From contig DYEP01000139.1 in the NCBI GenBank assembly GCA_020725675.1, positions 1 to 32,085 of the forward strand: a stretch of DNA of 32,085 nucleotides. The letters run 5' to 3'. This DNA is from Symbiobacterium sp. (lineage in GTDB: Bacteria > Bacillota > Sulfobacillia > DUSP01 > DYEP01). A program made the translations under genes and the position numbers. The notes under the pieces were generated by a model, which saw only the letters and a list, made by a program, of their open reading frames with translations, was not told the DNA's origin and did no database searches. Each line of letters opens with the position of its first letter. Position 1 is the stretch's first letter. Positions 1 through 32,085 of the stretch are shown here, one piece after another.

Positions 1-364
1 AACGCTTCATATCAAAACATAATCCCTGCTACATGATTTGAAACTCGTCTCAAAACGGCCAATATTGCCTATGAACTGTCGAACGCGGGTAGAAGGAGGG
101 ATTCGGAAACGGTGGACGAAATACGTGGTGAAGGCTGCCTTGCTCGTCACCAGATACTACCGGCGTGCCCCTCGTCACAAAGGTTGCAGCACGCGTGAAG
201 TTCAAACTCCGATCTGATCCGTGGGGTTACGGGTACTTACAAACCTACATACTAGTTGTGGCCTCCCAATTTCTAGCCTTAGAGATTACTTGTTTTATCC
301 TCTTTGTTAAGATTCGCTGGAGTTCCTTCACGAGCTTGGTAATACCGCCCAGGTGGGGAGTCCG
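1..364. other. Leader region without a convincing gene
   Basis: This stretch precedes the first sensor gene. I see no protein family, no tRNA and no clear riboswitch. A purine-rich AGAAGGAGGG near 91-101 is followed by a GTG that opens only a 28-codon frame, which I cannot support as a gene. The 67-residue ORF at 165-368 has one hydrophobic stretch but no ribosome site and resembles nothing I know. A promoter for the downstream signalling genes should lie here, but no good -35/-10 pair stands out. Confidence 0.5.
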
Positions 365-1714
365 ATGACCTATCCATTTGCTGTGGTATATAATATGGAA
401 AAATTCTGGATGTTAGCAGCGGTGTTTGGGGCAGTCATCCTCAGCACCACGTTGGCGGTGTGTTTTTTCTGTAGTAGTTTGCCTGCAAATCGCAAATACA
501 CTCTACTTGCTCTTCAGATGCTAATCCTCGTTATTCAATGTGGTCAATTCCTTAGTTTGGCTGCGACCCCCGCGGAAATCGAGTTCTTTGTGCGCACGCA
601 GACTAGTGGTCTTTGCTTGCTGGGGTTGACTTATTTTCTCTATGGTTACGTCTCCGCTTTTCACCGTTACCCAACTCTTTCATTTTGTATAGCCATATCA
701 ATAATGCCTGTGGCAGCTGTAGCATTCGTTTGGAGCGACCAGTTGCATCATTTGTTTTATACCATTTACAATACGTTCTATTACCGATATGAGCAGTCTT
801 TCACACTAGTAATGATTTACAACTACTTGTTAGCCCTGGCCGGGTCGGCCCTACTTGGCACCAAAGCAAGAGGAAAGTGGAGTTTTCGTCAGTCTATACC
901 CGCATTTGGGGCGGTTATTTTTTTAATGGCTCTTGACACTTTTGAATTTGTTGGACCTCGACTTAGTATTTATGATCTTACGCCTGTGGGCCTTGCTGTT
1001 GCTCAAATTTCGTACCTCGTAGCAAGGCGGCCTATTTCAGGCTATCATAATGTCCTGCGAACGAGGATGAGTGCCTTGAATTGCATTGAACAGTCTGTGG
1101 TGATTACAGACCGCCAGAACAGAATACTTTATCATAATGAATCACCACTCAATGTCCAGATGAATTTGCGGGAAGGACAGGATTTTGTCGGCATTCCCTC
1201 AAGGGGTCTGGTATTTGAAGAGAAACTTGAGTCCGCGAGGGTCGGCGAACAAGTTGCGAATGGAGAATTTGCCTACGTTTTCACAGGCTCGATAACTCCA
1301 AGACATTATTCCTACTATGTACGTACGCTGGGAGCAAGAAAGGGGCAAGTGGCAGGGTTGCTTTACTCGTTCAGGGATGTGTCGGCATATAAGGAACTAA
1401 TCGAGGAACTGAATAGAAGACACCACGAGCTGGCTGCTGCGTCGGAGCGCCTGCAAGAGTACTCATCCATTGTCGAGAGATTGGCAGAGGAAGTGGAACG
1501 GGAAAGGGTAGTGCGCCAAGTCTATGATACAGTAGAGGAAGCTGTATCAAGAATAGTGGCTAATTTGCAGGAAATGGAGAGTGAGGAGGGACCGGAATTG
1601 ATGGAACACAGCATTGCGGAGTGCCTGGAGTTTGCCAGGAGTAGTATTCGAGAAATCCGCAGTTCAGTTTGTTCGTTGTCTGCGCCGAGCAGAGAAGAGG
1701 GGTACGGGCGATGA
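365..1714 (+). CDS. Degenerate 7TM-PAS sensor lacking kinase core
   Basis: Membrane sensor built like a histidine kinase but without kinase machinery. The N-terminal ~225 residues hold about seven hydrophobic segments (histidine-kinase N-terminal 7TM type, with an HHLFY motif shared with the gene two places downstream). A PAS-like domain (~235-350) and a coiled coil (~355-385) follow. Where the downstream paralogue has REIHDVMGHSL, this protein reads RQVYDTVEEAV, so the phosphoacceptor His is Tyr (Tyr391 counting from GTG 353). It stops ~60 residues later, before any HATPase domain. The ORF track starts at GTG 353, but ATG 365 sits behind GGTGGGGAG and is preferred. The end overlaps the response regulator start (ATGA), so the two are translationally coupled. 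It may modulate the intact kinase by heterodimerising; this is inference. The reading frame is clean, so it is not an obvious fresh pseudogene. Confidence 0.8.
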   Translation: MTYPFAVVYNMEKFWMLAAVFGAVILSTTLAVCFFCSSLPANRKYTLLALQMLILVIQCGQFLSLAATPAEIEFFVRTQTSGLCLLGLTYFLYGYVSAFHRYPTLSFCIAISIMPVAAVAFVWSDQLHHLFYTIYNTFYYRYEQSFTLVMIYNYLLALAGSALLGTKARGKWSFRQSIPAFGAVIFLMALDTFEFVGPRLSIYDLTPVGLAVAQISYLVARRPISGYHNVLRTRMSALNCIEQSVVITDRQNRILYHNESPLNVQMNLREGQDFVGIPSRGLVFEEKLESARVGEQVANGEFAYVFTGSITPRHYSYYVRTLGARKGQVAGLLYSFRDVSAYKELIEELNRRHHELAAASERLQEYSSIVERLAEEVERERVVRQVYDTVEEAVSRIVANLQEMESEEGPELMEHSIAECLEFARSSIREIRSSVCSLSAPSREEGYGR

Positions 1715-2346
1715 TCCGTGTTCTAATAGCCGATGACCATGCGTTGCTATCAGAAAGCCTACAGTTTATGCTGCAGCAATACGGCGACATAGAAGTAGTT
1801 GGGATTGCAGCGGACGGCAGAGAAGCTGTAGATATGTGCATGGAACTTAAGCCAGATGTTGTGTTGCTAGACATAAAAATGCCAAACTGCGACGGCCTCC
1901 TAGCCACGGAAATAGTCAAAGCCTCCTGTCCCCAAATGAAGGTAATCATTTTAACTACTTTCGAAGAAAGAGAAAACATATCAGCTGCGATACAGAAAGG
2001 CGCAGACGGCTATATCTTAAAGGGGGTAACCCCTGGCGCACTGGTACTAGCCATAAAATGTGTGGTCGCAGGTTTTTGTGTATTCAATACAAGTGTGAGG
2101 GATATCCTTCGGGCAGAAATGGCCAATCCGCCTCGACAGGAAACAGAACCGAAAAGCGTTTTTAAACCCGAGGATATCAGGATTATTGAGCTGATTTCAG
2201 ATGGCAGAAACAACAAAGAAATTGCCGAGATCATGAATTATTCGGAGGGAACGATCAAGAATAGGATTTCCAGAATGTTAGAGATGATTGGGGCCAAAGA
2301 CCGTACACAACTGGTATTATACGCCTTGAAGAATAGCCTTCTTTAG
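1711..2346 (+). CDS. NarL/FixJ-family response regulator
   Basis: Two-component response regulator of 211 residues. The receiver domain opens with RVLIADDHALL (acidic pocket), has the phosphoacceptor Asp in VVLLDIKMP (~residue 54) and the conserved Lys in YILKGVTP (~104). The C-terminal LuxR-type HTH (~145-205) has the pattern ISDGRNNKEIAEIMNYSEGT. It is expected to be a DNA-binding transcription regulator phosphorylated by a HisKA_3 kinase, and the neighbouring intact kinase is the natural partner. ATG 1711 is chosen over the ORF-track start at 1669 because it follows GAAGAGGGG, overlaps the previous stop as ATGA, and begins exactly at the receiver fold. The kinase follows immediately. Targets are unknown; the lipoprotein and stalk-domain protein downstream are candidates by position only. 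Confidence 0.92.
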   Translation: MIRVLIADDHALLSESLQFMLQQYGDIEVVGIAADGREAVDMCMELKPDVVLLDIKMPNCDGLLATEIVKASCPQMKVIILTTFEERENISAAIQKGADGYILKGVTPGALVLAIKCVVAGFCVFNTSVRDILRAEMANPPRQETEPKSVFKPEDIRIIELISDGRNNKEIAEIMNYSEGTIKNRISRMLEMIGAKDRTQLVLYALKNSLL

Positions 2347-2368
2347 TTTGTCAGGGGTGACAGTGTCA

Positions 2369-4105
2369 ATGGTCTTTGATACTGAGTGGCTTTATGACAT
2401 CTTCTTTCTTGAAGCGTGGCACCTGTTTTCCATTGTCCTGGGCACCTTTTTTTTCGGTTGGATATGCTTGCAGGCGAGACGAACAGCACTTCTGTACCAT
2501 TATTTGGCGGTGCAGGGAATCATTCTAGTTTGGCTGGCCTGCAAGGTTTTCAAGACGCTGGCACCTACTGCGGAACTAAAATGGATTTTTATTGTTGCTC
2601 AGTACTTGGCGGTTTGCTTTGTGGGCAGCGCTCTCTTGTTTTTCGGATATGTTTATGCGCGAGGAAAACCCTTGCCCAAAAAGCTGTACTTTCTTTTGAA
2701 CATCCCGCCGACTTTCTTCTTTATAGTAGTGGCGACTAACCCAAAACACCACCTTTTCTACTCTTCCTATGACTTCTTAGGGGATACCTTTGGTCCACTT
2801 TTCTATCTTTATACCATTGTAACCTATGCATATATGGCTGTGGGAATCTTTTTCTGCGCTTCCAGATTTAGAAAAGAGCAGGGCGGAAACAACATCCAAG
2901 CCCGACTATTGACCTTGGGTATCATCATACCTTTGATTTTCAATGCCTTATATGTCTGCGATCTTATTGACCCTCGCTTTGATCTCACTCCCGTAAGTTG
3001 TAACCTGTCCTTGGTCATCTTAGCTTATGCTATCTATAAGCATCGTTTCCTGGACATTGTCCCCCAGGGTATCGCGGTAGCTCTTGACAATTTGCAAGAA
3101 GGTGTGTTGGTGGTCAACAACAGAGGGCAGGTTCTGGACAACAATAGGGCTTTGGCCTGCCTGTTGGGGATTGAAGATGACGTAATTACTTTGCGGAGTG
3201 TGGACGAGGCTGACGAATCCCTTGCCAAGATATGTGGTGAGGAAAAAGTGATAACAAGATTGGTGGAAGACGCGCGTGCTGAAATCGGGATTCAGATTAG
3301 GGAGATTGTTCTTTCTGGTCAGCTAATCAAAAGTTTAACTGTGCAGGCGAAGACTTGGCAGACCGATGGGAGGAAAGAAGGATACGTAATTATGTTATAT
3401 GATAACAGCCGCTACCGGGAGCTAATAACGGAACTGGAGGATCGGAACAGCGAATTGGACTTATTAAACAGAAGGCTTCAAGAGCACGCCGAGAATCTTA
3501 AACGCCTTGCAATAATGAGGGAAAGGAATAGGCTTGCCCGAGAGATCCACGATGTTATGGGACACTCTTTGGTCTTGCTTTTGAATATTCTAGAGACTAG
3601 TAAGTTGCTGCTGGCTACCGATCCCTATATGGCAAGGCAAAAAGCACGAGAGGCGTTGAATTATGCCAAAACAGGTCTTCGAGAACTGAAGAGCGCTCTT
3701 CGGGAAGACAACAAGAGACAAGATAAGGCTATTGAGGAGTTGCTGGCAGATCTGGAGAAACTCGCTGACAGGTACAGAGTAGCCGGGATGAACGTGGATT
3801 TGACAGTCAAAGGACACCGGCGATCCCTGGATTTTCCCTTGTATCATACAGTGTTCCGACTTTGTCAGGAGGGACTGACCAACGCTTTACGCCACGGTAA
3901 GGCTGAGGAGGCGAGCATCTTTATCAGATTCAGCCCTGGCGAGACAGAGGTATTCATCCTCGACAACGGTAAGGGATGCCAGGTCATAAAGAAGGGCAAC
4001 GGACTAACCGGGATGGAGGAAAGAGTTAGCCGGCTAAATGGGATGCTGAGGTACGGGTCCAGCGAAGAAGGAGGTTTTGTTGTACATGCCCGTGTGCCGC
4101 GTTAA
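2369..4105 (+). CDS. 7TM-PAS sensor histidine kinase (HisKA_3)
   Basis: Complete membrane sensor kinase of about 578 residues. It has a 7TM N-terminal sensor region (~1-225), a PAS domain (~230-345), a coiled coil (~350-385), a HisKA_3 dimerisation domain with the H-box RLAREIHDVMGHSL (His401 counting from TTG 2348), and a GHKL ATPase domain with N-box CQEGLTNALRHGKAEE, G1 ILDNGKGC and G2 GNGLTGMEERV. The family (NarX/DesK/LiaS class) phosphorylates NarL-type regulators, matching the gene just upstream. The ORF track begins at TTG 2348, but AGGGGTGA at ~2351-2358 favours ATG 2369 (or GTG 2363). It is paralogous to the degenerate sensor at 365-1714 along its whole shared length. The ligand is not evident. 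Confidence 0.9.
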   Translation: MVFDTEWLYDIFFLEAWHLFSIVLGTFFFGWICLQARRTALLYHYLAVQGIILVWLACKVFKTLAPTAELKWIFIVAQYLAVCFVGSALLFFGYVYARGKPLPKKLYFLLNIPPTFFFIVVATNPKHHLFYSSYDFLGDTFGPLFYLYTIVTYAYMAVGIFFCASRFRKEQGGNNIQARLLTLGIIIPLIFNALYVCDLIDPRFDLTPVSCNLSLVILAYAIYKHRFLDIVPQGIAVALDNLQEGVLVVNNRGQVLDNNRALACLLGIEDDVITLRSVDEADESLAKICGEEKVITRLVEDARAEIGIQIREIVLSGQLIKSLTVQAKTWQTDGRKEGYVIMLYDNSRYRELITELEDRNSELDLLNRRLQEHAENLKRLAIMRERNRLAREIHDVMGHSLVLLLNILETSKLLLATDPYMARQKAREALNYAKTGLRELKSALREDNKRQDKAIEELLADLEKLADRYRVAGMNVDLTVKGHRRSLDFPLYHTVFRLCQEGLTNALRHGKAEEASIFIRFSPGETEVFILDNGKGCQVIKKGNGLTGMEERVSRLNGMLRYGSSEEGGFVVHARVPR

Positions 4106-4136
4106 GAGCATAACCAATAGTCACTTACGGACTAGC

Positions 4137-4164
4137 CACGAGTCACTGCATTCAGTGACTCGTG
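4137..4164 (+). terminator. 12-bp perfect hairpin after kinase gene
   Basis: CACGAGTCACTG (4137-4148) and CAGTGACTCGTG (4153-4164) form a perfect 12-bp stem with a 4-nt loop, 31 bases after the kinase stop. The following bases (TTAATTGTGG) are a poor U-tract, so termination may be partial. Being a perfect inverted repeat, it could alternatively be an operator. Confidence 0.6.
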
Positions 4165-4168
4165 TTAA

Positions 4169-4198
4169 TTGTGGGGACGAAGATATCTCAAATAGAAT
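4169..4198 (+). promoter_or_regulatory. Candidate sigma-A promoter for lipoprotein gene
   Basis: TTGTGG (4169-4174), an 18-base spacer and TAGAAT (4193-4198) lie 67 bases ahead of the lipoprotein ATG and directly after the hairpin. The match is moderate and read by eye. Confidence 0.35.
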
Positions 4199-4264
4199 AA
4201 AGACACAAGGCCGTTTTCAAAGCAAAGCGGTTTGTACTAACTAGATAAGAAAGGCTGGTCAAGC

Positions 4265-4735
4265 ATGAAAAAGAGGTTCGCTTTTTGGATCACTATGTTC
4301 ATGGTTATTGGGCTCGTTTTTTTATGTGCAGTAGGATGCGCTAAGAACACGGATACGGTTACAGTCAAACCAGGGGAGACGACTATCAAATACACTACTG
4401 ATGTCCGGAAAGGAGTAGAGTTGCCGGCTGGCTACCCCAATGACATCTTTCCGGTATACAAAGACGCCTGGGTCATGAGCGCGGTAGCTCTTGACAAGTC
4501 TTATACGCTGGTTTGTTACAGCAAAGACAGCGTTCAGGATGTTGGCGCGTTCTACGAGGAAGTGCTTAAGAACTCCCAGATTATTGCACAAACGGTCGAG
4601 GCAGACGAGTATACCGTTATGGGAACGAAGGGCGGGTATACCTACACTGTTTGCGTAACTAAGAATATGGAACAGGACAAGGAACTCAAAGAGTTTCCCA
4701 CAGTGCTGGCTATAAATCTGGTGCCGGCGCCCTAA
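4265..4735 (+). CDS. Small secreted lipoprotein, function unknown
   Basis: A 156-residue protein with a lipoprotein signal: positively charged MKKR, a hydrophobic core, and the lipobox AVGC at residues 22-25, so the mature protein should be lipid-anchored on the outer face of the membrane. The mature part (~130 residues) begins with a Thr/Val-rich linker (NTDTVTVKPGETT), then an alpha/beta-looking domain containing ELPAGYPNDIFPVYKDA and a YTVMGTKGGYTYTV strand pair. I do not recognise a named family with certainty. The start is supported by GAAAGG about ten bases upstream. It lies between the sensor kinase and the large stalk-domain exoprotein on the same strand; an envelope role is likely but unproven. 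Confidence 0.8.
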   Translation: MKKRFAFWITMFMVIGLVFLCAVGCAKNTDTVTVKPGETTIKYTTDVRKGVELPAGYPNDIFPVYKDAWVMSAVALDKSYTLVCYSKDSVQDVGAFYEEVLKNSQIIAQTVEADEYTVMGTKGGYTYTVCVTKNMEQDKELKEFPTVLAINLVPAP

Positions 4736-4815
4736 TGCTAGCTGAAGGGCATCAAAGACCGGGCGAAGTGGCTGGGTATACCTCGGAAAGTGAAATCTAA
4801 GGGAGTGATTTTTGC

Positions 4816-7800
4816 ATGTTCAGGTCTTCTTCAAACAGAAGGCTGCTCGTGTTGTTCCTCTTGCCGGTTCTCGTAATAACTTGGATGATGACCAGTTCTT
4901 TAGCCCATGCCTTTGTTATAACTGACCTGGGAACCCTAAGCCTTATTAATAGCAACCTGATTCAAACAATTGGCCCACCAAGCCTTCCCAGCATCTCCCA
5001 GGAGGCCAGGTTAAGAGGTCTTCAACCGGCGTCACTGAAAAACGTTCACTTAAGATTGAAACCGGGTGTGAAATGGTTGACCGAAGCACAGGCGCAGGTT
5101 ATAAAGAACCACGCTAGCGCTGGCAAGATAAGTTCACATCTGTTACCCACTGTTGAGCCGGGCAAGATCTATATCGACCCGTTTTCCCTTGTAGCCTTGG
5201 AGTTTGTCAGGGGCGAGGGAGGTATCTTATACATCTTATTGGCTGACGATGATGCTCTTGTGGAAGAGATCTCCATCCCTGAACAGACAGTATTTCTCAA
5301 CGAGGCGAATATCACATACCTAACTCAAGGGATCAACATTACCTCGTATAAGATGAAATCAGGGACTACGGAGAGGGCTGGATTCAATCTATATTTCGAC
5401 GAAAGACAGACGCTACCAGGATATGATCAGGAGGGCAAACGCATAGAGGTTGCTCTGAAGGGAAGCCTCAACGTAGATTCCCCTGCCGTGGAGGTCAAGT
5501 ACACTGAAGACAATGGTTATAAGTTCATTTTCTATGCGTCCCAGAGGGCGGAAGTGCAAGCAGAGCTACTCGCCCAAGTAAAGAAAGAAGTCAAAATCCC
5601 GTTGTATGACTTTACTGTTCCTGCAGAAGGCTGCAAAGTCACGGTGGGATTTTTCCTTGTCTTAGGCGTTGATGGCAGAATCACGCTGGAATTTGCTGTA
5701 AGACAGAGCCTTTCTGTCAGGGCGGGATTGCAGGGCAACACCTCATGTTACCTGCCTACAAGCTTTAATGCGGTAAAGGAAGTAAACTTTGACTTTGTAC
5801 CTGAGCAACTGTCTCTTGCTGCGGACGTAAAGGGAGAGATGAGCCTGCTTGCTGAGGTGGCCTTTGACATTCTGGGCAAGGGCAAGGTCATCTTGGACAA
5901 CAAAATTGGTATTCTTGTAGAAGGTAAAGCTGGCGTCCAGGGCGGAAGCGGCGATTACTTGAGCATCAAAGGTGATGGCTTTGTAAGAATTGATGGCAAG
6001 GTAAAGATCAAGTCTTTTGATAAGAGCAAGACAATCTATGAGTACAAATATCCCATTTTCAATTATGTCAAAGCCCGCTCGAGCTCCTACAGTATTGATG
6101 TTGCAGAAGCTTGCGCCTATCGGGATATTATCCAGGGGAGCATTGTCGAAAAAGGGACTGGAAAACCGTACGCCAACCAGCAAATCTTACTGAAGGTGAC
6201 CAGCGCTTCCGGAGTGGAAAAGAATCTAACTGCTACCACGGACAGCTCTGGGTCTTTCAGCAGGTCATACGATCTAAAAAAGGGTGACCAAGTCAGGGTA
6301 AAGATTCCCGGGAGCGCCGATTTGTGGTCCTATCCCCGCGAAGCAAGCTTTCCATATGACTACGTAGTTATAGAAGCTGCCGATTATCTTTCAAACACTG
6401 TGAAGGGGTATGTGAGCGGTTTTAGCCAGGGGGCGCCCCGATATACGGGTGCCGTTTCGGTGTTTATCCAGCGGAGCAATAATATTCCTCTGCATCACCA
6501 AGAGGCCATTTCGCTTCCCATTGAATATACCATTAAGTTGCAGGCACAAAGCACAGCAGGCACTTTTCAGTTACAGGGAGTTGATCTGCGTCCCTTTGAC
6601 CGGGTGTACGCGGTAGTTGATAGCGAGGGCTTTACAATCACAAGCTCTGTAGTTGAATCAGAAGGCCTAATTGTGTCTGTTGCAGGAGGTTACCTGCAGG
6701 AAGCTCAGCGCCTGAGTTCTTTGAACAGTACAGTACTCTTAGGTAACCCGGGGACAGTACCTTATGACGGGGAAGCTATTCTTAAGGTAGCGACCATGTA
6801 TCCACACAGCAGCGCTCCGGAAAATTCGCTAAAGTCCAAGGAATGGCGACTGCGGTTTGCACCCGTACCGGGCAAGGGGTACTCTATCGCAAGCACAGGC
6901 CCATGGGAATTGGATCTGCACAGCCTGGTGAGCCTGATCTCATCTCCGTTGGACAGGTTTCGGAGTTCGTTGCAAGGAGGCCGTTCGGTAGACTACCATA
7001 TATTTGAATCACTAAAACTCTTTGTTGAAGGCAAGAAGGTGGAGTACTTCAACGAAGCTAAAACATGCGAGCAAGAGAGGATCAGAGGGCTCATCGAGAG
7101 AGTTGAAAAGACTGGCCTGATAGGCTCCGTTCCAGTTGGTTATTATCTGAGAACGCTGGAAACGATTGCGTTGACGGGGCAGTCGCAGACGGAAAGCCCT
7201 GTTGATACCAGGACTATTTCCACCAGCAACTGCGCTGCCAATGTAACAGTCAAGTACTATCCTTCGGCTTCAGCTTCTACCCCTACCTATAGCCGTAATA
7301 TCAAGTTTGCCATTCTCAACAGCCAACAAAGGGTTGAGGGTGCTGTACGCGATCCTATCATTATGTGGGATAAGGCAGCTGGTACCAAGGTGGTGGAGTA
7401 CCAGGAGTTCCCCAGGAAAGAAAGCCTTCGGTACGATTTAGATGACTATATTCCCGAATTACACAATCTGCCCTTAGTATTGAAGGGGACGGAACAGGTC
7501 AACGGTATTTCCTGCCAGGTCTGGGAAAAGAGTAGAAAGATTGACCCCATAATGGACATTTACGTCAAGGTACAGCTGTTCATCGCTCCGGGAAGCAATT
7601 TGCCCTTGAAAGTCATATTCTATGACGGTTATTATCAGAGAGTAGAACTGCTCTTTACCAACTGGCAAAAGGCTTCAGCAGCAGGCGGCAGCCTATTTGC
7701 GCCTCCTTTTGGCGAGATCAGGTTGCCTATGATAAATCTTGAGCTTCCCACTTCCGCGCATGAGGAGTCTGCGGAGTCCACAACGGACGATTCCGACGAT

Positions 7801-8205
7801 AGTACCGCCGGCAGTAACACGATCATTACCCTCACCATTGGTGATCCATTCATGACAATAAACGGTACCAGAGTAGAGATCGATCCCGGCAGAGGAACTG
7901 TACCGCTGATTAGAGACGGGCGGACGATCCTGCCCATAAGGGCCGTAGTGGAAGCGTTAGGGTGCAGCATAACCTGGAAGGGTGACGAGAGAAAAGTCAC
8001 AATCGTCGGCAGGGGCACTGTGATTGAGATGTGGGTGGATAGTCTAAATATGGTGGTAAACGGGGCGGCTGTTACGAATGATGTGCCACCGATAATCATA
8101 GCGGACCGGACATACGTTCCTGTAAGGTTTGTGGTTGAAAACCTGAATTGTGATATCGACTGGGATCAAACTACACGTACGGTAACCATTTCGAGCAGGG
8201 AATAA
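4816..8205 (+). CDS. Large secreted stalk-domain protein
   Basis: Exported protein of 1129 residues. A signal peptide (RRLLVLFLLPVLVITWMM, cleavage near SLAHA) is followed by a long, mostly beta-rich region without a family I can name. Around 440-500 is a carboxypeptidase-regulatory/Ig-like stretch (GSIVEKGTGKPYANQQILLK). Around 800-975 is a region with a LolA/RseB-like pattern (KGTEQVNGISCQVWEKS, then LPLKVIFYDGYYQRVELLF); this fold guess is tentative. The last ~125 residues are a copper amine oxidase N-like stalk domain, seen as two copies of the DGRTILPIRAVVEALGC / ADRTYVPVRFVVENLNC motif. That domain is common in surface proteins of Clostridia and does not imply amine oxidase activity. 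GGGAGTGA precedes the ATG. The function is unknown, probably cell-envelope. Confidence 0.85.
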   Translation: MFRSSSNRRLLVLFLLPVLVITWMMTSSLAHAFVITDLGTLSLINSNLIQTIGPPSLPSISQEARLRGLQPASLKNVHLRLKPGVKWLTEAQAQVIKNHASAGKISSHLLPTVEPGKIYIDPFSLVALEFVRGEGGILYILLADDDALVEEISIPEQTVFLNEANITYLTQGINITSYKMKSGTTERAGFNLYFDERQTLPGYDQEGKRIEVALKGSLNVDSPAVEVKYTEDNGYKFIFYASQRAEVQAELLAQVKKEVKIPLYDFTVPAEGCKVTVGFFLVLGVDGRITLEFAVRQSLSVRAGLQGNTSCYLPTSFNAVKEVNFDFVPEQLSLAADVKGEMSLLAEVAFDILGKGKVILDNKIGILVEGKAGVQGGSGDYLSIKGDGFVRIDGKVKIKSFDKSKTIYEYKYPIFNYVKARSSSYSIDVAEACAYRDIIQGSIVEKGTGKPYANQQILLKVTSASGVEKNLTATTDSSGSFSRSYDLKKGDQVRVKIPGSADLWSYPREASFPYDYVVIEAADYLSNTVKGYVSGFSQGAPRYTGAVSVFIQRSNNIPLHHQEAISLPIEYTIKLQAQSTAGTFQLQGVDLRPFDRVYAVVDSEGFTITSSVVESEGLIVSVAGGYLQEAQRLSSLNSTVLLGNPGTVPYDGEAILKVATMYPHSSAPENSLKSKEWRLRFAPVPGKGYSIASTGPWELDLHSLVSLISSPLDRFRSSLQGGRSVDYHIFESLKLFVEGKKVEYFNEAKTCEQERIRGLIERVEKTGLIGSVPVGYYLRTLETIALTGQSQTESPVDTRTISTSNCAANVTVKYYPSASASTPTYSRNIKFAILNSQQRVEGAVRDPIIMWDKAAGTKVVEYQEFPRKESLRYDLDDYIPELHNLPLVLKGTEQVNGISCQVWEKSRKIDPIMDIYVKVQLFIAPGSNLPLKVIFYDGYYQRVELLFTNWQKASAAGGSLFAPPFGEIRLPMINLELPTSAHEESAESTTDDSDDSTAGSNTIITLTIGDPFMTINGTRVEIDPGRGTVPLIRDGRTILPIRAVVEALGCSITWKGDERKVTIVGRGTVIEMWVDSLNMVVNGAAVTNDVPPIIIADRTYVPVRFVVENLNCDIDWDQTTRTVTISSRE

Positions 8206-8220
8206 AGGGCGTGAAGGCTA

Positions 8221-8323
8221 GGGAGCGTCCCTTCGCATGCAGCGTGCGCCACAGGGTCGGCCGACTTGGTACCAGGGACCAAGCGGACCCTGAAACTAAG
8301 CGCACCATAGCGGGGACGCTCCT
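8221..8323. repeat. Nested 103-nt imperfect palindrome
   Basis: Four arms pair in strict nested order: GGAGCGTCCC (8222-8231) with GGGACGCTCC (8313-8322); GTGCGC (8244-8249) with GCGCAC (8300-8305); CAGGGTC (8252-8258) with GACCCTG (8286-8292); CTTGGT (8265-8270) with ACCAAG (8278-8283). The result is one long interrupted hairpin starting 16 bases after the stalk-protein stop. It could be a structured RNA, an elaborate terminator, or a REP/MITE-like palindromic element. There is no T-run suited to intrinsic termination immediately after it. Confidence 0.75.
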
Positions 8324-8580
8324 CTTCCATCTGTCTTAAATGTGCAGTTGGTATATCTTACGTCTTTGACAGACCCTGAAGACTGAGAGGCATTGTCTGC
8401 TGGCTTAGTAATCCCCATCATGTGAGTCTGATTCTCCACCAAGGTGTTACAGTATTTCATTGCTTATTTCTCACTTGCTTATGCTAACTGCCTCGGAATT
8501 CTTGCCAAGAGTTTGTGACACTATTTGACACAGAATTGCAAAATGTGTCTTTTTTTGTAGAAGACATCCTTCCGATGATG

Positions 8581-8586
8581 TATAAT
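8581..8586 (+). promoter_or_regulatory. Candidate -10 box for riboswitch leader
   Basis: A perfect TATAAT lies ~150 bases before the c-di-GMP aptamer. No good -35 exists at 16-18 bases (the closest, TTGTAG, is 20 bases away), so the promoter assignment is weak. Confidence 0.3.
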
Positions 8587-8728
8587 AGTTCACAAGTGGC
8601 AAGTTTTGCTATGTGCCGTATTGGCATAAGGCATAAATCGAGAAACCCAGAAAGGCAGGGATTGATAGAGGCGGATTGGCGGGTGGAAGATCCTTGGTTG
8701 CCCGCCAGGTACAATGTTTGGTTTTAAG

Positions 8729-8808
8729 ACGTTGTCCGGGGCAAACCTGCCGAAAGGCAGGGACGCGAAGCCATGGATCTAAGGCGTCAGCTAGGATTGC
8801 CAGGCTAC
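8729..8808 (+). ncRNA. Cyclic di-GMP-I (GEMM) riboswitch aptamer
   Basis: The segment carries the c-di-GMP-I signature in order: GGGGCAAACC, a CCTGCC-GAAA-GGCAGG hairpin with GNRA tetraloop, GGGACGCGAAGCC, then ATGGATCTAAGG (the receptor-side helix), and the closing TAGGATTGCCAGGCT. This matches the known aptamer layout in which the GAAA loop docks into the second helix and c-di-GMP sits at the three-way junction. It is followed at once by a terminator hairpin and then by a GGDEF/HD-GYP gene, a very common target of this class. Recognition is by motif; no covariance score was run. Confidence 0.92.
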
Positions 8809-8843
8809 AGGCATAAGACAATGCCTGTCAGCCTTTTCTTTTT
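8803..8843 (+). terminator. Riboswitch expression-platform terminator
   Basis: CAGGCAT (8808-8814), loop AAGACA and ATGCCTG (8821-8827) form the core. GGC (8803-8805) with GCC (8831-8833) can extend the stem across an internal loop, and TTTTCTTTTT follows. Bases 8803-8808 also belong to the 3' strand of the aptamer, so ligand binding and terminator folding compete. Whether c-di-GMP turns the gene on or off cannot be read with certainty. Confidence 0.8.
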
Positions 8844-8900
8844 ATGTTGTTTACCCAAGCAATAGAGCAGATAGGTTTCATGTGAGGTGATTGAACCGGT

Positions 8901-10952
8901 ATGGGACTTCTCTCCGAGCATGGTGAACTAACAAGAATCGAGAGTCTTGACAAATTGAAAAAAGTCTTAGACAGCATCAGTGCTATCATTTTCATCATAG
9001 ACAGCAAGACTCGGGACATACTTTTTGCAAATCAACACGCAGCGGAGACATGGGGGAATATTGCCGGGAAGAAATGCTGGCAGGTGATGGGAGGAGGGCG
9101 TTGCGTCGACGGACAGCTGATGAACACGGCACGTTCTTCACCGGGCAAATGTGTCAGCGATTTTTTCTGCGCGAAGACTGGCAGATGGTACCAGTGTCGC
9201 AGTGTAGCTACATGGTGGGTTGAAGGGCGCATGATCCGCCTTGGGATCAATTACGAGATCGCAGGCCGCGTACAAGCAGATGAGCCAATGACTGAAAACG
9301 AAGGGCGTAAGTGCGCTCCGGTTGAGACTCAGATGGAACCCCATCCAGTGGTGGGCAGTGACGGTAACATCTATCCGCAGAACCGGATCGATACCATCTT
9401 TGACCGGAGCGGTAACCTGGTTGAGTCCCAATTTGTGGAGTGCAACAGCACCAATCGGCGGAAGGCTGAGGAGAGGATCCGTACAATTGCTGCGCCCTGG
9501 CAGTTTGCATTAGAATGTACTGGTGATGGAGTATGGGAATGGGACCTAACCACGAACCAAGTATTCTATTCTGCCCAGTGGAAAACCATACTTGGCTACT
9601 CTTGTGATGAAATTGGGAACACCATTGATGAGTGGGCTGTGCGCATTCACCCGACGGATAAAGAACGCTGGTGTGAAGACCTCAAGAAGCATTTCCGAGG
9701 CGAGGCGAAGGTTTTCCGAAACGAACACAGGGTCCTCTGCAAGGATGGTACATACAAATGGATGCTGAACCGCGGGACAGTGGTCGAGAGGGGGCACCAG
9801 GGAGAGCCCCTCCGGGTCATAGGGACGTCTACAGACATCACCGAGTACAAGCGGTATGAGGAACAACTTAAGTACGTCAGTTTGCATGACCCACTGACTG
9901 GTCTTTACAACCGCACGTTTTTCGAGGAGGAGTTACGTCGGCTTGCAAAATGCAGAGATTATCCAATTAGCATACTGTCCATCGACATAAACGGACTCAA
10001 GTTCATTAATGACACTTTTGGGTGTTATCGAGGTGACGAACTCCTCAGGTCATGTGCAGGCGTTATCAGACAATCTCTCCGGGGGTACGACATCGTTGCA
10101 AGGGTCGGGGGAGATGAGTTCGCCGCCATCCTATGCCGTGCAGACGAAAGGGCCGGGCAGCGAATCGTGGACCGGATATGCAGCAATGTGAACCTTTATA
10201 ACATCCAACACGTTGATCTGCCCCTTAGCATCTCAGTGGGGGTCGCCAGTGCCGACCATGAAGGTGCATCGCTGCAGGAGGCATACAAGAAAGCGGAAGC
10301 ACTTATGTACCGGGACAAACTGAGGCACAGCGCCAGCGCGAAAAGCCAGATCGTCAGTACTGTCATGGCCACTTTGGCCGAGAGGGATTTTATCACTCAA
10401 GGGCATGCCCAGAGATTGAGAGAACTCTGTCTGCTGCTCGGTAGAAAGATTGGTCTTTCCCCCCGCCAGCTGAATGACCTGGCCTTGCTCGCACAGGTGC
10501 ATGATCTGGGTAAGGTTGGCATACCGGACTCAATTCTGTTTAAGAATGGTCCATTGGCGAACGAGGAATGGAAGATCATGCACCAGCACCCAGAGAAAGG
10601 CTACCGTATCGCCAGTTGCTCGCATGACCTGGCTGGGGTGGCGGACTTAATTCTCAAGCATCATGAAAGGTGGGATGGTACTGGCTACCCCCTGGGGCTT
10701 AAGGGTGAAGAAATACCTATCGAATGCCGTGTACTTTCAATTGTTGATGCCTTTGATGCAATGACCAGTGACCGTCCTTACCGAAAAGCCAAGAGCACAG
10801 ATGAGGCTATCTGTGAGCTTAAGAGATGCTCCGGGAGCCAGTTCGACCCTGTGATTACAAAAGCGTTCATCGCTCTCGTGAAGGAGGTACAATTGGACCA
10901 GGACAAAGACCAGTCAGGGGTAATTAAAAAGATGACAAGCAACTCAGAATAA
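8901..10952 (+). CDS. PAS-PAS-GGDEF-HD-GYP c-di-GMP turnover protein
   Basis: Cytoplasmic signalling protein of 683 residues with no obvious membrane segments. Order: a Cys-rich PAS-like domain (~20-125, with KKCWQVMGGGRC and GRWYQCRS), a PAS_3-fold domain (~200-315), GGDEF (~325-490) and HD-GYP (~495-670). The GGDEF domain has an intact RVGGDEF active site and, five residues upstream, an RGYD inhibitory I-site, so diguanylate cyclase activity with product inhibition is expected. The HD-GYP domain keeps HDLGKVGIPD, HHERWDGTGYP and DAFDAMTSDRPYR, so phosphodiesterase activity is also expected. Which activity dominates is unknown. The c-di-GMP riboswitch directly upstream implies feedback control of this gene. 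The start at ATG 8901 follows GAGGTGA with a slightly long spacing. Confidence 0.93.
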   Translation: MGLLSEHGELTRIESLDKLKKVLDSISAIIFIIDSKTRDILFANQHAAETWGNIAGKKCWQVMGGGRCVDGQLMNTARSSPGKCVSDFFCAKTGRWYQCRSVATWWVEGRMIRLGINYEIAGRVQADEPMTENEGRKCAPVETQMEPHPVVGSDGNIYPQNRIDTIFDRSGNLVESQFVECNSTNRRKAEERIRTIAAPWQFALECTGDGVWEWDLTTNQVFYSAQWKTILGYSCDEIGNTIDEWAVRIHPTDKERWCEDLKKHFRGEAKVFRNEHRVLCKDGTYKWMLNRGTVVERGHQGEPLRVIGTSTDITEYKRYEEQLKYVSLHDPLTGLYNRTFFEEELRRLAKCRDYPISILSIDINGLKFINDTFGCYRGDELLRSCAGVIRQSLRGYDIVARVGGDEFAAILCRADERAGQRIVDRICSNVNLYNIQHVDLPLSISVGVASADHEGASLQEAYKKAEALMYRDKLRHSASAKSQIVSTVMATLAERDFITQGHAQRLRELCLLLGRKIGLSPRQLNDLALLAQVHDLGKVGIPDSILFKNGPLANEEWKIMHQHPEKGYRIASCSHDLAGVADLILKHHERWDGTGYPLGLKGEEIPIECRVLSIVDAFDAMTSDRPYRKAKSTDEAICELKRCSGSQFDPVITKAFIALVKEVQLDQDKDQSGVIKKMTSNSE

Positions 10953-11144
10953 TTCCCCCAATAGGTCCGTCTACGTTTGATGGATGTACGCAAGAGCTCC
11001 GACCCTTGCGCTTCTGCCTGTGGTGCCTTGTGCGGATTGCGGAGGTTTTTCCGTCCGAGAGGAGAAGTTATAAAACAAGGTTGCGCCTCACTGGCAATCC
11101 CCTAGATCCGAGATTTGCAATAGGGAAAAAGGAGGAAGCAAGGT

Positions 11145-11996
11145 GTGTTTCAAATCTCAAACCTGAGGTTCAGGTATCCGCGGGCGAAAGAGGATGCTAT
11201 CCGTGGCATCTCGTTTGAGTTCAGAGAAGGTGAGATTTTTGGCTTCCTTGGTCCGTCGGGTGCGGGGAAATCAACGACGCAGAAGATCATGACCAAGATA
11301 CTCAAGGGTTTCAAGGGGCAGATCCTGTACCGGGGCAGGGATCTGAATGCATGGGGCAGGGAAATCTTTAACGACATAGGCGTCGGCTTTGAGGTGCCGG
11401 TCCATTTCTCCAAATTGACGGCAATGGAGAACATCGACTTTTACAAACGACTTTACCGCCGCACAGCAGATGTGGAATCGCTGCTCAAGAGAGTAGGGCT
11501 GTGGGACGACCGCAATAAGAAGGTAGCTGAGTTCTCCCAAGGTATGAAGATCCGCTTGAACTTCGTTCGTGCGTTGCTGAATGACCCGAAAGTACTCTTC
11601 CTTGATGAGCCTACGAATGGTCTTGATCCACAGAACGCGAGGATTATAAAGGATATGATACTGGAATTCAAGCGGTCAGGAGGGACAGTATTTCTGACCA
11701 CACACATGATGCACGATGCCGATGAACTCTGTGACCGAATAGCATTTATCGTCAACGGAGAAATTCGAGAGATCGATTCACCCAAGAATCTGAAACTGCG
11801 TTTTGGCAGGCGGGTCGTGGAAGTTGAGTACAAAGACGGTGGGACGAAAAAGGCTACGTTTAATATGGACGGCCTCGGGTTCAACGAGCAATTCCTCGAT
11901 ATCATTAGGAATAAAGAACTTGTAACCATGCACAGCGGGGAGACGACGCTGGACGACATATTCATCAAGGTGACAGGAGTGAAGCTACATGAATAG
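11145..11996 (+). CDS. ABC-2 transporter ATP-binding protein
   Basis: ATPase subunit of an exporter, 283 residues. Walker A is GPSGAGKST (~37-45), the signature is EFSQGMKIRLN (a FSQGM version of LSGGQ), and Walker B is KVLFLDEPTNGLDP, followed by the switch His in FLTTHMMHDAD. The C-terminal ~70 residues form the accessory domain usual in DrrA/CcmA-like ATPases. The start codon is GTG 11145 behind AAAAAGGAGG; the ORF overlaps the next gene by 8 bases, so the three transporter genes are one operon. The order ATPase-permease-permease resembles the cassettes annotated as fluoroquinolone-type export systems, but the substrate here is unknown. Confidence 0.92.
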   Translation: MFQISNLRFRYPRAKEDAIRGISFEFREGEIFGFLGPSGAGKSTTQKIMTKILKGFKGQILYRGRDLNAWGREIFNDIGVGFEVPVHFSKLTAMENIDFYKRLYRRTADVESLLKRVGLWDDRNKKVAEFSQGMKIRLNFVRALLNDPKVLFLDEPTNGLDPQNARIIKDMILEFKRSGGTVFLTTHMMHDADELCDRIAFIVNGEIREIDSPKNLKLRFGRRVVEVEYKDGGTKKATFNMDGLGFNEQFLDIIRNKELVTMHSGETTLDDIFIKVTGVKLHE

Positions 11997-12714
11997 GCTC
12001 TTGCTCCTTTACGGCGGAGAGGTCACCAGGATGAGGAAGTACGGCATTACCCTCGCGAGCCTCGGTGTTTCGATGTTGTGGGTACTCGTGTTACATTTTT
12101 CTGAGCTCGAGGACATCAGCGGCGTTTTTCCGTTGCTACTGTTCTTGGATTCTACTTTGATGTCCGTGCTCCTGGTTGGAGTATCAATGACATTTGAAAA
12201 ACAGGAAAACAGCATGAAGTCCATGCTCGTACTTCCAATAAGTAAGGACGATTATCTCCTGTCCAAGAGCCTCGGCACTGTTACGTCGTCCATCACTACC
12301 TTAGTCATTCTTCTGGCGTATGGAATTTTCATGAAAGGCTTGAGTATAAACGTTGCCGGTATGTTTGGGGCCGTAATTTTAGTGTCGTTTGTATTTACCC
12401 AGCTTGGGGTATTGCTCACGTACAGTTCCAGGGACTTTACCTCACTGCTTACTTCGATGTTTAAGTTCACCCTATTGCTTACCATTCCAACAGTCCTTCA
12501 ATTCCTCACGATATTCGAGGCTGACTGGTTTAGATATCTTCAATACTTGAATCCCACAAAGAATGCGCTGGTACTTCTGCTTTCACCGGCTGTTCCTGTC
12601 AAGACACAAGACCTGCTATTCGCTATCACCTATCTTGTTGTGCTGGGTGTGCTTTCATTCATGGCGGCGAGGAGAGCTTTTGACAGCTACGCAATGAAAG
12701 AGAGTGGGTGTTAA
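11989..12714 (+). CDS. ABC-2 transporter permease, first subunit
   Basis: Integral membrane protein of 241 residues with about six hydrophobic helices (for example ITLASLGVSMLWVLVLHF and LFAITYLVVLGVLSFMAA). The charged loop MTFEKQENSMKSMLVLPISKDDYLLSKSL is the cytoplasmic coupling segment typical of ABC-2 permeases. It overlaps the ATPase gene by 8 bases and is followed after one base by the second permease. It is expected to form the membrane channel as a heterodimer with that subunit. Confidence 0.88.
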   Translation: MNRLLLLYGGEVTRMRKYGITLASLGVSMLWVLVLHFSELEDISGVFPLLLFLDSTLMSVLLVGVSMTFEKQENSMKSMLVLPISKDDYLLSKSLGTVTSSITTLVILLAYGIFMKGLSINVAGMFGAVILVSFVFTQLGVLLTYSSRDFTSLLTSMFKFTLLLTIPTVLQFLTIFEADWFRYLQYLNPTKNALVLLLSPAVPVKTQDLLFAITYLVVLGVLSFMAARRAFDSYAMKESGC

Positions 12715-12715
12715 C

Positions 12716-13438
12716 ATGTTTTACTTGACATATGCGGCATATGAGGTCAAGAAATGGACTCGCGACTCTTTGACTGCGTTTATGCTTATCTATCCACTGA
12801 TGCTGGGCGCCATTGGGAGGTACCTCGTGCCGGTTGCCGAGGAGAAATTCGGCTTTGGCCTTGCACCTTACTACCATGTAATCCTCACAGTAATCGCCCT
12901 GGCTACAGCGAAAGTTACGGGTACACTCGCTGCCTTTTCCATATTAGATGATAGGGATGACAGGGTATTGTATGCTGTAAACGTGGCTCCGCTCAGTTTC
13001 TTTGCTTTCATTGGTATAAAACTCTTGCTGGTATACGTATTTAGCGTTGCAGGCACGGCATTTGTAATATGGTTTTCGGGATTGGCTGATCTCCCGGGAG
13101 GGGTCATATTCGCCGTTTCACTCATCGCTGCTTTTGCTGCACCGCTGTTTGCTCTGCTGATCAACTGCCTTGCCTCAAACAAGGTAGAGGGTTTTGCTGC
13201 TTTAAAGAGCCTGAACGCGCTAATTGTATTTCCAGTAGTATCTCTATTCTTTCGGGACGCCAGAGAGTTCATATTCGCGTTCGAACCGGGTTTCTGGCCT
13301 GCGAAGGCGCTAAGCCTTGCCATGATCGGAAAAGACATCTACCCGCTTTCCTACAGCTCCTACCTGTGGATCGGCTTTGGTTATGTCGTAGTTCTGAATC
13401 TCTTGGCTTACAGGCTTTTTTGTAGAAGGGTAGTGTAG
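12716..13438 (+). CDS. ABC-2 transporter permease, second subunit
   Basis: Integral membrane protein of about 240 residues with roughly six helices, including VILTVIALATAKVTGTLAAF and GVIFAVSLIAAFAAPLFALL, and the loop SILDDRDDRVLYAVNVAPLS, a variant of the coupling loop in the first permease. The ORF track starts at GTG 12704 inside the previous gene; ATG 12716, one base after the preceding stop, is more natural. It is the last gene of the three-gene exporter operon. The substrate is unknown. Confidence 0.87.
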   Translation: MFYLTYAAYEVKKWTRDSLTAFMLIYPLMLGAIGRYLVPVAEEKFGFGLAPYYHVILTVIALATAKVTGTLAAFSILDDRDDRVLYAVNVAPLSFFAFIGIKLLLVYVFSVAGTAFVIWFSGLADLPGGVIFAVSLIAAFAAPLFALLINCLASNKVEGFAALKSLNALIVFPVVSLFFRDAREFIFAFEPGFWPAKALSLAMIGKDIYPLSYSSYLWIGFGYVVVLNLLAYRLFCRRVV

Positions 13439-13809
13439 ATGATATGATACAGAGCTTGCCTGGATGAAGATGGCCTGGTCATAGTGGATATGTACGACCG
13501 TTGGTCTGGAAGCGGTACTTAGCCGCGGGAGAAGGTGAAAGAACTACATTTCCTCACAGTCCGAGTCCCACATATCGTGCGGTTAATTGACTGGCTCCAT
13601 TTAAACCCGCAGAGTTACTGGGTTGGCCTGGATGGCCCAACCCTCTTTGACGAACAAGGCGGTGCCTTGCGAGCAATGCCTGACTCCTCGCTGAAGGTGT
13701 GCTTGCGCAGATGCCCTATCACTTTCGTAACACATGCACTGAAACAGGTAGATTATCGTTTGGACCTTGTGTCAACCGGTGTGCCGGAACAGGACAGGAG
13801 GGGTGCTCC
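13439..13809. other. 371-bp gap with a weak hairpin, no supported gene
   Basis: A hairpin at 13620-13643 (GGGTTGG with CCAACCC, extended by two GC pairs past a bulge, 5-nt loop) is the only structure I see, and its following T-run is short. The 92-residue ORF at 13535-13813 looks like no known family and may be chance or the remnant of a decayed gene. Confidence 0.5.
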
Positions 13810-14304
13810 ATGACCGATGCAGGCTGTCATGGTCAGACGAATAGGGCAGTACTCACCATACGCCCGGCGATGCCCAGCGAAGCTGGGATGTTGACAGACA
13901 TCGCATGCAGATCCGAGGCCTATTGGGGTTACGATCCGGATTTTATGAAACAATTTCGATCCATATATCAAGTAACAGAGGAATTTATCAACCAAAACCC
14001 AACGTTTGTCATGCAAGAAGACAACGAAATAGTTGCTTTTTATGGTCTGTTGCTGGGACCGGAGGTATGGCTTGAGTACTTTTTTGTCGAGCCCAGACAC
14101 ATAGGAAAAGGATATGGCAGGTTGTTGTGGAAACATGTGGCAGAATACTGCAGGGAAGTGGCTATCAGGGAGTTTCGGATGGTGACGAGCCCGCAGGCCA
14201 AGGAGTTTTACGTAAAGATGGGGGCGACCCCGCTTGGCGAGGTGGAGTCTTCCCTCAGGAAAGGCCGAATGATTCCGCTACTAGTTTACTGCGTGGGAGG
14301 ATGA
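13810..14304 (+). CDS. GNAT family N-acetyltransferase
   Basis: A 164-residue acetyltransferase of the GNAT fold. The N-terminal strand reads LTIRPAMPSEAGMLTDIA, the central strand is VWLEYFFVEPRHIGKGYG with an acetyl-CoA pyrophosphate loop of R/Q-x-x-G-x-G type (HIGKGYG), and the C-terminal part (REFRMVTSPQAKEFYVKMGATPLG) is typical, with Tyr near the catalytic position. ATG 13810 is used rather than the ORF-track start at 13699, because AGGAGGGG lies just ahead and the extension adds no fold. The acceptor substrate is unknown; an amine or amino-acid detoxifying role would be a guess. Confidence 0.88.
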   Translation: MTDAGCHGQTNRAVLTIRPAMPSEAGMLTDIACRSEAYWGYDPDFMKQFRSIYQVTEEFINQNPTFVMQEDNEIVAFYGLLLGPEVWLEYFFVEPRHIGKGYGRLLWKHVAEYCREVAIREFRMVTSPQAKEFYVKMGATPLGEVESSLRKGRMIPLLVYCVGG

Positions 14305-14410
14305 GATCTGTACAGAGGTTTGGCAAAAAGGCGTCTGTGGAAGGAATAAATGTATCTAAAAGGTAGGAATCCTTGATCAGAATTACCAAGACGAAGGAGC
14401 GGTTCACAAG

Positions 14411-15625
14411 ATGACCGAGATTATGCAAAACCGGGAGTACAGAAAGAAGGCACTGAAAGAGCTGATTATGGATCTTCACGCCGGACAGAGCGTGGAAGCG
14501 GTCAAGAGCCGGTTTGAAAAGCTATTCAAGGGAGTCTCTCCGCAGGAGATCTCTGAAATGGAACAGGACCTCATAGCAGAAGGGCTTCCGGTGGAGGAGG
14601 TCCAGCGGCTGTGCGATGTGCATGCCGCAGTGTTCAAAGGATCGATCGAGGAGATACACCACCCTGAAGAGACGCCTGGGCACCCCGTACACACATTCCG
14701 GCTGGAGAACAAGGAGATAAAAAAGCTCATTGAAGACCGGATCAAACCTCACTTGGAGGCATTTAAAATCTCAGACAGTGCAGAAAACGTGTCAAGACTT
14801 GCTGAGGACTTCGAACTGCTTTGGGAAGTGGATAAACACTACAGCAGGAAAGAGAATCTACTATTTCCGTTTCTTGAAAAAGCAGGCATTACTGCTCCAC
14901 CAAAGGTGATGTGGGGAGTGGACGATGAGATACGCGCGGCAATAAAAGGAGTAAGGGAGGCCCTAGCCGATTACCGCGGTGACAGAGACTCGTTGGTTGC
15001 GAGAGTCGAACAGGCTATTGTAAAGGTATCGGAGATGGTGTTCAAAGAAGAGAATATACTGTTTCCCATGGCTCTGCAGACGCTCACGGAACCCCAGTGG
15101 ATTGAGATAGAAAACGGAAGTGACGAGGTGGGGTATTGCCTGATTGAACCCGCAGATAAATGGCGCCGCCGGGTTGCTCAGGATGTAGAGCATCACAGAG
15201 AACTGATGAACGAGGCGGAAGGAACAGTCCGCTTTGAAACAGGAGCACTGACACCGAAGGAAATCGGAGCGATCCTCAACCACTTGCCCGTCGACATTAC
15301 ATTTGTGGACAAAGATGACAGGGTCAAGTACTTTTCCCACGGGCAAGAGCGCATTTTTGTGAGGACCAAGGCGGTGTTAGGCAGGAAGGTCCAGGACTGT
15401 CATCCTCCGGCGAGCGTGCATATCGTAGAGCGGCTTGTGAGAGATTTCAAGTCGGGCAAGAAGGACCATGAGGACTTCTGGATCAGACTGGGCGAGGCGT
15501 ACGTCTACATTCGATACTTCGCTGTGAGAGATGACGACGGTGAGTATTTGGGTACTCTTGAGGTTACACAGAACATCAAGCCTATCATGGAGCTGAAGGG
15601 AGAGAAGCGTCTGGTAAGCGACTGA
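14411..15625 (+). CDS. DUF438-hemerythrin-PAS protein
   Basis: A 404-residue cytoplasmic protein with a family-typical architecture: DUF438 (~1-85, KALKELIMDLHAGQSVEAVK), a hemerythrin HHE domain (~90-225), and a C-terminal PAS-like domain (~275-395). Likely di-iron ligands lie in GHPVHTFRLENKE, DKHYSRKENLLFPFLE and FKEENILFPMALQ. The PAS domain carries GRKVQDCHPPASVHIVERL, a Cys-His pattern characteristic of this family. Hemerythrin domains bind O2, NO or diiron species, so sensing or scavenging of O2/NO in an anaerobe is plausible; no kinase or DNA-binding output domain is attached. It ends in convergent orientation with the TgpA operon. ATG 14411 follows AAGGAG at about 11 bases. Confidence 0.9.
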   Translation: MTEIMQNREYRKKALKELIMDLHAGQSVEAVKSRFEKLFKGVSPQEISEMEQDLIAEGLPVEEVQRLCDVHAAVFKGSIEEIHHPEETPGHPVHTFRLENKEIKKLIEDRIKPHLEAFKISDSAENVSRLAEDFELLWEVDKHYSRKENLLFPFLEKAGITAPPKVMWGVDDEIRAAIKGVREALADYRGDRDSLVARVEQAIVKVSEMVFKEENILFPMALQTLTEPQWIEIENGSDEVGYCLIEPADKWRRRVAQDVEHHRELMNEAEGTVRFETGALTPKEIGAILNHLPVDITFVDKDDRVKYFSHGQERIFVRTKAVLGRKVQDCHPPASVHIVERLVRDFKSGKKDHEDFWIRLGEAYVYIRYFAVRDDDGEYLGTLEVTQNIKPIMELKGEKRLVSD

Positions 15626-15691
15626 GGTCATTCCGGCATCACTCACGAGGGGCTTGATCTGGGCACGTTCCCTCCGGGTCAACGGCGGGCC

Positions 15692-15715
15692 GGCCTGGCA
15701 CAGGCCTCTCTTCTC
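15692..15715 (+). terminator. Short GC hairpin between convergent genes
   Basis: GGCCTG (15692-15697), loop GCA and CAGGCC (15701-15706) are followed by a pyrimidine-rich TCTCTTCTCTTTC. It is placed to end the DUF438 gene before the convergent transglutaminase gene. The stem is only six pairs. Confidence 0.5.
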
Positions 15716-15717
15716 TT

Positions 15718-17928
15718 TCATCCTTTGTCGCTGCGACTGCGGCCCCCTCGCGCAACGATCAGTCGCAACCACAAGAAACGGACAGGACCTAGTTCCCGTA
15801 TGAATTGCCTCATCAGCGCACGGAGCAGCTTGTGCGCCGTATCCACCGCCGCGCGGGCCGTCACAGGGTCCACGTCGCCATGCCAGCCGTAGCGGGCTTC
15901 CCCATACCAGTTCGCCAGTGCCTGCAAGCGCAGGCGCTCATCCGGAAACCGCTCTGCCAGATGGGCGGCGTACCGGGCTGGTGTTGATGCGGGGTGAGGG
16001 GAAAGCCCGAAATCCGCAAGCAGGCTGGTAAGTCCGTTATAAGCGCGACGGACTGTAGCGGCAGGATCTATTTCTGCACACGATGCTGACAGCCGCTCGC
16101 GGCTGCGGATGCCCACAGCTGACCACCCGACACGAGCAGCCAGCAGGGCAAGCGCGGCGGTAACCAGAAACACCGGAGACCGACCGGTTCTGCCGGCTGG
16201 TCCGCTTCTGCCTCTTTGGGACCCGATGTCCGAGTCGTCTACCAGGTTGTGGAGCGCAGGCAGCACCGGTGCTGCGCCGACAGGTCCATAGGTACTCCCA
16301 CCTGCCGCGACTAACTCTTCTGGGAGGCGTTGGTTGTGGTCCATGGCAGGGAACGAGGGGGTCGGTTCAAAGCATACCCAGCCATAACCGGGGAAGTAAG
16401 CTTCTACCCATGCGTGTGCGTCGGTGTTGGTAATGTCAATCGTCTCCTGCCCTGGTATGAGCTTCACCGCATATCCTTCGACCCACCGGCTTGGAATGCC
16501 GAGTACTCGGAGCATCACTGCCATAGCGGTGGAATGATATAAGCAGTATCCTCGCCTCAGGTCGAACAAGAAGAAGTCGACGAAGTCGCGGCCGGAAGGA
16601 GTGGTCGGGGGATCCAGTGAGTAAGGGATGGACCGCAGGTAGTTTTCGATCGCCCGGGCCTGGTCGTAAGGGTGGCCGTCGCCTGCTACCTGCCAGGCCA
16701 GATGGGCTACGCGCGCTGGCAGGGTCACCGGAAGGCGAAGGTATGAAGCCATGTCATGCTCCGATGGATCTCCGCCTGACAACGCTTTGATCTGATCAGA
16801 GTTATACCGCGGTACTCGTGACAGCACGTAGTACACTTCCCCCCGATTCAGTGCCCGGGGTGACAGCAGGTTAGCATGTTCATCTGCAAGGAATAGTCCG
16901 TCAGTCAGTGTTGCTGTCCTTGGCTCAAGGACAGCGAACAGAGTGGTTAGGGGCCCCTTGAGGATGGTGAACTCAAGTACAAGATCATCTGTGGGAACGC
17001 ACGATTCTTGCCCGGTACCCAAGGAGAGCCCGGAAGCGAATTCCCTGAACCTTGAACCATGAGTGTACCAGGCCTTTCCTGTATAGGTATTTCGGGCCAC
17101 ACCGCGGAGGTATATTACCGGCGGGATGTTCTCTCCGCGAACGCGCAAACGCAGTACCGGGGTACGGTCTAGGGTGACCGGTCCGCCCAGTTCGTCGGGG
17201 TCCGCTCCGAATCCGGAAAGGGCCAGGGAGAACTGGATCCGAAGGCCGGTTCCGTAGCCTTCAGGGCCACGCAGGTCCTGCAGAGATGGAAACGCCTCCA
17301 CAAGCCGCATTGAGATAGATTCAATGTTTATGGGGCGGAAGTGATTGGGCAAAATCTGCGCCAGGCCGGCGACGGCGAGCGTAGTGACCAGGCCATAGAC
17401 AGCGGCGCGAAGCGCGCTGAAGCCTGCATCGGCGGCCTGACGTCGCATAGCCAGGTATGCCGAAAGCGACAGGCCGGCGATCAAGTGCATGACCAGGTAG
17501 TGGTAGGCGGCATCGACGTAGCACAACCATTGGACGGTGAACGTGACGCAACCGACGGCCATAAGCCACAGCACATCGGTTTGCCTCAGGATAAATATGA
17601 AAAACAGGATGGATATGATGAGGGATAGGCTGAGGTGGAGTAGCGGGATCGCAGTGATCACTGCTTCCGCCAGGGCAGCTGCCTGCTCCGGCCACAGTTG
17701 CCATGCGGCCGCGGCTAAGGTGACCGCCGCAATAGTAGTTGCCCCGACGATCCTAGGATAAACGCAGACCGCATATCCAATCAATGTGGCTGTGCCCATC
17801 ACCAGAGCCGGTGTTCCCTCTTTTAGAGGAGTGTACCAGGTTGTGAGTCCAGTCGCTATGGATAGGGTGAGAGTTCCTGCCAGGATTCCTACTGCAACCA
17901 GAGCCACCAGGCGGTCAGGACCTCGCAT
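15718..17928 (-). CDS. TgpA-like membrane transglutaminase-fold protein
   Basis: Membrane protein of about 736 residues. The N-terminal ~210 residues form several transmembrane helices (TgpA/DUF3488 type), an extracytoplasmic domain follows, then a transglutaminase core (~450-530) with the nucleophile in RRGYCLYHSTAM, the His in TNTDAHAWVEAYFPG and the third catalytic position in YGWVCFEPTP (Glu where many have Asp, common in this family). A further helix near 600 and a DUF4129-like C-terminal segment complete it. The ORF track uses GTG 17937; ATG 17928 has a better spaced GGCGGTGA. It overlaps the DUF58 gene start-to-stop, forming the usual MoxR-DUF58-TgpA operon. Substrate unknown; probably envelope-associated. 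Confidence 0.88.
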   Translation of the reverse strand: MRGPDRLVALVAVGILAGTLTLSIATGLTTWYTPLKEGTPALVMGTATLIGYAVCVYPRIVGATTIAAVTLAAAAWQLWPEQAAALAEAVITAIPLLHLSLSLIISILFFIFILRQTDVLWLMAVGCVTFTVQWLCYVDAAYHYLVMHLIAGLSLSAYLAMRRQAADAGFSALRAAVYGLVTTLAVAGLAQILPNHFRPINIESISMRLVEAFPSLQDLRGPEGYGTGLRIQFSLALSGFGADPDELGGPVTLDRTPVLRLRVRGENIPPVIYLRGVARNTYTGKAWYTHGSRFREFASGLSLGTGQESCVPTDDLVLEFTILKGPLTTLFAVLEPRTATLTDGLFLADEHANLLSPRALNRGEVYYVLSRVPRYNSDQIKALSGGDPSEHDMASYLRLPVTLPARVAHLAWQVAGDGHPYDQARAIENYLRSIPYSLDPPTTPSGRDFVDFFLFDLRRGYCLYHSTAMAVMLRVLGIPSRWVEGYAVKLIPGQETIDITNTDAHAWVEAYFPGYGWVCFEPTPSFPAMDHNQRLPEELVAAGGSTYGPVGAAPVLPALHNLVDDSDIGSQRGRSGPAGRTGRSPVFLVTAALALLAARVGWSAVGIRSRERLSASCAEIDPAATVRRAYNGLTSLLADFGLSPHPASTPARYAAHLAERFPDERLRLQALANWYGEARYGWHGDVDPVTARAAVDTAHKLLRALMRQFIRELGPVRFLWLRLIVARGGRSRSDKG

Positions 17929-19111
17929 TACTTTCACCGCCCTTAAGCAGGTCTTCTGTACGATTCAGCACCAGTACGTGAATACCTGCCTGCCGTAGCT
18001 GCGCAATCGCCGGTCCCTGCTCCGGCCCGGTTAGAAATAGGATAGCGCTGAACCCGGCGTCTCTGAGGCGTAGCAGTGTCAGCGCAAGGTCGGAGGACAG
18101 ATGCGGCGTGACGACGGCAATTGTGGATCGTGCTGGCAAGTACAGGCTCTCGTGGGCGAGTACCTGCGCTATCGGTACCCGTCCATCGGCGGTGACCCTT
18201 GCCAGACCTTCAAGGAACTCGTCCAGCTTACGCTGGCCTTTCCCTGCGGGGATTGCCAAGCGCTCCGACCCATAGGCAACAAGACCTGCATCAAATCCCC
18301 GGCGCAAGGCGTAATGGGCGATAGCCAGAGCAACCTCTACCGCGATATCTTGGGCATTATGGGACTTAGCCGAGGTCAGGGCGCCGGAGCTCTGTTCTAA
18401 GTCGAGAAAGATATGTACCTGTGTCGTGGCTGTGAGCTCGTACTCCACCACGTGCAGGCTGCGCTGGCGGGCGGATGTTCGCCAGTGGATTCGCCTCGGG
18501 TTGTCTCCGGGACGGAAAGGGCGCACTTCAGCTGGGTTGGATGGATCCTCAAACGCCCGCTGCCGGGTCCGAAGTCTGCCGAATGGCTGGCGAACGGGCA
18601 TGGGAAGATGATCCACGACTACTAGACGAGGGTAAACGGTGAGATGGCTAAACCCGTAAAAGTCTAGCCTCACCCGGAAGATACCGAATGGATCCCCGGT
18701 GACCAGTTCAACCGGACCGGGTAGATAGTGGCCACGGCGACTGCAGGTGAGTGAGTAAGAGGTTACCGCAGCGCCGAGAGGACCCGGGTTCAAGTGCAGC
18801 ACCGGAGCGGTCCCGCCTGATACCTTTGCGGCAAAGTGGTCGATGAGTGTCGCCCACGGCGATGGACAAAATCCCTCGTTATATAGCCTGAGACGGACAG
18901 TGACTGAGTGGCCGGACGGGACCCGGCGGCGGTCTAGATCGTAACATAAGCTGAGGTTACGCGTCAGTGCCACCGCCCAGGCGTAAGAAACCACCACAAT
19001 ACCGCCAAATATGTACAGGAGAAAGTAGGGCAGGGGTCCACCCACTAAGCACGCCAGCAAAAAGGCGAGCGCAGCCAGGATGAAATAGCGCCGGTCTCTA
19101 ATTGCGACCAT
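17915..19111 (-). CDS. DUF58 domain protein, membrane-anchored
   Basis: A 398-residue protein with two N-terminal transmembrane helices (YFILAALAFLLACLVGG and YFLLYIFGGIVVVSYAW). An Ig-like region (~60-160) is followed by the DUF58 signature with GDNPRRIHWRTSARQRSLHVVEYE (~205-230), and a VWA-like fold with IFLDLEQSS (metal-site-like Asp). DUF58 proteins are routinely encoded with MoxR ATPases and are thought to act with them as chaperone/assembly pairs, but the precise role is not known. It overlaps the upstream MoxR gene by 14 bases and the downstream TgpA gene by about 14, so all three are translationally coupled. Confidence 0.88.
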   Translation of the reverse strand: MVAIRDRRYFILAALAFLLACLVGGPLPYFLLYIFGGIVVVSYAWAVALTRNLSLCYDLDRRRVPSGHSVTVRLRLYNEGFCPSPWATLIDHFAAKVSGGTAPVLHLNPGPLGAAVTSYSLTCSRRGHYLPGPVELVTGDPFGIFRVRLDFYGFSHLTVYPRLVVVDHLPMPVRQPFGRLRTRQRAFEDPSNPAEVRPFRPGDNPRRIHWRTSARQRSLHVVEYELTATTQVHIFLDLEQSSGALTSAKSHNAQDIAVEVALAIAHYALRRGFDAGLVAYGSERLAIPAGKGQRKLDEFLEGLARVTADGRVPIAQVLAHESLYLPARSTIAVVTPHLSSDLALTLLRLRDAGFSAILFLTGPEQGPAIAQLRQAGIHVLVLNRTEDLLKGGESNARS

Positions 19112-20063
19112 GGCTTGGCCTCACCCCAGGCACAGGAATTTGCCCAAGGATCTCGCGGACAATCATTTCGCCCGTCTGCCCGTGCAGCCGCGCTTCTGGC
19201 TTCAACAGTATCCGATGCGGGAGAGTGATGGGGGCCACTTCCATTATGTCGTCAGGTAAAACATAATTACGCCCGCTCATGAGTGCAAGCGCCCGGGCAC
19301 AACGGAAGGTGGCGATGGAACCGCGCGGGCTCGCTCCCAAGTATACATCGGGATGCTTCCGCGTGTGCGTTACGATGCGTATGATATACTCCCGTAAATC
19401 TGGGTGGACGTAGATGTTGTTTACTGCATCTTGAAGAGCAATCACATCGGAGTCAGTGGCCACGGGTACTACCTTGGCCAAAGGGTGTTCGCGTTCCAAT
19501 CGAGCCAGGATTTCCACTTCTTCCGCAGCATGCGGGTAACCAAGGCTTACTCTGATCAGAAACCGGTCAAGTTGGGCCTCGGGAAGAGGGAAGGTGCCCT
19601 CGTACTCGATGGGGTTTTGCGTGGCCAACACAAGGAACGGTCTGGGCAGAGGATGGCTTATACCGTCAACCGTCACCTGCCGCTCCTCCATGCACTCCAG
19701 GAGACTTGATTGGGTCTTGGGTGATGCCCGGTTGATCTCGTCTGCCAGGATGATCTGACCCATGATTGGACCCGGTCGATACTCAAACGTCGCAGTCGAT
19801 TCGTTAAACACCGTTACGCCGGTGATGTCTGATGGTAGCAGGTCCGGCGTGAACTGGATCCGCCTGAAATCGCAGCCCAGTGCCCGGGCCAGGGCTCGCA
19901 CGAGTGTGGTCTTGCCTACCCCGGGGACGTCCTCCAAAAGAACGTGTCCCTGGCAAATCAAAGCAAGGAGGACGTGTTCAATCACGTATCTCTTTCCTAC
20001 GATGGCCTGTTGAACACTATCCAGAACCAGAGCGATCTTCTCTTTTGCTTTGCCGGGCTCCAC
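19098..20063 (-). CDS. MoxR-family AAA+ ATPase
   Basis: A 321-residue AAA+ ATPase of the MoxR class. Walker A is DVPGVGKTTLV (~43-53), Walker B is IILADEINRASPKTQSSLLE (~107-126), sensor 1 is LATQNPIEYEGTFPLPEAQLDRF and the sensor-2 region reads LGASPRGS. These ATPases work as chaperones that insert cofactors or remodel VWA/DUF58 partners, consistent with the DUF58 gene that follows. The start codon is GTG 20063 behind GGGGGGAC with good spacing. It is the first gene of a three-gene operon that looks richer in G+C than the signalling genes at the left of the window. Confidence 0.92.
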   Translation of the reverse strand: MEPGKAKEKIALVLDSVQQAIVGKRYVIEHVLLALICQGHVLLEDVPGVGKTTLVRALARALGCDFRRIQFTPDLLPSDITGVTVFNESTATFEYRPGPIMGQIILADEINRASPKTQSSLLECMEERQVTVDGISHPLPRPFLVLATQNPIEYEGTFPLPEAQLDRFLIRVSLGYPHAAEEVEILARLEREHPLAKVVPVATDSDVIALQDAVNNIYVHPDLREYIIRIVTHTRKHPDVYLGASPRGSIATFRCARALALMSGRNYVLPDDIMEVAPITLPHRILLKPEARLHGQTGEMIVREILGQIPVPGVRPSHGRN

Positions 20064-20429
20064 TTGCGCTGTCCCCCCAAAGGACTCATGGCTAACCCCC
20101 GCTAACCTTCTACGAAGGGAAACAAATTCCTTCCAGCAGAGAATTGCGTCTCATCCGTGGTGGCCCAGAAGTTCGACGGCTACATGCTGCCCGGAGAAAG
20201 CACTTCGTTTCCGGAAACAGAGTTGCTGCTTGAGAAACCTTGTGCCCTGATAAGTGCAAGCGGTGTCCTGGCGCCGGGCGATTAGCCGTGAACCACCCGT
20301 TGCGGCCTTGACTGTGAGACTACTGCAAGCATACGCTGCGCACGGGTACCCGAAAAAGGCTGGATGGGTAAGGGGAGAAAGCGGATCCACCGTCATCTTA
20401 GACGGTGGATCCGACTGGAAAGTCCTGCT
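20064..20429. other. 366-bp gap between two - strand operons
   Basis: This separates the hydrogenase operon end from the MoxR operon start. Apart from the terminator at 20382-20413 and an imperfect repeat (GAAGGGAA-acaaa-TTCCTTC near 20114-20132) I see nothing definite. The MoxR promoter must be here, but I find no good -35/-10 pair. The 81-residue - strand ORF at 20151-20396 runs through the terminator and is not supported. Confidence 0.5.
20382..20413 (-). terminator. Terminator of the hydrogenase operon
   Basis: CGGATCCACCGTC (20382-20394) and GACGGTGGATCCG (20401-20413) form a perfect 13-bp stem with a 6-nt loop. On the - strand it is followed by CTTTCTCCCCTT, a pyrimidine-rich tract. 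It lies 17 bases past the hydrogenase stop codon. Confidence 0.85.
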
Positions 20430-22193
20430 TTAGTCAGCCGGAAGCCGAAGCGCGTCTTGAGCTGCGCGAGGGTAACGTCCGCGGACTACGTAATGAGTGT
20501 GCAGCAATTCATGGGACTTGTGTCCGAGCGGCTTGCCCAAGAACTCCTTGTAAAGCGCCACCACTGCAGGGTTTTCGTGCGACTTGCGGATAGGTAGATT
20601 CCTGTCTGCCTCGTAGATGCCTTCGATGCGACGCATACGTTCTTCGGTAGTAGTGGGTATGGGTTGCCCGCCTCCTCCGATGCATCCACCCGGGCAGCAC
20701 ATGACTTCGACGAAGTGATAGTCGGCCTCGCCCCTTCTTACCCGCTCCATTATCGCCCGGGCATTGGACAAGCCGTGGGCAACAGCGACCTTGAGGGTAA
20801 GATCTCCCAGTTTGACCTGGGACTCCTTGACGCCTTCAAGACCCCGGACTTCTCTGAAATCAAGTGACGGAAGCGTCTCGTTGGTGACCACCTCATACGC
20901 GGTTCGAAGGGCTGCCTCCATCACTCCACCTGTAGCGCCGAAGATCACTGCCGCGCCTGTACTGATTCCAAGGGGCAGGTCATACTCCTCATCCTTCAGG
21001 CTCGCGAATTCAAGGCCCGCCTGCTTGATCATCCTTGCGAGTTCCCTCGTAGTGAGCACATAGTCCACGTCCCTGTAACCGCTTGCGTTCATCTCGCTTC
21101 TTGAGGCTTCGAATTTCTTGGCGGTACACGGCATAATGGAAACGACCACTATATCTGCCGGGTTGATGCCTGCTTTTTGTGCGTAGAACGTCTTGGCCAG
21201 CGCCCCAAACATCTGCTGGGGAGATTTGCACGTGGACAAGTTCGCCAGGTACTCAGGGTAGAAATGTTCCATGAACTTTATCCAGCCGGGGCTGCACGAC
21301 GTGAACATAGGAAGCACTCCGCCCTTTGTCAGCCGTTGGATCAGTTCATGGCCTTCTTCCATAATGGTAAGGTCAGCGGTGAAATCGGTATCGAACACGC
21401 GGTCAAACCCAAGAGCACGCAGAGCTGCCACGAGCTTACCTGTGGTCACTGCACCGACGGGCAGCCCGAACATCTCGCCAATGGATACTCTTACTGCGGG
21501 CGCGGTTTGCACTACCACGTGCTTCTTCGGATCAGCAAGCGCTGCCCAGACTTCGTCGATGTATTCCTTTTCGTGCAGTGCACCCACCGGGCACACCAGT
21601 GTGCACTGCCCGCAGAGTACGCATGCTGCGTCCATCAGGGATTCCCCGAAAGCAGGGCCTACAGTCGTGGATAGGCCGCGTTCGAGCATGCCCACCGCAG
21701 ACACGCCCTGGACCTTTTCACACACAGATACACACCGCCGGCACAGGATGCACTTGTCCTGGTCGCGTATAATTGACGGAGTTGAGACATCCGGTACGCG
21801 GTGTGTTCTCTCGCCCTGGAACCGTACGTCTCTTACCCCTAGCGATTCCGCCAGTTGCTGAAGCTCGCAATTTAGGTTGCGGATGCATGTGGGACACTCA
21901 TATGGGTGATCTGACAGGATGAGCTCCACAGTCAGGCGTCTTGACTTGCGTACCTGCGGGCTGTTGGTGCGCACTACCATGCCGTTGGAAACTGGAGTGA
22001 CGCACGCTGCCTGGAGCGTCCTTGCGCCTTTCACTTCCACTACGCATACCCTGCATGCGCCGATGGCGTTAATGTCCTTCAGGTAGCACAGGGTGGGAAT
22101 ATGGATGCCGGCGAGCTTTGCGGCTTCCAGTATTGTAGTACCTGCCTCAGCCTGTACTTCCTTGTCATCAATAATCAGCTTCACAAGGGCCAT
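20430..22193 (-). CDS. hndD: [FeFe] hydrogenase catalytic subunit (HndD/HydA)
   Basis: Catalytic subunit, 587 residues, for reversible H2 formation. Domains: plant-type [2Fe-2S] (Cys36, 47, 50, 64), the His-Cys cluster motif DHPYECPTCIRNLNC, two [4Fe-4S] clusters (CILCRRCVSVC and CVLCGQCTLVC), the H-cluster domain, and a C-terminal small-subunit-like tail. H-cluster loops: L1 TSCSPGW, L2 MPCTAKK, L3 MCCPGGCIGGGGQP. L1 differs from the textbook TSCCPxW by Ser at the second Cys position; see findings. The size and modular set match HndD/HydA of cytoplasmic NAD(P)-linked or bifurcating hydrogenases. The ORF-track start at 22238 lies within the preceding gene; ATG 22193 follows AAGGAGGG and is the real start. 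It is the last gene of the operon. H-cluster maturases HydEFG are not in the window. Confidence 0.95.
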   Translation of the reverse strand: MALVKLIIDDKEVQAEAGTTILEAAKLAGIHIPTLCYLKDINAIGACRVCVVEVKGARTLQAACVTPVSNGMVVRTNSPQVRKSRRLTVELILSDHPYECPTCIRNLNCELQQLAESLGVRDVRFQGERTHRVPDVSTPSIIRDQDKCILCRRCVSVCEKVQGVSAVGMLERGLSTTVGPAFGESLMDAACVLCGQCTLVCPVGALHEKEYIDEVWAALADPKKHVVVQTAPAVRVSIGEMFGLPVGAVTTGKLVAALRALGFDRVFDTDFTADLTIMEEGHELIQRLTKGGVLPMFTSCSPGWIKFMEHFYPEYLANLSTCKSPQQMFGALAKTFYAQKAGINPADIVVVSIMPCTAKKFEASRSEMNASGYRDVDYVLTTRELARMIKQAGLEFASLKDEEYDLPLGISTGAAVIFGATGGVMEAALRTAYEVVTNETLPSLDFREVRGLEGVKESQVKLGDLTLKVAVAHGLSNARAIMERVRRGEADYHFVEVMCCPGGCIGGGGQPIPTTTEERMRRIEGIYEADRNLPIRKSHENPAVVALYKEFLGKPLGHKSHELLHTHYVVRGRYPRAAQDALRLPAD

Positions 22194-22219
22194 GATCCAT
22201 CCCTCCTTTTTTCTAGACT

Positions 22220-25200
22220 TTACTCCCGAATGTCGCACCTCAGACAGCGGGCTGCTTCCCGCATCGCTGCGTCAGGAGTGTATGAAAGCTCTACCTCACA
22301 GAAAGAGCATAGTCGTTCTGAAACGGGGACCGTTTTTATCTTCTCTCTATGTGTAACGTCTTCCAGAAGTTCGTAGCTTGCAGTTCTGGTGACTTCAAGC
22401 TCGGGCATTAGCACCCCGTCTCCTCCGAGGAATTTGTCGATAGACGATGCGGCAGCCTTACCCGCGGCGATGGCTTCTATCACTGTGGCGGGCCCGGTGA
22501 CGCAGTCCCCGGCTGCAAACACCCACGGCACATTGGTTGCGTAACTGTCGGGGTTCACTGACAGCACGCCGCCCTTGCCCACTGCAAGACCCTCGTCCAC
22601 AAGGGGGTCAGATTCTGGCACCTGACCGATGGCGGGTATGACCACGTCCGCCCTTATCAGGAATTCCGACCGGTCAATGGGAACCGTCCGGCGACGCCCA
22701 CTGGCATCGAATTCGGCCGGCCGCATCATGACACATTGCAACGCTTCGACCTTGCCGTTACCCATGACTTGCACGGGGTTCACCATAGGTGTGATCTTAA
22801 TACCCTCGCGTTCGGCCTCTTCTATTTCGGCTGCTTCGGCAGGCATGTCTTCTTTTCTGCGCCTGTAAACGATGGTTACCTCTGCGGCTCCTAAGCGTTT
22901 TGCTGAGCGGGCAGCATCTATCGCCACGTTACCTCCGCCTACTACGACGACGGCCTTGCCTCTGACATCCATACCTTTGCCGAGGTTCACATCGCGCAGG
23001 AAGGACGCTCCCGGGACCACTCCCGGCAGGTCTTCTCCCGGGATGGAGAGACGCTGGTCTTTGTGGGCGCCGATAGCGATGAACACTGCGGCGTATCCCT
23101 GTTCCTTCAGGTCGGCCAGGCTGAAATGCTTGCCCAGAGCCCTTTCAGTCTGGATCTCCATGCCGAACTCGCGGAGTATTTCGATCTCCTTGTTTAGGAC
23201 CTGTTTGGGTAGCCGGTACTCGGGAATACCCACTGTAAGCATGCCTCCAACTACCGGCAGCGCTTCGAAAACAGTCACCGAGTAGCCCTTAAGCGACAGG
23301 TAGTAGCCGGCGGTTAGCCCTGCAGGCCCCGAGCCAATAACAGCCACCTTTTTTCCGTTTCGCGGAGCAGATGTCAAACGCGGCCTTGCGCCGTTGGAGT
23401 TTACCGCGTAGTCTGCAGCAAACCTCTTTAGTGCCTTGATAGCCAAAGGCTCATCGATTTGTTCCCGCCTGCACCTTGACTCACAGGGGTGGTGGCACAC
23501 CCTGCCGCAGATCACGGGCAGCGGGTTGTTTCTCATGATGGTCTCATAGGCATCTATGAACAGTCCCTGCCTTATCTGGTCGATATAGATGGGCACGTCC
23601 ACTTCAGCGGGACAGGTATTCTGACATGGTGAGTGAAACAGGGACGCGCATACGGATGCCGGGCACTTCTTCTTTCTGATGTGCGCCTCGTACTCATGCC
23701 TGAAGTACCTGATGGTGCTGAGTACTGGATTGGGCGCTGTCTGCCCGAGACCGCAAAGGGCTGAAGCCTTTATTGATTCTCCGAGCTCGACGAGCAGGTC
23801 AATATCGCCTTCCTTGCCTTCTCCGTGCGCGATGCGGTCAAGGATCTCGAGCATCCGCTTGGTCCCGATACGGCAGGGCGTGCACTTACCGCACGATTCA
23901 TCCTGGACGAACTCAAGGAAGAATCTGGCCAGGTCGACCATGCAGGTGTCTTCGTCCATGACGATGAGCCCGCCTGAGCCCATGATCGTGCCCAGCGCGC
24001 TCAGAGACTCATAGTCGATGGGTGTGTTCAGGTGCTGCACGGGGATGCATCCGCCTGACGGACCGCCCGTTTGTGCTGCCTTGAAGCGCTTACGCCCTGG
24101 TATGCCCCCGCCGATATCGAAAACAATATCACCGAGAGTGGTACCCATGGGTACCTCTACAAGCCCGTTGTTGTTGATCTTTCCTGCCAGAGCGAATACC
24201 TTGGTACCTTTTGAACCCTCTGTACCGATGCTTGCAAACCATTCCGGACCCTTAAGTATGATAGAGGGAACATTTGCGAACGTTTCCACATTGTTTATTA
24301 TAGTCGGACGGTCCCAGAGTCCCGAGTTGGCAGGGAATGGTGGACGCGGCCTTGGTTCGCCTCTTCTACCCATTATGGATGTGAGCAGTGCAGTCTCCTC
24401 GCCGCATACAAACGCTCCCGCTCCCAGGCGGATCTCAATATCGAAGTCAAACCCGGAGTTGAATATGTTCTTGCCAAGAAGACCCTTCTCTCTGGCTTGC
24501 CGTATGGCGATGACAAGCCTGCGCACTGCGATGGGGTACTCGGCCCGGATGTATATGAAGCCACGCGATGCACCTATGGCGTAGCCGGCAATGGCCATAC
24601 CCTCCAGGACAGAGTGGGGATCTCCCTCAAGGGTGCTTCTGTCCATGAACGCACCGGGATCACCTTCGTCCGCGTTACATACCACATATTTGGGTGTACC
24701 CTGTGCCTTTGCCGCGAACTCCCATTTTAGGCCGGTAGGGAACCCTCCGCCGCCCCTGCCGCGTAGCCCAGATTTCCTGACCGTTTCGATGACATCCTCT
24801 GGCTTCATCTCTGTGACCACTCGGCCGAGAGCCAGGTAACCGTCGCGGGCGATGTATTCTTCGATATTTTCAGGATCGATTACGCCACAGTTCTTCAGTA
24901 CGATGCGGTACTGCTTTTTGAAAAATTCGATGTCATTGAAATCGACTACCGCCACGTTATCTACCGGTTCATGGTACAGAAGGCGTGTGAGCGTACGACC
25001 TTTTATAAAGTGTTCCTCCACCAGCTCAGGTACGTCTTCCACTTGTACCTGGCAGTAGAAAACACCTTCGGGGTATACCATAATGTTAGGACCGAACCTG
25101 CAAAATCCAAAGCAACCAGTTTCCACTACGCGAATCTCTTTGTCAAGACCGCGTGAAGCGATCTCCTCGCGCAGCGCATGCCTGAGCGCCTCGCTGTTAG

Positions 25201-25255
25201 ATGCTTCACAACCGGTACCCGCACAAACAAGTACGTGAGAACGATAAAACTCCAT
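22220..25255 (-). CDS. hndC: HndC/HydB NuoF-like subunit fused to GltD/NfnB module
   Basis: Flavoprotein of 1011 residues, about twice the usual ~500-600 for HndC/HydB. N-terminal thioredoxin-like [2Fe-2S] domain (Cys11, 16, 48, 52); NuoF domain with the FMN/NADH loop GRGGGGFPTGLKWEF (~166-180) and [4Fe-4S] ligands Cys455, 458, 461 and 501. From ~530 the usual C-terminal ferredoxin domain is replaced by a GltD-type module: two [4Fe-4S] motifs (Cys531/536/544/548 and 583/587/591/595), FAD site AVIGSGPAGLTAGYYL, and NAD(P) site VVVGGGNVAIDAARSAKRLG with VYRRRKEDMPA, the Arg-rich pattern of NADPH-binding GltD proteins. The C-terminus has CSFC and CLRC. It thus offers both an FMN/NAD(H) and an FAD/NADP(H) site next to a hydrogenase. 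It lies between HndB and the catalytic subunit. The reading frame is continuous. Confidence 0.93.
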   Translation of the reverse strand: MEFYRSHVLVCAGTGCEASNSEALRHALREEIASRGLDKEIRVVETGCFGFCRFGPNIMVYPEGVFYCQVQVEDVPELVEEHFIKGRTLTRLLYHEPVDNVAVVDFNDIEFFKKQYRIVLKNCGVIDPENIEEYIARDGYLALGRVVTEMKPEDVIETVRKSGLRGRGGGGFPTGLKWEFAAKAQGTPKYVVCNADEGDPGAFMDRSTLEGDPHSVLEGMAIAGYAIGASRGFIYIRAEYPIAVRRLVIAIRQAREKGLLGKNIFNSGFDFDIEIRLGAGAFVCGEETALLTSIMGRRGEPRPRPPFPANSGLWDRPTIINNVETFANVPSIILKGPEWFASIGTEGSKGTKVFALAGKINNNGLVEVPMGTTLGDIVFDIGGGIPGRKRFKAAQTGGPSGGCIPVQHLNTPIDYESLSALGTIMGSGGLIVMDEDTCMVDLARFFLEFVQDESCGKCTPCRIGTKRMLEILDRIAHGEGKEGDIDLLVELGESIKASALCGLGQTAPNPVLSTIRYFRHEYEAHIRKKKCPASVCASLFHSPCQNTCPAEVDVPIYIDQIRQGLFIDAYETIMRNNPLPVICGRVCHHPCESRCRREQIDEPLAIKALKRFAADYAVNSNGARPRLTSAPRNGKKVAVIGSGPAGLTAGYYLSLKGYSVTVFEALPVVGGMLTVGIPEYRLPKQVLNKEIEILREFGMEIQTERALGKHFSLADLKEQGYAAVFIAIGAHKDQRLSIPGEDLPGVVPGASFLRDVNLGKGMDVRGKAVVVVGGGNVAIDAARSAKRLGAAEVTIVYRRRKEDMPAEAAEIEEAEREGIKITPMVNPVQVMGNGKVEALQCVMMRPAEFDASGRRRTVPIDRSEFLIRADVVIPAIGQVPESDPLVDEGLAVGKGGVLSVNPDSYATNVPWVFAAGDCVTGPATVIEAIAAGKAAASSIDKFLGGDGVLMPELEVTRTASYELLEDVTHREKIKTVPVSERLCSFCEVELSYTPDAAMREAARCLRCDIRE

Positions 25256-25288
25256 TGTAAAAGACTCCCCCCTTTCCTCTGATGGCTA

Positions 25289-25672
25289 TCACGACGATTT
25301 CGTATCTACTGGCTTTACGTTGACTGCCCATTCCGTAATGGGCTGTCCGTTTACCACGTGCTGGGCGACGATCCGCCTCGCCTTGTCTGCCGTGACATTT
25401 CCATATGTCACAGGCACTTGGCCTGGAATAACCACGTCAATCAAAGGCTCGCGGGCACAAAGCCCAATGCACCCTGTCTGGGTAACTGATACCGTGCTCA
25501 GCTTGCGCTTTTGGAGCTCATCCAAGATTGCTGCTACTACTTCACGCGCGCCAGCGGCGATACCGCAGGTCCCCATACCCACTACAATACGTGGGTGTTC
25601 ACTCATCTCACGAAGTCTGATCGTCTCCAGAGCCCGTTCCTTAATGCGCGCCAGATCTTCAAGGGACTTCAA
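25289..25672 (-). CDS. hndB: HndB-like thioredoxin-fold [2Fe-2S] protein
   Basis: A 127-residue protein like HndB of NADP-reducing hydrogenases, proposed to carry a thioredoxin-like [2Fe-2S] cluster. Motifs: VVGMGTCGIAAGA (Cys36) and TQTGCIGLCAREP (Cys68, Cys72). Only three Cys are present; the position matching the first Cys of the HndC N-terminal domain is Gly, so cluster binding may need another ligand or may differ. A TTG start at 25672 is chosen because AGGGGGGTGAG is placed eight bases upstream. The gene overlaps the end of the preceding GHKL ATPase gene by 14 bases and is followed after 33 bases by HndC, so it is firmly in the operon. Confidence 0.88.
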   Translation of the reverse strand: MKSLEDLARIKERALETIRLREMSEHPRIVVGMGTCGIAAGAREVVAAILDELQKRKLSTVSVTQTGCIGLCAREPLIDVVIPGQVPVTYGNVTADKARRIVAQHVVNGQPITEWAVNVKPVDTKSS

Positions 25673-26228
25673 TGTTCAGCTCACCCCCCTGGTTGTTCTC
25701 CGAAATGCTTTTGTAGATCCAATCCTTGAGCCATTGAATGACCATAGGGTGGGTTATGGGTACCTCACCCAGTTCCGCCTTTATCTGTGCGGTGTCTAGC
25801 TCGAACTCCCGCGTACCCCACTTGTAACGGAGCCTAAGATTGACATTGGGAGTCGAGGCTACTATCACTGCCACAGTGCCTGCCAGGTCACCGAGCGGTG
25901 GGCGATCGATGTGGCGAAGCCCGAACCATGCGTGGACGGTGGTGCCTTTGCCCGGTTCGGAATGCACAGCCACACCGCCACCGCTTGCGCGGGCCGAATC
26001 CTGCAGCAGCGGCAACCCAAGCCCCACACGCCTGGTTTTCCGCGTTGTGTAGTAGGGACAGAGCACGCGATGTTGCGCCTCAGTTGGGATACCCTTACCG
26101 TTATCAGTCACGATGATATCGATGCGGTCACGCTCAGGGTGGCAAGTGATGTCTACACCCACCCAGGTGGCGCCTGCTTCGACCGAGTTACGGAACAAGT
26201 CCAGAACGTGCAAAGCCAGCTCTTCCAC
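25659..26228 (-). CDS. Stand-alone GHKL ATPase domain protein
   Basis: A 189-residue protein with a histidine-kinase-type ATPase domain but no phosphoacceptor domain or sensor. N-box: LDLFRNSVEAGATWVGVDI; G1: VTDNGKGIP; then CPYYTTRKTRRVGLGLPLLQDSA and G2 GKGTTVHAWF. The C-terminal ~75 residues (AVIVASTPNVNLRLRYKWGTREFELDT) are a separate domain I cannot name. Similar genes are known within clostridial [FeFe] hydrogenase operons, where their role is unclear; a regulatory kinase is a fair guess. The start is GTG 26228, two bases after the HndA stop. Confidence 0.85.
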   Translation of the reverse strand: MEELALHVLDLFRNSVEAGATWVGVDITCHPERDRIDIIVTDNGKGIPTEAQHRVLCPYYTTRKTRRVGLGLPLLQDSARASGGGVAVHSEPGKGTTVHAWFGLRHIDRPPLGDLAGTVAVIVASTPNVNLRLRYKWGTREFELDTAQIKAELGEVPITHPMVIQWLKDWIYKSISENNQGGELNIEVP

Positions 26229-26230
26229 GG

Positions 26231-26719
26231 CTACTTCTTCTTCCTATATCTGTCCAGGATACCGCTTACCCGGTCTGGTTTCATTCTGGCGTGGGTATCC
26301 TTGTTCACGGTGATTACTGGAGCCAGCCCGCAGGCACCCAGGCACCTGACCACCTCGAGCGAGAACTCGCCGTCGTCAGTGCTGTCACCCGCTTTTATGC
26401 CCAGTTCCTTCTCGAACCGCTCAAGCACCTTTGGGGCCCCCCTTACATAGCAGGCGGTGCCGTTGCAGCACGAAATTTGATGCCTACCCTTGGGTTTCAG
26501 TGAGAAGAAGGCGTAGAACGTCACAACTCCGTAAACATCTGCGAGTGGGACGCCAAGACCCTCTGAAATCCTGACCATGATGTCCTTTGGGACATATCCC
26601 AGTGATTCTTGGGCAGTATGAAGCACCTGGATCAAGCCGTCTGGCTGGTTTTTGTGAGACTCGATCGCTTTATCCACTTCCTGATATGCCTTTTCACAGG
26701 CGCATGCCGGTTCAGCCAT
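26231..26719 (-). CDS. hndA: HndA NuoE-like [2Fe-2S] subunit
   Basis: A 162-residue homologue of NuoE/HydC. An N-terminal helical bundle (CEKAYQEVDKAIESHKNQPDGLIQVLHTAQESLGYVP) is followed by a thioredoxin-like domain with [2Fe-2S] ligands in SCCNGTACYVRGAP and RCLGACGLAP. It should transfer electrons between the NuoF-like HndC and the rest of the complex. The ORF track extends to 26938 through the PHP gene; ATG 26719 is the real start, behind GGGGGGAG, and fits the family length. Fifty bases separate it from the PHP gene. The next gene starts two bases after its stop. Confidence 0.93.
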   Translation of the reverse strand: MAEPACACEKAYQEVDKAIESHKNQPDGLIQVLHTAQESLGYVPKDIMVRISEGLGVPLADVYGVVTFYAFFSLKPKGRHQISCCNGTACYVRGAPKVLERFEKELGIKAGDSTDDGEFSLEVVRCLGACGLAPVITVNKDTHARMKPDRVSGILDRYRKKK

Positions 26720-26769
26720 ACTTGATTTCTCCCCCCATCCTTTCATTTGCACTCCCGTTGGCGCTCGGG

Positions 26770-27504
26770 CTACCTCCAGGCGACTGCCCGGCGGCCACAG
26801 GTTCCTTTGAGGGCCATCCGCATTTCGGAAACTGACAGGTCTCTGACGTAGAAGGCCGTTTTCCCCTGCCGAATATCGCTCGGTGTGTGCGCATCCGAGT
26901 TTAAAAGCAGTGAGTGTCCGCCATAAGCCTCCGGACACAGTGGGTTACCACACCGGTCGGACACTTCAAGCCCATCAACGGCAAGATCCGGAGGGAAAAG
27001 CCCAAGGACGTTCAGGAGACCTCCTCTTTCCCTATCGATGTGTGCCGGAATGCACAATCCCCCTGAATGCCGGGTCATGAACGCCAGCTGATTTATGCTC
27101 AGGTTGCAGGCACACGAAAGAAGTAAAGTCTCTTCGCCTGTCTGGATTCCTTTGTCATTGAACACTATCTGTCTTCCAAAGATCGAAACGTCATTGTTCC
27201 TACACGGCAGGTTAGCATAGATCACCTCCTGAAAAGATTCGGCTTTGATCGGGTCGTCGAATATACAAAGCACGTGGACTTCCTCTCTCGATGTCACCTC
27301 TAGCCCTGATAGCACTCGAAGAGTTGTACCTTTGGCCGTGCTGATCAGAGCCCTGCAATTCTTTGCGCTGTTATGGTCCGTAATTGCTATGCCGTCAAGG
27401 CTCGCCTCCAGTGCCCGACCCACTATGTTCCCAGGAGTCATGGCATCGTCCGCGCACGGCGAGAGCGCAGTGTGAATATGCAGGTCCACGAACAACCAGC
27501 GCAT
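26770..27504 (-). CDS. PHP-domain metal-dependent phosphoesterase
   Basis: A 244-residue PHP-fold hydrolase. Metal-binding motifs are intact: VDLHIHTALSPCADD (HxH), IAITDHNSAKN, GLEVTSREEVHVLCIF, IPAHIDRERGG and LLLNSDAHTPSDI. The family hydrolyses phosphate mono- or diesters (nucleotides, histidinol phosphate and others); the substrate here is unknown. The start is ATG 27504, overlapping the DRTGG stop as TGATG. Such a gene is known to accompany clostridial hydrogenase operons, yet no redox role has been shown to my knowledge. It might act on a nucleotide signal connected with the DRTGG protein; that is inference. Confidence 0.9.
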   Translation of the reverse strand: MRWLFVDLHIHTALSPCADDAMTPGNIVGRALEASLDGIAITDHNSAKNCRALISTAKGTTLRVLSGLEVTSREEVHVLCIFDDPIKAESFQEVIYANLPCRNNDVSIFGRQIVFNDKGIQTGEETLLLSCACNLSINQLAFMTRHSGGLCIPAHIDRERGGLLNVLGLFPPDLAVDGLEVSDRCGNPLCPEAYGGHSLLLNSDAHTPSDIRQGKTAFYVRDLSVSEMRMALKGTCGRRAVAWR

Positions 27505-27836
27505 CACGTATCCAATATCCGGTGCAGTCTTCCTGCTACCTCAAAGGATGGATCCTGCGTACACAATATGGGGATGCCGTCCCGTTTCGCTCTTTCCAGA
27601 GTATCTTCGTGAGGTGCTCTGCCACCGGTAATGATAATAGCGGATAGATTTGCCAGTACTGCCACGGCCACAATGTTCTGATGAGTCTGGATGGTGATCC
27701 AGATGTCTTTTTCCTTGGCACGAGCCATCACGTCAGACAGCAGGTCACCACAGTAGCCACCGCGGACGGTCTTTTCAAGTCCATTGCCTGCCCTGATCTC
27801 CAATCCCAGTGCACGCGCGATCTCCTCTACGGTCAT
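27504..27836 (-). CDS. DRTGG domain protein
   Basis: A 110-residue protein consisting almost only of a DRTGG-type domain: VEEIARALGLEIRAGNG, then VRGGYCGDLLSDVMARAKEKDIWITIQTHQNIVAVAVLANLSAIIITGGRAP. The domain also occurs in some phosphotransacetylases and CBS-domain proteins, where it is regarded as regulatory; its ligand is not established. ATG 27836 overlaps the end of the sensory-hydrogenase-like gene (ATGA) and the stop overlaps the PHP start (TGATG), so three genes are translationally coupled. Confidence 0.87.
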   Translation of the reverse strand: MTVEEIARALGLEIRAGNGLEKTVRGGYCGDLLSDVMARAKEKDIWITIQTHQNIVAVAVLANLSAIIITGGRAPHEDTLERAKRDGIPILCTQDPSFEVAGRLHRILDT

Positions 27837-29155
27837 TCAGCCTCATCCTTTCTGCTTGAGGGAATCTCCCGAGGAGCCATGGCAGGAGGGACTTTTCTCG
27901 CAAGGGCGACCATCTCCTCGGCCAACTGGTGAACCCGTTCACGAAGCTTGAAGATACAGTCTGTTTCATATGCACGGTTGTTTACGATATCTTCAGCGAG
28001 GGCGCGGCAGCTCGGAGCGCCACACGAGCCGCAGTCAAGTCCTGGAAGGCGCGCTTCTGTGGCTTCGAGCTGGTTCATCTTGGCTATTGCTCGTGACAAA
28101 TCCGTATCCAGGGATAGCGCAAACCTCGGCGACACCCGTTTTGTGAAACGAAAGACGTCCAAGCTGCCAGATATCGAATAAGGGACGGGGTCCGATGTCT
28201 CCACAAGTTTCCTCACCCGAATTCTTGACACAAAGGGGTTTTCCACGGTAAGACAACCGCCCACGCATCCGCCGACGCAGGCTTGAGCTTCGATGAAGTC
28301 CAGGTCACCGAGGCGTCCTCTTTCTACCTCATTCAGTACGGTAATTACGTTGTGAATACCGTCCACCGCCAGGCTGTTTACACCCAGCGACTGCATCTCT
28401 CCACCCGCCCTGCCCCAACCTACTCCCGACCTCGAACCCCTTGGATAATCGGTCAAGGGTTCGACTTTGTCGATCAAGGATCGTATTACGGAAAAGACCT
28501 CATTCATCGAGATGACCGCGTCTACTGAGGAATCGGTGACTCCTACGGGCTGCTTGGATGCGGTTACCTTTGCAGGGCAGGGAGTAATAAAAAACGCGCC
28601 CACTTGACCTGTGACGCCCCGTTCGGACGCCCTCTGCTTGGCAATCCTGGCTGCGACCTCCATCGGAGCAAGCACCGGGATGATGTTCTCCACTAGCGCT
28701 GCGTATTTGACCTGCACCAGCCTGAGCACAGCAGGGCAGGCGGAAGAAATGAGCGGCCGCGGCTGCAGGTGGTTGTCAAGGTAGTCCAGGATAGTCGCTG
28801 TAACTACGTCCGCTGCTGCCGATACCTCAAACACGTCGTCAAACCCGGCCAGCACCAGTGCACCCGCAACCCGCGCGGGATCAGTACCGTCTTCAAACTG
28901 CCCCATCAGAGAGGGCGCGGGCAATGCCACCGTATAGTCAAAGGCTGACAGAAGGTCCATTGGGTCGGTTACCGCGAGTTTGGCCTTGTTCGGGCATCTT
29001 CTGATGCATTCTCCGCAGTCAATGCACCGCTCTTCCATGATCCTGGCCTTTCCCGCGCTCACCCTTATGGCCTCTGTGGGACAGCGCTTGATACAGTTGG
29101 TGCAGCCCTTGCACTTCTCCTGATCCAGCCTGACCGAGTGAAAGTACCTGGTCAC
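27833..29155 (-). CDS. Sensory-type [FeFe]-hydrogenase-like protein
   Basis: About 440 residues. Two [4Fe-4S] ferredoxin clusters at the N-terminus (KCKGCTNCIKRCP and CIDCGECIRRCP), an [FeFe]-hydrogenase large-subunit domain, and a C-terminal [4Fe-4S] motif DCGSCGAPSC...DC like that of RnfB. H-cluster-type loops are L1 SSACPAV, L2 ITPCPAK and L3 QACVGGCVGGC. In L1 the proton-transfer Cys of catalytic enzymes is Ala and the Trp is lost, as in putative sensory hydrogenases, while potential cluster ligands remain. It probably senses H2 or redox state rather than turning over H2. Starts: GTG 29167 (ORF track) or GTG 29155; AAAGGTGG favours 29155. The flanking GHKL ATPase and DRTGG genes support a signalling role. 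Confidence 0.87.
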   Translation of the reverse strand: MTRYFHSVRLDQEKCKGCTNCIKRCPTEAIRVSAGKARIMEERCIDCGECIRRCPNKAKLAVTDPMDLLSAFDYTVALPAPSLMGQFEDGTDPARVAGALVLAGFDDVFEVSAAADVVTATILDYLDNHLQPRPLISSACPAVLRLVQVKYAALVENIIPVLAPMEVAARIAKQRASERGVTGQVGAFFITPCPAKVTASKQPVGVTDSSVDAVISMNEVFSVIRSLIDKVEPLTDYPRGSRSGVGWGRAGGEMQSLGVNSLAVDGIHNVITVLNEVERGRLGDLDFIEAQACVGGCVGGCLTVENPFVSRIRVRKLVETSDPVPYSISGSLDVFRFTKRVSPRFALSLDTDLSRAIAKMNQLEATEARLPGLDCGSCGAPSCRALAEDIVNNRAYETDCIFKLRERVHQLAEEMVALARKVPPAMAPREIPSSRKDEAE

Positions 29156-29173
29156 CGACACGACCACCTTTCG

Positions 29174-29626
29174 CTATCGCTCTACCAGGATCACCGAGTG
29201 CACTCTGGTACCCACACCCACAACCGACTCTATCGCAAAAGTATCTGAATGCGCCTTCATATTTGGCAGGCCCATCCCAGCCCCAAAACCCATCTCTCGC
29301 ACTGAGGGCGGTGCGGTAGAAAAACCCTCCTCCATTGCCCGGTCAATGTCCGGTATACCGGGACCTTCATCCACCGCTTCGATCGTAACCTGCTTCGGCG
29401 TGATGGTTGCCTGCAACGTGCCCCTGATCGCGTGTATGATGATATTCATTTCAGCCTCATAGGTGACGATAGCGACCCGCCTGGTGACGGAGGCAGGCAG
29501 CCCGAGCTGCACACACACCTCTCTGATGTGGGCAGAGGCCTCACCTCCAGATGCAAAATCCATTCCCCGTATGTGAAACTTTACGGACAGACTCGTATCC
29601 TCCGGGCTCGCCGGGCGGTCGGTCAC
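29174..29626 (-). CDS. RsbT/RsbW-like GHKL serine kinase or anti-sigma factor
   Basis: A 150-residue single-domain ATPase of the anti-sigma/serine kinase class. N-box VTYEAEMNIIIHAIRG, G1 DEGPGIPD, G2-like MGFGAGMGLPNMKAHSD and the terminal VGVGTRVHSVIL. RsbT/RsbW proteins phosphorylate small STAS antagonists or bind sigma factors; no STAS or sigma gene is in the window. The start is GTG 29626 behind AAGGTAGG; 7 bases separate it from the sensory-hydrogenase-like ORF. Similar proteins are known upstream of such hydrogenase-like genes in Clostridia, suggesting a joint signalling pair. Confidence 0.87.
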   Translation of the reverse strand: MTDRPASPEDTSLSVKFHIRGMDFASGGEASAHIREVCVQLGLPASVTRRVAIVTYEAEMNIIIHAIRGTLQATITPKQVTIEAVDEGPGIPDIDRAMEEGFSTAPPSVREMGFGAGMGLPNMKAHSDTFAIESVVGVGTRVHSVILVER

Positions 29627-29634
29627 ACTTGCAC

Positions 29635-30150
29635 CTACCTTGTCTGGCGTCTCCAGGCTGATGACTGTATGATGAGCGCTGCTAATAAGGCTCCTATCAG
29701 GGCCGTGAACAGCTGGTTAACCGTCAGCGTGGTCACAAGCACTGGAGGTACCTTAATGTTTGGAGCCAAAATCAGTTTGACGCCTGCTGTCATCACCGCA
29801 TACTTTACCACCGCTGCACTGCAAGCAGCGATCCAGCACGCGGGACGGGTATGGAACGACTTTGAAAGCACTGCCCAGAGAAAGTAGAAGGTGAGCACCA
29901 GGGCTGCGTTACCAGCCATGATCACAGGCAGTGCTGGCGCAAACTTCATTATTCCGGTGGTCAGAGCCACCCACGGGGTAATCAACCCGACAATGACCCC
30001 GAACACAGGGCCGACAAGAGCCGATGTGACAAATAGTATGGCGTTGATCACAGGCCCTGTGATCATCTGGCCGAGTCCGGCGCTCTGTACCGCAAGCGCA
30101 AGCGCGAGAAGTACTGCTGTCTGCACCATAGACTTAAGCTCGATCTTCAT
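29635..30150 (-). CDS. ECF transporter S-component-like membrane protein
   Basis: A 171-residue, very hydrophobic protein with about five or six transmembrane helices, starting MKIELKSMVQTAVLLALALAVQ, a pattern typical of ECF S-components (substrate-binding subunits of vitamin/metal importers). The internal GPVINAILFVTSALVGPVFGVIVG also fits that fold. No ECF ATPase or T-component gene is nearby, so it would share modules encoded elsewhere, or serve another role. It is the first gene of the hydrogenase operon, with AGGGGG seven bases before ATG. The substrate is unknown. Confidence 0.78.
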   Translation of the reverse strand: MKIELKSMVQTAVLLALALAVQSAGLGQMITGPVINAILFVTSALVGPVFGVIVGLITPWVALTTGIMKFAPALPVIMAGNAALVLTFYFLWAVLSKSFHTRPACWIAACSAAVVKYAVMTAGVKLILAPNIKVPPVLVTTLTVNQLFTALIGALLAALIIQSSAWRRQTR

Positions 30151-30233
30151 CTTTGGACCCCCTGTTTTTCAGCACTGTCACTGTAGGCAATTTGTAATCC
30201 AAGAGAAATCTATATGAATTAATCAACTAAGGA

Positions 30234-30251
30234 ATGTGATAACGTTCACAA
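30234..30251. promoter_or_regulatory. Rex-like (or CRP/FNR-like) operator 1
   Basis: TGTGA (30235-30239), TAACGT, TCACA (30246-30250), flanked as ATGTGATAACGTTCACAA. It fits the Rex pattern TTGTGAANNNNTTCACAA at most positions and equally the CRP-type TGTGA-N6-TCACA. Rex, an NADH/NAD+ sensing repressor, is the better biological fit ahead of a hydrogenase operon. It lies 84 bases upstream of the first ATG. Confidence 0.6.
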
Positions 30252-30266
30252 AATTCTGTTTTGTTT

Positions 30267-30285
30267 TAGCCCCTGGCAGGGGCTA
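30267..30285. repeat. 7-bp GC inverted repeat between the operators
   Basis: TAGCCCC (30267-30273), TGGCA and GGGGCTA (30279-30285) form a perfect hairpin or a protein-binding palindrome. It has no downstream T-run in either direction that would make it a good terminator. Confidence 0.55.
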
Positions 30286-30300
30286 TAGGGCTATTAGAGA

Positions 30301-30318
30301 ATGTGACAACATTCACTA
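30301..30318. promoter_or_regulatory. Rex-like (or CRP/FNR-like) operator 2
   Basis: TGTGA (30302-30306), CAACAT, TCACT (30313-30317), a one-mismatch copy of operator 1 with its centre 67 bp away. Two sites may allow cooperative or looped repression. Confidence 0.5.
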
Positions 30319-30483
30319 TTTCAACGAAAGAAAAATACTTTCACTTCATTATAACTATATTCAGCCAGTCTTGAAAAGTACCTTTTTGTTCCTTGGTTAG
30401 CATTACGCAACGGACGGCCAAAGAGGGATTTGAGTAATGTGAGTAGTATTGTAGTGGCATAACGGACCGCGGAGGGATCCGAT

Positions 30484-31050
30484 GTGATAGTGGGCGAAAA
30501 AGTTGTGCTGCGAGAATACAGGAAGGAAGACATCGATGACATTATGAAGTGGGTAAACAACCCAAGAATCAGAAAATACCTTGGGTTTTCAGTGTTTCCT
30601 CAAACAAGGCAGCAATGCGAAGATTATGTGGAGCGACAGCTAAGACCCGGCGGTGATGAATGTGCCATGGTGATCTCGTTAAGAGATGACCCCCAGCTCA
30701 GATACATAGGGGGCGTCGGCCTGCACCGCATCAACTATATCCATAGAAACGCGGAACTGGGGATCGCTATCGGACGCGAGGAGCTCCTGGGCAGGGGCCT
30801 TGGGGCTGAAGCCATCGTACTTATGTGTGCGTTCGGATTTTTGCGCCTCGGACTTCACAAAATAAACATTCGCCATTATGAATATAACCTTCGCGGCGCT
30901 GCCTGTTATAACAAAGTGGGTTTTGTGGAAGTAGGTCGTCTGCGGCAGAACATATACTTCAACGGTAGGTTCTATGACGAGGTGTACATGGATATGCTGG
31001 CCGACGAGTTTTTCAGGCGCTATCCCAACAAGGAGCATCTCTTTGAGTGA
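30484..31050 (+). CDS. RimJ/RimL-type GNAT acetyltransferase
   Basis: A 188-residue GNAT protein of the RimJ/RimL class. It begins VVLREYRKEDIDDIMKWVNNPRIRKYLG, has the strand YIGGVGLHRINYIHRNAELGIAIG, the acetyl-CoA loop EELLGRGLGAEAIVLMCAFGF, and the C-terminal KINIRHYEYNLRGAACYNKVGFVEVGRLR. Members acetylate protein N-termini, antibiotics or small amines; the substrate is unknown. The start is GTG 30484 behind GGAGGG. It is transcribed divergently from the hydrogenase operon and may share its control region, though a functional link is not evident. Confidence 0.88.
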   Translation: MIVGEKVVLREYRKEDIDDIMKWVNNPRIRKYLGFSVFPQTRQQCEDYVERQLRPGGDECAMVISLRDDPQLRYIGGVGLHRINYIHRNAELGIAIGREELLGRGLGAEAIVLMCAFGFLRLGLHKINIRHYEYNLRGAACYNKVGFVEVGRLRQNIYFNGRFYDEVYMDMLADEFFRRYPNKEHLFE

Positions 31051-31150
31051 AGAGGACTTCGAGTCGGCCGGGTGTTGGCGCTTGTATCCGCCAGAACACA
31101 GCCATGCGGATCCGTGAAAGCCCCGGACGGGAGGTGCTGAAGAATAAAGA

Positions 31151-31178
31151 GAGAACCTGAATGACAGGTTCTCACTTT
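31151..31178. terminator. Bidirectional terminator hairpin
   Basis: GAGAACCTG (31151-31159), loop AATGA and CAGGTTCTC (31165-31173): a perfect 9-bp stem. ACTTTGCTTGC follows on + and CTTTATTCTT on -, so it can end both the GNAT gene and the convergent zinc-ribbon gene. Confidence 0.75.
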
Positions 31179-31198
31179 GCTTGCTTATCCGACGCGAC

Positions 31199-31486
31199 CT
31201 AAAACCCGCGTTTTCTTGCCGGCTGGTAGCAGTCCCTGCAGTATACCGGTCTGCCGGGCGAGGGCTCGAACGGCACTTCGGCCTGCGCGCCGCATGAAGC
31301 GCATGTTGCCTGATGCATCTTTCTCGGCTGGGTGTTACGCGTCTTCTGCTTACGAGCGCTCCTGCAGTCAGGGCAGCGAGATGGGTCGTTGGTAAACCCC
31401 TTCTCAGCATAAAAATCCTGCTCACGAGCGGAGAACGTAAACTGGGACCCGCAGTCTTTACAGACCAGCGTCTTGTCCTTGGGCAT
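31199..31486 (-). CDS. Small protein with two zinc ribbons
   Basis: A 95-residue protein with four CxxC pairs: LVCKDCGSQF with RCPDCR (first ribbon), and ATCASCGAQAEV with VYCRDCYQP (second ribbon), ending in a basic tail. This matches small bacterial zinc-ribbon proteins of unknown function, possibly nucleic-acid binding. The ORF track starts at 31549; ATG 31486 is preferred because GAGGAGGT precedes it and the first ribbon begins right after. It is a single gene with its own promoter. Confidence 0.85.
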   Translation of the reverse strand: MPKDKTLVCKDCGSQFTFSAREQDFYAEKGFTNDPSRCPDCRSARKQKTRNTQPRKMHQATCASCGAQAEVPFEPSPGRPVYCRDCYQPARKRGF

Positions 31487-31611
31487 ATGAATTATGGACC
31501 TCCTCTTTTGACCCAGTGGGCCGTTTGTCCTCAAATTGAAACTGGGCAAGAGTGGTCCTTGTCAGGCGTATTGCTCCATACCCTTCTTTCAATTTTGAAG
31601 ACTATAATATT

Positions 31612-31639
31612 ATTGTACCACGGAGTGCGGGAGGCGCAA
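31612..31639 (-). promoter_or_regulatory. Extended -10 promoter for zinc-ribbon gene
   Basis: On the - strand: TTGCGC (31639-31634), a 16-base spacer ending TGG, and TACAAT (31617-31612), giving a TGn extended -10. It lies about 125 bases before the zinc-ribbon ATG. The rest of the gap 31550-31817 shows nothing I can name. Confidence 0.5.
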
Positions 31640-31817
31640 ACGGTTTTTCCAAAATACATAAGGACAGATGCCCAAAAGTCCTGAAGTTGTGTGCAAGGAC
31701 CGGTGCGGAGGCTGGCCGGCAAACAATCATAGCGTCAGGGAAAAGCGTGACAGGCTAATTCAGTGCTACCTCAGTACAGGTGACTGACTGGTGTAAGAGT
31801 GGGAGGGATGTGCCACA

Positions 31818-32085
31818 ATGGACGTGTTTGATGCGATAGCTGAGAGGAGAAGTTGCAGGAATTTTAAGAAGGTAAGCATACCGAGGCAAGATCTGCTCAG
31901 AATCGTGGACGCAGCGCGGCGTGCCCCTTCAGGGGCAAACGCGCAGAAATGGACGTTTGTGGTTAACGACCGACAGTAGCATGGTAGAGCAGATCAGGTG
32001 CGCGCTGCCGCACGGGAAGAAGTATTACCCTACATTTGAAGATACGCCGCGCCGCATTCTTCCCAATTCATTGGGGAGTTAGGCG
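31818..32085 (+). pseudogene. Nitroreductase-family gene start, frameshifted
   Basis: MDVFDAIAERRSCRNFKKVSIPRQDLL and DAARRAPSGANAQKWTFVVND are the N-terminal FMN-binding pattern of nitroreductases (RRS-R-F, APSG-N-Q-W). The frame meets TAG at 31977-31979 after 53 codons. In another frame the text continues plausibly (SSMVEQIRCALPHGKKYYPTFEDTP) and then stops near the window end at 32080-32082. GGGAGGG precedes the ATG by ten bases. Either the gene is broken by a small indel, or the last ~110 bases carry sequencing errors of a contig end. Full-length relatives are ~170-200 residues. Confidence 0.75.

Follow-up and report, generated by a model that had tools for sequence, protein, structure and literature searches.

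The locus described here raises the question of which electron carriers an [FeFe] hydrogenase can use when its diaphorase subunit continues into an FAD-dependent nucleotide module instead of ending in a ferredoxin-docking tail. It lies in a contig of the anaerobe Symbiobacterium sp. (DYEP01000139.1), and the whole 32,085-nucleotide stretch that was analysed is referred to below as the window.

The fusion protein and its operon

The fusion is a single intact frame, read from ATG to stop on the reverse strand (Table 1). Its residues 1–540 align gap-free with HydB of A. mobile, and its N-terminal half nearly gap-free with HydB of A. woodii. This similarity ends where the ferredoxin-like tail of those two proteins starts, and from about residue 543 onward the protein aligns with the GltD parts of StnC, NfnA and NfnB. 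The domain found in canonical tails (587–600 aa, ~10 Cys) is absent from the fusions, and an SLBB domain is placed by Pfam at aa 354–402. The frame, the Pfam matches and the alignments confirm that the fusion is a HydB/HndC core in which DPD_II and an FAD/NADP(H) domain occupy the place of the ferredoxin (B3/B4) domain; the sequence-only reading had likewise described a NuoF-like HndC that lacks the ferredoxin tail and runs into a GltD-type FAD/NADP(H) module.

The gene belongs to a tightly packed operon with the order hndA-HATPase-hndB-fusion-hydA, which recurs in many homologous loci. The window HydA carries the marks of a group A [FeFe] hydrogenase, namely the H-cluster motifs P1–P3 (TSCSPGW at 313, MPCTAKK at 369 and MCCPGGCIGGGGQ at 513) and a match above the cutoff for TIGR02512/NF040763 (936 bits against 765 for NF040763). 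Its translation probably starts at the ATG at residue 16, at about 22193. The HndA domain covers aa 89–231, and the listed GTG start of that gene is therefore probably too far upstream. Together, the domain matches and the NF040763 match bear out the proposal that one chain adjoining HydA carries both an FMN/NAD(H) and an FAD/NADP(H) centre. No NfnA-type partner is fused to, or encoded in, the window operon.

A reverse-strand cassette 5′ of hndA (26770-30150) includes genes for a PHP domain protein and a DRTGG protein, a sensor-like [FeFe] hydrogenase with an FeS domain (27833-29167) and a small HATPase_c protein (29174-29626), with 29635-30150 unassigned; much the same gene order is seen in many hydrogenase loci. 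Directly 3′ of hydA, genes for a MoxR-like AAA ATPase, a DUF58 protein and a transglutaminase/DUF4129 protein stand in a row (15718-20063, reverse strand). On the forward strand, 4816-8205 encodes a 1129-aa protein whose sole recognised domain is a C-terminal Cu_amine_oxidN1.

Table 1. Coordinates of the fusion, its domains, the operon genes and the Glu_synthase-domain partners. Positions are those of the window unless a locus is named.
Feature	Position	Strand	Basis or detail
HydA/HndD, group A [FeFe] hydrogenase large subunit	20430..22238	-	NF040763
NuoF/HydB-GltD fusion (HndC-like, BfuB 'sub-type I' layout)	22220..25255	-	1011 aa
Thioredoxin-like 2Fe-2S domain, N-terminal	25013..25240	-	Pfam aa 6-81; B5 cluster C11/C16/C48/C52
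Complex1_51K, FMN/NAD(H)-binding	24266..24781	-	Pfam aa 159-330
NADH_4Fe-4S, B1 cluster	23681..23935	-	Pfam aa 441-525; C455/458/461/501
Hinge, Zn-or-B2 ligands H525, C531, C536 (with C438)	23648..23683	-	PMC9304861, PMC9499530
DPD_II (Fer4_20), two 4Fe-4S clusters	23396..23665	-	Pfam aa 531-620; C544, C548, C587, C591, C595
Lys610 codon inside DPD_II	23426-23428	-	
GltD/StnC-like FAD + NADP(H) domain (Pyr_redox_2)	22460..23353	-	aa 635-932; GSGPAG, GGGN, YRR
C-terminal RCLRC, permuted Cys pair, putative 4Fe-4S completion	22235..22249	-	alignment
HndB-like small 2Fe-2S thioredoxin-fold subunit	25289..25672	-	profile match
HATPase_c protein, conserved within operon	25659..26228	-	profile match
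HndA/HydC/NuoE-like subunit, C1 cluster	26231..26938	-	Cys 158, 163, 199, 203
Glu_synthase-domain partners, ~525-545 aa	L028:9850-11427, L030:10256-11839, L053:9771-11411, L055:7275-8906, L124:10802-12382		

Distribution and partner proteins

In 84,980 species genomes and 60 relatives, 61 full-length homologues were identified. Each is an open frame, 997–1038 aa long from the match start save for two that run to contig ends (L027, 968 aa; L039, 956 aa). Since these frames are open and of near-equal length, the fusion is no assembly join, and a frame artefact is ruled out by the same 61 intact homologues. At least 59 of the 399 genomes in a phylum sample have a full-length match, and by their record titles the homologous loci belong to Bacillota, Atribacterota, Chloroflexota, Planctomycetota, Verrucomicrobiota, Spirochaetota, Acidobacteriota, Bacteroidota and others. 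One homologue, L013, belongs to a cultured relative, Pelotomaculum terephthalicicum JT. The fusion layout is real, common and widespread across many phyla.

An H-cluster HydA accompanies the fusion in about 43/61 loci. This count leaves out L027, whose H-cluster match is the neighbouring sensor-like gene, and the L046 locus is cut by a contig end. The co-occurrence with hydA, suggested earlier as a check, is thus seen in these loci, and other partners take its place elsewhere. The A-type partner is a formate dehydrogenase alpha chain with molybdopterin domains in L017, L018, L020, L025, L031, L045 and L058, and both such partners tested score above the TIGR01591 cutoff. In L018, L020, L031 and L058 the formate dehydrogenase gene, 3′ of the fusion, contains an in-frame TGA, a probable selenocysteine codon. 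In five further loci (L028, L030, L053, L055, L124), the fusion has as neighbours genes for a NuoG-N-like protein and a Glu_synthase-domain protein, which come after it. On gene content, the fusion may be a two-nucleotide module that is retained as the third substrate varies, and its retention where formate replaces H2 is what would be expected if it supplied two standing carriers.

A formate dehydrogenase alpha chain paired with the fusion was also seen at L125:10598-13200. In six loci the fusion is followed by another hndA and by a HydB that lacks the tail. Both HydB proteins of L121, L122 and L123 come with a HydA of their own, which makes two hydrogenase sets in tandem; L014, L016 and L038 have one hydA only.

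Conservation of cofactor residues

Conservation was scored over the 61 full-length homologues, with residues numbered as in the window protein. The cysteines of B1 and DPD_II and the four hinge residues listed in Table 1 are all invariant (61/61), as are Lys610 and the FAD-loop glycines. The FMN/NAD residues are strictly conserved in the full-length form. In the YRR motif, R798 is found in 61/61 and R799 in 60/61 homologues, and among the B5 ligands C48 and C52 are present in 61/61, C11 in 57/61 and C16 in 56/61. The C-terminal CxxC (C1004/C1007) is kept in all 58 homologues that reach the end. The corresponding pair is N-terminal in NfnB and lies after the GltD part in StnC, so that C1004/C1007 looks circularly permuted; it would supply part of the Fe-S ligands of the C-terminal half, completing a 4Fe-4S cluster.

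Lys610 aligns to K170 of StnC, which is located at the cluster beside the FAD. Lys occupies this position in 44/44 fusions, in 4/4 short forms (see below) and in 10/10 StnC-type proteins, whereas its equivalent in NfnB is Glu in 7/8 proteins and Gln in one; the fusions thus lack the Glu that ligates the proximal 4Fe-4S cluster and marks NfnB/NfnL. The FAD of StnC has been described as non-bifurcating, passing NADPH electrons to FMN (PMC10482914), and the FAD of the fusion is therefore read as a feeder. The C-terminal module had been called GltD/NfnB-type. The GltD part of that description stands, and an NfnB-type identity is ruled out by Lys610 and the C-terminal position of the CxxC; judged by its sequence, the module is StnC-like, not NfnB-like. 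Similarity of motifs suggests that its nucleotide site prefers NADP over NAD.

His525 has been tied to bifurcating BfuB (PMC9304861). However, a control set of HydB proteins without the ferredoxin tail keeps H525, C531 and C536 equally, and in this set the hinge therefore does not tell whether an enzyme is coupled or uncoupled. Hinge residues were accordingly dropped as proof of bifurcation.

A short form without the FMN domain

Four genomes (G007, G048, G060, G032) encode a form of ~610 aa that comprises NADH_4Fe-4S and GltD (L139-L142). The FMN domain is absent from it, and no NuoE match was found at those loci. It adjoins an H-cluster HydA, which for L139 scores above the NF040763 cutoff. 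The short form retains the ligands of B1 and of DPD_II as well as K610 and the YRR motif, has Ala at 536, and is placed among the Bacillota fusions in the tree. Since it stands beside HydA, GltD can apparently be wired to HydA, and the short form points to a possible route for NADPH electrons to HydA that runs by way of B1 and needs no FMN. We regard it as a candidate NADPH-only [FeFe] hydrogenase.

These proteins also bear on whether the GltD half takes part in catalysis. That this half is a passive or regulatory add-on through which no electrons pass would be hard to credit, as the cluster, FAD and NADP motifs are fully conserved over many phyla and GltD is the only nucleotide site of the short form. 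A dead NADP site or a cleaved-off GltD part, either of which was seen beforehand as able to overturn the idea, finds no support: the YRR arginines are kept in 60–61 of 61 homologues, and the short GltD form pairs with HydA.

Evolution and predicted structure

Quick trees were built for the two halves separately. In the tree of HydB halves the fusions need 6–8 changes, at least three of them forced by well-supported branches, and a single clade of these halves is rejected (AU p 0.012), which speaks against a single origin of the whole fusion. One clade of GltD halves is not rejected (AU p 0.82, with L133 excluded from the test), and NfnB stands apart. Since the HydB halves do not form one clade and the GltD halves possibly do, the tails appear to have been swapped repeatedly, and tail exchange on a HydB backbone fits the tree pattern. 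In the L106/L124 fusion (G001), the HydB half lies near the Glu_synthase-partnered group and the GltD half beside the window's clade. This suggests domain recombination, though a long branch makes the placement unsure.

An AF2 model of the fusion, built with 46 homologues, has a pLDDT of 90.1 and a pTM of 0.87. Foldseek matched one half to HydB chains and the other half to StnC/NfnA chains; none of the 50 best matches was a solved chain that covers both halves.

Proposed function and alternatives

We read the complex as a soluble HydABC/Bfu-type group A [FeFe] hydrogenase in which a StnC-like GltD module stands in place of the ferredoxin-docking tail of HydB, and which is linked to both NAD(H) and NADP(H); we give this reading about one chance in two. 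NADP(H) would be the second carrier, taking ferredoxin's place. Electrons would pass reversibly from NADPH through the FAD and the two DPD_II clusters to the FMN/B1 region, and from there through the HydA clusters to the H-cluster, with NAD(H) exchanging hydride at FMN. The net reaction would be 2 H2 + NAD+ + NADP+ <-> NADH + NADPH + 2 H+, probably running towards H2 in vivo. Oxidation of NADH and NADPH would be gated (confurcation), so that the enzyme would not simply burn NADPH to NADH. The sequence-only reading had treated electron routes through the fusion as inference, and that caution holds. The parts of the proposal differ in strength. Use of NADP(H) by the complex is highly probable, and ferredoxin is probably not a substrate. 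True coupling of both nucleotides is a tentative proposal. Somewhat more speculative is the fullest version, a ferredoxin-free confurcating hydrogenase with gated NADH and NADPH oxidation to H2, in which NADPH replaced ferredoxin through a HydB tail swap and whose module was reused for formate dehydrogenase.

The idea that ferredoxin is a fourth coupled carrier, close to what was first suggested for this locus, would have it exchange at the DPD_II clusters, NADP(H) at the FAD and NAD(H) at FMN. In NfnAB, electrons leave for ferredoxin through the DPD_II clusters. Every DPD_II Cys ligand is present in the fusion, and ferredoxin could dock there as in NfnB, which counts against our reading. However, the position of the NfnB Glu ligand is Lys in every fusion, as in StnC with its non-bifurcating FAD, and StnABC reaches ferredoxin through a separate B3/B4 domain (PMC10482914) that the fusion lacks. 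With the docking domain missing and the FAD StnC-like, a four-carrier complex is less likely than one of NAD(H), NADP(H) and H2, and we consider it unlikely.

Coupling itself could also be absent. In an uncoupled NADP(H)/NAD(H) hydrogenase all three pools would equilibrate through one cluster chain, with NADPH as the effective H2 donor and NADH as a side entry. Loss of B3/B4 is shared with the non-bifurcating HydB of S. wolfei (PMC11406978), the hinge is uninformative, and the short form has no NAD site at all and is still found with HydA. Such an enzyme would, however, leak NADPH to NADH across a gap of about 90 mV, taking the potentials assumed below, and the strict conservation of FMN/NAD residues in the full form, with a NuoE-like gene nearly always adjacent, also counts against it. 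We therefore regard an uncoupled enzyme as a serious alternative of rather low probability.

Relation to known systems

The same replacement was described in 2024 for the 'sub-type I' BfuB of Hydrogenedentota, in which B3/B4 give way to DPD_II and an FAD/NAD(P) domain (Zheng & Huang 2024, PMC11406978), and the architecture reported here is therefore not new. The group A3 BfuABC(D) enzymes of Hydrogenedentota, some of them with BfuD, show this BfuB beside an H-cluster BfuA, and the window fusion has the same layout. The window differs in belonging to a Bacillota-type clade, in its operon order and in residues that favour a StnC-like feeder FAD. Homologues in several phyla were listed in PMC11406978; loci from the phyla given there as close form a clade separate from that of the window, in a tree that holds no Hydrogenedentota sequences. 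Zheng & Huang also proposed a possible second, FAD-based bifurcation centre for sub-type I, so that FMN-FeS and a canonical bifurcating FAD would act together. Both flavin domains are indeed there, but residue 610 is Lys rather than Glu and the operon offers neither a fused nor a separate NfnA-type partner, and we consider two such centres improbable.

Canonical HydABC of A. woodii, T. kivui and T. maritima (7q4v, 8a6t, 7p8n) shares HydA, HydC and the HydB core with FMN, B1 and hinge, whereas the C-terminal part of its HydB is a ferredoxin domain with two clusters. Of the marks of Bfu/HydABC enzymes (PMC9304861), the fusion and its operon have the BfuB core with FMN/NAD, B1 and B5, the hinge ligands, which are a weak mark of bifurcation, and a NuoE-like BfuC with C1. 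B3 and B4 in a C-terminal ferredoxin domain are missing, their place being taken by DPD_II and the FAD/NADP domain, and we therefore do not file the enzyme as a canonical bifurcating Bfu enzyme. The Sporomusa-type transhydrogenase StnABC/NfnABC (PMC7483475, PMC10482914; 8oh5, 9bov, 9n5u) shares the StnC-like GltD with its proximal-cluster Lys, NuoE and a HydB-like core. In that enzyme, however, it is the NuoG-like A subunit (BfuA) that bears the GltD domain, HydB keeps the ferredoxin tail and there is no H-cluster, whereas the window GltD is carried on HydB. NfnAB (4ylf, 5jca) shares the DPD_II, FAD and NADP(H) fold and differs in the Glu near the proximal cluster, the N-terminal CxxC and the NfnA partner. 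In Pelobacter carbinolicus, an SfrB-like NADPH oxidoreductase adjoins the [FeFe] hydrogenase HndD1, and its GltD-type module has been proposed as the partner (PMC3543383); this separate protein, unfused to an FMN/NADH domain, resembles the short form.

No biochemistry on any fusion member, and no characterised NuoF-GltD hydrogenase beyond PMC11406978, was found in a search that covered subscription papers thinly. As far as we searched, the present analysis adds the StnC-like Lys, the exchange of partners, the short form and the tail-swap pattern.

Genome context and energetics

No group A [FeFe] hydrogenase other than the window HydA was found in the genome, and this HydA is also the only strong PF02906 match there (346 bits; others 181, 124 and 109). 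The same genome encodes a separate canonical HydB that adjoins formate dehydrogenase and thiolase (L119), NfnAB (L120) and two RnfC. We infer that ferredoxin goes to Rnf, that Nfn makes NADPH and that the window hydrogenase disposes of NADH and NADPH as H2.

Limits on H2 were computed from assumed cellular potentials of -280 mV for NADH and -500 mV for ferredoxin (PMC9304861) and -370 to -380 mV for NADPH (PMC6288185, PMC9304861). They are about 3 Pa for NADH alone, about 100–145 Pa for NADH with NADPH, 3–7 kPa for NADPH alone and about 15 kPa for NADH with ferredoxin.

NAD(H) and ferredoxin have been regarded as the fixed substrates common to Bfu enzymes, with a third that varies (PMC9304861). 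If the tail swap truly puts NADP(H) in the place of ferredoxin, one of these 'fixed' partners would be exchangeable. The natural series of ferredoxin tail, GltD tail, no tail and GltD without the FMN domain would then make the mechanism of bifurcation directly testable. Ferredoxin-free confurcation, if true, would allow H2 up to about 100–145 Pa at the assumed potentials, between NADH alone and NADH with ferredoxin, and predictions of H2 yield would change for many uncultured fermenters and syntrophs.

Follow-up and report, generated by a model that had tools for sequence, protein, structure and literature searches.

The locus raises the question of how a sensory [FeFe]-hydrogenase passes on its signal. 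Group D (M2e) is a class of putative sensors that by definition carries no PAS domain (PMC8163306; PMC3561251) and for which there was no known output domain (PMC8163306), and according to a 2024 review it is unknown how sensory [FeFe]-hydrogenases transduce their signal (PMC11376134). The window, that is, the whole stretch of 32,085 nucleotides that was analyzed, encodes a hydrogenase-like protein (HydS) immediately after an RsbW/SpoIIAB-type GHKL ATPase. HydS is a member of the known sensor class; what is new is an identifiable output module. It is likely that the group D HydS acts as an H2/redox sensor whose output is the adjacent GHKL kinase-type ATPase, within a complex that contains DRTGG proteins, and the gene fusions and linkage reported below offer a concrete answer to how this sensor class passes its signal on.

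Gene arrangement and class of HydS

The minus-strand run between 30150 and 20430 comprises the following genes.

29635..30150 (-): ECF-transporter S-component-like membrane protein, the first gene of the run (PF12822, 28 bits, just under the cut-off)
29174..29626 (-): RsbW/SpoIIAB-type GHKL ATPase of 150 aa, putative Ser/Thr kinase (Pfam HATPase_c, 2.8e-08; HATPase_c_2, 9.3e-08)
27833..29167 (-), likely start 29155: HydS, group D (M2e) [FeFe]-hydrogenase-like putative sensor (Pfam, alignment, start region, tree)
27504..27836 (-): DRTGG protein of the DRTGG2 type, with a 4-nt overlap with the HydS stop (Pfam PF07085, 7.5e-11)
26770..27507 (-): PHP-domain phosphoesterase-like protein (Pfam PF02811, 1.5e-08)
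26231..26938 (-): NuoE/HydC-like [2Fe-2S] subunit (Pfam PF01257, 8e-51)
25659..26228 (-): second free-standing GHKL (histidine-kinase-type) ATPase, without a phospho-acceptor domain (Pfam HATPase_c, 1.1e-16)
25289..25672 (-): [2Fe-2S] thioredoxin-like ferredoxin (NCBIfam NF041612, 9e-14)
22220..25255 (-): HydB (NuoF-like) plus a GltD/NfnB-type pyridine-nucleotide oxidoreductase half (Pfam Complex1_51K, NADH_4Fe-4S, Fer4_20, Pyr_redox_2)
20430..22238 (-): HydA, catalytic group A6 [FeFe]-hydrogenase, NADH-dependent according to NCBIfam (NF040763, 936 bits against a cut-off of 765)

Most neighbouring genes of this run overlap or are separated by gaps of a few bases, which suggests that they form one operon. 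The ATPase and HydS genes lie on the minus strand at the positions that a sequence-only reading of the window had given for them; they share the same frame and are separated by a TAG codon and a few further codons. The annotation probably places the HydS start (29167) 12 nt too far upstream, the GTG at 29155 being the true start, because AAAGGTGG precedes this GTG and the relatives also start just before the motif YFHSV. The first possible start of the NuoE/HydC-like gene overlaps the PHP gene, and its real start is probably further downstream. Promoter and terminator signals found upstream of the run were no better than those in shuffled sequence, and a Rex operator was rejected, as a scan of the window returned a single site with three mismatches (at 25194) vs. 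0.88 expected by chance.

The anatomy of HydS agrees with the sequence-only reading, which had described an SSACPAV loop without the proton-relay Cys and the Trp, retained potential H-cluster ligands, an RnfB-like C-terminal cluster motif, a location right after a GHKL serine-kinase-like gene and the absence of an attached PAS or phosphatase domain. The Pfam search identified a Fer4 pair at residues 12–62, corresponding to two N-terminal [4Fe-4S] motifs whose cysteines are invariant in the alignment, the Fe_hyd_lg_C domain at residues 79–304 (5.6e-35) and the FeS domain PF04060 at residues 374–406 (9.1e-12), and it detected no PAS and no phosphatase domain. The active-site loop reads I-S-S-A143-C144-P-A-V147 and thus has neither the proton-relay Cys nor the Trp. 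Identity of the window protein to the relatives identified in this analysis is about 50–60%. In its alignment with 11 relatives (12 rows), the H-cluster cysteines C144, C197, C297 and C301 are invariant, the proton-relay position (C299 of CpI; Ala143 in the window protein) is Ala in all members, and the position of CpI Met353 (T195 of the window protein, in ITPC) is Thr or Ser in every row. The C-terminal cluster (C379-x2-C382-x4-C387-x16-C404) has exactly the spacing Cx2Cx4Cx16C.

By these sequence features HydS fits the published description of group D (M2e), whose characteristics were defined by Land et al. (PMC8163306). Since its features are those of that class, the anatomy given by the sequence-only reading was correct and the class itself already known. 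The group D proteins TamHydS of Thermoanaerobacter mathranii, Cthe_0335 and TTE0887 likewise possess two N-terminal [4Fe-4S] motifs, a residue other than Cys at the proton-relay position, Ser/Thr where CpI has Met353 and a C-terminal Cx2Cx4Cx16C motif, lack a PAS domain and are encoded next to a bifurcating hydrogenase of group A and a kinase-like ATPase (PMC8163306; PMC3561251). Carere et al. assigned Cthe_0335 and TTE0887 to D (M2e), beside bifurcating hydrogenases and often with a histidine/serine kinase between them; they cite Calusinska (2010) for this nearby “histidine/serine kinase”, and the proximity of a kinase had been noted by 2012 (PMC3561251). The operon context is that of group D as well, with no PAS domain in HydS and a multimeric group A hydrogenase (HydA, A6) downstream. 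The present family shows fused ATPases and links to DRTGG proteins, for which no counterpart was found in published work on group D: a search for RsbW or DRTGG together with [FeFe]-hydrogenase, which covered the open-access literature, retrieved no relevant paper.

HydS shares a sensory-type H-domain and a C-terminal [4Fe-4S] cluster with the group C (M2f) proteins TmHydS and HfsB/RaHydS (PMC10055695; PMC8924675), and Ala at the proton-relay position is common to TmHydS and the window protein. In contrast, a PAS domain and sometimes an adjacent PP2C phosphatase are features of group C, and the window HydS has neither; no C-terminal PAS domain, the mark of group C (M2f), was found in it by Pfam. 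A phylogenetic tree sets the HydS family apart from the group C and group A proteins of the genome to which the window belongs. A classical group C HydS-PAS gene accompanied by a PP2C gene is located on contig C128, and both sensor types therefore coexist in this genome. H2-activating proteins that report to a GHKL kinase are also known from the regulatory [NiFe]-hydrogenase system HoxBC-HoxJ (referred to in PMC3561251 and PMC8163306), which differs in its metal cofactor and in its PAS-containing histidine kinase, whereas the ATPase encoded here is a small RsbW-type protein.

Conservation and fusion of the DRTGG-ATPase-HydS cassette

Related loci were collected by a genome scan (80 loci) and a class search (a further 30); the locus set comprises 111 loci, in which about 86 HydS sequences are distinct, and the two collections have some genomes in common. 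The gene order DRTGG1-RsbW-HydS-DRTGG2-PHP-HydABC is shared by loci from Bacillota, from Syntrophorhabdia/Syntrophia and from one Sumerlaeota bin, and the presence of the conserved cassette in dozens of genomes is a match far above chance. Upstream DNA is available for 107 loci, and in 106 of these the RsbW gene immediately precedes HydS, the sole exception being L062, where HydS and DRTGG1 are side by side and RsbW is missing at the site. DRTGG proteins, which the sequence-only reading had not mentioned, are constant neighbours of the RsbW-HydS pair, the window itself having DRTGG2 only. Conservation of an operon could by itself stem from co-regulation.

In the Fermentithermobacillaceae, RsbW and HydS are encoded in a single open frame, represented by 12 distinct sequences of one origin (clade support 100). 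One of these fusions comes from a one-contig complete chromosome of Fermentithermobacillus (L034/L069). The unfused HydS of the window is sister to the fused clade with a support of 94 in one quick tree, in which this join is flagged as a possible long-branch artefact. In seven of the 12 fused sequences the 13 codons ahead of HydS include no ATG, GTG or TTG, and in two there is none between the G2 box of the ATPase and HydS; such frames must therefore yield single polypeptides, unless a rarer start codon is used. DRTGG1 and RsbW are fused in two independent cases (Tepidanaerobacterales relatives; L118), as are HydS and DRTGG2 (L048; the paralogous cassette on contig C209 of the same genome), which together with the RsbW-HydS fusion, an event that occurred only once, brings the number of independent fusions along the order DRTGG-ATPase-HydS-DRTGG to about five. 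Because every junction of DRTGG1-RsbW-HydS-DRTGG2 is fused somewhere, gene-fusion reasoning strongly indicates a physical complex. The pairing of a sensor with a kinase and the idea of the ATPase as output, both proposed in the sequence-only reading, are strongly supported by the adjacency and by the RsbW-HydS fusions; HydS itself does not represent a novel type among the sensory hydrogenases.

An AlphaFold2 model of the RsbW-HydS fusion of L036 reached a pLDDT of 92.5 and a pTM of 0.85, and its HydS part resembles solved [FeFe]-hydrogenases. The pTM is somewhat above that expected if the ATPase quarter were free-floating, which in this predicted structure gives no more than a hint of a fixed interface. 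The model of the DRTGG1-RsbW fusion of L097 consists of two good domains joined by a disordered linker (pTM 0.64), with no docking site predicted for DRTGG.

In L093, L103, L117 and L121 the DNA downstream of the cassette is free of hydrogenase genes, and the window's own genome carries a second, paralogous cassette on C209; a cassette without an adjoining hydrogenase operon is what is expected of a signalling unit. A PPC/DUF296-type protein, which may be a target or a helper, is encoded after deltaproteobacterial cassettes (L093, 11576–12001, confirmed by Pfam; L119, 11507–11932).

The ATPase and its candidate partners

The ATPase shows a GHKL fold signature with N, G1 and G2 boxes, and its only sequence matches in the PDB are SpoIIAB proteins; in the DRTGG-RsbW model of a relative, the ATPase domain matches the SpoIIAB fold with a TMt of about 0.82. 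In the alignment of 82 distinct family members, every one of the 81 rows spanning the relevant positions has the catalytic Glu45 and the Mg-binding Asn49, and the glycines of the G1 and G2 boxes are invariant; because these residues are kept, the ATPase looks active as far as its sequence indicates. The fold, the catalytic Glu/Asn and the G1 and G2 boxes are shared with the anti-sigma kinases SpoIIAB/RsbW (PDB 1l0o, 1til, 6m36). Unlike these, the window ATPase adjoins HydS and DRTGG, and no STAS antagonist or cognate sigma factor is encoded beside it in the operon. Its score against the SpoIIAB equivalog model TIGR01925 is 50.2 bits, below the cut-off of 135.

The immediate partner of the ATPase is most likely a DRTGG protein, which is the leading guess among candidates. 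D29 and S32 of a D-L-x-S motif are conserved at 97% in DRTGG1 and at 100% in DRTGG2. Alignment A6 consists of fused DRTGG1-RsbW and RsbW rows only. An ECF sigma gene was observed just upstream of DRTGG1-RsbW-HydS on C209 of the same genome (L014, 3721–4416, minus strand) and in G003:C32 (L143, 5099–5941, plus strand); the two sigma factors are about 50% identical and come from genomes of the same order. ECF sigma is a possible lineage-specific output in these two cases. As a general output it was rejected, the linkage to the cassette being confined to C209 and G003 and the other clear match (L120) lying about 9 kb from HydS.

Proposed signal output and alternative explanations

The favoured reading is as follows. 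HydS would be retained as an H2/redox sensor and the adjacent RsbW/SpoIIAB-type ATPase would serve as its output module, the two forming a permanent complex that would also hold the DRTGG proteins. Within this complex HydS would act on the ATPase by altering its nucleotide or partner state, and the ATPase would signal through binding or phosphorylation of a partner and thereby adjust the bifurcating hydrogenase encoded downstream. H2 or redox state would thus control the ATPase and, through it, hydrogenase regulation; for this scheme we infer H-cluster occupancy, H2 sensing, kinase activity, the substrate or target of the ATPase and the direction of control, as well as the existence of the complex in the organism of the window. 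A more specific and tentative version, possible but carrying much less of our confidence, is a partner switch that is free of STAS proteins: the H2/redox state of HydS would gate the RsbW-type kinase, the DRTGG protein would be phosphorylated on the near-invariant Ser of D-L-x-S, PHP would be the counteracting phosphatase where present, and sensor and kinase would belong to one complex or one polypeptide. The PHP gene is found in 76 of the 111 loci, after DRTGG2 in most relatives, and is missing from some clades.

It is rather improbable that HydS is a [4Fe-4S] scaffold that reads the redox state of ferredoxin and not H2, with a dispensable [2Fe] subsite and the ATPase still as output. The lost proton-relay Cys, the conserved extra C-terminal cluster and the low activities of the sensory class (PMC8163306; PMC10055695) would suit such a protein, but none of the four H-cluster cysteines varies among the aligned relatives, and TamHydS, a group D enzyme, binds the H-cluster, accepts a synthetic [2Fe] cofactor and shows real, if slow, H2 turnover (PMC8163306). 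The presence of the maturase HydF in the genome also argues against it and makes H-cluster maturation plausible. Least probable of the readings considered here is that HydS serves HydABC as a subunit for catalysis or electron transfer, or as an assembly factor, with the ATPase and DRTGG proteins as chaperone-like, non-signalling components: a tight operon of conserved order with HydA, HydB and HydC and the H2 turnover catalyzed by group D enzymes (PMC8163306) are consistent with it, whereas the loss of the active-site proton relay, the kinase-type catalytic residues kept in the ATPase and the cassettes that lack an adjoining hydrogenase or occur as a paralogue on C209 are not.

Canonical partner switching, in which the ATPase would be an anti-sigma factor freed by a STAS antagonist and a PP2C phosphatase encoded elsewhere, with HydS as the upstream input, is very unlikely. 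The SpoIIAB/RsbW-like fold and motifs of the ATPase, the SpoIIE-type phosphatases present in 38 of 38 relatives and the ECF sigma genes upstream of the cassette in C209 and G003 would accord with it. The sequence-only reading had raised the possibility of a STAS antagonist elsewhere in the genome, and the search for one gave a single STAS gene, on contig C134, which adjoins the genome's own SpoIIAB. Most of the 38 cassette-bearing relatives possess exactly one STAS gene. Five lack STAS genes altogether, and the three genomes of genus g14 (G019–G021, 85–92% complete), all of which carry the RsbW-HydS fusion, are among these five. The lone STAS gene beside SpoIIAB and the fusion-bearing but STAS-free g14 genomes render RsbV/RsbW switching unlikely; moreover, the ATPase scores far under the SpoIIAB equivalog cut-off, no sigma gene is found near the window's cassette, and no ECF sigma gene like those of C209 and G003 is found near the cassette at the other loci. 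If the favoured reading, with the ATPase as output of HydS, is true, it would represent an RsbW-family kinase that operates without a STAS partner. Because the natural RsbW-HydS fusions would combine an H-cluster and a kinase-type ATPase in the protein of a single gene, the question of sensor output is directly testable.

Several further features of these loci were observed. The full HydF gene (C132:10441–11625) is accompanied by a second HydF C-terminal part (C206:6526–7263), which may be a duplicate or a contamination of the fragmented assembly. The ECF S-component-like gene, whose product has no solved relative by sequence, is also located upstream of the cassette in relatives from several families, namely L024–L026, L029, L032–L034, L036, L039, L040, L052, L053, L064, L065 and L069. 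The second GHKL ATPase (25659–26228), between the HydC and ferredoxin genes, is kept in 80 of the 111 loci. The extra GltD/NfnB-like half of HydB (Fer4_20 plus Pyr_redox_2) suggests a second pyridine-nucleotide site, and a similar HydB gene span is found in many relatives.
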